64,000 nucleotides of DNA from Petrosia ficiformis (Eukaryota > Porifera > Demospongiae > Haplosclerida > Petrosiidae), in assembly GCA_947044365.1 (NCBI GenBank), contig OX345645.1, positions 6,081,741 to 6,145,740 of the forward strand. Reading direction: 5' to 3'. Position 1 is the stretch's first letter; each line of letters starts with the position of its first letter. Shown here piece by piece: positions 1-64,000 of the stretch. The position numbers and the translations under genes were made by a program. The notes under the pieces were generated by a model, which worked only from the letters and a program-made list of their open reading frames with translations, had not been told where the DNA came from and made no database searches.

Positions 1-307
1 TGTGTATCAGATCAGTTAACACCAGTCATAATACTGAAGAGACATTTCTCTGAAATACTTGATGTGGTCTCTGATCCAATTAGACTTGCTAATGATTTGT
101 GGGGTGTTGATCTAATATCTAATGTTGTTAAAGATAATATCATATCTACTCCAAGTGTTCCTCGTTATGAGAAGGCCAGTAAATTACTGAATGAAGTACA
201 GAGATCTCTTAAAAATCCAGAGACACTCATTTTGTTATCAAAAGTACTAACAAATCAGAAAAACTCCATGATATCTATGATATGTAAAGCCATGATGATC
301 GAGTTAG
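1..307 (+). CDS. NLR-A, CARD-like domain exon (5' end outside window)
   Basis: This exon enters the window already open and ends at a phase-1 donor (TTA G|GTAAGC, exon end 307). The translation is a helical domain of about 100 residues with motifs such as DLWGVDLISNVVKDNI and LNEVQRSL, shared with copies C, D and E. The spacing of hydrophobic positions fits a death-fold domain, most like a CARD, which recruits signalling partners by like-with-like contact. Compared with D it lacks three residues (VNE) through an in-frame 9-bp deletion. The 2A and death-domain exons expected upstream would lie outside the window. The CARD assignment is by pattern only. Confidence 0.75.
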
Positions 308-393
308 GTAAGCTAATAATAATTATTATTTTCAATTTTACACTAACATTCAAAACTAATAAAACTACATCATATTCTAATATATTCACACAG

Positions 394-3300
394 GTGTGTC
401 TTTAGATGTTTTATCATCTGAAGTCATTTCTGTTACTGGGAGATTTATTAGAGAATTACGTAATCAATATCTTCAGGAACCTGTAGTATATAATGACTTG
501 TTAGACCAACGTATTGGTGGAGACAAGTTTAGACAACTAGGACTCATTAAGGGACATGGAGGATGTCTTTCTGAATCAGATGGAATGCAGAAGTCATGGA
601 ATATGTTACGAGGGAAATTAGATTGTATAATGAATGTATCAGAGAAAATAGATATACAAGATGTACTGAAACATAATGATGATAATAGTCCAATCAAAGT
701 AGTAGTTGATGGACCTCCAGGTGTAGGGAAAACTACACTTTGTCAAAAGCTGAGTAACATGTGGGCTAAGAATGAACTGAAAAAATGTTCTTTTGATCAT
801 GTCTTCCTTCTTCCTCTAAATGATGAGAGAGTAACTTCAGCTGAAGGTATATATGATTTTGTTTCTTTATTTCATAGTAGTAAAACACTTTGTGAAGCTG
901 TTAGTGATCACATCATGGAAACACGTGGTAAAGATACTTTACTAATATTTGATGGATGGGATGAGTTTGAGGGAAGAAACAAAGACAGATCATTTATACT
1001 GGATATTATTAGAGGAAAACACCCACTAAGGTGTAATATAATGGTCACTTCACGTACATATGCTTCAGCAAATCTTCTTGAAATACAAACTGTTGATCGT
1101 CATATTGAAGTATTAGGTTTTGAGAAGAGTGAGATTTTCTCATATATCAAGAAAGAGCTGGCCGAAGATAAATCTGAACAATTAATAATGAAATTGGAGA
1201 CAAGGGAAGATGTCCTATCAATATGTTATATACCTCTTTTTTGTTCCATGTTAGTGAAAGTTTATCACATGTTTGACTATACTCTACCAAACACTCTGAC
1301 TGAGTTGTATCAAAAGTTCATTATTTATGCTATGAAAAGATCAATGAACAGATCAGGATTTAACCCAAGAAGAATAGAATCGCTTAATAAGTTACAAGAA
1401 GATCAGAAGGCATTTGATGAACTTTGTTATTGTGCGTATGAGAATCTTCAGAAAGGAAGTACTAATTTCGCTGAAGATCAGATACAGTCCTCCAAGTGTA
1501 AACAATTTGGATTAATGAACTTCTACACAATAGCAGACACTACTAAATATCAGTTTATTCATTTAACCATTCAGGAGTTCCTGGCAGCACGGTGGATATC
1601 TCAACACAATGATCAGAAAAGGCTGTTTAAAGAACATTTCCAGGATATTCAATTTCGTATGACATTAAGATTTGTGGCAGGTCTGACTGAACTTAAAGAT
1701 GACAGCTATCAAGAGTATTTCAGTAAAGAGGTAGACTTACAGTGTGTAAGGAAACCATTGTTTGGTTTTAAATCTCATCAGCGTTCCGTGTTTCCTCAGA
1801 ATCCACAGATGCTTCATGAATGCATTTTTGAACAACAGTCATATCAATATCCTCTTCATGAACGTTTAGATACAGATACTATACAATTACTTCATCTAAC
1901 GTTTGAATCACAAAACAAAATATTTTGTCAGTTATTTGCTTCATCCATTAAAAACTCCTCTATCTGTGTAGATAGAGTGATATCATCACAATTTGATTTA
2001 CTGTGCTTGTTCTTTTTCTTAAAGAACTCGAAGAACTCATGGAATTATCTTCACTTTGGAAAAGATGATTACAACCACAAGATATTGGTTGAACCTACAG
2101 AATGTACTGTAATGAAAGCCCATTACAGGAGTGTCACATCAGTTATCAAGATTCACCAATCATCATTATATAAGTGCCTTCAAGAGACTTATATCAGTAT
2201 TTCTACCCAGACTAAGGTCACACAGCTCCTCATGATGCTCAGAGAGCTGTTTAAACTACCTTGTCTGAATATTCTGCATTTTACGATTAGTCTGTTTAAC
2301 AATACATCAGAATATTATATTGAGGATACATTTCTGGAGAAGGTAATTTCCGCAAATCATAATATCAAGGAATTGTTAATTGATTTATCTTATAAATCAA
2401 TATCAAATTCATTAATAAACAGTATTCTTACTGGAGTAAAGAGAAATGATACAATCCAATTCTTTTCACTATCATGCCATTCATGTGATCATACTACTAT
2501 CTCATCATTACAAGTTGAGGAACTATTGAAAAACAACCAAACCTTACAAGCTGTTAAACTGGATATACCTATGAAAGGAACTCTGCCATCTCCATGTATC
2601 ATACCAGTTAATGAATCTCTTACATCACTAAACATTATTAGTAACAATAGAGTACATGATATCGTAAAATATCCTGCAAACAAAACAGAACCTTTGCCTC
2701 CTGGATTAGAAAAGTTTGGAATAAATAATACTAACTTGAAAAGTCTATCCCTACAAGACCCACTGACACCACTCTGTGTCTTGTTTGATTCTAACCCATT
2801 TCTACAACATCTAGATATAGTACTAGAGAGAGAAGAAAGCTTTGTTGAACTATTTAGGATTCTCTCCAGTAACAAAACTATAATAGCTCTTAGAATTAGA
2901 AATGGATCTAAATTAGAAAGGTATTTGGTGTTACATGAGGAAATAGGTGAATGTCTAAAAACGATGCTATCATCAAATGAAACTCTACAATGTCTGGAGA
3001 TCCTAAAACGATGCTATCATCAAATGAAACTCTACAATGTCTGGAGATCCAATGGCAATACATGCCTGTGGAATACCTGATTGCTGGAATAAGAGAGAAC
3101 AACACACTACAGGAACTAGACATAGACTGTACATTCTCAGAAAATGTTGAAGAATTCTTTGAAGTTGCAAATAATCTGAAAGCATTAACAGTGTCATTTT
3201 ATGAATCATCATGGAAGATTTCAGAGAGGTTTATGTCATGGTATTGGGAAGATATAATTTCTAATGCTACAGACATGTTAAAAAGAAATAAAGACATGAA

Positions 3301-3556
3301 GTTCCTGAATTTTAAGTTCTTTCTTGATTGTCGAAGCGTTACAGTTACTATTAAAGATCACTGGAAAGAAATGGCACATCAATTCTGGGAAACTGTGTTA
3401 CTCCATCCATCATTGTGTTATATATGTGTTCACATTTTTAACCAATTTATGAGAGACATACTAAACGATATGAAAAAATCCCTGATTACTCAACGTGAAG
3501 AAAAGAACCTTGGTCCACCTCCACTAGTGGAAACGGCAAGTATAATACGTATCTAA
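394..3556 (+). pseudogene. NLR-A, NACHT-LRR exon, frameshifted
   Basis: The exon follows acceptor CACAG at 389-393 and continues the phase-1 codon of the preceding exon. It encodes a NACHT NTPase: Walker A GPPGVGKTT, Walker B LLIFDGWDEFEG, sensor MVTSRTYAS and the NLR hallmark HLTIQEFLAARW. LRR-like repeats with a motif such as NNQTLQAVKLDI follow. The frame stops at 3078-3080 because a 47-bp tandem duplication (copies beginning at 2962 and 3009) shifts it by two bases. The LRR tail resumes in another frame and runs to the natural stop at 3556 (tail motif LGPPPLVET). Without the duplication the frame would be open. This is either a real truncating mutation or an assembly error; as written the product loses its last LRR segment. 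Confidence 0.85.
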
Positions 3557-5600
3557 TTTTTCACAGATCTGAGCAATAATTATACAATTGACTGCATGAC
3601 AACTCTATACATATGACTAGTTTACATAATTCCATTACATTATGAAAGAACAAATTATTCATCAAATTACTGTTAGTTATAGCTATATAGTTACATGTAT
3701 AGTGATTTTGTAGTAATACTATATTATTCACAATGCTAAACACTAATTGGGTACATATAAACACATACAGGAGAAGAGAGGTTGTAGTTCTTATACATTT
3801 TAGTGTAAAACAGGTAGGAGATTAAAACTTTGTGCATGTGATATGTTTATTGTCATGTTAGTGGCTATGCATATACATGTTCTTTGATTTATTAAAATTG
3901 TAATATATAATTCTGGAGTCTCTATATTTCGTATATCTGTTAGTCTACTCAATGATCCTAAAAGGGGAAAAGGATTTTACTGGCTAGTCTTGTGATTCAT
4001 TTAGTATAATATCGATATCACTTAGAGGTGTTGAGTTCCATATTCCTTCACATGCTCTCCATCCAAATAAAATAAGAAATGATGACTCATAACTTGGTTC
4101 TCCATTTAATTCATGAACCGAGTCTGAAACATAAATATACCCTGGGATTTTAAAACATTGGATATTTGTACAGCTATATATATATAGATACTGTGGTTGT
4201 GTATTACAAAATACAAAAATGCACCACACACATGCATGACAACTTCATTCTATGGAAGTGCTGAACATTAACACATGGCTGCCATATGAATATTTACAGT
4301 ATTCTTAAAATAATGAGTAATGTTACAGACAGCAATTTACAATGTAAATTGCTATCATAATAATATTATTATATGGTGTTTAATGTACAGTACAAGTGGC
4401 AATAATAAATATTATGCTTCTGAGGTAGAAATTGTTATTGTAAATTCTCATTCAGTGGAGAACAAAGTTAAAATTCCACGACTTTGTATTTATAATATAA
4501 AATAATGAATAGTAAATAGATTTTTGAAAACATTTGTGTATATATATATATATATTTATATATAATTATATATACATTCTATCTCATGATAGATTTTATA
4601 AATTGAAAGTAAACTCTATACAACTTGAAAGTAAACTCTATACATATATATTATATATACACAAATGTTTTTAAAAACTTTATTTGTAATTTATTAAGGT
4701 TGAATGAGAATTTGCAATAATTTATACCTCACAAGCATAATATTTATTATCAATACAGCATTGAAACTCATGTTACCAAATAAGGGTTAAAACAACCGGT
4801 TCATTTTTACAGTGTAAATGAACCACATAATGAATTCAATTACAGCATTATTACAGGAATATGGATAGTATGATAATGTATCCTTAGAATACAATGTATT
4901 CAGAGATAAAAAGAGTATGGAATAAGACCATATTGATGTTTGTTTGAATATCACAGATATAAATTGTAAATTGACCAATGACAAATGAAATTACAAAACC
5001 TATCATTGCATGGAACAATAACAATTAATTATTCAAGTACCAACAAACACATGAGAATAACTATAGCTGGTATGTATATACATTTCAGAAATTAAGTGTC
5101 TATATACATCAAGATGATCTACAACATGCAGATATCAATAGAATAATAGGAACAATGGCACAAGATGTGATGAATAAGTCATAAAGTTTATAAGCCAGAC
5201 AAAATGCAGGTGCCGAAAAGAGTAGCAAATCAGGATCATTGGCTAAACCACTGAAAAGTATCACAAAGGATACAGCAACACCAAACAGATTCTTGTATGC
5301 ATTGAAATGTGGACTCCATGATCAACACTGGCAAGTGGGTCTCCCTTCAGACAGCAGTGAGTAGTTACTCTGCCTATATACTAGACTACATTCTGAGAAA
5401 TGACCCAACCTATTTGATTAGTCATCACATTACAAAGAATATATCTTATATCTTAGTGTGCTGTGGTACTGGGAAAATTCAGTAAGTTATTTGTGTTTGT
5501 ATTAATATAGTATATTGTTATCAGAGGTGATTATATATAATAATATTTAGTGTACAATGACAATAAAACTATATACTGAGATTTGATATAGCAATCATTA
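3557..5600. other. Region downstream of NLR-A, duplicated after NLR-B
   Basis: No gene is supported. Most of this stretch recurs after NLR-B (about 13399-15130) in the same order, for example ACTAATTGGGTACATATAAA near 3740 and 13557, and CAGCATTATTACAGGAATAT near 4843 with a close match near 14297. NLR-A and NLR-B therefore derive from one segmental duplication that included about 2 kb of 3' flank. Confidence 0.7.
4388..4760. repeat. Fold-back (inverted repeat) element
   Basis: Sequence from about 4393 to 4470 (including AATAAATATTATGCTTCTGA) reappears as its reverse complement at about 4690-4755, and a second inner pair (ACATTTGTGTATATATATA against its complement near 4650) continues the stem. 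The centre is AT-rich with a short direct repeat (GAAAGTAAACTCTATAC, twice). This looks like a fold-back MITE. A short relative of one arm lies near 6635-6715. Confidence 0.6.
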
Positions 5601-6980
5601 TATATAAAGAAGATCTATGTGATTAATAAGTGGATACAGCTATAATCATAATATTTAGTATTTTGTATGATAAGAGTAAACTGATTTAGACAATCATTCA
5701 GAAATTGCAAATCATTATACTGTTGCAGTGTTGCCCCCACCATACTCAATTGTATCATAATATATTTATGCCCAACTACTTGGTTTATCTGCATAAAAGA
5801 GTCTATACATCTAAGCTTACTTTTAGTATTCAAAGTTACTGTGGAAGTTCAAGTCGTGATTTAACAAGAAATTGTGTTTTCTATAGCGAGAAGATCACAA
5901 AAAGTTTGGGCGTTGCCACATTGACTGATATTCAAAGACTTGACCTGCAGTACCAAAGCCTGATTTTAGTATCTATGGCTTTCTTGGTAGATTTTTTTCT
6001 CTTTAAAATGCAAACAATGTAAGATTAAAGAAGTTATGGACTTGTCAAAAGTGGCTGACCAGCCAAATGCTTTGTTAATTAAAAGTATTTTTCACCGCAA
6101 GCTTCGCGTGCGAATACTTTGTCCTATGACCAATACTAGTAGTAGTGAGTCATGTGAATTCTGATTGGCCAATTTATTGACTCGCTTTCTGTTGATCCTC
6201 CCCAAATATGTTTGAAAGATCTGCCCATGTCTAACTGCTGATGTGAAATGCTATACAGGATGTTTGTGCATGTTCTGTTATGTGTTCGTATGTGAGTTAA
6301 TAGTGGGAGAAGTACTGTCATATAAACTGTGATTACATTTTTAAAAAGTGTTGGATATTATATCCATGATCAATTTATTTAGTCATTGTAAACAACATTC
6401 CAATACCAAAAGTTAATAATACAAGCTATCATAATTCATTAATATGGTGTGAATGTCATACTACATATGTGGATATATGCATTATATAATCATAAATAAT
6501 TGATGATTTGGCCTTTAACAAATAAAACATTATCGTCCTTTCAGTATTCATGATGGGTTTCTTGTTCTTTGTTTATAGTAGTCATGGAATTTGTCAACAA
6601 ATAGCTTTGTTTCTCCACAGATAAATGAATGAATAATAATTTATACCTCAGAAACATATTATCAAAACTGCATTGAAACTCCTGTACCCAAATGAAGATT
6701 AAAATTACTGGTCCAGTTACTAATTAAATTACCATATCAGTGTCTAAATGTATTGCTTAGATATCTTATAATAATACATTAATGATACATAATTTATTTT
6801 AATTGTAATTGAATGTATAAAACGACATGTATGCCATTTTTGCAGTCTTTGAAAACTATACAATGTAGCCACTTTACAAATGATACTATATAATAATATT
6901 ACTAACATTTATAAGGAGTGTAATATCACTAGTAAGTAATATATTGTCATTCAGATATTGTAACGACAGCACTTCTATTT
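5601..6980. other. Intergenic region upstream of NLR-B
   Basis: AT-rich sequence without a credible coding region; the short open frames here show no recognisable motif. It should hold the promoter and any 5' UTR exon of NLR-B, but no core promoter element could be defended. Confidence 0.5.
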
Positions 6981-6996
6981 CATACAGATATTCATA

Positions 6997-7273
6997 ATGA
7001 TTGATCTCATACAATGGAGAGTTTGTATTGGAATGTGGTGTTGTTGTATGAAGTCTGTCAAGAAGAAAAGCAGATTCATTAATAATATACAAAGTCATCC
7101 ATGTATACAATGGATGGATGATTATCACTGGGAGAGCGAAAATCTTGGAATGTGTAGAAATATTCTTGGAACATTACTCAGTCGTACTAGTGTGTGGTTG
7201 TATACACTAACTGTGTGTATATTTCTACTACTGATACTCTCTGGTGATGTGGAATCAAATCCTGGACCTGTGG
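6997..7273 (+). CDS. NLR-B exon 1: N-terminal 2A/signal-like peptide
   Basis: The exon encodes 92 residues plus one base. The start ATG lies just after a conserved CATACAG|ATATTCATA context shared by all four copies. The peptide has a basic patch (KSVKKKSR), a hydrophobic run near residues 66-82 (SVWLYTLTVCIFLLLILS) and the 2A motif GDVESNPGP ending at residue 91. In 2A peptides the ribosome fails to form the Gly-Pro bond, so translation would split between G90 and P91. The donor (G|GTTAGT) falls two codons later, making this a dedicated 2A exon. The hydrophobic run could also act as a signal or anchor segment. Confidence 0.85.
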
Positions 7274-10200
7274 GTTAGTTATTACTATGTTTAATATAGT
7301 ACTAAACACACAAATATAATGTTTTATGTAAAGATGCTCTCAGCTTACATGCACTTGCTATTGTTTCTATACTTGACAACAGAGATTACTCCGGGCAAAG
7401 CAGTATCACTGCTGTATGAATGTGGATTTAATTTTAAGAGCAAATGGAGTTTATTAGGAAGTATCTTGAATGTTCCAGTAGAGCTAAAGGAAAAGATGAG
7501 AGGTATAATAAAGAAAGATGAAACGTATGAATATGCAATAGAATTAGCATTGGATTGGTGGATTAAGAACACATCAGAAGCATCATGGAAAGAGTTAATA
7601 TCATCAGTAGACAGGTGTGGAGAGAAAGATACTGCACATGCAATGAAGAAAAAACTAAGCAAAGAAGGTATGTCATATAACCATAGACTGCTTACCATCA
7701 TTACATTTCTCACCCATTGTGCTGGAGACAAATTTAATGTACAGTGGTAATGAATGAACGTTTATAAGTTGTCGGTGTCTGCTGCACTTGGAACTGGAAT
7801 TAGATTCCCATCAACAATGAATATACTCATCTACAGGAATTGGTTAATGAATATGTTTAGCATGAACAATCACTGGACAGGTTTAGAAGGGGATAAGCAT
7901 GCAGGTGGATTACTATTATAACCAAACTGATCTAACCCTTGGGGCTGGCTTGGTGGTGGGGGAAGTGGGAGCTTTATATAACCATTTCTAGACCCTATGT
8001 AGTTAGATGGGATGGTTCAGTGATCAGGTGCATGACCATTTGTTGGGACTCCATGAGCTAAAATTCCAATCCCATTCACAATCTAGTAGACACACTCTTA
8101 TTGAATTATCTGTATCAACAGTTTATTTCTGATATTTTAACAGAACTAATGAAGATTAGTCGAGTAGAAGATGACTACCCTCCAATCAAAAAAGGTATTA
8201 TCAGTAGCTTTTGGCACACTACTATCATATTCTGTATTGTTTTTTTTTATTTAGATTTTCTCCAATTCAGTGAAGATGATGTCAAGAAAGCAATGAAAAA
8301 AATTCGCAACAAATGTCAGTACAAACAAGATGCTCAAGGAATCATCTTTGTAGTTGGTATGTTGTTTGTTGATAAGTTTGGTAAACACAGTGGGACTGAT
8401 GTTGATGCTGACAATATATACAAAACATTTCGTAATGATTTAAACTTTGCAGTTTATCGTGTTGAAGATTGTTCATGTGGAGACTTAGCTTGCTTGGTTA
8501 AAGCTGCTGCTGAATTTGACAGATACCCCTTGAATTATGATTTCATAGCTTTTTATTATGTTGGTCATGGAGGCATTGACAAATCAGGTCGTGAATTTGT
8601 TCTACCTTTACAACTGACAGACGATGACACAAAAAATGTTTTGTTCATTAAAGATAATATTATTTCTCCACTCACATGTGATTCTGCAACTCTTCGAGAT
8701 CGATACTTAGAATTTTATAACGAAAAGCGTAAATGCCTTTTCTTTTTTGATTGCTGTTTGAAGTACCAGCCTGATTTAGCTGTTCATAGTACAGAGAAAG
8801 TGTTTAACCTCAAATGCCCTCAAGATTGTCTTGTTGCGTATGCCACATCAATTAACCATACATCAGATGGTAATAAGACTCATGGGGGACTGTGGACACG
8901 CCATCTTTGTCAACATTTGAAAAAAGTAGAGCCACTTTCCACAATTCTTGATCATACAATAGATGATGTGAAAAGGGCACAAGCTACAAGTACTAAAAAG
9001 GATAAGGCCACATATCAACTACCTCACTATGAGACAAATGCTGGTTTAATCTATCTCAAAGGTATAATTGTATACATGTACATGTATCAGTTAGCTATGC
9101 ATTGAATACACTATAACACTAAATACAGTCAAACCTGTTATTCTGGAATCTGGATATGCAGACACCTGTTTAAACCAGATATTAAAACACGGTCCCACCA
9201 TATGAGACCAACAGAAAATACTGGCACCTAGCTTTTTATTCTAGAAAATGGATGGAATCTTATTTCTCCAAATGAGTTATTTTATCTTATATATATGAAG
9301 GGACAATTATTTAAAAAATTTAAACAAACCTGGAAGTACAGATTTAAATAACACTTGCAATCGATGACTTATATCTAATCTTTGAAGGGCTTCTCTGAAG
9401 TTCTGTTAGCTTCTGCATGGAGCTTTCCATAATTTCTCTATCAATAAATACGTAGTCTATATAATCTATGGCGCGATCAAGCTCTACACAGTCTACAGAC
9501 TAGAGCAGCAGAAAGAAAGCTGTGGCTTAAATAGCTCATGTAGAAACTGGAACTAATAGCTGGCTATACTTCCTGAAATATAATTCTAAAGTACTACAAG
9601 GTCCTTTAAAAGATAAGGAGAGTAGATAATCAAAATAATAACTATAATAGGCTGTTGTGTTTCAGGCATTATAAAGTTAGCCATGATTACTGAATGCTGG
9701 ACACCACAAAGCAGCCATAGGGATACTTCTTTCTTCACTTAAGTTTGTAAAGCAATCATAGGGATGTTTTTTTCGCTATATATATTTTTCGCTCTGATTA
9801 TCTATTATTTAATTGCAATAAAACATCATCATGGCAGCAAACAAAATGGTCGCTATAAACCAAAATACAAAAAACTGTACCTATGTAGGGTTATATTAAA
9901 GTGGTTTGTTTAATTTATGTTAGTCCCCCATCTTTGTTCGCATGCTATTTGGGTTTTGACGTCCTTCTTTCATTTTCATTGAAAATGTTTTTATTATTCT
10001 TTAATTATTATTATAAATATCAGCATAGTATAATTATATATATTATATATATATTAATACTGGGATGTACAACTGTTATATAAAATGGTGTGTCAACCTT
10101 TGTCAAATTATTAGCACTGGCTGGAAATTGGCTCATATTAGTCACATACTTCCACAGTTTGCAAGATCCTCTTGCAAACTGTGGAAGTGGCTAATACTAT

Positions 10201-13200
10201 TTATATTGCATAGCAATGATAATTATCAATGACAAGGAGGAAGATCCCAGACTGAAACGTCTAAAGACAGATGTGTCTTATAATATACTAATACATTCAC
10301 ATAGGTTTGTCATTGGTTGGTGTCTTACCATCTAAAGAACACATTTCTGATACTGGGAGATTTAATAGAGAATTGTATGATCGATATCTTCAGGAACCTG
10401 TAGTACATAATGACTTGGTAAGCCAACGTATTAGTGGAGATAAGTTTGGACAACTGGGACTCATCATGGGACATGGAGGATATCTTTCTGAATCAGATGG
10501 AATGAAGAGGTCATGGGATATGTTACGGGGGAAATTAGATAGTATAATGGATGTTTCAGAAAAAATAGATATACAAGATGTACTGAAACATAATGATGAT
10601 AATAGACCAATCAAAGTAGTAGTTGATGGTCCTCCAGGTGTAGGGAAAACTACACTTTGTCATAAACTGTGTAACATGTGGGCTAAAGATGAACTGAAAA
10701 AATGTTCTTTCGATCATGTCTTCCTTCTTCTTCTCAGAGATGAGAGAGTAACTTCAACTCAAAACATATATGATCTTGTTTCTTTATTTCATTGCAGTAA
10801 AAAGCTTTGTAAAACTGTTAGTGATCACATTATGGAAACAAATGGTAAAGATACTTTACTAATATTCGATGGATGGGATGAGTTTGAGGGAAGAAACAAA
10901 GACGGATCATTTATACTGGATATTATTAGAGGAAAACACCCACTAAGGTGTAATATAATGGTAACTTCACGTACATATGCTTCAGCAAATCTTCTTGAAA
11001 TACAAAATGTTAATCGTCATATTGAAATATTAGGTTTTGAGAAGAGTGAGATTATCTCGTATATCAAGAAAGAGCTGACCGAAGAGAAATCTGAACAATT
11101 AATAAAGAAATTGGAGACGAGGGAAGATGTCTTATCAATGTGTTATATACCTTTTGTATGTTCCATGCTAGTGAGAATCTATCACAAGTTTGACTATACT
11201 CTACCAAACACTCTGACTGAATTGTATCGAAAGTTCATTATTTATGCTATGAAAAGATCAATGAACAGACCAGGATTTAATCCAAGAAGAATAGAATCAC
11301 TTGATAATTTACAGGAAGATCAGAAGGCATTTGATGAACTTTGTTATTGTGCTTACGTGAACCTTCAGAAAGGAAGTACTAATTTCACTGAAGATCAGAT
11401 ACAGTCCTCCAAGTGTAAACACTTTGGATTAATGAACTTCTACACAATAGCAGACACCACTCTATATCAGTTTATTCATCTAACCATTCAAGAGTTCCTG
11501 GCAGCATGGTGGATATCTCAACAAAAAAACCAGAATGAGCTGTTTAGTGAACATTTCCAGGATATTCAATTTTGCATGACTCTAAGATTCGTGGCAGGTT
11601 TGACTAAACTTAAAGATGACAGCTATCAAAAGTATTTCAGAAAAGAGGTGAACATGCAATGTGTAAGGAAACCATTGTTTGGTTTTCAATCTCATCAGTC
11701 CTCTGTGTTTCATCGAAATCCACAGATGCTTCATGAATGCATTTCTGAACGACATTGGAATCAATATCCTCTTCATGAACGTTATAATACAGATACTATA
11801 CAATTACTTCATCTAATTTATGAGTCACAAAACATAATATTGTGTAAGATATTTGCTTCTTGCTTTAAAAACTCCTCTCTCTGTGTAGATAGAGTAATAT
11901 CAACACAATTTGATTTACAGTGCTTGAACTTTTTCCTGAAGAACTCAAAGAAATCATGGAATTGTCTCTGCCTTGCAAATGATGATCACAAGCACATGAT
12001 AATTGATGAACATATAGGCACTTGTATTATGATGAAAGCAGACTTTTGCAGTATCACATCAGTAATAAAGAATCAACAGTCATTGTTATACAACTACCTT
12101 CAAGAGATTTATGTTAATATTTCTACCCAGACTGATGTCACACATCTTTATATGTTTACAGACCTGCTTAAACTGCCTCATTTGAATATTCTGCACGTTA
12201 CTATTAGTCTGTTGAGCAATACATCAGAAAATTATATTGATAGTGAATTACTGGAGAAAGCAATTTCCACAAATCATAATATTAGTGAATTGTTATTTAT
12301 TTTATCTCATAAATCCGTATCCAGCGCATTAATAAACAGTATTCTTACTGGAGTAAAGAAAAATGATACAATCCAGTTCTTTTCCCTATCATGCAGCAAG
12401 CTGTGTGATGAAGTTGCTTTCTCGCCATTGCAATTTGATGAACTGTTGAAAAACAATCAAACTTTACAAGCTGTAGAACTGGATATACCTATTAAAGGAA
12501 TTCTCCCATCTCCATGTATCATAACAGTCAATGAGTCTCTTACAGCACTAAATATCACTAATATATCTGATATCGTACAATCTCTTGCAAATGAAACAAA
12601 AACTTTGCCTGCTGAATTAAAAATATTTCTAACCTGAAAAGTCTGTCCCTACAAGAACCACAGACACCACTCTGCGACTTGCTTCATTCCAACCAATTTC
12701 TACAACATCTAGATATAGTACTAGAGAAAGAAGAAAGCTTTGTTGAACTATTTAGGATTCTCTCCAGTAACAAAACTATAATAGCTCTTAGAATAAGAAA
12801 GGGATCAACGTTTTTTGTGATACATGAGGAAGTAGGAGAATGTTTTCAACTGATGCTATCATCAAATCAAACTCTACAATGTCTGGAGATCCAATGGCAA
12901 TCCATGCCCATGGAATACCTGATAGCTGGACTGAGAGAGAACAACACACTAAAAGAACTAGACATAGACTGTACATTCACAGAAAATGTTGAAGAATTCT
13001 TTGAAGCTACAAACAATCTAAAAGCATTAACAGTGTCAATTTATGAATCGTCATGGAAGATTTCAAAGACATTTATGTCATGGTATTGGGAAGAGATAAT
13101 TCCTAACGCTACAGACATATTAAAAAGAAATAAAGACATGAAGTTCCTGAATATTAAGTTCTTTCTGGATCGTCGAAGCGTTACAGTTACTATTAAAGAT

Positions 13201-13398
13201 GACTGGAAAAAAATGGCACATCAATTCTGGGAAACTGTGTTACTCCATCCATCATTATGTTATATATGTGTTCACATTTTTAACAAATTTATGAGAGACA
13301 TACTAAACGATATGAAGAAATCACTGATTACTCAACGCGAAGAAAAGAACCTTGGTCCACCTCCACTAGTAGAAACGACAAGTATTAAAAATATATAA
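6997..13398 (+). CDS. NLR-B: 2A / death domain / caspase-like / NACHT gene
   Basis: Five coding exons join in frame through phase-1 junctions: 6997-7273, 7383-7667, 8144-8194, 8255-9061 and 10305-12637. They sum to 3753 bases, 1250 residues up to a premature stop. Domain order is N-terminal 2A peptide, death domain, short linker, peptidase C14 domain, NACHT and the first LRRs. The caspase-like exon sits where the paralogues have their second linker and CARD-like exons. A 13-bp deletion near 12630 ends the frame, and the remaining LRR sequence to 13398 is out of frame. If expressed, it would link an NTPase switch directly to a cysteine protease domain. Joining exon 4 to the NACHT exon across the 1.2 kb intron is inferred from splice sites and phase; transcripts are needed to prove it. 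Confidence 0.7.
7383..7667 (+). CDS. NLR-B exon 2: death domain
   Basis: Exactly 95 codons in a phase 1-1 exon. The sequence has the death-domain pattern: an aromatic at the first helix (FKSKWSLLGSILNVP), a run of acidic/hydrophobic positions (YEYAIELALDWWIKNTS) and a late motif SWKELISSVDRCGEKDTA. Death domains form helical assemblies in apoptosis and innate signalling. After 2A skipping this domain would be almost at the new N-terminus. Confidence 0.85.
8144..8194 (+). CDS. NLR-B exon 3: short linker
   Basis: A 51-base phase 1-1 exon between AACAG and G|GTATTA. Its end, VEDDYPPIKKG, matches the end of linker 1 in NLR-D (VEDYPPSEKG) and NLR-E, so it is a shortened homologue of that exon. 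Confidence 0.65.
8255..9061 (+). CDS. NLR-B exon 4: peptidase C14 (caspase-like) domain
   Basis: A phase 1-1 exon of 269 codons. It has the clan CD fold landmarks: a strand and turn near GIIFVVGMLFVDKFG, the catalytic histidine in FYYVGHGG, and the catalytic cysteine region CLFFFDCCLKYQ. A C-terminal part (VAYATSINHTSDG, GGLWTRHLCQHL, then YQLPHYETNAGLIYL) resembles the p10-like end of metazoan C14 proteins. The DCC cysteine context and GHGG histidine look more like paracaspase or metacaspase relatives than classical caspases (QACRG), so Asp specificity should not be assumed. Both catalytic residues appear present. No copy of this exon was seen in C, D or E. Confidence 0.85.
9062..10304. other. 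Intron between caspase-like and NACHT exons of NLR-B
   Basis: No coding exon is convincing here. It contains a partial MITE-D piece (about 9650-9760), a 19-bp perfect hairpin (10148-10188) and a stretch near 9890-10030 resembling sequence downstream of NLR-D (about 31090-31220). Confidence 0.5.
10148..10188. repeat. Perfect 19-bp hairpin
   Basis: The arm ACTTCCACAGTTTGCAAGA (10148-10166) is followed after three bases (TCC) by its exact reverse complement (10170-10188). It lies about 115 bases before the NACHT exon of NLR-B. A loop this short makes a very stable stem in DNA or RNA. Confidence 0.9.
10305..12637 (+). CDS. NLR-B exon 5: NACHT and first LRRs, truncated
   Basis: It follows acceptor CACATAG (10298-10304). 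The NACHT core is intact: GPPGVGKTT, TLLIFDGWDEFEG, MVTSRTYAS and HLTIQEFLAAWW. LRR-like segments follow until a TGA at 12635-12637. Alignment with NLR-A shows a 13-base deletion just upstream (around 12618-12632), which moves the frame by one. The exon is most similar to that of NLR-A. Confidence 0.85.
12638..13398 (+). pseudogene. NLR-B out-of-frame LRR tail
   Basis: This continues the LRR region in another frame. It carries repeats such as SSNQTLQCLEIQWQ and RENNTLKELDIDCT, then the family tail LGPPPLVET and a stop at 13396-13398. It is open throughout, so the 13-bp deletion seems recent and is the only lesion here. Confidence 0.8.
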
Positions 13399-15130
13399 TT
13401 TGTCACTGTATGACAACTCTATTCATATGACTATATACATGTAGTTTACATAATTCCATTACATCATGTTATTCATCAAAATACTGTTAGTTATAGCTAT
13501 ATAGTTACATGTATAGTGATTTTGTAGTAATACTATATTAATTCACAATGCTAAACACTAATTGGGTACATATAAACACATACAGGAGAAGAGAGGTTGT
13601 AGTTCTTATATATCTTAGTATGAAACAGGTAGGAGATTACAACTTTGTGCATGTGATATGTTTATTGTCCTGTTAGTGGTTATGCATATACATGTTCTTT
13701 GATTTATATTAAAATTGTAATATATATTTCTGGAGTCTCATTCATCTGTCTTTATATTTTACTCTACTTTACTTGTACATCAATGTTCATAAAATAGGAA
13801 AACGATTTTACTAGCTAGTGTTGTGATTCATTCAGTATAATATCACTTAGAGGTGTTGATTTCTATTAATCCTTCACAAGCTCTCCATCCAAATACAATA
13901 AGAAACGATTACTCATAACTTGGTTCTCTAATTAATTCATGAACTGAATAGAGTCTATAATAATTATACCCTGAGATTTTAAAATCGTATACCTATTCAT
14001 GATTCAAGACAGTGGATATTTGTACAGCTATATATATATATAGATACTTTGGTTGTGTATTGTATTACAAATACAAAAGTGCACCACACCCATGCATGAC
14101 AACTTGATTCTATGGAAGTGCTGGACATTAACGCATGACTGCCATATGAATATTTACTGTATTCTTAAAATAATGAGTGAATTACTATCATAATAATATT
14201 ATTATATGCTGTTAAATGTATAGTACAAGTGGTAAAAATAAGTTTACAGTACAGCAAAACAATTATTGATGTTATTAGAGGTGTTTATACTATTACAGCA
14301 TTATTACAAGGAATAAGGATAGTATGATAATGTATCCTTAGAATACAATGTATTCAGTGATAAAAAAGAGTATGGAATAAGACCATGTTGATGTTTGTTT
14401 GAATATCACAGACATAACGTAGCCAATGACAAATGACCAATCAGATCTCATAATTATAGAGCACTAACAATTAATCACCAATTCCGAAATACTTTTAATA
14501 TACATGTACTAACAAATGCATGGTTTCTTGAAATAAATACAGCTCCTACATTTTAGAAATAAAGAGTAACTGAGTGTCTACATCAAGATGGATTTATTCA
14601 CTAACGTTTATACATAGAACATTATTACTAAGAATACCTGTGAACAATGATATGATGAATTAGATGAATAACTGATAAAGTTTATAAGCCAGAATAAATG
14701 AAAGTACTGTAAAGAATGGCAATTGAAGCAAGCCCCAAACTATTGGCTTCATTATCATTATTTTGTAGACCGTAACTGCTAAATACACACTGAAGAGTAT
14801 CATAAAGTATACAGCAACACCAAACAGATTCGATCATGCATTGAATTGTGGACTCCGTGATCAACACTGACAAGTGCCTCTCTTTTAAGACAGTAGTGAG
14901 TACTTACTCTGCCTATATACTGGACTGGTAAATGCATTCTGAGAAATGACCCAACCTATTTGATTAGTCATCACATTACAAAGAACTATCTTATATATAT
15001 TGTGCTGTGGTACTGGGAAAATTTGGTAAGTTATTTGTGTGTTTTATTATAGATCTAGCATTCTGATATCAGATTATATAATAACTATAAAATTTAGTGT
15101 ACAATGGCAATAAATCTACTTAGATGTGAA
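13399..15130. other. Downstream flank of NLR-B, copy of 3557-5600
   Basis: Colinear and similar to the NLR-A 3' flank, with indels; the fold-back element of the first copy is largely missing. No gene is seen. Confidence 0.65.
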
Positions 15131-17220
15131 GCAACAATTATTATAAAATAAACGAATGTAATCATGATCATTGTTTAGTTTATTGTAAGTATGATTTTGT
15201 ACCCCATTCAAAGCAATATAGTTTTGTAGCTAGATGTCCATCTATACTAGGTAGGGCCAGAGGACATCTGGATAAAAGCTGCAGAGTTTTTGAACAATGA
15301 GATATCAGTTGTGTTTTAGAACACAGATCAGATCATAGTATGAGTGCATGTATATGCAAGGAGACAAACTGTACAAACGGTTGTATACACATTGTACTCC
15401 ATGCATTATCATCAAAAAGAAGTGATGATTACATTTTGCATAATACTGTAAAAACAGATAGGTTCACTTAATCATTTGTTTGTTTACATGAATATTGTGT
15501 TTATCATGTTTCCTTGATTAACCATTATTGGCCATTTTTCAATTTAATTAGTTATAGTTAATACAATAGACTTATAATTTAGTTATAGTTTAGGTAACTA
15601 CAAGTCATAATGCTTTACTAAAAGGGGTTTTAGTTATAGTTATAGTTAACTGAAACAACATTAAATAGTACTACAGACGTTTTGAACATTTTGTCCCAAA
15701 GGCCTTATATAGCTATCGTGAATGAATGAATACATATCTTACAGTCTCCTTTATGTGCATGGAATGATGATACAATATATGTGGATGGTTGGAGTTTTAA
15801 AATACATCATTATATTAATTAATAAGTAATCCACAATTAAAATGTCTCAATATGTTTATACTAACACACCTGCAAAAGATTTGTATAGTGATGTGGTCAT
15901 TTTAATGCCAAAACCTATATAATTACAATTAAAGAACAATCTTTATTCATAATGCTTTGCTATACAAGATCATGATATTTCTGACCGCAGATGAGAAAAG
16001 AGGTCTTAACACATTTGGACTTCATCCATTTGACCACTCATCCTGCAAAATGTATACGGAGTTAGAGTTCCAAATTTGCTGCATAGGTACCTGATACAAT
16101 GTACTCTCCATTGATAAAAATTAAATTGTAGTTCCATTGCAAACTTACCTATCAAGGACTATAAAGCTTGAAAACTTTATTATGTGTTAAGACCCCTTTT
16201 CTCGTTCACACGGTCACAATTATTTTGTTCCCAAGTCTATTTTGTCATTTTCAAGACTTAGAGTAGTATAAAATCTTTTCAGATGTCTGATGTATATGCC
16301 TCTCAACTGTAATTTTGTCTTAACTATATATAATTAGTGCACATCTTGTACCATTGAGCCAACCCTCTAACACTGAATATAAACTAGCCTCCATGACGTA
16401 CTTTTCAACACATCAAATTCAGTAATAATAGTATGGAAGGCATACTACAGCTCATATCATATTGAAATGCAGATGAGGTCACCCAACTGATTGCAATTGG
16501 TTGAAATAACAAAGCTGTTTGTACAGTGATAGTACATGAAAGAGTGATTGTTGTTGATAATGACTCACTGTGAAAACTGATTTGTTGTTTCGATCATTTT
16601 AATTAGCTACACAGTTTGTATTTTCTAAAATACACAACATAAAATTTGGAAGTATTTGATAGTAATTTAAACAATCAACATCCTTTACATGGTATAACAT
16701 AAACTTTGAAAGCATCGGAATTAACATACTGCAGATCAATGAAATTAATATATACAATATATATAAGATATGATATCATCTACTTTCAGTTTACTACTGC
16801 TTCGACAAACAATAACTGTTTACTATAAAAAAAAGCATTAGCAGGTGTTTACACGAAAGAGTCTATATTTGTTGGCCTAACCACACAACATAGACACATA
16901 GAAATTTAGGGTAACAAGAGTTACAATAAACATATAACTAATCATTATTAGCAGTGTAAGTAAACTGATGGTGTAGAAGATGATTGATATGATGACCAAC
17001 TGATTTGAAAATAAATCATATTGTATCATTGCTTCACAAATTATAAAATGTACATTTTTACTGGTAACAGAAAATGCACAAAACAGCCTAATGATCCACT
17101 TCTCATTGGTTAAGGCAATACGATACAATAATCATGTAATTCATGTGACCAAGTAATAGGTTAAACATCCCATTTGTTTTACTGTGTAGTCAGTCATGAT
17201 CACCTGATTGTGTTTTAACC
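15131..17220. other. Intergenic, nothing recognised
   Basis: AT-rich sequence with degenerate AGTTATAGTTA runs at about 15550-15655. No coding region, RNA gene or clear transposon end could be supported. Confidence 0.5.
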
Positions 17221-17235
17221 ATTAGAGGACTGAGC

Positions 17236-17610
17236 TTGTTTTTCAAAATTCTTCCCATTTCCAACACTGGCAACTCTATTGCATATACTTTGGCCACCAT
17301 TCACTTTCTCTACCCCAAACTTGGCTCCTTTTCCGACATGGAGTACTACTTCCACCAACTTGCTTACCAGTACTTGAAAGTCCCCAAGCGCTTCGTAGGA
17401 TTAAATCAAATGCAGTGCTCTCCCTCTTTTGACTGGAACTGTGGCAAACAAAATGACCCCACTGCCTGCCGGTACCAGCTACACCCACGATTTCAGGTTT
17501 TACACCAAGGGAAATGCCTCAGGAACCCACCAGAGCACGTGGGCGGTGTCACTGAAACCACAATTTGCGTGGGCGGCGAGGGGGCTGCGCCTCCTTCGAA
17601 CCCCCTTTAA
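17236..17610 (+). other. GC-rich, coding-like island of unknown origin
   Basis: This stretch is clearly more GC-rich than its surroundings and stays open in two overlapping plus frames. One frame (17236 onwards) reads segments such as FSDMEYYFHQLAYQYLKVPK. The other (17429-17635) reads TSYTHDFRFYTKGNASGTHQ. The end (GGCGAGGGGGCTGCGCCTCC) has a transposon-like look. I do not recognise the protein. It may be a fragment of a captured gene or of a mobile element. Confidence 0.3.
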
Positions 17611-18113
17611 AATTCCTCCTGTAGTCATTATTTAGGCCAAAGCTCGGCCGAAAAACCATCAACGTAGCCAATTTGGTAATTATATATAAACCATAGAAAG
17701 AATAATTCCCATTTTATGTTAGATGCTCTAATGAGGAATCATAGTATGAACTGGGATTTGTTTTGTATAGAACCCCAGTTTGTATAGTGGAAACCACAAA
17801 CAAGTCTCAGGTAACTGAAATTTTGTGCAGTATCATTGTCGGTTCACTTCCTAAAGACAAACTTTGGAGGTAATTTGGCTATGTCTATGTTTTAAAATTA
17901 ATTTTATGACTCATGAGATTCAACTATTCACCATTGGGATCTAAATAGCATGAATCCCTCCAAATATGTCTATAACCTATATTTATAATATTACTAATCA
18001 TTATAATGAGTGTAGCATCGCTAGTAGAATTGTAAGGGTAATAAATTGTGATTCAGATACTGTATCGATAGGAGTTCATACATGTTTTATTTCCATGCAT
18101 ACAGATATTCATA

Positions 18114-18381
18114 ATGATTGATCTCATACAATGGAGAGTTTGTATTGGAATGTGGTGTGGTGGTATGAAGTCTGTCAAGAGGAAAAGCAGACTTGTTAGT
18201 AACATGCAAAGTCATCCAGATGTGAAAGATTATCACTGGGAGAGTGATAATCTTGGAGTATGTATGAATATTCTTAGAGCATTACTCAGTCATGGTAGTG
18301 TGTGGTTGTATATACTAACTGTGTGTATATTTATACTACTAATACTCTCTGGTGATGTGGAATTAAATCCTGGACCTGTGG
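18114..18381 (+). CDS. NLR-C exon 1: 2A/signal-like peptide
   Basis: 89 codons plus one base. The hydrophobic run reads VWLYILTVCIFILLILS and the motif is GDVELNPGP: leucine replaces serine at the variable position while D, V, E, N, P, G and P are kept. The exon is undamaged although the rest of the copy is broken. Confidence 0.8.
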
Positions 18382-18470
18382 GTTAGTTGTAATATAATAC
18401 TAAATACATACAAAGAATATACATGTAAAAAAAATCTGTAAATATTTAATGCTTTATTTAATTTTAAAAG

Positions 18471-18755
18471 AGATTACTCCTGGGAAAGCAGTAATTCTGC
18501 TCAGTGATTGTGGATTTAACTTTAAGAGCAATTGGAATCGATTAACAAGTATCTTGAATGTTCCATTAGAGCTAAAGGGAAAGATGAGAGCTATAATAAA
18601 GGAAGATGAAGCATATGAATATGTAATAGAAATAGCATTGGATTGGTGGATTAAGAACACATCAGAAGCATCATGGAAAGAGTTAATATCATCAGTAGAC
18701 AGGTGTGGAGAGAAAAGTACTGCAGATGCAATGAGGAAAAAAATTATTGAAAAAG
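18471..18755 (+). CDS. NLR-C exon 2: death domain
   Basis: 95 codons, open, starting EITPGKAVILLSDCGFNFKS and carrying DWWIKNTSEASWKELIS. The downstream donor is weak (G|GTGATT, against GTAATT or GTATGT in the paralogues), another sign of decay. Confidence 0.75.
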
Positions 18756-18796
18756 GTGATTATTAATTACTTATAAACATAGCATGGCCACTCAAA

Positions 18797-19156
18797 CACA
18801 TTTATTACACTCTATAGATGACACATGTACACCGGTGTCTTGTGAATTAGATCAGTTAGCACCATTCAAAATACTGAAGAGACATTTCTCTGAAATACTT
18901 GATGTGGTCTCTGACCCAAATAGACTTGCTAATGATTTGTGGGGTGTTGATCTAATATCTAATGTTGTTAAAGATAATATCATATCAACTCCAAGTGTTC
19001 CTCGTTACGAGAAGGCCAGTAAATTACTAAATGAAGTTCAGAGATCTCTTAAAGTCAATGAAAATCCAGAGACACTCATTTTATTATGTAAAGTATTAAC
19101 CAATCAGAAAAACTTAGCAATATCAACAATATGTAAAACTATGTTTAAAGAGTTAG
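18797..19156 (+). pseudogene. NLR-C CARD-like exon remnant lacking its acceptor
   Basis: From about 18797 (TTTATTACACTC) to the donor at 19157 this matches the NLR-D CARD-like exon. The sequence before it (CATAGCATGGCCACTCAAAC) instead matches the intron after the NLR-D death-domain exon. A deletion with short shared sequence (CACA/CACT) therefore fused intron to exon. The only nearby AG (at CATAG) would read into a TAG after a few codons. A separate start at 18784 (MATQTHLL) opens a frame into the domain but seems accidental. Confidence 0.75.
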
Positions 19157-19239
19157 GTAAGCTAATAATAATTATTTTTCATTTTACATTAACATTCGCA
19201 ACTAATAAAACTACATCATATTCTAATACATACACATAG

Positions 19240-22200
19240 GTGTGTCTTTAGATGTCTTATCATCTGAAGTCATTTCTGATACCAAGAGATTTGTTAGAGA
19301 ATTATGTGATCGATATCTTCAGGAACCTGTAGTACATAATGACTTGTTAGACCATCGTAATAGTGGAGACAAGTTTGGACAATTAGGACTCATTAAAGGA
19401 CATGGAGGATGTCTTTCTGAATCAGAAGGAATGAAGAGGTCATGGGATATGTTACGAGGGAAGTTAGATAGTATAATGAAAGTATCTAAGAAAATAGACA
19501 TACAAGATGTACTAAAACATAATGATGATAATAGTCCAATCAAAGTAGTAGTTGATGGTCCTCCAGGTGTAGGAAAAACTACACTATGTAAAAAAACTGT
19601 GTAACATGTGGGCTAAGAATGAACTGAAGAAATGTTCCTTTGATCATGTCTTCTATCTTCCTCTCAGAGATGAGAGAGTAACTTCAGCTGAAGGTATATA
19701 TGATCTTGTTTCTTTATTTCATAGTGATGAAGGGATTTGTGATGCTGTCAGTGAACAGATCAACAAGACAAATGGTAAAGATACTTTACTTATATTTGAT
19801 GGATGGGATGAGTTTGAGGGAAGACACCAACACAGATCATTTATACTGGATATTATTAGAGGAAAACACCCACTAAGGTGTAATATAATGGTTACTTCAC
19901 GTACATATGCTTCAGCAAATCTTCTTGAAATACAAACTGTTGATCGTCATATTGAGGTGTTAGGTTTTAAGAAAAGTGAAATTTTCTCATACATCAAGAA
20001 AGAGGTGACTGAAGAGAAATCTGAACAATTAATAATGAAATTGGAGATGAGAGAAGATGTCTTATCAATGTGTTACATACCATTTGTATGTTCCATGTTA
20101 GTGAGAGTTTATCATCTGTTTGACTATACTCTACCAAACACTCTGACTTAGTTGTATCAAAAGTTCATTATTTATGCTATGAAAAGATCAATGAACAGAC
20201 CAGGATTTAATCCAAGAAGAATAGAATCACTTGATAATTTACAAGATGATCAGAAAGCATTTGATGATCTCTGTTATTGTGCTTATGTGAATCTTCAGAA
20301 AGGAAGTAATAATTTCACTGAAGATCAGATACAATCCTCCAATTGTAAACACTTTGGATTAATGAACTTCTACACAATAGCAGACACTACTCAATATCAG
20401 TTTCTTCATCTAACCATTCAGGAGTTCCTGGCAGCATGGTGGATATCTCAACAAGATGATCAGAAAGAGCTGTTTAGAGAATATTTCGAGGATATTCGGT
20501 TTCGTGTGACACTAAAATTTTTGGCAGGTCTAACTAAACTTAAAGATGAGAGCTATCAAGAGTATTTCAGTAAGGAATTGGACTTACAATGTGTAAGGAG
20601 ACCAGTGTTTAGTTTTAAATCTCATCAGTGCTCTCTGTTTTATGAGAATCCACAGATGCTTCATGAATGCATTTCTGAACGAGATCAGAATGAATATCCT
20701 CTTCATGAACGGTATGATACAGAGGCTATACAACTGCTTCATCTAATTTATGAGTCACAAAACAAAATATTGTGTCAGATATTTGCTTCTTCCATTAAAA
20801 ACTCCTCTCTCTGTCTAGACAGAGTGACTTCATCACAATTTGATTTACTGTGCTTGTCTTTTATCTTGAAGAACTTAAAGAAAACATGGAATTATCTCCA
20901 CCTTGGAGATGTCAAGAACCACACGATAATTGTTGAACATGCAGAATTTAACAGTTGTACTACTGTGAAAGCATACTATTGGAGTATCACATCAGTAATC
21001 AAGATTCACCAGTCATCATTATGTAAGTACCTTCAAGAGAGTTATATTAGTATTTTTAGCCCATCTGATGTCACACATCTTCTCTCGATGTTCACAGACC
21101 TGTTTAAACTACCTCATCTGAACATTCTGCATGTTACGATCAGTCTGTGGAGTAATACATCACAAAATTATAATGATGATGAATTACTGGAGAAGGTAAT
21201 TTCTACAAATGATAATATTAAGGAATTATTCATTTCTTTTTTGAATATACCACAATGTAACACATTAATAAACAGTATTCTTACTGGAGTAAAGAGAAAT
21301 CATACAATCCAGTTCTTTTCACTGTCATGTGATAATGTTATTATCTCATCATTACAAGTTGAGGAACTATTGAAACACAACCAAACCTTACAAGCTGTTA
21401 AACTGAATATACCTATTAAAGGAATACTCCCATCTCTATGTATCATACCAGTTAATGAATCTCTTACAGCGCTAAATATCAGTAATGATACAGTACATGA
21501 TATCATAACATATCCTGTAAAGAAAACAGAAACTTTGTCACCTGGATTAGAAAATGTTGGAAGAAATATTACTAACTTGAAAAGCTTATTCCTACAAGAA
21601 CCACAGATACCACTCAGTGTCTTGTTTGATTCCTACCCTTTACTACAACATCTAGATATAGCGCTAGACAGAGTAGAGAGTTTTGTTGAAGTATGTAACA
21701 TTATCTCCAGAAACACAACTATAAAAGCTCTTAGAATTACAACTGGATATTCATTAGACAGGCAGTTTGTGTTCCACGAGGAAGTAGGAAAATCGCTTCA
21801 ATTGATGCTATCATCAAATCAAACTCTACATTGTCTGGAGATCAAAAAAGAAGAAACCATCCCATTTTTGTTTGTTTTACCTCTGAAATACCTGACTGCT
21901 GGACTGAGAGAGAACAACACATTACAAGAACTAGACATTGACATTACAACCACGGAGAATATTAAAGAGTTTTTCGAAGCTACTAAAATCTAAAGTTATT
22001 GGCAGTCTCATTTTATGAATTGCTATTATGGAAGATTTTAGATGAGAAGTTTGCGTCATTGTATTATGAAGAGATAATTCCGCATGTTACAAATATGTTA
22101 AAACGAAATGAAGACATAATGTTTTTGAAACTTTTATTCCATTATATTCCACACACTGCAGTTACATATAAAGAAGATTGGATACCAGTGGTACATCAAT

Positions 22201-22388
22201 TCTGGGAAACTGTGTTACTACATTCATCATTATTTTATATATATGTTGACATTTCAAACCAACTTATGATAGACATACTAAACAATATGAAGAAAATACT
22301 GATTACTCAACGTGAAGAAAAGAAACTTGGTTCTCCTCCACTAGTAGAAACGAGAATCGAACATGGATATCCTGACAAATTATTATAA
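19240..22388 (+). pseudogene. NLR-C NACHT-LRR exon with three lesions
   Basis: Reading is open to 19604, where the added A just after the Walker A codons shifts the frame. It resumes from 19606 with TLLIFDGWDEFEG and the sensor region. A stop interrupts at 20149-20151 within TLPNTLTELYQKF, and the frame continues to 21993. A 1-base deletion precedes the last piece (21999-22388), which ends with the family tail REEKKLGSPPLVET. Confidence 0.9.
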
Positions 22389-22739
22389 TGAACATCAAAC
22401 TACTGTTAGCTATATAGTTACATGTGTAGTGATTTGTAGTAATATTACATTATTATATAATTCAAGTATTATTCTGGGTTTCATACAGAAAAGTAGGTGG
22501 GGAGGCTGAGGCTCAAGTTAGTCGGAAAATCCCCACTTCCCACTGTATAAAACCCTGTCTACTGTGACTTTTTTTACTAGCAGCTTCATCACTGGTAGTC
22601 TTGTGTAGCCAGACCCAACCCTCTGCTAGGATGATATCGATAAGGCATTATTAGGAACATGATATATTGTACGTGTAGACAGTAGACATGATCAACACTG
22701 AATAATGGAAGATTCAAATTAAATAGGATCTTCGAAGAC

Positions 22740-22857
22740 TTCCATATTTCAACTTCACAAGAAAGTAACAATAAACTACTGAGTCCATGGTCATAAGAAA
22801 CTCCCAGGCTATTAAAAGATCTTTCTAATAACTTGCAAACATTTACTGAACTAGAGT
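22740..22857 (-). pseudogene. Ankyrin-gene exon fragment
   Basis: On the minus strand this reads VNVCKLLERSFN, then YDHGLSSLLLLSCEVE, homologous to the exon at 33032-33252. The donor there (ATAT|GTAAGT) is ATATGGAAGT here, so the splice site is lost. Similarity extends to about 22570 in the adjoining intron. Confidence 0.6.
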
Positions 22858-23295
22858 CTATTGGGTACTGAGAGATAAGTTTCTAGTATCATCTATCTAG
22901 TGGACGTACATCTCTTTTTTAGTAGATTAGTCTCGTCCCAGACCTTCCACAACTGGTCTGGGGACGAGTCTAGATCACTAATGACCACACCTATTGTAAG
23001 CTGATACAGGGTAAGTATTTTAAGATAGTCCATAAATTATACTGACACATTCTAAATGGAGTTGAAATAATGATTGTAGATCTATTAGTATAAGTTAATT
23101 ATAGATAATTAGATACCAATAATTATTTTAATAAATGTTTGCTTCTATGATTATAACATCATTAAGACCTTTTTAATACTTATATGGTAGATATTAGTAT
23201 CTGTTATTGGTAGATACCGTCGGTTTATCTAAAACACACTGAACAGACAAAACAATTACAGTAACTCTCCTATGCTGATCAAGGGTAATATGCTG
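22858..23295. other. Intergenic, upstream of NLR-D
   Basis: AT-rich with a short inverted pair around the word GTCTCGTCCCAGACC and its partner GGTCTGGGGACGAG (about 22932-22972). No gene is seen. Confidence 0.4.
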
Positions 23296-23345
23296 ATTCA
23301 GATACTGTAATGATAGTATTATTTATTTCCATACAGATATTCATA

Positions 23346-23619
23346 ATGATTGATCTCATACAATGGAGAGTTTGTATTGGAATGTGGTGTGGTATGAAGT
23401 CTGTCAAGAGGAAAAGCAGATTCGTTAATAATATACAAAGTCATCCAGGTATACAATGGATCAAAGATTATCACTGGGAGAGAGAAAATCTTGGAATGTC
23501 TACAAGTATTCTTGGAGCATTACTCAGTCATACTAGTGTGTGGTTGCATACACTAACTGTGTGTATATTTCTACTACTGATACTCTCTGGTGATGTGGAA
23601 TCAAATCCTGGACCTGTTG
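23346..23619 (+). CDS. NLR-D exon 1: 2A/signal-like peptide
   Basis: 91 codons plus one base. An in-frame ATG at 23310 lies before the conserved acceptor-like CATACAG (23330-23336) and is probably intronic, so the start shared by all copies (23346, MIDLIQWRVC) is preferred. The hydrophobic segment VWLHTLTVCIFLLLILS leads into GDVESNPGP, with the predicted skip between residues 89 and 90. Confidence 0.85.
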
Positions 23620-26600
23620 GTTAGTTATTAATTATAATACTAAATACATGTAAATAACAAGTGTATAATTTATAGAGAAAAAAAAACATCCCTATGATTG
23701 CTTTACAAATTTAAGTGAAGATAAAAGTATCCCTATGATTGCTTTGTGGCGTCCAGCATTCAGTAATCATGGCTGACTTTATCAAGCATGAACTTATCTA
23801 CTCTCCTGACCTTTCAAAGGACCTTGTAGAACTTTAGGAATATATTTCAGGCAGAATAGCTAGCTATTAGTTCCAGTTTCTACGTAAGCTACTTAGCTAC
23901 AGGCAGTTTTCTTTCTGCTGGTCTATAGAGCTCGAGCGCACGTTCTTTTACGCGCCACACCCATTAATTGACCGAGCCCCTGGGAATGACGCAACTTCCT
24001 TAGCTACGTATACAACGCATACTCGCGCAAGGACACAAGAATATATATATATATATATATATATATACATTAAACCCCGTGGAAAGCAATCATAGGGATG
24101 GCCCTACAAAACTCTGTAAATATTATTTAATGCTTTATTTACTTTTAACAGCAATTACTCCTGGGAAAGCGGTAATTCTGCTCAGTGATTGTGGATTTAA
24201 CTTTAAGAGCAATTGGAATCGATTAACAAGTATCTTGAATGTTCCAGTACAGCTAAAGGGAAAGATGAGAGCTATAATAAAGGAAGACGAAGTATATGAT
24301 TATGCAATAGAAATAGCATTGGATTGGTGGATTAAGAACACATCAGAAGCATCATGGAAAGTGTTAATATCATCAGTAGATGAGTGTGGAGAGAAAGATA
24401 CTGCATATGCAATGAGGAAAAAAGTTACTGAAGAAGGTAATTATTAATTATTTATAAACATAGTTTGACCGCTCAAACACTTTTATGGAATGAAGAAGGG
24501 TACATATATAGATAGAAAGCTTGTTTTGTCAACCATCATCACATTCCACACTGGACGTGATCAGAGACTATTAAATTTAATGTAGGAATGTATGAGCTTT
24601 TCTTTCAAATTCTCTGTATTAGAACAATTGCTCATTTATACAGAGCTAATGATGTTTTCACCTGAAGTTAATGATATCATAATTATTAGTGCTTTTAATT
24701 TATATATAATAATTATTATACATATATTAGGTGAAGTCAGAAGGAAGAGATGTGTCGGAAATGAAACACTAGGAGCAAATCCTTCTATTTTGGATGTAGA
24801 AGATTATCCTCCAAGTGAAAAAGGTATAAATTACTATAACTAGACAGATGATAATCATTGGTCAGAAAAGCCTGAGGAAGGAAGAATTGCATCGAATAAA
24901 TAACTGAGTAACAAAGTAAAATCACATTACATTCATAGACCAGGGGCTTTATCAGGCTAACCCTAATTATTAGTGGCCTGTGGTTTGCTAAAGTGCTAAA
25001 TAGGTTACTATGGAAACACGCAGTCTAAACTATTGCAAGCTTTGTGGAAAGCATTTCAGCTCATTCCTAATGAGTATTTTCAATTTTTGTGGCATGTTGA
25101 AACATGTTTGGAATCTTATTAAATAAGTCATGCTAATGGTCCAACAACTGAGTTAGTATTAGTAATGATTAGTAGTCAATATTACAGAAGTAATGAGTAT
25201 ACTCAAATATTTTGATAGTATTGCTCATCATTATTGATGTGTACAACTTGAAACAAAGGTTAGGGATATTAGTACTACTGTTCTATCATATATTCTTGTA
25301 CATTTATAAATCTATTACATATATACAGTACATCATGATGTTATAATATCAGAATCTACAACTAAGAGGAAGAGATGTGATGAAGAAGAAAGATATTCAT
25401 GTGCAACTCAATCTGATATTTATATTGTGGAATCAGAGGATGAATCCCGACATCCCAAGAGGAGTAAACAAGGTTATAATAATTATGTTAACTTAATACC
25501 TTTGTATCAAGTAGGGCTGGGCGATAGTGCTACTATCACTATCGCGATATTTTATTCCCATACTATCGCGATAGTGAATATACTGCGATAGTACGATGTA
25601 ATGTCTGTGTATATTAATCATTACTTTTGAAGGTTATAAATTTAATAATAAGTAATTATAAGACAAGTGATCTTTACATTTAAAGTTTAAACTAGTTTAT
25701 ATCAAATTTTCTGCTAGAAAGACTAGCATGTTTACGTTGTCTGGTAGTAGACATGCTCTTTGGTAGTGATAAAAAACACTGTTGTTAGGTGAAGTCGTAA
25801 ATTTAAAGTGTTCCCACTCTATTGGAACAAGCTTCCAATGCACTTTACTTCCTTTCTTTTTATCTTGTTCAATAATTTGCCCATCTTTAGAGGAAGAACC
25901 ATAGTGTTTCCATACTGGACTGCTTCTAAAGGTAATTCCATTCTATTTGTTGACATAATAAGTCAGCAATTACACTATACAAAATGTTTACAGAAGATGG
26001 TAATAATGTGGTTTACAGGCGGTTTTAATTTATACAATGTGGTTTACTTAAGTGTACATAGTGCTCATGCTCAAAACAACACGTGGATACTATCGCGATA
26101 GTAGTAACAGTTAATATCGCGATGGTGATAGCTGTTTACTATCGCGATAGTGATACTATCGGTATTTCGCCCAGCCCTAGTATCAAGCTATAAACTTATT
26201 CGTGAATATAGTGTAATTTTGTAGATTATTAGTTAATAAATCAACTATAGATATAGGTTTGTACATTCCTTGTATACCAACAGAAACATTAACTCATGAA
26301 CATTATTTTGACTACATGTTCATTTGTGTGTTAATAAACTATACACATTCATGATAATTATTGTTTGATTTCACGACATGTGACATGGCACATTCTATAT
26401 GCAAACCGGATAATATTAATTGGGGCGAGCCTGAGCGAGCCCCACACTAGTGAGGTAGCTGAAAAGTTTGCATTGTATATATATTTGTGTGTTTATATTC
26501 GTACGTTTTCCGTAAATACTTGTATTCCGTAAATATCTTTTAATTTTTATCAATAAAATTTGAGAAAGCCATGTGCTTGCATTCCATTGTTCGTTATGAA

Positions 26601-29600
26601 GTTGAACAGAAAGCTAAATGAACTGCAGAAACTAAAGAGGAGAGAGAGGTGAGATTACGTAAGAGAAGAGAGACTGATAGAGGTCATAGTAATCGAGAGA
26701 GACAGAGGGAGATAAGCTGAGCAAAGCCTGAGAAGAGAGATTGAAGATTATGCTGGAGAGACAAGAGCTATAGAGACAGATTATGAAAGGGAAGTAAGGT
26801 TAGAGAGACAGAGACAGACAGAGGGAGATAGGAGATGTGGAGACTGCTGAGCAAAGAGAAGAGAGATTGAAGATTATGCAGGAGAGACAGATAGAAAGAA
26901 CAGCTATGGAGACTGCTGAGCAAAGTGATCTTCCCGCTAAAGTATTTAACATCAGGGTTTTTCCTACTTACCTTTATTGGTGAAACCTCCATCACTATTC
27001 CATGAACTGTGGCATTTGAATGCTCCTCCATATCTCTTCTGTGCCATCTTCACAGACTTGCACGTGTTCATAATGCATGCGCAGTTGCACACACTCTCGT
27101 CTTACAACCGCACCTTTTTATGTGTTCTCTCTCTCAGGCTTGCCCCACAATGATTATCATTCTCTAGTTATAATTAATATTATATTCATAACTATAACTG
27201 ACTTTATGCTACATCATCATAATTATTAGAAATATTTCTTTGATCTCATTACAGCTTTAATATCACATTTATTACACTCTATAGATGACTCACGTACACA
27301 GGTGTCTTGTGAATCAGATCAGTTAACACCGTTCAAAATATTGAAGAGACATTTCTCTGAAATACTTGATGTGGTCTCTGACCCAAATAGACTTGCTAAT
27401 GATTTGTGGGGTGTTGATCTAATATCTAATGTTGTTAAAGATAATATCATATCTACTCCAAGTGTTCCTCGTTATGAAAAGGCTAGCAAATTACTAAATG
27501 AAGTTCAGAGATCTCTTAAAGTCAATGAAAATCCAAAGACACTCATTTTGATATGTAAAGTATTAACCAATCAGAAAAACTTAGCAATATCAACAATATG
27601 TAAAACTATATTGAAAGAGTTAGGTAAGCTAATAATAATTATGTTAGAGTAACATTCACAGCTAATAAAACTTTATCATATTGTAATACATAGGTGTGTC
27701 ATTGGATGTCTTATCATCTGAAGCCATATCTGATACCGAGAGATTTATTGGAGAATTGCGTGATCGATATCTTCAGGAACCTGTAGTATATAATGACTTG
27801 TTAGACCGACGTATTGGTGGAGACAAATTTGGACAATTAGGACTCATTAAGGGACATGGAGGATGTCTTTCTGAATCAGAAGGGATGAAGAGGTCATGGA
27901 ATATGTTACGAGGGAAATTAGATAATATAATGAATGTATCAGAGAAAATTGATATACAAGATGTACTGAAACATAATGATGATAATAGTCCAATCAAAGT
28001 AGTAGTTGATGGTCCTCCAGGTGTAGGAAAAACTACACTTTGTCATAAACTGTGTAACACGTGGGCTAAGAATGAACTAAGGGAATGTTCCTTTGATCTT
28101 GTTTTTGCTGTTTCTCTCAGAGATGAGGAAGTATCATCAGCTAAAAACATATCTGATCTTGTTTCTTTATTTCATAGCTGTGATAACATGAGTGAAAAAA
28201 TCAAGCAGACAAATGGTAAAGATATGTTAATAATATTTGATGGATGGGATGAGTTTAAGGGAAAAGACCAAAACACGTCATTCATACTGGATGTTATTCA
28301 AGGAAGTCAACTACACAAATGTAATGTACTAGTTACTTCACGTACATATGCTTCAGCAAAACTTCTTCAACTACACAGTGTTAATCGTCATGTTGAAGTA
28401 TTAGGTTTTGAGGAAGAAGAGATTTTTTCATACATTAGGAATGAGCTGACTGAAGATAATGCTGAACAACTAATAGAGGAATTGGAAATTAGGGAAGATG
28501 TCTTGTCATTATGTTATATACCTTTTGTATGTTCCATGTTAGTAAGAGTTTATCAACTATGTGACTATACTCTTCCTAATACTTTGACTAAGTTTTACAA
28601 GAAATATGTACTTTATGCTGTAAAGAGATCAATGAAAAAAAAAGAACTTGATCCAGACACAGTTGAATCACTTGAGGAACTACAAGAAGATCAAAAGAGA
28701 GCATTTGATGAACTTTGTTGTTGTGCTTATGAGAAGCTGAAGACACAAAATACCACTTTCAATAGAAATGAAATACTAAAGTTATCAAATTCATTGAAGT
28801 GGGGACATTTTGGATTAATGAACTGTTACAAGATAGCAGACACCACTAAACATCAGTTTCTTCATCTAACCATTCAGGAATTCCTAGCAGCATGGTGGAT
28901 AACTCACCGTGAGGATCAAAAAGTGCTGTTTGGAGAACATTTCCAGGATATTCACTTTCGCATGTCATTAAGATTTGTGGCAGGTCTGACTGAACTTAAA
29001 GATGATAGTTATCAAGAGTATTTCAGTAAAGAGGTAGACTTGCAGTGTGTAACGAGACCATTGTTTGGTTTTGAATCGCATCAGTGTTCTGTGTTTCATC
29101 AGAATCCACAGATGCTTCATGAATGCGTACAACATCGAGGTAAATATCCTCTTCATCAATCCTGTTATGATACAGATACTATACAATTACTTCATTTAAT
29201 TTATGAGTCACAAAACAAAATATTGTGTCAGAAATTTGCTTCGTCTATTAAAAACTCTTCTATCTGTGTAGATAGAGTGATATCATCACAATTTGATTTA
29301 TTGTGTTTGTCCTTTCTCCTGAAGAACTCAGAAATCACTTGGAATTATCTCCATAATTCTTCATATGTTGATAACATGCTGCAACTTTCCAATGAAGATT
29401 CAAACATGCCTAATTGCATTGTAATGAAGGCAAAATATGATGATATTGCATCAATAATCGAGATACATCAACCAGCGTTTTGTCAATACCTTCAAGAGAG
29501 TTATATCCATTTTTTCCCTTATCCAGATGTTACACATTTTCTCTCAGTGTTCACAGACCTGTTTAAACTGCCTCAATTGAATATTCTGCATGTTACTATT

Positions 29601-30857
29601 AGTCTGTTGAGCAATACATCAGAGTATGATATTGATGATGAATCACTGGAGAAGGTGATTTCTACAAATCATAATATTACGGAATTATTCGTTTCTCTTT
29701 ACAATATACCACAATGTAACACATTAATAAACAGTATTCTTACTGGAGTAAAGAGAAATGATACAATCCAGTTCTTTTCACTATCATGCAATTCATGTGA
29801 TAATACTACTATCTCGTCATTACAAGTTGAAAAACTATTGACAAACAACCAAACCTTACAAGGTGTTAAACTGAATATACTTTCCAAAGAAACACACCAA
29901 TCTCTACGTGTCACACCGTGTATTAAAACACTAGATATCAATATTACAACATATCCTATAAAAAAGACAGACATTTTGTCACCAGGATTAAAAGATTTTG
30001 GGAGGAATATTACTAACTTGAGATGTCTATCTCTACAAGATCCACTGACACCACTCGGTGACTTGTTTGGTTATAACCCTTTTCTACAACAACTGGATAT
30101 AGTACTAAACAAGATAGAAAGTTTTATTGAACTATTTAACATTCTCTCCAGCATCACAACTATAACAGCCCTTAGAATCAGAAATGGATTTTCATTAGAC
30201 AGGCAGTTTGTTTTATGTGATGAAGTAGGGCAATCACTTCAACTGATGCTATCATCAAATCAAACTCTAAAATGTCTGGAGATCAAAATACAAAAGAGCA
30301 TTCTATATTTGCCTGTTTTACCCTTTTTACCTGTAGAATACCTCACTGCTGGGCTGAAAGAGAACCACACTCTACAAGAACTAGACATATACTTTAAACT
30401 CCCAGTACTGAATTTTCGAGAATTCTTTGAAACTACTAATAATCTAAAATCATTGACAGTGTCTTTTTATGAATCGCGATTATGGATGCTTTCAAATGAG
30501 ACATTTCTGTCACGTTATCATGAAGAGATAATTCCTCATATTACATATATGTTAAACAAAAATAAAGACATGAAATTTCTGCAAGTCAAGTTCCTTCTTT
30601 ATGTAAGCTTCAGAATTACTATTAAAGACAACTGGAAAGCAAAGGTACATCAATTCTGGGAAGCTGTGTTACTCCATCCATCATTATGTTATATATATGT
30701 TCACATTTGTAACCAATTTATGATAGACATACTAAACAATCTGAAGGAATCACTGATTGCTCAACGTGAAGAAAAGAAACTTGGTCCACCTCCAGTAGTA
30801 GAATTCGGAAATATAAGTCGTTCAATCTACAAGCCAAGCCATAATTATAATTCTTAG
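23346..30857 (+). CDS. NLR-D: intact 2A / death domain / CARD-like / NACHT-LRR gene
   Basis: Six exons (23346-23619, 24152-24436, 24731-24823, 25329-25472, 27255-27623, 27694-30857) total 4329 bases, 1442 residues plus stop, in frame throughout. Order: 2A peptide 1-91, death domain 92-187, charged linkers to about 265, CARD-like to 388, NACHT with Walker A near 495-502 and Walker B near 566-576, HD2 motif HLTIQEFLAAWW near 779-790, LRR-like repeats to the end. This is the reference copy. By family knowledge NACHT proteins oligomerise on ligand sensing and death-fold domains recruit effectors. The 2A would release a receptor beginning Pro-Val-Ala-Ile-Thr-Pro. Introns carry a hAT-like element (25512-26179), a MITE-D element (23690-24101) and another TIR element (26420-27150). 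Exon joins are inferred from splice sites and phase. Confidence 0.85.
23690..24101. mobile_element. MITE-D element in NLR-D intron 1
   Basis: Ends are CATCCCTATGATTGCTTT (about 23690) and AAAGCAATCATAGGGATG (about 24084-24101). The left end seems partly doubled (a second CCCTATGATTGCTTT at 23730-23744). It shares internal sequence with the copy at 60566-60972 and has an (AT)n tract at 24039-24066. It contributes no coding sequence. Confidence 0.75.
24152..24436 (+). CDS. NLR-D exon 2: death domain
   Basis: 95 codons, phase 1-1, acceptor AACAG and donor G|GTAATT. Key segments are NFKSNWNRLTSILNVP and YDYAIEIALDWWIKNTS, followed by SWKVLISSVDECGEKDTA. It has the same length as in every other copy. 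Confidence 0.85.
24731..24823 (+). CDS. NLR-D exon 3: linker 1
   Basis: 31 codons, phase 1-1, reading EVRRKRCVGNETLGANPS and ending VEDYPPSEKG. It is basic then acidic and probably disordered; no domain is recognised. Its counterpart in NLR-E has one more codon. Confidence 0.7.
25329..25472 (+). CDS. NLR-D exon 4: linker 2
   Basis: 48 codons, phase 1-1, acceptor ATACAG and donor G|GTTATA. It reads HHDVIISESTTKRKR, then IVESEDESRHPKRSKQG. The charged, low-complexity composition suggests a flexible tether; KRKR and PKRSK resemble nuclear-localisation clusters, though this is weak evidence. Confidence 0.7.
25512..26179. mobile_element. Non-autonomous hAT-like transposon with 8-bp target duplication
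   Basis: The element starts TAGGGCTGGGCGATAG and ends with the matching inverse CGCCCAGCCCTA. It is flanked by the direct 8-bp repeat GTATCAAG (25504-25511 and 26180-26187). The matching intron of NLR-E has the uninterrupted site (CTGTATCAAGTTATAAAC near 37872). An 8-bp duplication is typical of hAT elements. Inner sequence is rich in TATCGCGATA palindromes. No transposase is encoded. Confidence 0.9.
26420..27150. mobile_element. TIR element with purine-rich, decayed coding core
   Basis: The ends TTGGGGCGAGCCTGAG (26420) and CTCAGGCTTGCCCCACAA (27133-27150) form imperfect terminal inverted repeats. The core (26590-26930) is rich in GAGAGA and reads as broken charged peptide such as EEREVRLRKRRETDRG, with stops. 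Such Arg/Glu repeats occur in helicase-type mobile-element proteins; that link is a guess. It lies in the intron before the NLR-D CARD-like exon. Confidence 0.5.
27255..27623 (+). CDS. NLR-D exon 5: CARD-like domain
   Basis: 123 codons, phase 1-1, acceptor TTACAG and donor G|GTAAGC. Segments include PFKILKRHFSEILDVVSD, LANDLWGVDLISNVVKDN and YEKASKLLNEVQRSLKVN. The helix spacing and the IL-type first helix fit a CARD or related death fold; the family could not be confirmed without a profile search. NLR-B lacks this domain. Confidence 0.75.
27694..30857 (+). CDS. NLR-D exon 6: NACHT-LRR
   Basis: One open exon of 3164 bases. Walker A is GPPGVGKTT, Walker B MLIIFDGWDEFKG, sensor 1 VLVTSRTYAS, and the HD2 motif HLTIQEFLAAWW is present. 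The C-terminal half has irregular LRR-like units with the pattern NxTLxxLxI (for example SSNQTLKCLEIKIQ, KENHTLQELDIYF). It ends with a tail REEKKLGPPPVVE and extra residues to TAG at 30855-30857. Its middle region is the most divergent of the five copies. Confidence 0.9.
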
Positions 30858-31244
30858 ATAATTTCATTACATTATGGAAGGACATGTTATTCATCAAACT
30901 ACTATTACTGAGTTATAGTTATACGAGAATAATCAAAAAATACTTTTTCAATTAAAAGGAAATAAGATATATTAGGAACATCAAAACCCCAAAACTATAT
31001 AAAAAATTAAACAAACCATGTCTATATAACCCTATATATGTAAGTACTGCTCCTATGCTTTATAATTTTGTAGGTATACACTTATGTAAGTTATATGAAG
31101 TGGTTTATTTAATTTTGGGTCGTATGTTAGCCTCTTGTGTTAGTACCATCCCAACCTATTCTTGGGGTTTTGACAACCCTACATCTTTTGAAAATGTTTT
31201 TTATTATTATTCTTGTTTCCATTGTTTCGTGCATTAATTTTTGA

Positions 31245-31510
31245 TAGTAATATTTCTTACTAGTATACATAATTATAGTCAAGTACATTTGTTTTATCAA
31301 ATGAAAACAATAGTTATTTCAATCATGTATATTAAGTATTATATATAATACAAGTGAATTTCAAAAATTCGTACATTAGTCATCACTCTGTTGTTAGAAC
31401 ATGTGGCTGATTTTTTTGTTACAATGGAATCTTCCAGGCTTCCCAAATAGTAATCTGTTACCGTATTAACTTTATTATAGTCCACAGAAGCCATTCATCC
31501 AATTACTATT
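31245..31510 (-). pseudogene. Truncated copy of the LRRK-like gene 3' end
   Basis: Bases 31252-31470 match 43014-43290, which is the 3' flank and the last codons of the LRRK-like gene, including CGTACATTAGTCATCACTCT at the stop. A further match (TTTATTATAGTCCACAGAAG against TTTATTATAATCTTCAGAGG) continues after an internal deletion. It is a relic left when the NLR plus kinase tail was duplicated. Confidence 0.75.
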
Positions 31511-31971
31511 ATATGAGACGTAATTCTATTAATGTGTAATGACTAATATTCGTGTTATTATAATTTCTTGGATAAATAATTATAGTTATAAAACTTATTG
31601 TACCACTACACCTCCACTCACTTTCATGACAACTTGTTGAGTGCATATAATATGTATTTCTTTTTTGTTAATTTCATACTTATAAGTTATGTATTAAACA
31701 GATTTTCTACATGACCAAAGCTAGGCAGCCATTGCCATACTATTAACGTTAACAGTATTCAGTGGAGTAAGAATATGTATAGCTAGCATGGTATCCACAT
31801 GTATGTAGCTATATATATGTGTGTTTAAGGGAGGGCATATTGCCCTCCAACACTGTATATTATAATATAAGCTGAGAGCTTTTAACTATAGAAATACCTT
31901 CAAATAAACAATAAAGATGTTACATACGTTTGGCAAAAACAAAACAAAGAACTCAAGTTTTCATTACAGTT

Positions 31972-32138
31972 GTAAAATGCTACATTTTTACACTATCATG
32001 TATGTTAATGAATTTCTTCATACACTGTAAAAATTAATGGGTTGTTTTAACACACATTTGCTTATGCAGTGTATTGCAGCTTACAATTATTGTAAAATAC
32101 TACATTTTTGCACTATCATGTATGTTAATGAAATTCTT
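31972..32138. repeat. Direct repeat pair, about 119 bp apart
   Basis: The word TACATTTTTACACTATCATG and about 27 further bases recur with few changes at 31972-32019 and 32091-32138. The second copy lies at the 3' edge of the ankyrin pseudogene. Confidence 0.6.
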
Positions 32139-33252
32139 GGTACGAGAGAGGAAGAGGATAGTGCTGTAACAATTATCTTTTTTATGTCTACATTATCTGT
32201 AGAGTGTATAGGATCAAGTCCTTTAGAATTAACTACATCTGGATGAGTACCATGAGGAGGATGATCAAATCGAAGACCACACTCTGCCTTTTCTTCCAGT
32301 ATCTCTGCAAAGTGTTCTCTAAATGGTTCAGGAGGTAAATAGTTAAGAAGCGCTTGGTATTTTAGGGACAACCTGTGCCTTTGAAAACTACGAGAATCTT
32401 TTGCAGTAGAGAAACATTCCCGTACAATAGGTGAGGTATTTTTTAAGTACAATGAACAACCACCATACTGAAGTTGACCATGAGTATCATAGTCAAGAAA
32501 AACACCATGAGAGAACAATTCTTCTAAATAAACTAATGGATAAGTACATCTATCAGACGACATAAGGCTCAGTAAACTATTTCCATATATATCACAAACA
32601 TATGGCCGTGCATCAGCATCTAATAGTAACTTAAAAATAGATATATTCAAATTATAAATAACCACTAACATTAGGGCACTATATTCATCCATGTCTCTGT
32701 GGTTAACATTAGCTCCAACACCAATGAGGTACTCGGTAACCTCTTCACTCCAAACAGCCAGCATTAATGGAGTACGACCACAACAGTTTACAACATCTAC
32801 TGTGGCTCCATGCTGTACAAGAAACTTAACAATATCAAGACTGCAATTCTCAGCTGCTATATGTAGAAGAGTGTTAGTTCAACAAGTATTAAGATCACGA
32901 TTTTGTACAACTGTAATTTTTTTACTAGTAGGTTTATCACTGTATGATAGGGACAATGGAAAACAATATATATTGTATGTGTAGACATGATCTAATGGAA
33001 GGCTCAAATTAAAAGATATTCAAAGACTTACATATTTCCAACTTCACAAGAAAGTATCAATAAACTACTGAGTCCATGGTCAAAAGAAACTCGAGTAAAA
33101 GATTCTTTTTGTCTGTCTAAAAACTTACAAATGTCTACTAGACTACCAGTACTGTTTTTCTTCCAGTTCAAGTCAGAGACTTACTCATGTTTGAACAATA
33201 GACTGTAGAGGGAAAGATGATCAGAATATAAAATTACATCACCAGTGGCCAT
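32087..33252 (-). pseudogene. Ankyrin-repeat protein pseudogene
   Basis: Minus-strand exon 1 (33252 to 33032) starts MATGDVILYSDHLSLYSLLF and has an in-frame TAA after KHE before continuing DLNWKKNSTGSLVDICKFL; its donor is ATAT|GTAAGT. Exon 2 (about 32896 to 32087) has a TGA just before TNTLLHIAAENCSLDIVKFL, then ankyrin repeats (GRTPLMLAVWSEEVTEYLIG, VGANVNHRDMDEYSALM) and a C-terminal region LLNYLPPEPFREHFAEILEE. The exons do not join in frame. Two nonsense codons and the phase mismatch make it a pseudogene. A second fragment of exon 1 lies at 22740-22857. Confidence 0.7.
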
Positions 33253-34749
33253 CCTGTGATATCACTATTATTATTACTTTAAGAACATTGTTTCATGGAT
33301 GTTTGTGTTCATGCATCACTAAATTGTTAAAATAACTAATTTATTCAATAGTACAGTTGTAAGGAGTAGTGAAATTTGTAATTAATTGGTTGTTTAGGTT
33401 TTTATGACTCCATTGTAATACACATGTAATTATAATCCCATAATTGCAATTTTAATTTCGCTATCCAATAGATATACAAAGAAGCAAAATAAATATTTTA
33501 ATTAAATCATTTTAGGTTCAAACCTTCTTTATCCATCTAATATGAGATATTAAGCATGATAATTGACTATAATTGGTACACATGCGAATTACTACAAAGT
33601 AGCTATGCCCTTATGTATATAATTATGTATATTTTTGCAGTGTTGCGATCTTGGTAACATATAAACCATGTTTAAGAGGTGTATATGCCAGATATAGTAT
33701 GTGCTGTGGATGGGTTTTATGTTGATATAACCATAGGGCCAAGGGGTGTAATATCCACATAAACCTATGAACACCAACAATGGTAGCACATTATATATAC
33801 CAGTAATTATTAATATTCCTCAATCCTATAGGGGCACTGAACCGCCTTGATGTTTTTATCTAGGGTTGCCCAGTGATAAGGTTAAGTCAATTCTGTGGAT
33901 AGGGGATGACTGCTTTAGTATATAAATCGATTGATTGTTGAAGGTGTGTTCCTGTTTGACCTCGAAATATGTATATAGCTATATTCTCAACCAGCATCAA
34001 GGAGTTGGTTGCATATAGATAAAATCTTTATTGAAGTAACTTGCTACGTTTATTATACTGTAAAATTAATGTTTATTATGTTAATGACAAGACAACTGCA
34101 CATGTGCTATGAATGGTTGAACATACTTATCTAGAAGTATGTCAAATAATCCATTATCGGTAGGATTCATGATGAACGTTTACAATGAGTTGGCTTGGTG
34201 GGTGAAGGGATGAGTTCTGTTCCTCCTGACTGTTTTAGCACTTAACAAATAAATATTAAATACTAGGATCAATGTCTACCCATTGGCAAAAATAACATGG
34301 CACATTTGCCTTACTCAATGAATGACGACTACCTGTAAGCCATTGAAGGAAGGAACACTCTATACAACTAAGTCATAGGCAGAGGAACACAGTGAGTATA
34401 ATATACTGCTAGGCTGCTGTAACATAGACATTTGTCAGAAGCACAGTGAATTGTTTCTTTTCTCATGAACATTGTATTTGTTACCTGTAAAGTAGGGCTT
34501 GTAAGAGTGTGTTATGGAACAATCTGATTGTTCTGCAATATTACTGCAAGCTGTACAAAAAGCATATGCATTTGTCTCTAGCAGACCCTTTTTCAATATG
34601 TGAAGGGATGGCATCACCTGCCTACAGTTCAGCCAACTGGCTGCAAACGCAACCACAAAGGGTAGTGTGCCACTGGGTGCAGGAGTTAAGGCTAAAGGCC
34701 TCATGCCTCAAGCTTTAATTCTAAATGATACTTCAGTAAATTACCATTA

Positions 34750-34788
34750 TTATATATATATATATATATAGTGTGTGTGTGTGTGTTT
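34750..34788. repeat. (TA)n(TG)n microsatellite
   Basis: Alternating TATATATA followed by GTGTGTGT. Confidence 0.9.
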
Positions 34789-35040
34789 ATTAGTCATAAA
34801 ATGTTGTATCTAACCCACGCAAATAATAAATGGGCGGTTCCTGACTCGACTCTACTGCAAAAAAAAAGAAAGGCGTGGCTCACGTAAAACAAGAGGAGAC
34901 CTTGGTAACTTGTTTGGTATGTTTCTACGTACTTTTACTGTTTATACAAGTAGACATATATGTGATTATACAACTAATAATGTATTATAATGGGTGTAAT
35001 GTATTATAATGGGTGTAATGATGTACAAACTATTTTTAAT

Positions 35041-35079
35041 CTGACGTTGCCGCCCCTTGCATAGCGGCGGCAACGCCAG
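35041..35079. repeat. GC-rich hairpin
   Basis: CTGACGTTGCCGCC (35041-35054) pairs with GGCGGCAACGCCAG (35066-35079) with one mismatch around an 11-base loop. It stands out in AT-rich surroundings and may be a remnant of transposon ends. Confidence 0.8.
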
Positions 35080-35810
35080 ACGCTGTTTATATTGTTGTAA
35101 ACATAATATATACTTTCCATTTGTGTTAGAATAGTTACTAATGTTATGTTAATTGTGTATGTGGGTTAGATTCTTTACTCAACATATAATGTTTTAAAAT
35201 GCTTAGGATTCTATCTGACTCTACTAGCATTGTATGTAATTATAATTGTGCGTGTTTGAAAGTTCAATATTCTGTAGGTCACTATTGTCAAACTTACATC
35301 GCGTGATCCATGGCTCTATTCAGAGCCAAACAAGAACAATAGACACCGGATTTTAATTTGTTAAAAGAAAAAAGCATGCAAATTTTTGAACATTGTACAA
35401 TGTAGTCACTATGATATATACTGTAGAACTTAAGAATTGTGAAATACCTTTGCTATAGTTTCAATTCAGTCTACCTCCTTTATGTGTGGTGTACAAAGAT
35501 ACCATTATTCATAGGATATTGTTATATGCTGTCAAGTACAACAATATTCATGCATGTTGCATTGTAATACAATATTCATGACTTGTACTGATAATGATAC
35601 CAATATTCATGACAAACAAAAGATCCTTTTTCGTAATTTGAGCCAAAGATGAAAAGTTTCCATGGCAACCTTACTTTTATACCTTTTGTTAAGAAGCATA
35701 TGCTCGCTTTAGCACCCCATTTTTAGAGAGATGTGTGATACTGTGAGCCAGAACCCTTGATTTTTGTAGTGTATAACGTAATATTATACTACTAGTAATG
35801 ATAAACTGTG

Positions 35811-35851
35811 ATTCAGATACTTTAATGATAGGAATTTTCATTTCCCTACAG
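35811..35851 (+). promoter_or_regulatory. Conserved block before the 2A exon
   Basis: ATTCAGATACTTTAATGATA, then a pyrimidine-rich stretch and CTACAG|ATATTCATAATG, precedes the NLR-E start. Close matches sit at 6950-6987, 18051-18104 and 23296-23336. The CAG|AT end reads as a splice acceptor, so a 5' UTR exon may lie upstream. Alternatively the block is promoter-proximal DNA kept since duplication. Confidence 0.5.
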
Positions 35852-35860
35852 ATATTCATA

Positions 35861-36137
35861 ATGATTGATCTCATTCAATGGAGAGTTTGTATTGGAATGT
35901 GGTGTGGTGGTATGAGCTCTGTCAAGAGGAAACGTAGACTAGTTAATAAACAATATAACATGCAAAATCATCCAGGTGTGAAAGACTATCACTGGGAGAA
36001 TGAAAATGTTGGGCTATGTATGAATATTCTTAGAGCATTACTCCGTCATACTAGTGTGTGGTTGTATACACTAACTGTGTGTATATTTCTACTACTGAGA
36101 CTCTCTGGTGATGTGGAATCAAATCCTGGACCTATGG
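35861..36137 (+). CDS. NLR-E exon 1: 2A/signal-like peptide
   Basis: 92 codons plus one base. The hydrophobic run is VWLYTLTVCIFLLLRLS, with arginine replacing isoleucine two residues before the SGDVESNPGP motif. The next residue after the skip proline is methionine (NPGPM), not valine. The arginine slightly weakens the hydrophobic core. Confidence 0.8.
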
Positions 36138-39100
36138 GTTAGTTCTAATATTATACTACTAGACACACATAATAGAATATACATGTCACAAACTGTATAT
36201 ATAGATATTATTTATTCCTATTTGCTTTTACAGAGATTACTCCTCCCAAAGCTGTATCACTGCTGTATTAATGTGGATTTAATTTTAAGAGCAAGTGGAG
36301 TTTGTTATCAAGTATCTTGAATGTTCCAGTAGAGCTAAAGGGAAAGATGAGAGCTATAATAAAGGAAGATGAAACATATGAATATGCAATAGAAATAGCA
36401 TTGGATTGGTGGATTAAGAACACATCAGAAGCATCATGGAAAGTGTTAATATCATCAGTAGACAGGTGTGGAGAGAAAGATACTGCAGATGCAATGAGGA
36501 AAAAGATGAGTGAAGAAGGTAATTATTAATTACTTATGAACAAAGTATGACACATTATTGTAATTTATGGAGTGAAGAAGGTACATATAATTATTTATCA
36601 CCTGCTATCACCATGCATATTAAAATAGAAAGCTTGTTTTGTCAACCCTCATTACATTTCTAGACTGGATGTGATCATATATAGACATTAATTTTAATGC
36701 AGGAATGTATGACCTCTTTTCATAAACTACAGTTCTTTGTGTCAAACATTTGCTCATTTAGACAGAGCTAATGAAGATTTGTCCTAAAGTTAATAATGTC
36801 ATAATTATTATGTCCATTTAATTTATACATATTTATTATATACATATATTAGGTGAAGTTGGAAGTAAGAGATGCGTCAGAAATGAAACGCTAGGAGCAA
36901 ATCCTTCCATTTTGAATGTAGAAGAAGATCATCCTCCAAGTAAAAAAGGTATAAATAGACAGATGATAACACATACACCTGGCTCACCCTGCTACAGTGC
37001 TAACAAGGTTACTATGGAAACCACATACAGTCTAAACTATTGTGCCCCTTTGTGGAAAGATGTATAGCATACACTTTAAAGACTACCTTGTTTTAAATAG
37101 ACATACACTCCTATCGAACATTTGCAACATAAATATTTTGATGTCTAATAATTTTGTAGTGATAGGCAATACCGAGAATTTACACATTATTATGAGTACT
37201 GAGAATGGGACAAACCTGAGCAAGGAAGAATTGCATTGAATAAATAAGCAACTGTCCATTGAAGTCACATTTAACTGAGTAACAAAGTTAAATCACAGAA
37301 CTTACATAGACCTGGGGCTTTATCAGGCTTGCCCCAATTATTAGTGGTTTGTGGTTTGCTACAGTGCTAAATAGGTTACTATGGAAACCACATACAGTCG
37401 CAAGCTGCATTTCAGCTCATTGCTAAAGTATTATTTGATACTAACATGAATATTTTCAATTTCTGTGGCATGTTGAAACATGTTTGGAATCTTATTAAAT
37501 AAGTCTTGCTAATGGTTCAACAGCTATATACTCAGAGTGATGATATTAGTATTGTATTGATTAGTAGCCAATATTACAGAAGTAACAAGTATACTCAAAC
37601 ATTTTGCTTATCATTATTGATTTGTACAACTTGAAACAGAGTTTAGAGATATGTGTACTACTGTTTTATCATATATTCTTGTACATCTATTACTTATATA
37701 CAGTACATCATGATGTTATGATACCAGAATCTACAACTAGGAGAAAGAGATATGATGAAGAAGAAAGATATTCAGGTGCAACTCAATCTGATATGTTTAT
37801 TGTGGAATCAGAGGATGAATCCCAACATCCCAAGAGGAGTAAACAAGGTTAGAATACCTGTGTTAACACCTCTGTATCAAGTTATAAACTTTTTTGTGAA
37901 TATTATAGTGTAATTTAGGTTTGTACATTCCTTGTGTACCAACAGAATCATTAACGCATGGACATTATTTGGAGTACATGTTCACTTGATACTTATTTTT
38001 TTATTTCATGTTTGCCTGTACACTTATATATTAATAATAATTAAAATCATAATTATTCATAATCGCTTAATATTTCTCTGATACCATACAGTTTCAATAC
38101 CACTGAAACCACACTCTATAGATGACTCATGTACACAAGTACATTATGAATCAAATCAGTTAACACCATTCAACATACTGAAGAGACATTCCTCTGAAAT
38201 ACTTGATGTGGTCTCTGACCCAATTAGACTTGCTAATGATTTGTGGGGTGTTGATCTAATATCTAATGTTGTTAAAGATAATATCATATCTACTCGAAGT
38301 GTTCCTCGTTATGAGAAGGCCAGTAAATTACTGAATGAAGTTCAGAGATCTCTTAAAGTCAATGAAAATCCAGAGACACTCATTTTATTATGTAAAGTAT
38401 TAACCAATCAGAAAAACTTAGCAATATCAACAATATGTAAAACTATGTTAAAAGAGTTAGGTAAGCTAATACTATAGTAAAATAGAAAGGTTTGTCATAA
38501 TTATTCACACAGGTGTGTCATTAGATGTTATAACATCTGAAGTCATTTCTGATACTGAAAGATTTAATAGAGAATTACGTGATCGATATCTTCAGAAACC
38601 TGTAGTACATAATAACTTGTTAGACCAACGTATTGGTGGAGACAAGTTTGGACAATTAGGACTCATTAAGGGACATGGAGGATGTCTTTCGGAATCAGAA
38701 GGAATGAAGAGGTCATGGAATATGTTACGAGGGAATTTAGATTGTATAATGAAAGTATCTAAGAAAATAGATATACAAGATGTACTGAAACATAATGATG
38801 ATAATAGTCCAATCAAAGTAGTAGTTGATGGACCTCCAGGTGTAGGAAAAACTACACTTTGTCAAACATTGTGTAACATGTGGGCTAAGAATGAACTGAA
38901 GAAATGTTCTTTTGATCATGTCTTCCTTCTTCCTCTCAGAGATGACAGAGTAACTTCAGCTGAAGGTATATATGATCTTGTTTCTTTATTTCATAGTGAT
39001 AAAGTGATTTGTGAAGCTGTCAGTGAACAGATCAACAAGACAAATGGTAAAGGTACTTTACTAATCTTTGATGGATGGGATGAGTTTGAGGGAAGAAACA

Positions 39101-41595
39101 AAGACAAATCATTTATACTGGATATTATTAGAGGAAAACACTCACTAAGGTGTAATATAATGGTAACTTCACGTACATATGCTTCAGCAAATCTTCTTGA
39201 AATACAAAGTGTTGATCGTCATATTGAAGTATTAGGTTTTAAGAAAAGTGAGATTTTCGCATACATCAAAAATGTGCTTAAATCTAAACAATTAATAATG
39301 AATTTGAAGATGAGGGAAGATGTCTTATCAATCTGTTATATACCTTTTCTATGTTCCATGTTAGTGAGAGTTTATCAAATATTTGACTATACTCTACCAA
39401 ACACTCTGACTGAGTTGTATCAAAAGTTCATTATTTATGCTATGAAAAGATCAATGAACAGACCAGGATTTAATCCAAGAAGAATAGAATCACTTGATAA
39501 TTTACAAGAAGATCAGAAGGCATTTGATGAACTTTGTTACTGTGCTTATGTGAATCTTAAGAAAGGATGTACTAATTTCACTGAAGATCAGATACAGTCC
39601 TCCAAGTGTAAAGACTTTGGATTAATGAACTTCTACACAATAGCAGACACTACTCAATATCAGTTTCTTCATCTAACCATTCAGGAGTTCCTGGCAGCAT
39701 GGTGGATATCTAAACAAAATGATCAGAAAAAGCTGTTTGGAGAACATTTCCAGAATATTCAATTTCGTATGACACTAAGATTTGTAGCAGGTCTGACTGA
39801 ACTTAAAGATGACAGCTATCAAGAGTATTTCAATAAAGAGGTGGACTTACAGTGTGTTAGCAAACCATTGTTCGGTCTTGAAACTCATCAGTGTTCTGTG
39901 TTTCATCAAAATCCACAGATGCTTCAGGAATGCATTTCTATACGATATTGGAATCAATGTCCTCTTTATGAACGTTATGATACAGATACTATACAGCTGC
40001 TTCATTTAATTTATGAGTCACAAAACAAAGTATTGTGTCAGATATTTGCTTCATCCGTAAAAGACTTCTCTCTCTGTGTAGATAGAGTGACTTCATCACA
40101 ATTTGATTTACTGTGCTTGTCCTTTTTACTGAAGAACTCAAAGAAAACGTGGAATTTTCTCCACTTTGAAGATGTTGACCAGTGCATGATGTTGGTTGAG
40201 CATGGAGACATTAACAATTGTGATGTAATAAAAGCACAATATCGGAGTATCACATCAGTAATCAAATTTCACCAGTCATCATTATGTAAGTACCTTCAAG
40301 AGAGTTATATTAGTATTTTTAGCCCATCTGATGTCACATATCCCTCAATGTTCACAGACCTGTTTAAACTGCCTCATCTGAATATTCTGCATGTTACTAT
40401 TTGGGTGTTTTGCGACACATCACAACATTATAGTGATGATGCATTACTGGAGAAGGCAATTACTACAAATCATAAGATCAAGGAATTGTTAATTTATTTG
40501 CCTTATCAAACATCCAACACATTAGTAAAGAGTATTCTTACTGGAGTAAAGAGAAATGATACAGTCCAGTTCTTTTCACTATCATGTAATTTGTCTGATA
40601 ATACTTCACTAGAAATTGAGGAACTATTAAAAAACAACCACACCTTACAAGCTGTTCAACTGAATATATTTATTAAAGGAATACTTCCATCTCTATGTAA
40701 CCTAACAGTTAATGAATGTCTTACAGCACTAAATATCAAAATTATATCTACGGAGGATTACATATGCATCGTAATGTATCCTGCACAGAAAACAAACACT
40801 TTTCATCCAGGATTAGAGAATGTTGGAAGAAATATTACTAAGTTTAAGAGTCTTTTGCTACAAGTACCACTGATACCACTCACTGTCTTGTTTGATTCTA
40901 ACCCTTTTCTACAACATCTGGATATAGTACTAGCAAGAGAAGAAATGTTTTTTGAACTATTTAACATTCTCTCCAGTAACACAACTATAATAGGTCTTAG
41001 AATTAGAAATGTACCTTCGATACATAGGCAGGTGCTTCATCAGGAAGTAGGAAAATCTCTTCAACTGATGCTATCATCAAATCAAACTCTACAATGTCTG
41101 GAGGTACAAGATCATGTAATGCCTGTGAAATACCTGACTGCTGGGTTGAGAGAGAACAGCACACTACAAGAACTAGAAATTGATACGACACACTCAGAAA
41201 ATGTTAAAGAATTCTTTGAAACTATTAATAATCTGAAATCATTGGCCGTGAAACTCTATCCATTGCCATATGGTAGCATTTCAGATGATGAACTTATGTC
41301 ATGGTATCATGAAGAGATAATTCTTCATGTTACAAATATGTTTAAAAAAAATAAGGACATAAAATTTATGAAACTTGCATTGTATTTTACTGTAGATAGT
41401 GGAGTTAGAGTTCAAGATGACTGGATACCAATTGTACATCAATTCTGGGAAGCTGTGTTACTCCATCCTTCATTATGTTATATATACGTTCACCGTTTGA
41501 TGAGAGATGTGCTAAATGATATGAAGAAAGTACTGTTCACACAACGTGAAGAAAAGAAACTTGGTCCACCTCCACTAGTAGAAATATTTTCCTAA
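35861..41595 (+). CDS. NLR-E: 2A / death domain / CARD-like / NACHT-LRR with nonsense in exon 2
   Basis: Exons 35861-36137, 36234-36518, 36853-36948, 37704-37847, 38092-38460 and 38513-41595 give 1417 residues with phase-coherent joins, except for TAA at 36269-36271 in the death-domain exon (GAA in NLR-B). All other exons are open. Because exon 2 is 285 bases and phase 1-1, leaving it out would restore a 2A / linker / CARD-like / NACHT-LRR protein. Otherwise the copy would be a very recent pseudogene. An internal start in a later exon is also possible. Confidence 0.75.
36234..36518 (+). pseudogene. NLR-E exon 2: death domain with premature stop
   Basis: 285 bases as in the paralogues. The frame reads EITPPKAVSLLY then TAA (36269-36271), followed by CGFNFKSKWSLLSSILNVP and the rest of a normal death domain. 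There is one nonsense change and no frameshift. Glycine of TPGK is also changed to proline. Confidence 0.85.
36853..36948 (+). CDS. NLR-E exon 3: linker 1
   Basis: 32 codons, phase 1-1, EVGSKRCVRNETLGANPS to HPPSKKG, homologous to the NLR-D exon at 24731-24823 with one extra codon (EED). Confidence 0.7.
37704..37847 (+). CDS. NLR-E exon 4: linker 2
   Basis: 48 codons, phase 1-1. It reads HHDVMIPESTTRRKRYDEEE and ends ESEDESQHPKRSKQG. Same length and sites as in NLR-D. Confidence 0.7.
38092..38460 (+). CDS. NLR-E exon 5: CARD-like domain
   Basis: 123 codons, open, acceptor ATACAG and donor G|GTAAGC. It differs from NLR-D mostly at its first 25 residues (SIPLKPHSIDDSCTQVHYES); the helical part is almost the same. 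Confidence 0.75.
38513..41595 (+). CDS. NLR-E exon 6: NACHT-LRR
   Basis: An open exon of 3083 bases: GPPGVGKTT, TLLIFDGWDEFEG, MVTSRTYAS, HLTIQEFLAAWW, then LRR-like units (SSNQTLQCLEVQ, RENSTLQELEIDTT) and the tail REEKKLGPPPLVEIF. Relative to copies A and B it lacks four residues after YIKN (VLKSKQLIM) in the NACHT-associated region. Confidence 0.9.
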
Positions 41596-43192
41596 TCTAC
41601 CACTGATCTGAGCAATAGTTATAAGTCTAATTCTATGAATTTACATAATCTATTAAAGAACATATTATTCATCAAACTACTGTTAGGTATAGCTACAATA
41701 ATTATTATTGTAGTTACTTCTGTAGTGATTTGTAGTAATTTATAATACTACATTATTAATTCACATTTTTAAAGAAAAAAGAAAAAAACACTAATTTGGT
41801 ACACAAAAACACAGATTTAGAGAGGTTGTATGTATATAGTTCATATATATTTTAGTATACTTAAAACAGGTAAGAGATTATAACTTCATCCATGTGCTAT
41901 ATGTATACATGTTCTATCAATTGCTCAATTTACATATTCTTTCGGGTGTCTATAATATATCTAGCTCATCTGTTTATACATCAATTGTCAGTCAATTCTA
42001 CTGGCATATCAATGATCACGAATATCAGGCAGAACAGGCTTTTACTAGCTAGTGTCATGATCAGCCACTCATCACATTCATGTTGATGTATATATATCAC
42101 TCTTCACCCTTGGGATCTAAACAGCCTATATATGTGTATATAGTGATTTGTATGTAGTAACACTACATATTAATTTACATTGTTAAAATGGGATATGGGG
42201 TAGGTAGGAGATATGCAGTAAGCAGCATCATTTCCTACCACCTACTCACTTAATTAATATTGTTGCCTTTTCAGTTCCTTTTAAAAATAAGATTAATGTT
42301 CTCCTTAGAATCTGAAAGCATATGGCAGTAGTAGATAGACAGTTATACGTTGTAAAACATAGCTATTATTATCAGGCCTGTACGTACCAAATAAAAAGGG
42401 AGGTTCTTAATCTCAGTTTGCACAGAGTGTTTGGAAAACATTTCTTTGGTCCAGAATGCCCAATTTTACAACTGAGACCACACCCTCTATACAGAGCATA
42501 TTTATATAATTGTCTCCACCCCAAGACAAGGACAAGGCTAGTGTAAGCTAATATACAAACGTGGTATTATTAATACTTTTAATTAATAAAAAATTGTGTA
42601 ATGATTATGTATTTAATTTGCAGTATTATGTGTTAGAATATATGGCACATAAGTGAAGCCACAATATGTAATCTCAACGTACCTCCACAGGCTCCACTAA
42701 AGTGTGTGATCTACATTAAGACATACATCCATGCATATACAGTAAAATGTAAAGTGAAACATACAATAAGTGATGTTGTCAGGTGATAAGTCTCAGTAGG
42801 CTAAGATGCAATAAAGTAAGTCTATCATATTATGTTAGATAATTGTAACAGGAAGTGGAACTTTAATTTAATTAATTGTTTATGAATATTACTGCAAATC
42901 CCTGTAATCAAATGACTGATTAATTATTAATTTCATAAAGACAATTTCAAGTATTAACACACATACTATTGATCAATCAAGACACACAATAAAACAAAAT
43001 TAATATTAATATTCCTTACTAGCATACATATAATCAAGTACATTTGTGAATGAAAGCAATATTTATTTATTTCAATTATGTATATTAAGTATTATAATTT
43101 AGAATTACAAGTGAATTTCAAAAATAATGTTAGTTACTTTAATTATTATTATTATTAAAAATTATCACTATTAATATTAATTAATTCGTACA
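41596..43192. other. Intergenic between NLR-E and the LRRK-like gene
   Basis: The first 300 bases resemble the 3' flanks of the other NLR copies. The last 190 bases (from about 43010) are the LRRK 3' flank that recurs at 31245. NLR-E and the kinase are transcribed towards each other. A 74-codon open frame at 42322-42546 shows nothing recognisable. Confidence 0.6.
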
Positions 43193-44461
43193 TTAGTCAT
43201 CACTCTGTTGTGAATCTAGTTGGAACATGTGGCTGATCTTTCGGTTGTACAGCTCAATATTCTTCAAGTTCCACGCTTCCCAAATAGTGATTTGTTGGTG
43301 TGCAGTGATGGTTGGCTGTTCTAATATAGAACGAGTGGTAGAATTTTCTACAGTAGCTGCTCTGGGTCTTGGCATATCGAGTGGTTCCAACCACTGTGAC
43401 GAAACAACATACTCACCTCCAACTAGACACACCTTGTGGTTTGACCGGTTACCATATTTATTATAATCTTCAGAGGCCAGTCGTCCCATTACTACTCCAT
43501 GGTTTTCATCTTCGTTAATATTAACTATTATTACATCACCCATTCCTCTAGCTATCCATAAAGTATCATCAACAAGAAGAAGGGAAGTCGTACGGGTAGC
43601 ACCTTGCTGCCGAAGATGAAAACGAACTTTTGCTTTTCGCAGCGCATCCATTTCAGGAAGTGGAGAAAATATGCTCTTTCCTTGCAGTGTGATATTATAA
43701 GCTCTAGTACGAGGTGGTTTTCGGAATGTTTTCAAGGTTTTTCTGGACAATTGAGGGTGGAATACAGCATTAACTGTTTTAGATGGATTCTGAGGCTCAT
43801 TGTGTACTTCAAAGCTTTGTTCTTTAGGGCTACCTCCACTAGTAGTAAGGGAATCATTACCAATCTCATCATCACGATCATTTGTCGTTTGTGGAGAAGC
43901 AGAAGGACTTTCCTCCTCATCAGGATTTGTTTTATCATTAGGAATAGCCAAGTCTGGAATTGAAGCAGGATCTCCCTTTAAACAATTACTTGTCGGATCG
44001 ACATGGCTACAATCAAAAATTGTCAGCAGTTGGTATGTTTTGGCATCCCATTCCATCACACACGAGAGCTGTCGTCCAATACCCCATACTTTGATTCCAT
44101 TTGACACTAACTCATTAATATGCTGGGTTCGTCTAGTAAAAACATCATAAGTGAATTCGACTTTAAGATTAACAACATCCATAACGGAAATTCTGTTCCC
44201 ACAACCACACCAGAGATGATCTTCGCCGACAAATGTCATACACTTGACTGCAGGAGCACGGAAGCCTTCAGTCAATGTTATGATATAGGGATCAGCCCAA
44301 TCATAGGCTTCAGAAAGGTATTGCTGATCTTCGCAATGAAGAGAACAAGCTTCACGATTCACACAAGCATCACCAAACTGTGGTCCATGATCCGGACTTA
44401 TACTTTTTCGTGAGAATATACAGATAGTACCATTAGCCAGAGAGGCAAATACACGTTTCAC
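43193..44461 (-). CDS. LRRK: LRRK-like last exon: propeller and C-terminus
   Basis: 422 codons ending QSDD and TAA (43193-43195). It has WD-like strands ([58 protein letters not shown]). A Ser/Thr/Asp-rich insert (around [19 protein letters not shown]) interrupts the propeller and is probably a disordered loop. Confidence 0.9.
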   Translation of the reverse strand: MKRVFASLANGTICIFSRKSISPDHGPQFGDACVNREACSLHCEDQQYLSEAYDWADPYIITLTEGFRAPAVKCMTFVGEDHLWCGCGNRISVMDVVNLKVEFTYDVFTRRTQHINELVSNGIKVWGIGRQLSCVMEWDAKTYQLLTIFDCSHVDPTSNCLKGDPASIPDLAIPNDKTNPDEEESPSASPQTTNDRDDEIGNDSLTTSGGSPKEQSFEVHNEPQNPSKTVNAVFHPQLSRKTLKTFRKPPRTRAYNITLQGKSIFSPLPEMDALRKAKVRFHLRQQGATRTTSLLLVDDTLWIARGMGDVIIVNINEDENHGVVMGRLASEDYNKYGNRSNHKVCLVGGEYVVSSQWLEPLDMPRPRAATVENSTTRSILEQPTITAHQQITIWEAWNLKNIELYNRKISHMFQLDSQQSDD

Positions 44462-47400
44462 CTATAGTATACAAGAACAAAAATTATAATACATTCATCT
44501 ATTAATAACTATTAGCCACAGTACATGTAAATTAGCCGTCATTAATCATAGTGCATAACTATAAATGAATAATAGAACTTTTAACCCTTTGCTCAACAGG
44601 AAGAGAGGGAATTGACAGTCTGGATGTATTGTAATCCCACGCTCACCCTATACTAGCTCGTACAACCTCTGCACTTTAAACAGCAGAGACTTTTAATTCA
44701 CTTAGTGACCTTCCAAGAAAGTCATAGATACAAAAACATGCTGCAGGAAAGCAGCAAGGCAAGTTTTTCGTAGTGCTGTACGTACATGTACATGTATCTA
44801 TACTAGGTTTTGCCTATAATTCAGATACAGATATTATAGGCAACTAAAACTCCCCTATACCTAAAACTCCCCTATACCTATACCTATATATACATGTGTT
44901 CACTCCTTTTTCTAGTATATGTTCATGTGTATCACTAATTTTTAGCACTGCTCTATATAGCCATTTCTGTTGGAGAATGAAACTCACAAACTACTAGAAA
45001 ACACGGAAATAGCTCAAAACATATGATTCTGAGTGCTGTATCAATCAGTAAATAGTACTATAAAGTTTCAAAATGTGGTCTGTAAAATATCTGTATCTGG
45101 CCTATACTACTTGCCTATACCTATATTTATGAAATATCTGTATCTGCCCTATACTACTTGCCTATACCTATATTCATGAAATATCTGTATCTGGCCTATA
45201 CTACTTGCCTATACCTATATTTATGAAATATCTGTATCTGCCCTATACTACTTGCCTATACCTATATTCATGAAATATCTGTATCTGGCCTATACTACTT
45301 GCCTATACCTATATTTATGAAATATCTGTATCTGGCCTATACTACTTGCCTATACCTATATTCATGAAATATCTGTATCTGCCCTATACTACTTGCCTAT
45401 ATCTATATTTATGAAATATCTGTATCTGCCCTATACTACTTGCCTATACCTATATTCATGAAATATCTGTATCTGCCCTATACTACTTGCCTATACCTAT
45501 ATTTATGAAATATCTGTATCTGCCCTATACTACTTGCCTATACCTATATTCATGAAATATCTGTATCTGCCCTATACTACTTGCCTATACCTATATTTAT
45601 GAAATATCTGTATCTGCCCTATACTACTTGCCTATACCTATATTCATGAAATATCTGTATCTGCCCTATACTACTTGCCTATACCTATATTTATGAAATA
45701 TCTGTATCTGGCCTATACTACTTGCCTATATCTATATTCATGAAATATCTGTATCTGGCCTATACTACTTGCCTATACCAATATTTACCTATACTTTGGT
45801 ATATATAGGCACCTATACATTTACCTATACCAGTATAGGTACAACACTAGTTTTTTGAACGTCTAGTAGTCAATGGTGATGCCTATACTACACATCTTTA
45901 TATTTTTGTTTGGTATGTAAATCAAATTTTTTTGTTCATAGTATGTGCATGTCAGTTTCTTTTATATTATCACGTATTTGCACTTTGGTATTTAGGATGC
46001 AAATTTGCAACCTTCGTTATACATTACATGTTTTAAAAATGTCTTATTTGCAAACTTCAGCACCAGAGGGTCAAGACTTTTTTAATAAGCTTTAGTAAAA
46101 GTTTTAGAAGCCAGATAAAATATAACTGAAACTAAAAGTGGTCACTATTGTCATACTAAAACAACACTAATACAACCACACCCATGGCTAATACACTTTC
46201 TCTAACAGCTTGTTACACACATACCCTTCCTCCTTGAACTTCAGTGACCATATCAAGAACTGAATCTTTTACAATAAATGACCACAGCAATTGTGGTTCA
46301 CCAGTTGGCTTATATCCAAATACTTGTATCTCAAATTCCTAAATGAAGAATAGTACATGAGGTCATAATGAAAGGTCATTCACATTCATCTTGACTTCAG
46401 AAAACTTTAACTTGAAGGACAAACAATCTTTTTACCTTCACCATTTTCATATAATTATCCTTCCCATTCTAGCAAAGTTCAATTCATTGCTTCATTATTT
46501 AGTTACAGTATAATCATGTACTAACCTTATGACATTAAACTATGGTTACTATACATTAATTATTATATAATCACATCCTAATTTTGAGGTCATTGTTAAT
46601 GTGAACAGTCTTTACCTAACTAAATAAACTTAGTATAATTATATATCACAATGTCATGTGATAATCACATGACATATTTTGCATACACGTGTACACCTCA
46701 CTGTAGTCAATGGAAGTACAATGATAGTATGTAAACTTAATAATGTCAGGTACTGTATATCTGGTATATACATGTACTAAGGCTGGAAAAAGCTTTAAAT
46801 GTTCGAATAGTTTCTTCTTATGAAGCTTCGCCATCACGCCCACCAAAGTTTTTTGAAGCTTGGGTCAAATTGGCTCAAAAATGGTTAGTGTGTACACCAT
46901 TTTGAATACATCTTGAGCCAATTAACAATGAGTTAATGCTGTTAGTGACAATATAATTATAATTAACTGCGCCACTGGCCCAAAAAGAGAACTGTGCAGT
47001 GCCAAATAAGAAGCTCTATGGGCCAATGGTGTGCCATATGAGCTTTTCAAAAACACTGACGCCCACTTTAAACCTTTGATAGCATTTGTTTTTGAATGCT
47101 ACTATGCACAAATCGCAGATGGTGTAATAATGAATTATTCATCAGTTTTATTAGCTTGTTATGACAATAAATAAACAAAATCCTATTTTTAGAACAGGGA
47201 AACCACAATAATATCAGATGGCTTCCTCTTAATTCCTATGTGCCTTTAAACGTTTTTGTTGTTGCTCAAGATTGGCATTTGTAATCTACACAGTTGTATG
47301 CATGCCCCAAACGAAATGATTCTACTTCGGCTACAGTGTAAGTTATAGCTAGCTATTCCCAGCAGGCAAATCAGGACAAGGGTTACTTTCTAGAAAGTTG

Positions 47401-50400
47401 GGCTTTGAATGTCTTCTCTGTCGGGTCTGTCTGCTCACAGTCTTTCATGGAAGTAACATGGTAGCTTAAACTTGGTAAGTACTTATTTATAAGTCAGATA
47501 ATGATGTATGGAGGATTTAAAACAGTTCTAAGATAGTGTAAGGGTTGTTTGAAGTTGCTAAAGGCTATACGCATATATATATATGTGTGTGCCGCATTTA
47601 ATTAAAGGAAAGTTGCGCATATATATACCATATAGCGGGAAATATTCGTTGGGTGCAAAATTTCGTTATTTTCGTTGGCAGTTGAGGGCAACGAAAATTT
47701 GAATCAACAAAAATTTGACTCGAGGAAAATTTTGCGACAGTCACGTGTGGTTTCAAAGTCACACCTCTCACACGTGTGTTATTATTGTTTACTAGCGATG
47801 GCTCTTTATCGGTATTTTAAGCCTGATTCATCTCTTCCAGACCCCAAGGGACCGCTATCAGACATAGTTAAGCCAGAGGCTATAAAGGATGCCAATGAAG
47901 CGGTAAGAACTAGAATAATGATAGCTAACACAAATTAATTTTTTTTAAAAAGGTGTGGCTAACTGCTATGGTCGATCAACCGCTTGCCAAAGAAATTTAT
48001 TTCAACGAAAATTTATTCTAAAAGCTTTTTGTATGTTTAACGAAAATTTCTTCCAACGGAAATTTCCCGCTATACGGTATGCAAATTGCGCTCAAAGAGT
48101 TATTGTTTCCATGTGCTCACTTGTACACTCTAAATTTGAGGTTAATAATATGAGCTTGTTCCAGTATGTTGAGGCTGTGTTGCTGGCTGCTTCTGTCTGA
48201 TTTCTCTGTCCAGCGATGCTAAGACCAAGTAGAAAACAGCAAGAGCGAGATCAACATTGATAAAAAATATTAAAAACACGTGTGAACTTTCGAAGCCTTC
48301 AAAACCTTTCTTAATGAAACTTCGAATTTCATATTGACTATTCATCCCAGCCTTAGTTCAATGGTTTATGTTGATATACCCCTCAGCACTACATCCAAAT
48401 ATATCTCCTCCATAGCAGGTGGTACATTATATCTGACATACAACATATACATCCCCTCTAACCATGGTTTATATAACCAAGTTAAAGTTATAACTCACAA
48501 GAAAGTTTTTGCTTACAGAAGTTGCCACCCAAAATCTTTTTTCAACTTCACCAGTAGAGGCCATAGCATACACACGTCCTCCAGGATATAGTTTCTCAGG
48601 TAACACAAACACACCTTGTTGATAAAGAAGAGAGAAATCTATAATTACTTGACAGTACAGTAATTGTACAGAAAGGAATGTTAGGAAACCTCACTTTTAT
48701 ACATTGCATGTCATATACACATATATGTACCATATTGTATTGGTGACTATATACATATGTCAATAAAAAGTCACCATACAGTACAGTAATTACTCAGTAG
48801 TTTCATTTCCACACTACAGTAGTTCAACATTAGTTTTAACAGTAATTGCTGTACATGTCAATTGAACACTACAGTAGTGAGACAGTAATTACTATACTAT
48901 ACTGACAGTAGAACTAAGGTAATTACTGTTACTGTATGGTGACATTTTATTGACATATACTGTACCATGTTGTATTGGTGACTATATATATATTTGGGCT
49001 GGGACGATGTTGTTCGACAAGTACAAGTACTCAACTAAGGACTTAAGTACAAGGACAGGTACTGAACTAAGGACTTAAGTACAAGTACAAGTACTTAACT
49101 ACGGACTTAAGTACAAGTACAAGTACTCAACTAAGGACTTAAGTACAAGTACAAGTACTCAATCAAGGACTTAAGTACAAGTACAAGTACTTAACTACGG
49201 ACTTAAGTACAAGTACAAGTACTCAACTAAGGACTTAAGTACAAGTACAAGTACTCAACTAAGGACTTAAGTACAAGTACAAGTACTTAACTACGGACTT
49301 AAGTACAAGTACAAGTACTCAACTAAGGACTTAAGTACAAGTACAAGTACTCAATCAAGGACTTAAGTACAAGTACAAGTACTTAACTAAGGACTTAAGT
49401 ACAAGTACAAGTACTTAATTACGGACTTAAGTACAAGTACAAGTACTCAACTTAAGTACAAGTACAAGTACAAGTACTCAACTAAGGACTTAAGTACAAG
49501 TACAAGTACTCGACTAAGGACTTAAGTACAAGTACAAGTACTTAACTAAGGACTTAAGTACAAGTACAAGTACTCAACTAAGGACTTAAGTACAAGTACA
49601 AGTACTCAATCAAGGACTTAAGTACAAGTACAAGTACTCAACTAAGGACTTAAGTACAAGTACAAGTACTCAACTAAGGACTTAAGTACAAGTACAAGTA
49701 CACATATTCATAAATGTGTACTTATAGTACAGGTACTAATGTGCATTACTCCAGGCCTGACATATACCTTATAATATATAATTATAGATATATTTATTAT
49801 CACATTACCTTTACGAACATCCATTATACTGTAATTACGTTCACTGTCTTGTCTAGACCAAATCCATAAATTATAATTCTTTGTATCGCCAGTTTCCTCT
49901 CTCAGCTTAGGTTGACAATATACTGTGTCAATCTTCTGCATTGGGTGTCCTCTATTTCGTGTTATAGTATGTCTACGAGCTAGGAAACCAGGAGTTGCTA
50001 TCTGCTGAATTACCTGTAAGAATATTAAAAACATGAATTAAAACACAGCTCATTATAAATTCATTACTGTGGAATGTATATAGTTGCTTTTAGCGCACAT
50101 GTGAATTACAAATATGATGGGAGCTACACTTTAATAAGGTGATAGTCCACTGTACTTCGAAGTAGTACTATAGTACTACTTTGTACTGTAATCATAGTAA
50201 TGTGTGAATTCCCTTTACATTTGTATGTGATAACATAGTGTAATACTGTGTAGTACATTAAAAGTACAGTATACTCATAAAGTACACTATAGTCAATGGA
50301 AGTACAGTGATAGTATGTAAACTTAATAATGTCAGGTACTGTACCTCATCAGCAGAAGGTCTATCAGAAGCTAAATGTCTCCAGCAATCCTCCATTAACT

Positions 50401-53149
50401 CAACCATCGCAGGATAATTAGGCTCAGAATTACCATCCTGTACTTGAGGTCTCTCACGTTCTATCACAGCACGATTCACTTCTTGTCCGCTAGTGAGGGT
50501 TTCAAATGGCCTTTGACCAGTCAATAGCTCAAACAGCAACATACCAAATGAGAATATATCAACCTAATTGATATGGTATTACAGTACTATAATAATATTA
50601 TATCATGATCCCTATGATTGCTTTTCATGAACAGGTTCTATATATAATAGGCTGTTGTGTTTCAGGCATGTGAGAAAGTCAGCCATGATTATTGAATGCT
50701 GGACACCACAAAGCAATCGTAGGGATACTTTTTTCTCAATATATCTCGTTGAAATAATTTTCAATTGTATAATTAATATCAATATTCACTGTTTAAACTT
50801 TAAACAAGTCAGTTCATTCATTAGTTACCTTCTCATCAAAGGCCTGGTCTTCACCTCTCCTGCGAATAGCTTCAGGTGCCATATATCCAGGAGTGCCTTC
50901 TTCACCTTTGATACCACCAGGATTAGCAAATCTAACACAAAATAAGATAATGAGTTAAGATATGGAAATGTCCTTCTATGATACCAATTCTCTATCATAG
51001 GATGGTACTATCACCTACATCACATCTCGACTAAACAATGATAGAAATAATACTCATAGGGCTATCCCTATGATTGCTTTCCATGGGGTTGAATATATAT
51101 TACACATACATGTATATATACATGTATATATATCTTAGGGCTGGGGTGAAGGTTGCAAAACAACATTTGAAGCTTTATTAGCAAAAACAAACAAATATTC
51201 GAAGGTTCGCACGTGTTTTTATCAATGTTCTTATTATTGCTTTATAACATACAAGTACTGGTCTTGTCCCTGTCACTATTTCTACTCGGATTTAGCATCG
51301 CTGGACCGAAAAATGAGACAAAAGAAGCCAACACACAGCCTCAACACGCTCATAATATTTACCACATATTTAGAGTGTACAAGTGCACATGTGCAAACAT
51401 TAGTGGGCGTGGCAGCAAAGCCTCGAAGGGAGAAATCCAGCTTCAAATGTGCAGCCATCAAATGAAGGTTTGAACATTCGAACCTTTTTCCAGCTCTAAT
51501 ACATGTATATATATATATATATATATGTGTGTGTTTGTGTCACATATACATTGTATACATAGATAAGGATTTTGTGTTACTCCAGGAGGCTCGGACAATT
51601 AATGGGTATTGTGTGTAGTAATAGAACACACAATCAATTAGCAAGAAGAAAGGGTACATATAACAGGAATTAATAACCGTTCTCTCTAAAATATATTCCT
51701 ACAGTTCTTTAAAAAGTAAGGAGAGTAGACAATCAACTATAATAGGCTGTTGTGTTTCACGCATGTGAGAAAGTCAGCCATGATTACTGAATGCTGCACA
51801 CCACAAAGCAATCATAGGGATACTTTTTCACCATATATCTTGTTATCTTTATGTATATAAAATATTATATATACCTTGATATTCCATAATCAGCAAGCTT
51901 AGCATTGACAGAAGCGTCCACATCTAACGACCAGATGAGGACATTATCAGATTTTAAGTCACGATATACTATCCCTTGTTTGTGGAGATAACGTAAAGCT
52001 AAGGCAACCTAAATATGATATAATGATATAATATTCATTATACTACTTTAAGTTTACATACTATGATGGGAGCTACACTTTAACAAGGTGATAATCCACT
52101 GTACTTCTAAGTAGTACTATAGTACTAATTTGTACTGTAATCATAGTAATGTATGAATTCCCTTTATATTTGTATGTGATAGCATAGTACTAAGGTGTAA
52201 TACTGTGTAGTACATTCAAAGTACATTCACTCATAAAGTACACTATAGTCAATGGAAGTACAATGATAGTATGTAAACTTAATAATATCAGGTACTGTAA
52301 TCTGATAAAGCAATCATTACGAGTTAAGTTTAATTACCTTAGTAAAAGTGAATATATTTATAATTGTAGTTAATTATAATTATACCTGTAATGCTATTCT
52401 AGCAGATATTTCATGTCCCAGTACTCCACCAGACATTCGTATATTAGCTGATGGAAGATCAGAATGAGCTTGTCTAATGGCCTCCAATTTCTTGTCTAGT
52501 ATACTGAAGAGACTACCCATGGGAGCAAGCTCAAGACATATACACATTGGTCGTAGAGATACACCTACATGTAAAAACACAATTTCATATACATGTACAT
52601 GTACATGTACATTTACATACTGTACATGTATATACAGTACCTGACTTTATTAACTATGATGGGAGCTACACTTTAATAAAGTCAACTGTACTTCTAAGTA
52701 GTACTATAGTACTACTTTGTACTGTAATCATAGTAATATGTGAATTCCCTTTACATTTGTATGTGATAGCATAGTACTAAGGTGTAATACTGTGTAGTAC
52801 ATTCAAAGTACAGTGTACTTCACTCATAAAGTACACTATAGTCAATGGAAGTACAGTGATAATACATGTATGTAAACTTAATAATGTCAGGTATATACAT
52901 ACATGTATATGTATCTACGTTCTTACCAAGTAATGATACGATATTAGGATGTGAAAGTTGAGCTAATACAGTCACTTCTTGTCTCATATCACGAAACAAG
53001 AACAAAGCCTCACCAGCTGTGATATTATCATCTTGCTATAAGATTGAAAATTATAATATTATATAGATAATGTCACCATATTTTATATGTCCTAAGGTAC
53101 AGTACCAACCCTATGGCTGTGATATTATACATGATAATACTGAGATGAG

Positions 53150-53192
<43 letters not shown>

Positions 53193-56100
53193 CAGACACC
53201 TGAGGCAAATGAAAAATGAAAAAATGAGTTGCCTCAGGTGGGATTCGAACCCACGACACTCTGCACTCCGGACAGATGCTCTTACCAACTGAGCTACCAA
53301 GGCAGCTCAGCTGGCAGGGTCCAAATCAAACATCTCACTCATACACCTGTGTGAACAGGCTAACTAAACCGGTATACAAGCGAATGTACATGTAGAAGTA
53401 TATATCAGAATTTTTGATAAGCTCATATGGCACACCATTGGCCCAAAGAGATTTTTATGTGGCACTGCACAGTTCTCTCTTTGGGCCAGATGGCACAGTT
53501 AATTATGATTACAGTAACAGCATTATCTCTGTTAATTGGCTCAAGGCTCCTTCAATTGAATTTGGTTAATAAAATATAAAATCTCCCCAATTAATAAAAC
53601 AGGTCTTAAATTGCACTCTATTGTTCAAAAGATGAACAACATTACATAAATTTTACAATAATTAGATATATATTTATGTTGATAGTAATGTTCTACTAAC
53701 CTGAGGTATTATTGCGTTTGGGTCATCATACTCATCATAACCACTCTCAGCCTGTGATTGTGTGAGGAACTCTTTAATTGCAATATTCTCATGACGATAC
53801 TTTCCACGATATACAGCACCTGAAAAGACAAACAACATTATATAGAGAAAAACGTATCCATCCATCTATCCATCCATCCAAAAACCCACCCACTTGCCCA
53901 ACTACCACCCACCCATCCATCCATTCAACCATCCATCCATCCATCGATCCAAACATTCATCAATCTATCCATCAATCCATCCATCTATCCATCCATCCAT
54001 TAATTAAGATATAGCTTGCTGGTCTGCTGTAGCAGGAGTGAACATTCTTTTTCATGCCACAGCCATTAATCGAACAAGTGAAATAGGGAACAATGAAGCC
54101 TCCCTATAGGCTTAGTGAGGTATCTGGGTCACATGACCATCACATGACCTATGACTGTTACTCACTACCTTACTCCTCTAATAGTAAATTAAAGATTAGC
54201 AGCGATTCTGAACAACAATATCCTCAGGAGAGGTTTTGATACATTTTGAAACATGGGCCAAATTGGCTCTACAGTGGTTAGTGTTTGCGCTATTGGGAAT
54301 ACATGTACATATTGAGGCAAATAATTAGTGACAATATAATCATAATTAACTGTGCCACTGGCCCAAAGAGAGAACTTAATAAGAAGCTCTTTGGGCCAAT
54401 GGTGTGCTAAACACTGATTCTCAATTATATTACCTGCTCCACCCTTCCCAAGTCTTGTTGAAGTATCTTTAGGATTAAATTCAAGTTGTGAATTATCAAT
54501 AATAAGAGCTGGTGGTAAATCAGTTAATAGCAGATCAGGAACAATATGTGAAAGAGGTACATGAACATTGTATTCTGAGCATAGTATAGTGTCCTGAAGA
54601 GATGAAATATAACTTCATATATATACAGTGCATGTAGATCCCACCTGAGGCAACTCTCATTTTTCATTTTTCCATTGCCTCAGGTGTCTTTCATTCTTTC
54701 TTTCTTTTTTTCTTTCTTTCTATATCTCCTGTAACATCATGTATATGCTTAGGTTTGGTGTTGGTGTCTTTGGTGGTTTCATTACCCCGGCCTTCACCTA
54801 ATGCCAAGTTTCAGTTAGCCTGTTTATACAAGTGTACGAGATGTTTGATTTGGACCCTGCCAGCTGGGCTGCCTTGGTAGCTCAGCTGGTAAGAGCATGT
54901 GTCCGGAGTACAGAGTGTCGTGGGTTCAAATCCCACCTGAGGCAACTCATCTTCATTTTTTCATTTTCCTCATGTGTCTGTCTTTCTTTCTTTCTTCTTT
55001 CTTTCCATCTCAAGTGTTATCATGTACAGATACATGTTTGTACATTAGTGATGAACCTTTTACTGATATTCCAATAACTTTAGATATGTACCAATAACTG
55101 ATCCAATATCATATTTACTTTCTCATTTCATGAAAATAAACATTTTCTCAATAGTTATGAGTATCGTAAAAACGATTAATGATGTTAATCACAAGAAATG
55201 ATATTATTAGCATTCTTATTACAATATCAGTTACATGTACATCCTTCAGGAATAACTGATACTAGAATTAACAGTTGAAAATGACCAAATACAGATTACT
55301 GATCTGATTATTAGTGCATCACTAATGTACGTACGTACATACAATACATCATTCAAAAATTTTAGTAATAAATAGTGATGAAAGTGTCCCTTTTTGAAAA
55401 GTCCCTTTTTGAAAAGGTCACATAGATATAAATTATTGGTATATTCTTATCTACATGTGTATTGGTATAGTATATGTCAACATAAAGTCACCATACAGTA
55501 CAGTAATTACTCAGTAGTTTCATTTCCACACTACAGTAGTTCAATAGTAGTTTTAACAGTAATTGCTGTACATGTCAATTGAACACCACAGTAGTGAGAC
55601 AGTAATTACTATACTATACTGACAGTAGAACTGAGGTAATTACTATTACTGTATGGTGACATTTTATTGACATACTGTGTACCTGTAATAAAGCTTTGAG
55701 AGAGCAATCTTCTAACTTGAAAATAAACACATCCTGATTAGCTGGATCAATATAGGCTGTTGTATCCATAGATTCATCTAATGCACTTTCACCTTTTATA
55801 ATCTCTTTGAGTGCTGGTGGGACAACCCATAGTGCTTGACGTTCCACTAACCATTCACCTTCAATATCAAGATCATTGAGACCTAAAGATATACATGAAC
55901 AGTTAATGAACACAATGTGCAGATAAAGAGACCTTTTGAGTGATTGTGTAATTAATAAGTATTGAATTGTGTGATTAGTGCATTTTCACAAAATAATGAT
56001 TACAGATTATATATATACAAGTTATTTTGAACAATACTCCATTATATTCAATCATTTTTTCATAATTATTCAATCAAACTTAGTATCTATAGTATAGGAG

Positions 56101-59100
56101 GAGCATTAATGGCTCTACCAAAAGTAGTTGGACTACGGATCCTGTTTTTATGGCCTGTAGGGCCATCCCTATATTTGCTTTCCACGGGGTTGAATCTATA
56201 TATAAATTATTTTTGTGTCACTTGCGTGACTATGCATTGTATACATAGTTAAGGAAGTTGCATCATAAGAGGCTTGGTCAAATAATGGGCGTGGCGTGTG
56301 AAAGAACGAGCATTTGAGCTACAGACCAGCCAGGAAGCTTCAGAAAGGATGTAAAACTGCTAATAACTGTTGTATATAGCAGAGAAACTGTATAAATATT
56401 ATGCAAGATTCTTTAACAAGTAAGTATAATAAGTTGTTGAGTTTCAGACACGAGGAAGTCATCATTTAGAACCTTGAAAGAGTACTTCAGTCAGTTCATC
56501 AGAGATCTGTGTACTTAGACTGCAATCAGGCTTACACTTACTTCTTCAGGCCACAGCTTTGCTTAATACATAGTCATCACAAAGCAAATATAGGGATACT
56601 CTTTTCTCTGATATTGTGATGACTATGTATTAAGCAAAGCTGTGGCCTGAAGAAGTAAGTGTAAACCTTGTTATATCTTGTTACTATCCGGATATCTGTT
56701 CACAATAATGGTCAGGTACCCAGATAATTCCTCTAATAAATTCACGACTTGTTTGCACTAAAATATACAGTATTACCTCACTTTTTTGCTGTAATCAACT
56801 ACAATAGATATTTTTATAGAAGCAGAATTGGTCATTTACAGATCGTTCGGCTCTCTAAAAGCTAAAACAGCTGGTAATACGGAGCAAGACATTTTTCAAC
56901 CATCATTTTATTGCAATTTCGACTTCACGTGTCTAGTTTCTGAAATCTTTGCTACTGCTTGGAAATAGTTAAAGACAGACCTCAAAGCTACTTAAAGGTT
57001 CCATGCATATACGAATGCTGGAGATCATCAATGGTAGCCAACGCCCACTTCCTAAAAGCATGTGCTGATTGAGCGTTTTATACAAAATGCAGAGAGCTTT
57101 TACTATCATCACAGCCAAAGAATACTTTAAGTAAGTTCTTATAACTGAATCACATATTTCCTGAAAGTCACAGAGAGAGAGTAAAGATATGTGAGCCCCA
57201 CCCAAGTTGACCCTGCCGTCATGGCTACATTAAAACTATGAAATCAAGTTAAAGTCTGTCCAACCTGAAAAGATCCTCAGAAAATTCAAATTAACTTTCG
57301 TTTATTTAGACCAATCTTGACATTTTTGGTATCACTGAGTTCCTCCCACAGGTGCGCATCTCGTGGAATTTAAATTATTTCAGTAACTGTTATAATTCTG
57401 GAGATACTGATCTACTGTACACACTCCTCTCTCTACTTTCGGGGATCAATTCAGCTTGGATGGACTTTAGTGTATATTAACTGATTTCATACATGTATGT
57501 CTTACCTGGAAACCACTCATCTATAAGAGAATCAATTTGGTCTACTACATATCCCATAGCAGAGAAATCACCACTGTTAGACCATACAGTGATATCCACA
57601 CCTTGTACTATGCTAGCTTTCCTGTCTAATATATCACCAACAAATTTTGTGGACTCCAACATAGCATCTCCGATTGCTACACCAGACACCTCTAATATCA
57701 GGAAAGGATGAATGATATGAAGTGTTATATCCATACTGGTATAGGTAAATGTATAGACACCTCTACCCTGGGTCAGACATTTTAATACATTTTGAAGATG
57801 GGCAAGATTGACTCTACAGTGGGTAGAGTGTGCACTATTGGGAATACATCTTGACACAATTAACAAAGAGTTAATGTTGTTAGTGAAAATATAATCATAA
57901 TTAACTGCGCCATCTGGCCCAAAGAGAGAACAGATGAACACACATGTACACTTACCACTATCACATATACAATGTATACATGTACATACATGTACATGTA
58001 GGTTACATATAATATATATTAGGGCTGGGAAAAAGGTTCAAATATTCGAACCTTCGTTCGTTTACTGCGCATTCGAAGCTAAATTTCTCCCTTCAAAGCT
58101 TTGCTCCCCTGCCACGCCCACTTCAATGTTTGCACATGTGCACATTTGCAATCTAAACGTGTGGTTAAAATTGTGGGTGTGTCCAAGAAAAGCTGAGGCT
58201 GAGTTGTTGGCTGTTTCTGCCTAAATTTTCATTCAAGCGATGCTAAATCCAAGTAGAAATAGTGACAGGAACAAGACTAGTACTTATTATAAAGCAATAA
58301 TCCAGTTTTGGAGGCATTATATTGCCAAACAAGGTAAGAGCAACATTGATAATAACACGTGCGAACCTTCGAAGGTTCGTTCATTTTTGCCGACGAAGCT
58401 TCGAAGGTTGTTTTGCTACCTTCGTCCTAATATATATATATATATATACATATACAGTATATGTCAATAAAAAGTCATCATACAGTACAGTAATTACTCA
58501 GTAGTTTCATTTCCTCACTACAGTAGTTCAACAGTAGTTTTAACAGTAATTGCTGTACATGTCAATTGAACACCACAGTAGTGAGACAGTAATTACTATA
58601 CTATACTGACAGTAGAACTAAGATAATTAATGTTATTGTATGGTGACATTTTATTGACATATACTGTAAATGTACCTGTGGATGGAGCTTGGATAGACTC
58701 CACAAGGAATTTTCCAGTAGGATGAGATGCAAGTAGTCCTCTTCTCCAATAAGCAATATTTTGGTCAGACAAAATGTGTCCTTTACTACCAACTAAACCA
58801 GACCTTTTGAGATTGATCATCAAACGAGATATTAGTCGACTCCAAAATCCACTTGGAATGTACGCCATACGATATCTTCTTCGAACACATGTAACTGGAG
58901 ATGTGACAACCTAAAATACAATAATAGGAAAGTTACGTAATTAAAGTTAGAGCTGGAATGGATACCCGATTATATTCAGATAACTATCCACAAACTGAAC
59001 ATCCAGATCTGTTTCTCGTATATATCCAGGTATTCGTTTAATGTTTCCACATACACAGAAACAAAAAATGTGAAATCGAAATATCTGTGATTATTTTCAT

Positions 59101-62100
59101 TTAATATTATGATACAATATTGGTTCTTGTGTATGTTGATACATTGGAGAGGGGAATATAGCAAACCTAATTTACCTAATTTTATATCTAGAAGAAATTA
59201 TAATAAGCTAGCATGTGTAACTTCGATTGATTTCTTTTACCATTTCTTGACAACTACAACCAAACAGGACATTTATTTACATTTTATAAACACTGTTTCC
59301 AATATCATGATACTGCATAGTATCATGACATGTTTGGCAGGAATACACAACTATAAGTTATCGACCACTCATGAGCACTGTATGGCAAATATTGTGCTGT
59401 GACGTCACAAGCGCTTCAAGGGCTGCAAGCCAGAGAACCCTGGTGACATCACAGCATAATATTTGGCATACAGCGCTCGTGATTGGTCAATAACGTGTTT
59501 ATGCTATGACAACCGTTGCCATAGTTATGATAATGTTGCTATGACGAAATATAGTCATGTCTATACCACTGGGTGGTCTCTTTGAAGTTCTATGATATCA
59601 TGTCACAATACTATGTTATAGTCATATCGTACATCTTTACCTCATATTTTATGCTTCAGTATAATGCTGTGCAAACAACAATTCATACCAGAGGTTTTGA
59701 TAAGTTTTGAAGCATGGGCCAAATTGGCTCAAAAATGGTTAGTGTGTGCGCCATTGGGAATACATCTTGAATCAATTAACAATGAGGTAATACTGTTAGT
59801 GACAATATAATCATAATTGATTGCGCCACTGGCCCAAACAGAGAACTGCGCAGTGCCAATTAAGAAGCTCTTTGGGCCAAAGGTACACCATATAAGCTTA
59901 TCAAAAACACTGATTCATACACACATGTACACACATGTACATACATAAAAATATTAACCTCTCTTCCGTCAATTATGGCAGTTATTGCATCAGGAATTTC
60001 AGTTTCTTTGACCTCCTGTTTTTCTTCAACAGAGATCGGAACAGAGCCTTGTTTTATAGTGCTTTTACGAACCATTTTCGGCTCCAAGGAAGTATTCTGT
60101 CTTGCGTTTGGAAGAGGCATAGCAAATGGCAAAGCTGGTCTTTGTTCCGGAAGCATTGAGGGAATAAGAAGCGCTCCTTGACCTAGTGAGAGAGCTATTT
60201 CAAACCTTTCCAACAACTGCATATACTGTGCTAGGTAAGATTCAGGATAATAGCGATTTCCACGAAAAATGAACTTGAGATGGGTCTCCAGTAGAAGTCC
60301 GTTTTGTACGAAGGAGTGTCTTTGTGGTACTGTTATGACATGAGCTAACATATCTGCTAACCAAACAGGATCAATGAAGTATAGATTATTGAGACCTTTA
60401 AGATAATCATTGTAGTGTAGGATAACTCCATTGTCATGTAAGAAGTGGGCAGCTAATGGATAGAGAGAGAAGAATTTAAAAGCATACCTTATATATGTAC
60501 ATGTACATGTACATCTAACCCATTGTGGCTGCTTATTTTCTAACGTATGGTGGCCTATAGAGCCATCCCTATGATTGCTTTCCCACAGGTTCGAACTATA
60601 TATAATTATATATACATGTGTGTATATCTTCTTGTGTCACTTACACAAGTATGCTTTGTATACGTAGTTAAGGAAGTTGCGTCATTCCAGGTGGGCTCGC
60701 TCAATTAATGGGTGTGGTGCGTAATAGAACATGTGCTTGAGCTCTAGTGCTCTACAGACCAACAGAAAGAAAGCTGCTTGTAGCTTACATAGAAACTGGA
60801 ACTAATAGCTAGCTATTCTACCTGAAATATATTCCTAAAGTTCTACAAGGTTCTTTAAGTAAGGAGAATAGATAATCAAAATAATAACTATAATAGGCTG
60901 TTGTGTTTCAGGCATGATAAAGTCAGCCATGATTACTGAATGCTGGACACCACAAAGCAATCATAGGGATATTTTTTTCTCTATATATCTTGTTTTTCTA
61001 AGCCATTGTGGCTGCTTGTTTGTTGTGTTTGTTTGTTAGATCTTTCTACTCATGTACATGTACATGTACATGTACATATATGTGATAGTTGATGGCATTA
61101 GGAAAATGATTAGGATTATACCAATACATCAATTTGGCTATTATACATGTACATGTACATATATGTGATAGTTGATAGCATTAGGAGAATGATTAGGATT
61201 ATACCAATACATCAATTTGGCTATTATACATGTACATGTACATATATGTGATAGTTGATGGCATTAGGAAAATGATTAGGGTTATACCAATACATCAATT
61301 TGGCTATTATACATGTACATGTACATATATGTGATAGTTGATAGCATTAGGAGAATGATTAGGATTATACCAATACATCAATTTGGCTATTATACATGTA
61401 CATGTACATATATATGTTAGTTGATAGCATTAGGAGAATGATTTGGCTATTATACATGTACATGTCCATGTATGTGATCCACTGTACTTTGAATGTACTA
61501 CACAGTATTACACCTTAGTACTATGCTATCACATACAAAAAAATGTTTACCAGCCAAAATGATGTATTGGTATAACCCTAATCATTCTTCTAATGCTATC
61601 AACTATCACATATATGTATATGTACATGTATAATAGCCAAATTGATGTATTGGTATAACCCTAATCATTCTCCTAATGCTATCACCTATCACATATATGT
61701 ACATGTACATGTATAATAGCCAAATTGATGTATTGGTATAACCCTAATCATTCTCCTAATGCTATCAACTAGCACATATATGTACATGTACATGTATAAT
61801 AGCCAAATTGATGTATTGGTATAACCCTAATCATTCTCCTAATGCTATCACCTATCACATATATGTACATGTACATGTATAATAGCCAAATTGATGTATT
61901 GGTATAACCCTAATCATTCTCCTAATGCTATCAACTAGCACATATATGTACATGTACATGTATAATAGCCAAATTGATGTATTGGTATAACCCTAATCAT
62001 TCTCCTAATGCTATCAACTAGCACATATATGTACATGTACATGTATAATAGCCAAATTGATGTATTGGTATAATCCTAATCATTCTCCTAATGCTATCAA

Positions 62101-63927
62101 CTATCACATATATGTACATGTACATGTATAATAGCCAAATTGATGTATTGGTATAACCCTAATCATTTTCCTAATGCCATCAACTATCACATATATGTAC
62201 ATGTACATGTATAATAGCCAAATTGATGTATTGGTATAACCCTAATCATTCTCCTAATGCTATCAACTAGCACATATATGTACATGTACATGTATAATAG
62301 CCAAATTGATGTATTGGTATAACCCTAATCATTCTCCTAATGCTATCAACTATCACATATATGTACATGTACATGTATAATAGCCAAATTGATGTATTGG
62401 TATAACCCTAATCATTCTCCTAATGCTATCAACTAGCACATATATGTACATGTACATGTATAATAGCCAAATTGATGTATTGGTATAACCCTAATCATTC
62501 TCCTAATGCTATCAACTGGTACTTCACTCATAAAGTACACTACAGTCAATGGAATACAGTGATAGTATGTAAACTTAATAATGTCAGGTACTATAGGCAA
62601 GGTAATGGAGTTGCCTATACTAATACTCTGCCTATAAGTCACCTATTGAAATACCTCTACTAGTATAGCTAGTACAATTTTTATATCCTACCTAGACTAA
62701 GTTCTTCTGGGTCAGTAATATCTCCTGTCCCTTCAGCAAGTAGAGCAAATTCTTTTTGATTCAAAACAGGAGGCTTTTCAATTTCACGGCATCTCTTAGC
62801 CTCAGTTTCTAGTAACCTCTGTAGATCAATGTAGCTTGATGGAACCTATACGAATGACAATGAAAATTGTTTGTCAGATATTTTTATGTATCAATCATTT
62901 TACAAATAATGTAACTATTGTTTGAGATTACATACTTCAGAGAATTTTAGATATACATGTACATGATATTCTCAGGAAAGAAAGAAAGACAGAAAGAAAG
63001 ACAGAAAGAATGAAAGAAAGAAAGACACCCGAGGCAATGGAAAAATGAAAACAATGAGAGTTGCCTCAGGTGGGATTCGAACCCACGACACACTGTACTC
63101 CAGACAGATGCTCTACCAACTGAGCTACATGTACCAAGGCAGCCCAGCTGGCAGGGTCCGAATCAAGGCTTAACCAATACTAGGCATTAGGTGAAGGCCG
63201 GGGTAATGAAACCACCAAAAGACACCAACACCAACCATAGCATATATACTTGATGTACATGTACCTGTATAATTGTACATGTATATGTTCATGTACCGGT
63301 ATAATATGTTCATGTACAGGTATATGTACATGTACATGTACAGGTATATGTACATGTACATATATAGTGATGATATACTTGTACTGTAAGGGTATATGTA
63401 TCATGTCAAAGTTTTTGATAAGTTTTGAAGCATGGGCCAAATTAGCTCAAACATGGTAAGTGTGTGCACCATTGGAAATACATCTTGAGCCAATTACAAA
63501 GAGTTAATGACAATATAATCATAATTAACTGCACCACTGGCTCAAAGAGATAACTGTGCAGTGCCAAATAAGAAGCACTTTGGGCCAATGGTGCGCCATA
63601 TGAACTTATCAAAAACACTGGTACATGTACATGTGTAGTGAAGATGTACATGTACATGTACAGGTATATGTACATGTACATGTATAGTGAACATGTACAT
63701 GTACATGTATGTGATAATATACATGTACATGTACATAGAAGTATGTGTTTACGCATGCTTGCACTCAAGTGCTTGAACCCATGTCTGGACAAATATAGCT
63801 GCCAGTTACCTGCATCCCGATGACATGTTCATGAGTATCTGGATCTTTAGCACTAAGAGCAGCCGAATGAATACGTTCTTGTAATTCTCTGATTCCTACT
63901 TTAGTGACACACGACACCATGCATATA
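43193..63927 (-). CDS. LRRK: LRRK1-like ROCO protein kinase gene (5' part outside window)
   Basis: Seventeen exons join in frame on the minus strand (63810-63927, 62692-62845, 59959-60452, 58676-58910, 57506-57691, 55683-55882, 54434-54593, 53701-53819, 52927-53035, 52386-52564, 51875-52008, 50829-50931, 50345-50563, 49809-50013, 48517-48614, 46225-46338, 43193-44461), giving about 1364 residues to the stop. They cover the end of ROC (Ras-like GTPase), COR, a serine/threonine kinase and a C-terminal beta-propeller. The catalytic loop YRDLKSDN, the ADYG magnesium motif (DYG rather than DFG) and GTPGYMAPE are LRRK hallmarks; the WSLDV segment between them is closest to LRRK1 as I know it. The N-terminal ankyrin/LRR part and most of ROC are missing only because of the window edge. 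No lesion was seen. Confidence 0.9.
45083..45790. repeat. 47-bp minisatellite with 94-bp higher-order period
   Basis: About 15 copies of a unit containing CTATACTACTTGCCTATACC. The base before ATGAA alternates strictly: TTTATGAA, TTCATGAA, and so on, so copies were amplified as dimers. It lies in the intron before the last LRRK-like exon. Confidence 0.95.
46225..46338 (-). CDS. LRRK: LRRK-like exon: propeller
   Basis: 38 codons, phase 0-0: [20 protein letters not shown] then [18 protein letters not shown]. Its acceptor is TTTAG. Confidence 0.75.
46690..46762. mobile_element. MITE-A 3' fragment
   Basis: The end of the MITE-A family (TAGTATGTAAACTTAATAAT, GTCAGGTACTGTA) without its 5' half. 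Confidence 0.65.
46845..47060. mobile_element. MITE-C copy
   Basis: Starts near TTTTGAAGCTTGGGTCAAAT and ends near TATGAGCTTTTCAAAAACAC; internal words CACTGGCCCA and AAGAAGCTCTATGGGCC define the family. Confidence 0.7.
47625..48080. mobile_element. TIR DNA transposon fragment with a coding exon
   Basis: The terminal inverted repeats ATACCATATAGCGGGAAATA and its counterpart (CCCGCTATACGGTAT) bound 456 bases. Inside, a frame from 47798 reads [20 protein letters not shown] then [16 protein letters not shown] up to a donor-like GCG|GTAAGA at 47899-47905. [11 protein letters not shown] is like the first exon of transposon-associated proteins I recall from sponge and cnidarian genomes. The remaining exons are missing. 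Confidence 0.6.
48517..48614 (-). CDS. LRRK: LRRK-like exon: propeller
   Basis: [20 protein letters not shown] to KRFWVATS. Hydrophobic strand pattern with a VKxFWVATS-type WD-like end. Confidence 0.75.
48755..48958. mobile_element. MITE-B copy 1
   Basis: Terminal inverted repeat ATATGTCAATAAAAAGTCAC at the left and its inverse (GTGACATTTTATTGACATAT) at the right. About 204 bases, non-coding. Confidence 0.85.
49018..49702. repeat. 32-bp minisatellite built from AAGTAC
   Basis: About 21 copies of GGACTTAAGTACAAGTACAA plus GTACTCAACTAA. Three variants of the last bases (CTCAACTAA, CTTAACTAC, CTCAATCAA) recur in a partly ordered series. The unit itself is made of GTAC-centred palindromes. Located in an intron of the LRRK-like gene. 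Confidence 0.95.
49809..50013 (-). CDS. LRRK: LRRK-like exon: kinase-propeller linker
   Basis: [20 protein letters not shown] to [20 protein letters not shown]. The [14 protein letters not shown] segment suggests the first propeller strand. Confidence 0.8.
50105..50344. mobile_element. MITE-A copy 1
   Basis: Internal words GATGGGAGCTACACTTTAAT, GTACTATAGTACTACTTTGT and a right end TAGTATGTAAACTTAATAAT identify the family; the left inverted repeat has decayed. Confidence 0.75.
50345..50563 (-). CDS. LRRK: LRRK-like exon: kinase C-lobe
   Basis: 73 codons: [20 protein letters not shown] to [18 protein letters not shown]. The C-lobe arginine in SDRPSA is conserved. A MITE-A copy abuts the donor. 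Confidence 0.9.
50608..50733. mobile_element. MITE-D short copy
   Basis: ATCCCTATGATTGCTTTTCA at the left and AAAGCAATCGTAGGGAT at the right, with the family core TGTTGTGTTTCAGGCATG. Only about 126 bases, an internal deletion form. Confidence 0.75.
50829..50931 (-). CDS. LRRK: LRRK-like exon: activation segment
   Basis: [20 protein letters not shown] then [14 protein letters not shown]. Holds the APE motif that closes the activation loop. Confidence 0.9.
51063..51823. mobile_element. MITE-D copy carrying a nested hAT-like element
   Basis: Left end TATCCCTATGATTGCTTTCC (51063) and right end AAAGCAATCATAGGGATAC (about 51806-51823). Between them, 51136-51500 is a TTAGGGCTGGGG... TCCAGCTCTAA element of the hAT-like family, so the MITE-D is the older insertion. 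Confidence 0.75.
51136..51500. mobile_element. hAT-like element nested in MITE-D
   Basis: Begins TTAGGGCTGGGGTGAAGGTT and ends GAACCTTTTTCCAGCTCTAA. It shares GCATCGCTGGACC-type and CACATGTGC words with the copies at 46773 and 58018. No transposase. Confidence 0.65.
51875..52008 (-). CDS. LRRK: LRRK-like exon: catalytic loop and DYG motif
   Basis: [20 protein letters not shown] then [11 protein letters not shown] and [12 protein letters not shown] and DYG (for HRD and DFG) are characteristic of LRRK kinases. Confidence 0.9.
52047..52300. mobile_element. MITE-A copy 2
   Basis: Both inverted ends are visible: TTTAAGTTTACATACTATGA (left) and its inverse AGTATGTAAACTTAATAATA (right). Confidence 0.8.
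52386..52564 (-). CDS. LRRK: LRRK-like exon: kinase hinge and helix D-E
   Basis: [20 protein letters not shown], then [12 protein letters not shown] and [20 protein letters not shown] is the hinge. Confidence 0.85.
52637..52893. mobile_element. MITE-A copy 3 (most complete)
   Basis: The left end GTACCTGACTTTATTAACTA and right end AACTTAATAATGTCAGGTAT give a longer inverted repeat than the other copies. About 257 bases. Confidence 0.8.
52927..53035 (-). CDS. LRRK: LRRK-like exon: kinase helix C
   Basis: [20 protein letters not shown] then [16 protein letters not shown]. The glutamate of RQEV is the likely salt-bridge partner of the N-lobe lysine. Confidence 0.85.
53140..53350 (-). mobile_element. 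tRNA-derived SINE, copy 1
   Basis: The tRNA-like head occupies 53230-53304 (minus). It has a complete D arm (GTAGCTCAGTTGGTAAGAGC) and T arm (GTGGGTTCGAATCCCAC), and an acceptor stem TGCCTTG/TGAGGCA. The tail continues CTCATTTTTTCATTTTTCAT and a (TTTC)n tract. The anticodon loop lacks U33, and the same flanks recur at two other sites, so it is a SINE and not a working tRNA gene. Confidence 0.85.
53410..53566. mobile_element. MITE-C copy, reverse orientation
   Basis: Runs from TTTTTGATAAGCTCATATGG through GGGCCAGATGGCACAG to TTGGCTCAAGG; inverse of the family order. Confidence 0.65.
53701..53819 (-). CDS. LRRK: LRRK-like exon: kinase N-lobe
   Basis: [20 protein letters not shown], including the ATP-contacting lysine of the AIK motif, then an acidic insert [13 protein letters not shown]. 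Confidence 0.85.
53856..54001. repeat. (CCAT)n microsatellite, interrupted
   Basis: Tracts of CATC/CCAT with imperfect blocks, in the intron between the glycine-loop and N-lobe exons. Confidence 0.9.
54226..54420. mobile_element. MITE-C copy
   Basis: GTTTTGATACATTTTGAAAC to TGTGCTAAACACTGATTC, with GGCCCAAAGAGAGAACTT inside. Confidence 0.65.
54434..54593 (-). CDS. LRRK: LRRK-like exon: linker and kinase glycine loop
   Basis: [20 protein letters not shown] to [12 protein letters not shown]. The GxGGxG loop that covers ATP phosphates is split by the next intron. Confidence 0.85.
54643..55015 (+). mobile_element. tRNA-derived SINE, copy 2, after a truncated SINE 3' end
   Basis: 54643-54730 is a truncated SINE tail (CCCACCTGAGGCAACTCTCA and a pyrimidine tract). 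A fuller copy follows: 5' body GGTTTGGTGTTGGTGTCTTT, then GGACCCTGCCAGCTGGGCTG, the tRNA-like head at 54870-54944 and a (TTTC)n tail to about 55008. Confidence 0.8.
55472..55674. mobile_element. MITE-B copy 2
   Basis: ATATGTCAACATAAAGTCAC to GTGACATTTTATTGACATA, ending about 8 bases from the donor of the 55683-55882 exon. Confidence 0.85.
55683..55882 (-). CDS. LRRK: LRRK-like exon: end of COR-B and linker
   Basis: [20 protein letters not shown] to [18 protein letters not shown]. Donor CAG|GTACAC. A MITE-B copy ends immediately next to the donor. Confidence 0.75.
56163..56597. mobile_element. MITE-D variant with matching altered ends
   Basis: Both ends differ from the family in the same way: CATCCCTATATTTGCTTTCC at the left and AAAGCAAATATAGGGATAC at the right, instead of ATGATTGC. 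The interior keeps family words near 56195-56330. It overlaps the perfect inverted repeat at 56532-56664. Confidence 0.75.
56532..56664. repeat. Perfect 49-bp inverted repeat across a transposon end
   Basis: Bases 56532-56580 are the exact reverse complement of 56616-56664 (arm includes CTTCAGGCCACAGCTTTGCT). The 35-base loop consists of the MITE end (AAAGCAAATATAGGGAT) plus 18 bases. Confidence 0.95.
56665..57480. other. Intron sequence, nothing recognised
   Basis: Part of the LRRK-like intron between 55882 and 57506. A 78-codon minus frame at 56969-57205 has no recognisable motif. Confidence 0.5.
57506..57691 (-). CDS. LRRK: LRRK-like exon: COR-B
   Basis: 62 codons, phase 1-1, from [14 protein letters not shown] to SLIDEWFPG, with [17 protein letters not shown]. 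The upstream intron carries MITE and hAT-like insertions. Confidence 0.8.
57776..57930. mobile_element. MITE-C fragment
   Basis: From AGACATTTTAATACATTTTG to GGCCCAAAGAGAGAACAG; the right end is missing. Confidence 0.6.
58018..58432. mobile_element. hAT-like element with TAGGGCTGGG end
   Basis: Left TTAGGGCTGGGAAAAAGGTT; right end GCTACCTTCGTCCTAAT. Flanks are AT repeats, so a target duplication cannot be read. Inner TTCGAACCTTCG words are partly palindromic. Confidence 0.65.
58459..58662. mobile_element. MITE-B copy 3
   Basis: ATATGTCAATAAAAAGTCAT to GTGACATTTTATTGACATAT, 14 bases from the donor of the COR-B exon (58676). Confidence 0.85.
58676..58910 (-). CDS. LRRK: LRRK-like exon: COR-B start
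   Basis: Contains [15 protein letters not shown], a strong COR-B signature, then [20 protein letters not shown]. Phase 0 in, phase 1 out. Confidence 0.85.
59357..59494. mobile_element. Fold-back element with 52-bp arms
   Basis: Arm 59357-59408 (GTTATCGACCACTCATGAGC to GTGACGTCAC) pairs with 59443-59494 with only a handful of mismatches around a 34-base loop. Each arm includes a TGACGTCA-like word. Confidence 0.85.
59690..59908. mobile_element. MITE-C copy (near complete)
   Basis: Left GGTTTTGATAAGTTTTGAAG and right AAGCTTATCAAAAACACTGA form terminal inverted repeats. Confidence 0.75.
59959..60452 (-). CDS. LRRK: LRRK-like exon: COR-A
   Basis: Begins [14 protein letters not shown] and continues [18 protein letters not shown], typical of COR. 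It then has [20 protein letters not shown] and a polar insert ending [13 protein letters not shown]. Donor GAG|GTTAAT. Confidence 0.85.
60566..60972. mobile_element. MITE-D full copy
   Basis: CATCCCTATGATTGCTTTCC at the left and AAAGCAATCATAGGGATAT at the right; about 407 bases with internal similarity to the copy at 23690. Confidence 0.8.
61065..61470. repeat. 83-bp minisatellite, forward block
   Basis: Almost five units with a core TACCAATACATCAATTTGGC and joints ACATGTACATGTACATATA. Copies start at 61121, 61204 and 61287 (for CCAATACATC), so the period is exactly 83. Confidence 0.95.
61475..61550. mobile_element. MITE-A fragment between opposed minisatellite blocks
   Basis: GATCCACTGTACTTTGAATG to TATGCTATCACATACAAA is the reverse of the MITE-A interior. 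The matching forward 3' part lies at 62518-62592, beyond the second block. Confidence 0.7.
61560..62516. repeat. 83-bp minisatellite, inverted block
   Basis: About 11 units of the same 83-bp repeat in the opposite orientation (GCCAAATTGATGTATTGGTA). Alternating variants CAACTATCACA and CAACTAGCACA / CACCTATCACA occur. Confidence 0.95.
62518..62592. mobile_element. MITE-A 3' fragment
   Basis: ACTTCACTCATAAAGTACAC to AATAATGTCAGGTACTATA, immediately after the inverted minisatellite block. Confidence 0.7.
62692..62845 (-). CDS. LRRK: LRRK-like exon: ROC-COR junction
   Basis: [18 protein letters not shown] to TDPEELSL. The opening VP.SY..L resembles the start of COR domains. Ends in phase 1 at G|GTAGGA. 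Confidence 0.8.
62975..63232 (-). mobile_element. tRNA-derived SINE, copy 3
   Basis: tRNA-like head at 63062-63141 with a 6-base insertion (ATGTAC) between D arm and acceptor stem, a (GAAA)n tail on the plus strand and the 5' body to 63232 (GACACCAACACCAACC on plus). Confidence 0.8.
63290..63365. repeat. (TACATG)n tract
   Basis: Imperfect repeats of GTACATGTACAGGTATATGT. Similar tracts lie at 63640-63745. Confidence 0.85.
63408..63622. mobile_element. MITE-C copy (near complete)
   Basis: Left AGTTTTTGATAAGTTTTGAA, right GAACTTATCAAAAACACTGG. Contains a shortened interior (ACAAAGAGTTAATGACAATA). Confidence 0.75.
63810..63927 (-). CDS. LRRK: LRRK-like exon: end of ROC domain
   Basis: Reads [19 protein letters not shown] and on to HEHVIGMQ. 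The SC..T..GI..L pattern matches the last strand and helix of Ras-like GTPases. Acceptor CTCCAG, donor CAG|GTAACT. Confidence 0.8.
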
Positions 63928-64000
63928 CTGGAGGAAAGATTAACAAACATACAGCATATGTCAATACATGTAACATGACACCATGCATATACTGGAGGAA
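63912..64000. repeat. 64-bp tandem duplication at the window edge
   Basis: GACACCATGCATATACTGGA begins near 63913 and again near 63977. The first copy carries the acceptor and first codons of the ROC-end exon, so the second holds a duplicate acceptor. Confidence 0.7.

Follow-up and report, generated by a model that had tools for sequence, protein, structure and literature searches.

Does a short exon at the front of a sponge immune-receptor gene cause the ribosome to finish one protein and begin another, and, if so, what becomes of the two products? The question arises from a forward-strand open frame at 23346-23619 of a 64,000-nucleotide stretch of Petrosia ficiformis DNA (the window), which ends in a 2A core and precedes a death-NACHT receptor (NLR). 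The exon is probably an active 2A/StopGo leader, its sequence pointing to a released, tail-anchored leader with a job of its own and a cytosolic NLR. Ribosome skipping with separation of the two products at the leader 2A is in itself very probable; because we infer both the tail-anchor fate and a function for the leader, we hold the combined reading with less confidence than skipping alone.

The leader exon and its 2A core

The frame can be written MIDLIQWRVCIG...LLLILSGDVESNPGPV/G or MIDLIQWRVCIGMWCGMKSVKRKSRFVNN...SHTSVWLHTLTVCIFLLLILSGDVESNPGPV/G, and its end, LLLILSGDVESNPGP with a further codon and the first base of the codon after it, is directly followed by GTTAGT, a phase-1 donor at 23620. 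The initial annotation had described a dedicated exon ending in a 2A core, and the frame reads as claimed, with a correction to the exon start: the acceptor ..tttccatacag/ places this at 23337, 9 bases 5' of the ATG, giving an exon of 23337-23619 (Table 1). A CAG or TAG lies within 20 nt 5' of the ATG in 61/61 leaders (leaders shorter than 60 aa and six leaders of the C3 type, from a diverged NLR set on contig C3, were omitted from this count), which is a weak test, the triplet being common by chance. Conservation alone, among 34 close copies, gives the same borders as the splice signals. At the 5' border, nucleotide difference rises from 0.07 over the 12 nt that precede the ATG to 0.60-0.68 upstream of -24; at the 3' border, it rises from 0.07 in the first 12 nt past the donor to 0.55 from +24.

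The core itself is far above chance. Searched as a 24-nt DNA pattern through the 191 Mb genome, D[V/I/M]ExNPGP matches at 205 places and its reverse at none, and about 0.07 matches are expected from the base composition of the window. The exon has the sequence features of StopGo, namely an in-frame (D/G/C/N)(V/I)ExNPGP core and an L-rich run ending in (A/S/C)G; the annotated full core and the L-rich run ending in (S/C/A)G upstream of it are both present.

Table 1. Features of the leader exon, of the receptor gene model and of the other leader exons in the window
Feature	Position	Strand	Basis or remark
5' exon edge (ATATTCATA) after acceptor ..ttatttccatacag/	23337..23345	+	implies a further exon upstream
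Start-codon box MIDLIQWRVCIGMW (M-I-D-x-x-Q-W-R-x-x-I-G-x-W)	23346..23387	+	conserved columns across leaders
Variable, net basic leader middle	23388..23537	+	highest pN and pS of the exon (family A); charge
Hydrophobic stretch, residues 65-81, VWLHTLTVCIFLLLILS	23538..23588	+	17-residue Kyte-Doolittle maximum
2A core G-D-V-E-S-N-P-G-P	23589..23615	+	pattern matches; core kept across loci
Predicted skip point	Gly (23610-23612) / Pro (23613-23615)	+	
Phase-1 intron 1 (GTTAGT...AACAG)	23620..24151	+	
Death-domain exon	24152..24436	+	Pfam in relatives, AlphaFold, Foldseek
Exon 3, linker	24731..24823	+	predicted from GT/AG and phase 1
Exon 4, linker	25329..25472	+	predicted from GT/AG and phase 1
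Exon 5	27285..27623	+	without a Pfam match at E up to 1
Exon 6: NACHT (about 27999-28454), NLRC4-HD2-like region, C-terminal region	27694..30857	+	
Second leader-2A exon	6997..7272	+	death exon 7385-7666; NACHT 10370-11401
Third leader-2A exon	18114..18380	+	death exon 18473-18751; NACHT split in two, with stops
Fourth leader-2A exon	35861..36136	+	death exon 36236-36517, one TAA; NACHT 38572-39594

The leader is a near-fixed first coding exon of one NLR family

Joining frames at GT/AG sites gives six exons and five introns, all phase 1, that encode 1432 aa without an internal stop. In this model, the gene would have a death-linker-NACHT order with the leader as its predicted first coding exon. 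Exon 2 is a death domain, judging by Pfam matches in relatives and by the fold of its model. Pfam Death matches at E up to 1 occur in 10/17 family members (best 9.4e-5), and none is found at that threshold in the window copy's own death exon. Its AlphaFold model has six helices (pLDDT 92), and the best Foldseek match is the death domain of FADD (TMq 0.73, probability 1.00, E 0.13), with none at E <= 0.001; a death-exon profile searched against solved-structure sequences returned 15 matches at E 0.09-0.93, which include cullins and CBFA2T1/AML1-ETO and no death domain. Exon 6 contains a NACHT domain (E 4.8e-24), an NLRC4-HD2-like region (5e-5, yet below its cut-off) and a C-terminal region with a weak LRR match alone (LRR_6 E 0.38). 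With the gene model, the Pfam matches in relatives and the FADD fold match, the joining of the leader to a death domain, in frame at phase 1, is supported, and the receptor that skipping would free is predicted to begin, as proposed, at the death domain, with Pro-Val-Ala.

Just 3' of this NLR, an ankyrin-repeat-like open frame, read from the frame alone, lies at 32087-32878 on the reverse strand. A caspase (Peptidase_C14) match at 8386-9018 falls between the death and NACHT exons of the first 2A-NLR of the window, and caspase matches are likewise placed in some C3-type NLRs (e.g. C3:1287227).

Four leader-2A exons lie within the window, at 6997, 18114, 23346 and 35861. A protein search of the genome with the leader returned 83 rows, merged to 81 loci, of which 62 were read (50 by place, 8 search loci and 4 in the window) and 19 left out. 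Downstream of 77/81 loci, a death exon lies within 2 kb on the same strand, and 62/81 have a listed NACHT exon within 15 kb. Counted from the receptors, a leader is present in the 15 kb upstream of 65/69 close NACHT exons, although the clusters are dense and a few leaders may belong to a neighbour. The start-codon box likewise lies within 5 kb upstream in 27/30 members of the C3 set (NACHT 39-43% identical), one Helitron-type box on C3 having been left out of the count. These 69 close and 30 C3 exons were drawn from 117 NACHT rows, the other 18, second fragments or distant rows, having been set aside. A 2A lies within 2 kb upstream of 22/38 death exons on contigs C1 and C2; 15 of the 16 without one are only 27-44% identical to that of the window, and the other, C2:2594344, is 72% identical. 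As the death exons lacking a 2A are mostly distant, the leader is near-fixed in one NLR clade and not found on every death-domain gene.

A leader of about 90 codons is thus the near-fixed first coding exon of one NLR family, and the joins and the shared history of the two exons fit this. A phase-1 GT lies within 16 nt of the core in all 69 leader ends examined, and in 62/69 the frame runs on into all or part of a death exon; acceptors for these were chosen by score and are sometimes a later AG than in the window gene model, and the count includes the partial death exons of L056, L066 and the window copy at 35861. The other seven are six copies without a usable match and an ankyrin gene. Leader and death-exon distances correlate across 61 genes (r 0.94; 0/2000 permutations as high) and within family A (r 0.52, 36 genes), and from this co-variation it follows that leader and receptor stayed together as sets A, B and C diverged. 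Most members of this receptor clade, roughly a hundred genes, appear to carry a 2A in one animal genome. Leaders of set A2 (SGDVE[KQ]NPGP; C1:12804524, 15096209, 53818877 to 54660515 and others) also have a death exon; no NACHT exon is listed within 15 kb of them. A search of a protein database for spliced leader products used a 187-aa query, with length limits that full-length NLRs exceed, and the 29 of 79 matches examined were all unspliced ORFs.

Selection on the leader and its predicted fate

Judged from coding sequences, the 2A core is kept at the protein level. It is present in 50/50 loci picked by homology and not by motif, as DxExNPGP in 49 and as DVETNPGL in one (L085, in a gene whose NACHT exon has two stops). 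Across 65 distinct leader CDS, D is invariant and the last P is found in 64; E, N, P and G are invariant by construction, the search expression having demanded them, and the fair conservation figure is therefore 50/50. Synonymous codons vary within the core (Glu GAA/GAG 50/15, first Pro CCT/CCA 57/8), and pN/pS in 34 family A genes is 0.23 for the last nine leader codons versus 0.57 for the death exon.

The start of the leader is also conserved. In 15 hand-picked leaders (A1, all having box and 2A), M1, Q6, W7, R8 and G12 are invariant, and a second invariant block, L, G, D, E, N, P, G, P, lies at the leader end; M1, Q6, W7, R8, G12 and W14 are kept in 65/65 distinct CDS. The start-codon pattern M[IV]xxxQWRxxIG has 189 matches in the genome and 0 reversed. 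The pN/pS of the box is 0.19-0.20 in sets A2, B and C. The family A box has pN/pS above 1 (1.9-2.6) because synonymous change is nearly absent there (pS 0.010-0.015 versus 0.180 in the death exon), and nucleotide-level constraint or gene conversion may lie behind part of its conservation. Between box and core, in the leader middle, pN (0.168) and pS (0.248) are the highest within the family A exon. Conservation of the N-terminal box suggests a separate function for the leader peptide, which is probably not waste.

A hydrophobic stretch precedes the core throughout. All 64 distinct leaders reach a 17-residue Kyte-Doolittle maximum of at least 1.6. Its first residue lies at 47-72 (median 60), and 4-11 residues (9 in 47/64) separate its end from that of the core; the net charge before the stretch has a median of +4. 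In family A, pN/pS of the stretch is 0.91-0.99, with no purifying signal, so that residues change freely and hydrophobicity stays. The initial annotation had called the stretch signal- or anchor-like; its presence holds for 64/64 leaders, and the signal-peptide part of that description does not, as a hydrophobic segment within the first 31 residues occurs in 0/64. Lying just before the skip site, the stretch gives a released leader a tail-anchor-like layout. We would thus expect the released leader to be tail-anchored, and a signal anchor to arise only on the unskipped product.

The mechanism that we propose runs as follows. The ribosome would omit the Gly89-Pro90 bond, setting free a leader of 89 residues that ends in ...NPG, and translation would resume with a receptor running from Pro-Val-Ala at the death domain. 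At release, the hydrophobic stretch would be about 8-24 residues from the peptidyl-transferase centre, inside the exit tunnel, whose length is enough to hide it; as it would still be in the tunnel, the signal recognition particle (SRP) should not have met it. Once free, the leader would have this stretch about 8 residues from its C-terminus and behave as a tail-anchored membrane microprotein, and the NLR would be cytosolic. Where skipping fails, the stretch would leave the tunnel later and serve as a signal anchor, with a minor share of the receptor tethered to the membrane. If the leader is tail-anchored, cytosolic receptor and membrane peptide would be made in fixed proportion, a new way of coupling the two.

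That minority product might instead be the purpose, with incomplete skipping splitting one NLR between the cytosol (skipped) and the membrane or secretory route (unskipped). The 2A occupies the same NLR position as those of sea urchins, reported to target in this dual manner in HeLa and plant cells (PMC4981915), the hydrophobic stretch is present in all 64 leaders, and NLRs with transmembrane domains are mentioned for sponges (PMC12909245). However, the stretch is not N-terminal, its median start at residue 60 being unlike the 26-aa sea-urchin signals, and in vitro efficiencies of almost 100% are reported for some canonical 2As (PMC12846837), a level at which hardly any product would stay unskipped. 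On our analysis, dual targeting as the purpose of the 2A is a serious alternative, if less likely than not.

A tail-anchored leader and a cytosolic receptor also have to be set against readings in which skipping matters little or the receptor is not joined to the leader. The 5' end of the exon could be mainly an RNA element, for example one controlling translation start or splicing, with the 2A only tidying the N-terminus. Family A box codons are indeed nearly free of synonymous change (pS 0.010 versus 0.180 in the death exon), but they differ between sets (AGA/AGG 55/10, GGA/GGT 56/9) where the residues stay, Helitron-type boxes have the same residues with other codons, and positions 20000-32000 of the window have no Rfam match above the gathering score; we consider an RNA element improbable. 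It is somewhat less probable still that the 2A does nothing and is left over from a transposon-derived exon, surviving only because the genes duplicated recently. Non-LTR-like elements and Helitrons of the same genome do carry 2As, and family A is young (death-exon pS 0.18). Set B and C leaders, only 35-41% identical to that of the window, nevertheless keep the core with synonymous codon changes, and the single proline loss (L085, NPGL) falls on the gene with two stops in its NACHT exon. Finally, translation of unspliced family A RNA would meet a stop two codons past NPGP (V-G-stop) in most copies, as would suit a separate small gene or an intron-retained ORF that is not the first coding exon of an NLR; the universal phase-1 GT (69/69), the in-frame death exon in 62/69 and the co-divergence at r 0.94 make this the least credible of the alternatives, and a stand-alone peptide has no need of the last proline.

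Other carriers of the leader and known 2A systems

N-terminal 2As on NLRs are already known from the sea urchin Strongylocentrotus purpuratus (Roulston et al. 2016, PMC4981915), in which they are reported for about 35% (85/241) of NLRs, the 26-aa form being found in 14/87 current entries; one sea-urchin NLR 2A is reported to be about 80% active in vitro (PMC4981915). The two systems share a core at the N-terminus of death-NACHT receptors, a hydrophobic run before it and the potential for one transcript to yield two protein forms. The sea-urchin form is described as a true 26-aa N-terminal signal sequence (PMC4981915), whereas the leaders here have 69-97 residues and a start-codon box, with the hydrophobic stretch only near their C-terminal end, and form a separate phase-1 exon. 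Also unlike the sea-urchin case as described (PMC4981915), the sponge 2A is near-universal in its NLR clade (65/69 close NACHT exons) and occurs on a non-NLR gene and Helitrons.

Outside NLRs, the plan is the same: an M[IV]xxxQWRxxIG box, a variable middle, a hydrophobic stretch and a 2A. At L029 (C1:19145274) and L104 (C2:12149541), leader and 2A are followed by a phase-1 intron and then by a frame starting GT(N/S)VITKVLLKVL. The intron of L029 has 71 nt and its frame continues into ankyrin repeats (Ank_2 E 1.4e-23); for L104, the start of the downstream frame alone was read. At least two more 2A sites with the codons of the ankyrin gene, C2:12112400 and C2:12195640, are among the matches listed.

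Helitrons, which are gene-capturing transposons, also carry the leader. At L096 (192-6929; C2:14082391-14089128), a single intact Helitron frame of 2246 aa without an intron runs from QWR box, hydrophobic stretch and 2A through DUF6570, OTU (4e-6), Helitron_like_N (1.9e-33) and PIF1 (5e-20) to an endonuclease (Exo_endo_phos, 6.7e-8). With Rep/helicase, OTU and endonuclease domains together in one frame, it is what we take to be a Helentron-type Helitron. Its QWR-IG box, hydrophobic stretch and 2A follow the plan of an NLR leader; the difference is that they are contiguous with the transposon frame. C1 and C2, the contigs that these class counts cover, have 86 2A sites. Of these, 22 precede a death exon and 14 precede Helitron domains, with the box present in 21 and 11, respectively; the remaining 50, outside both classes, comprise 17 with the box and 33 without. 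A 2A lies within 6 kb upstream of 9/61 Helitron_like_N matches on these contigs, whereas 200 shifted controls average 0.21 such matches and never exceed 3; the other 52, many of them fragments, have none within that distance. L018 is a 2A-DUF6570 element without the QWR box. Nine further 2A sites were read, seven without the box, one in an ankyrin gene and one outside known classes. Downstream of L097-L103, the sites without the box, comes non-LTR-type sequence that is cysteine-rich and PHD-like, endonuclease-like or both, as read from the frames alone, L102 being broken.

The QWR boxes of Helitrons and host genes are likely to be homologous, judging from their sequences. An HMM of the host box, with the 2A and hydrophobic parts removed, matches one Helitron-type family (three near-identical copies) at E 3e-4; the other Helitron-type boxes score 0.017-0.24, no improvement on the top scores among 7500 shuffled sequences (0.018-0.035). 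As the HMM separates so few of them, the link between host and Helitron boxes rests on a fixed motif at a fixed distance from the start codon. The Helitron leader has 48 candidate relatives among other long proteins, none of which reached E <= 0.01. A viral origin of the whole leader was considered and rejected, 23 stretches matching one 2A-region pattern in viral contigs having no tblastn relative.

The same leader on NLRs, an ankyrin-repeat gene and Helitrons suggests a reusable translation module, with Helitrons as its possible carrier. More tentatively, and with rather less than even confidence, we propose that this is one homologous mobile module exchanged by Helitrons and host immune genes. 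In host genes, it would have become a phase-1 exon before at least two unrelated proteins (death-NACHT and ankyrin). In each case a tail-anchored microprotein, whose conserved N-terminus has a function of its own, would be released first and an effector beginning with Pro would follow, giving a cellular system of transposon type that makes two proteins from one frame.

Two other kinds of 2A invite comparison. Odon et al. in 2013 reportedly described 2A-carrying APE-type non-LTR retrotransposons, in which, as here, an L-rich 2A precedes the first large domain, and such copies are found in the same genome. Unlike NLR leaders, the non-LTR-like copies read here have no QWR box, nor do they form spliced exons in host genes. 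Viral StopGo/2A motif classes 2 and 6 share with the leaders an LLLLSG-like upstream hexapeptide and D at p12, and S at p15 is found as in these classes in most family A copies (PMC12846837). The L-rich (A/S/C)G context of the leaders matches these upstream motifs, for which an association with D at p12 and with S at p15 is reported, as is support of StopGo in vitro by the class (PMC12846837). Viral 2As separate parts of a polyprotein, whereas here the 2A ends a cellular single-exon leader.

Cellular use of 2As is described as very rare (PMC12846837). The same source mentions a profile search across viral and cellular proteomes by Rao et al. 2025, which may list sponge cases; the main texts of four StopGo/2A papers (PMC12846837, PMC4981915, PMC11512398, PMC8623073) contain neither 'sponge' nor 'Amphimedon', and '2A-like' and 'NPGP' are absent from a sponge NLR paper (PMC12909245). 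No paper in the literature searched combines 'helitron' with '2A-like', though sponge or Helitron 2As may be mentioned by Odon et al. (2013) or by Yuen et al. (2014). What appears to be new, an earlier listing being possible, is the distinct leader architecture, its near-universal presence in a large NLR clade and its sharing with an ankyrin gene and Helitrons. The clade offers a natural test of what a 2A does when it opens an innate immune receptor, and of what role the released leader has.

A profile search with the A1 leaders returned at least 767 proteins at E <= 0.01 from 8000 candidates scored. One protein from an ENA contig, P0079, has a caspase-like piece in place of the QWR box, together with the second half of the leader and the 2A.
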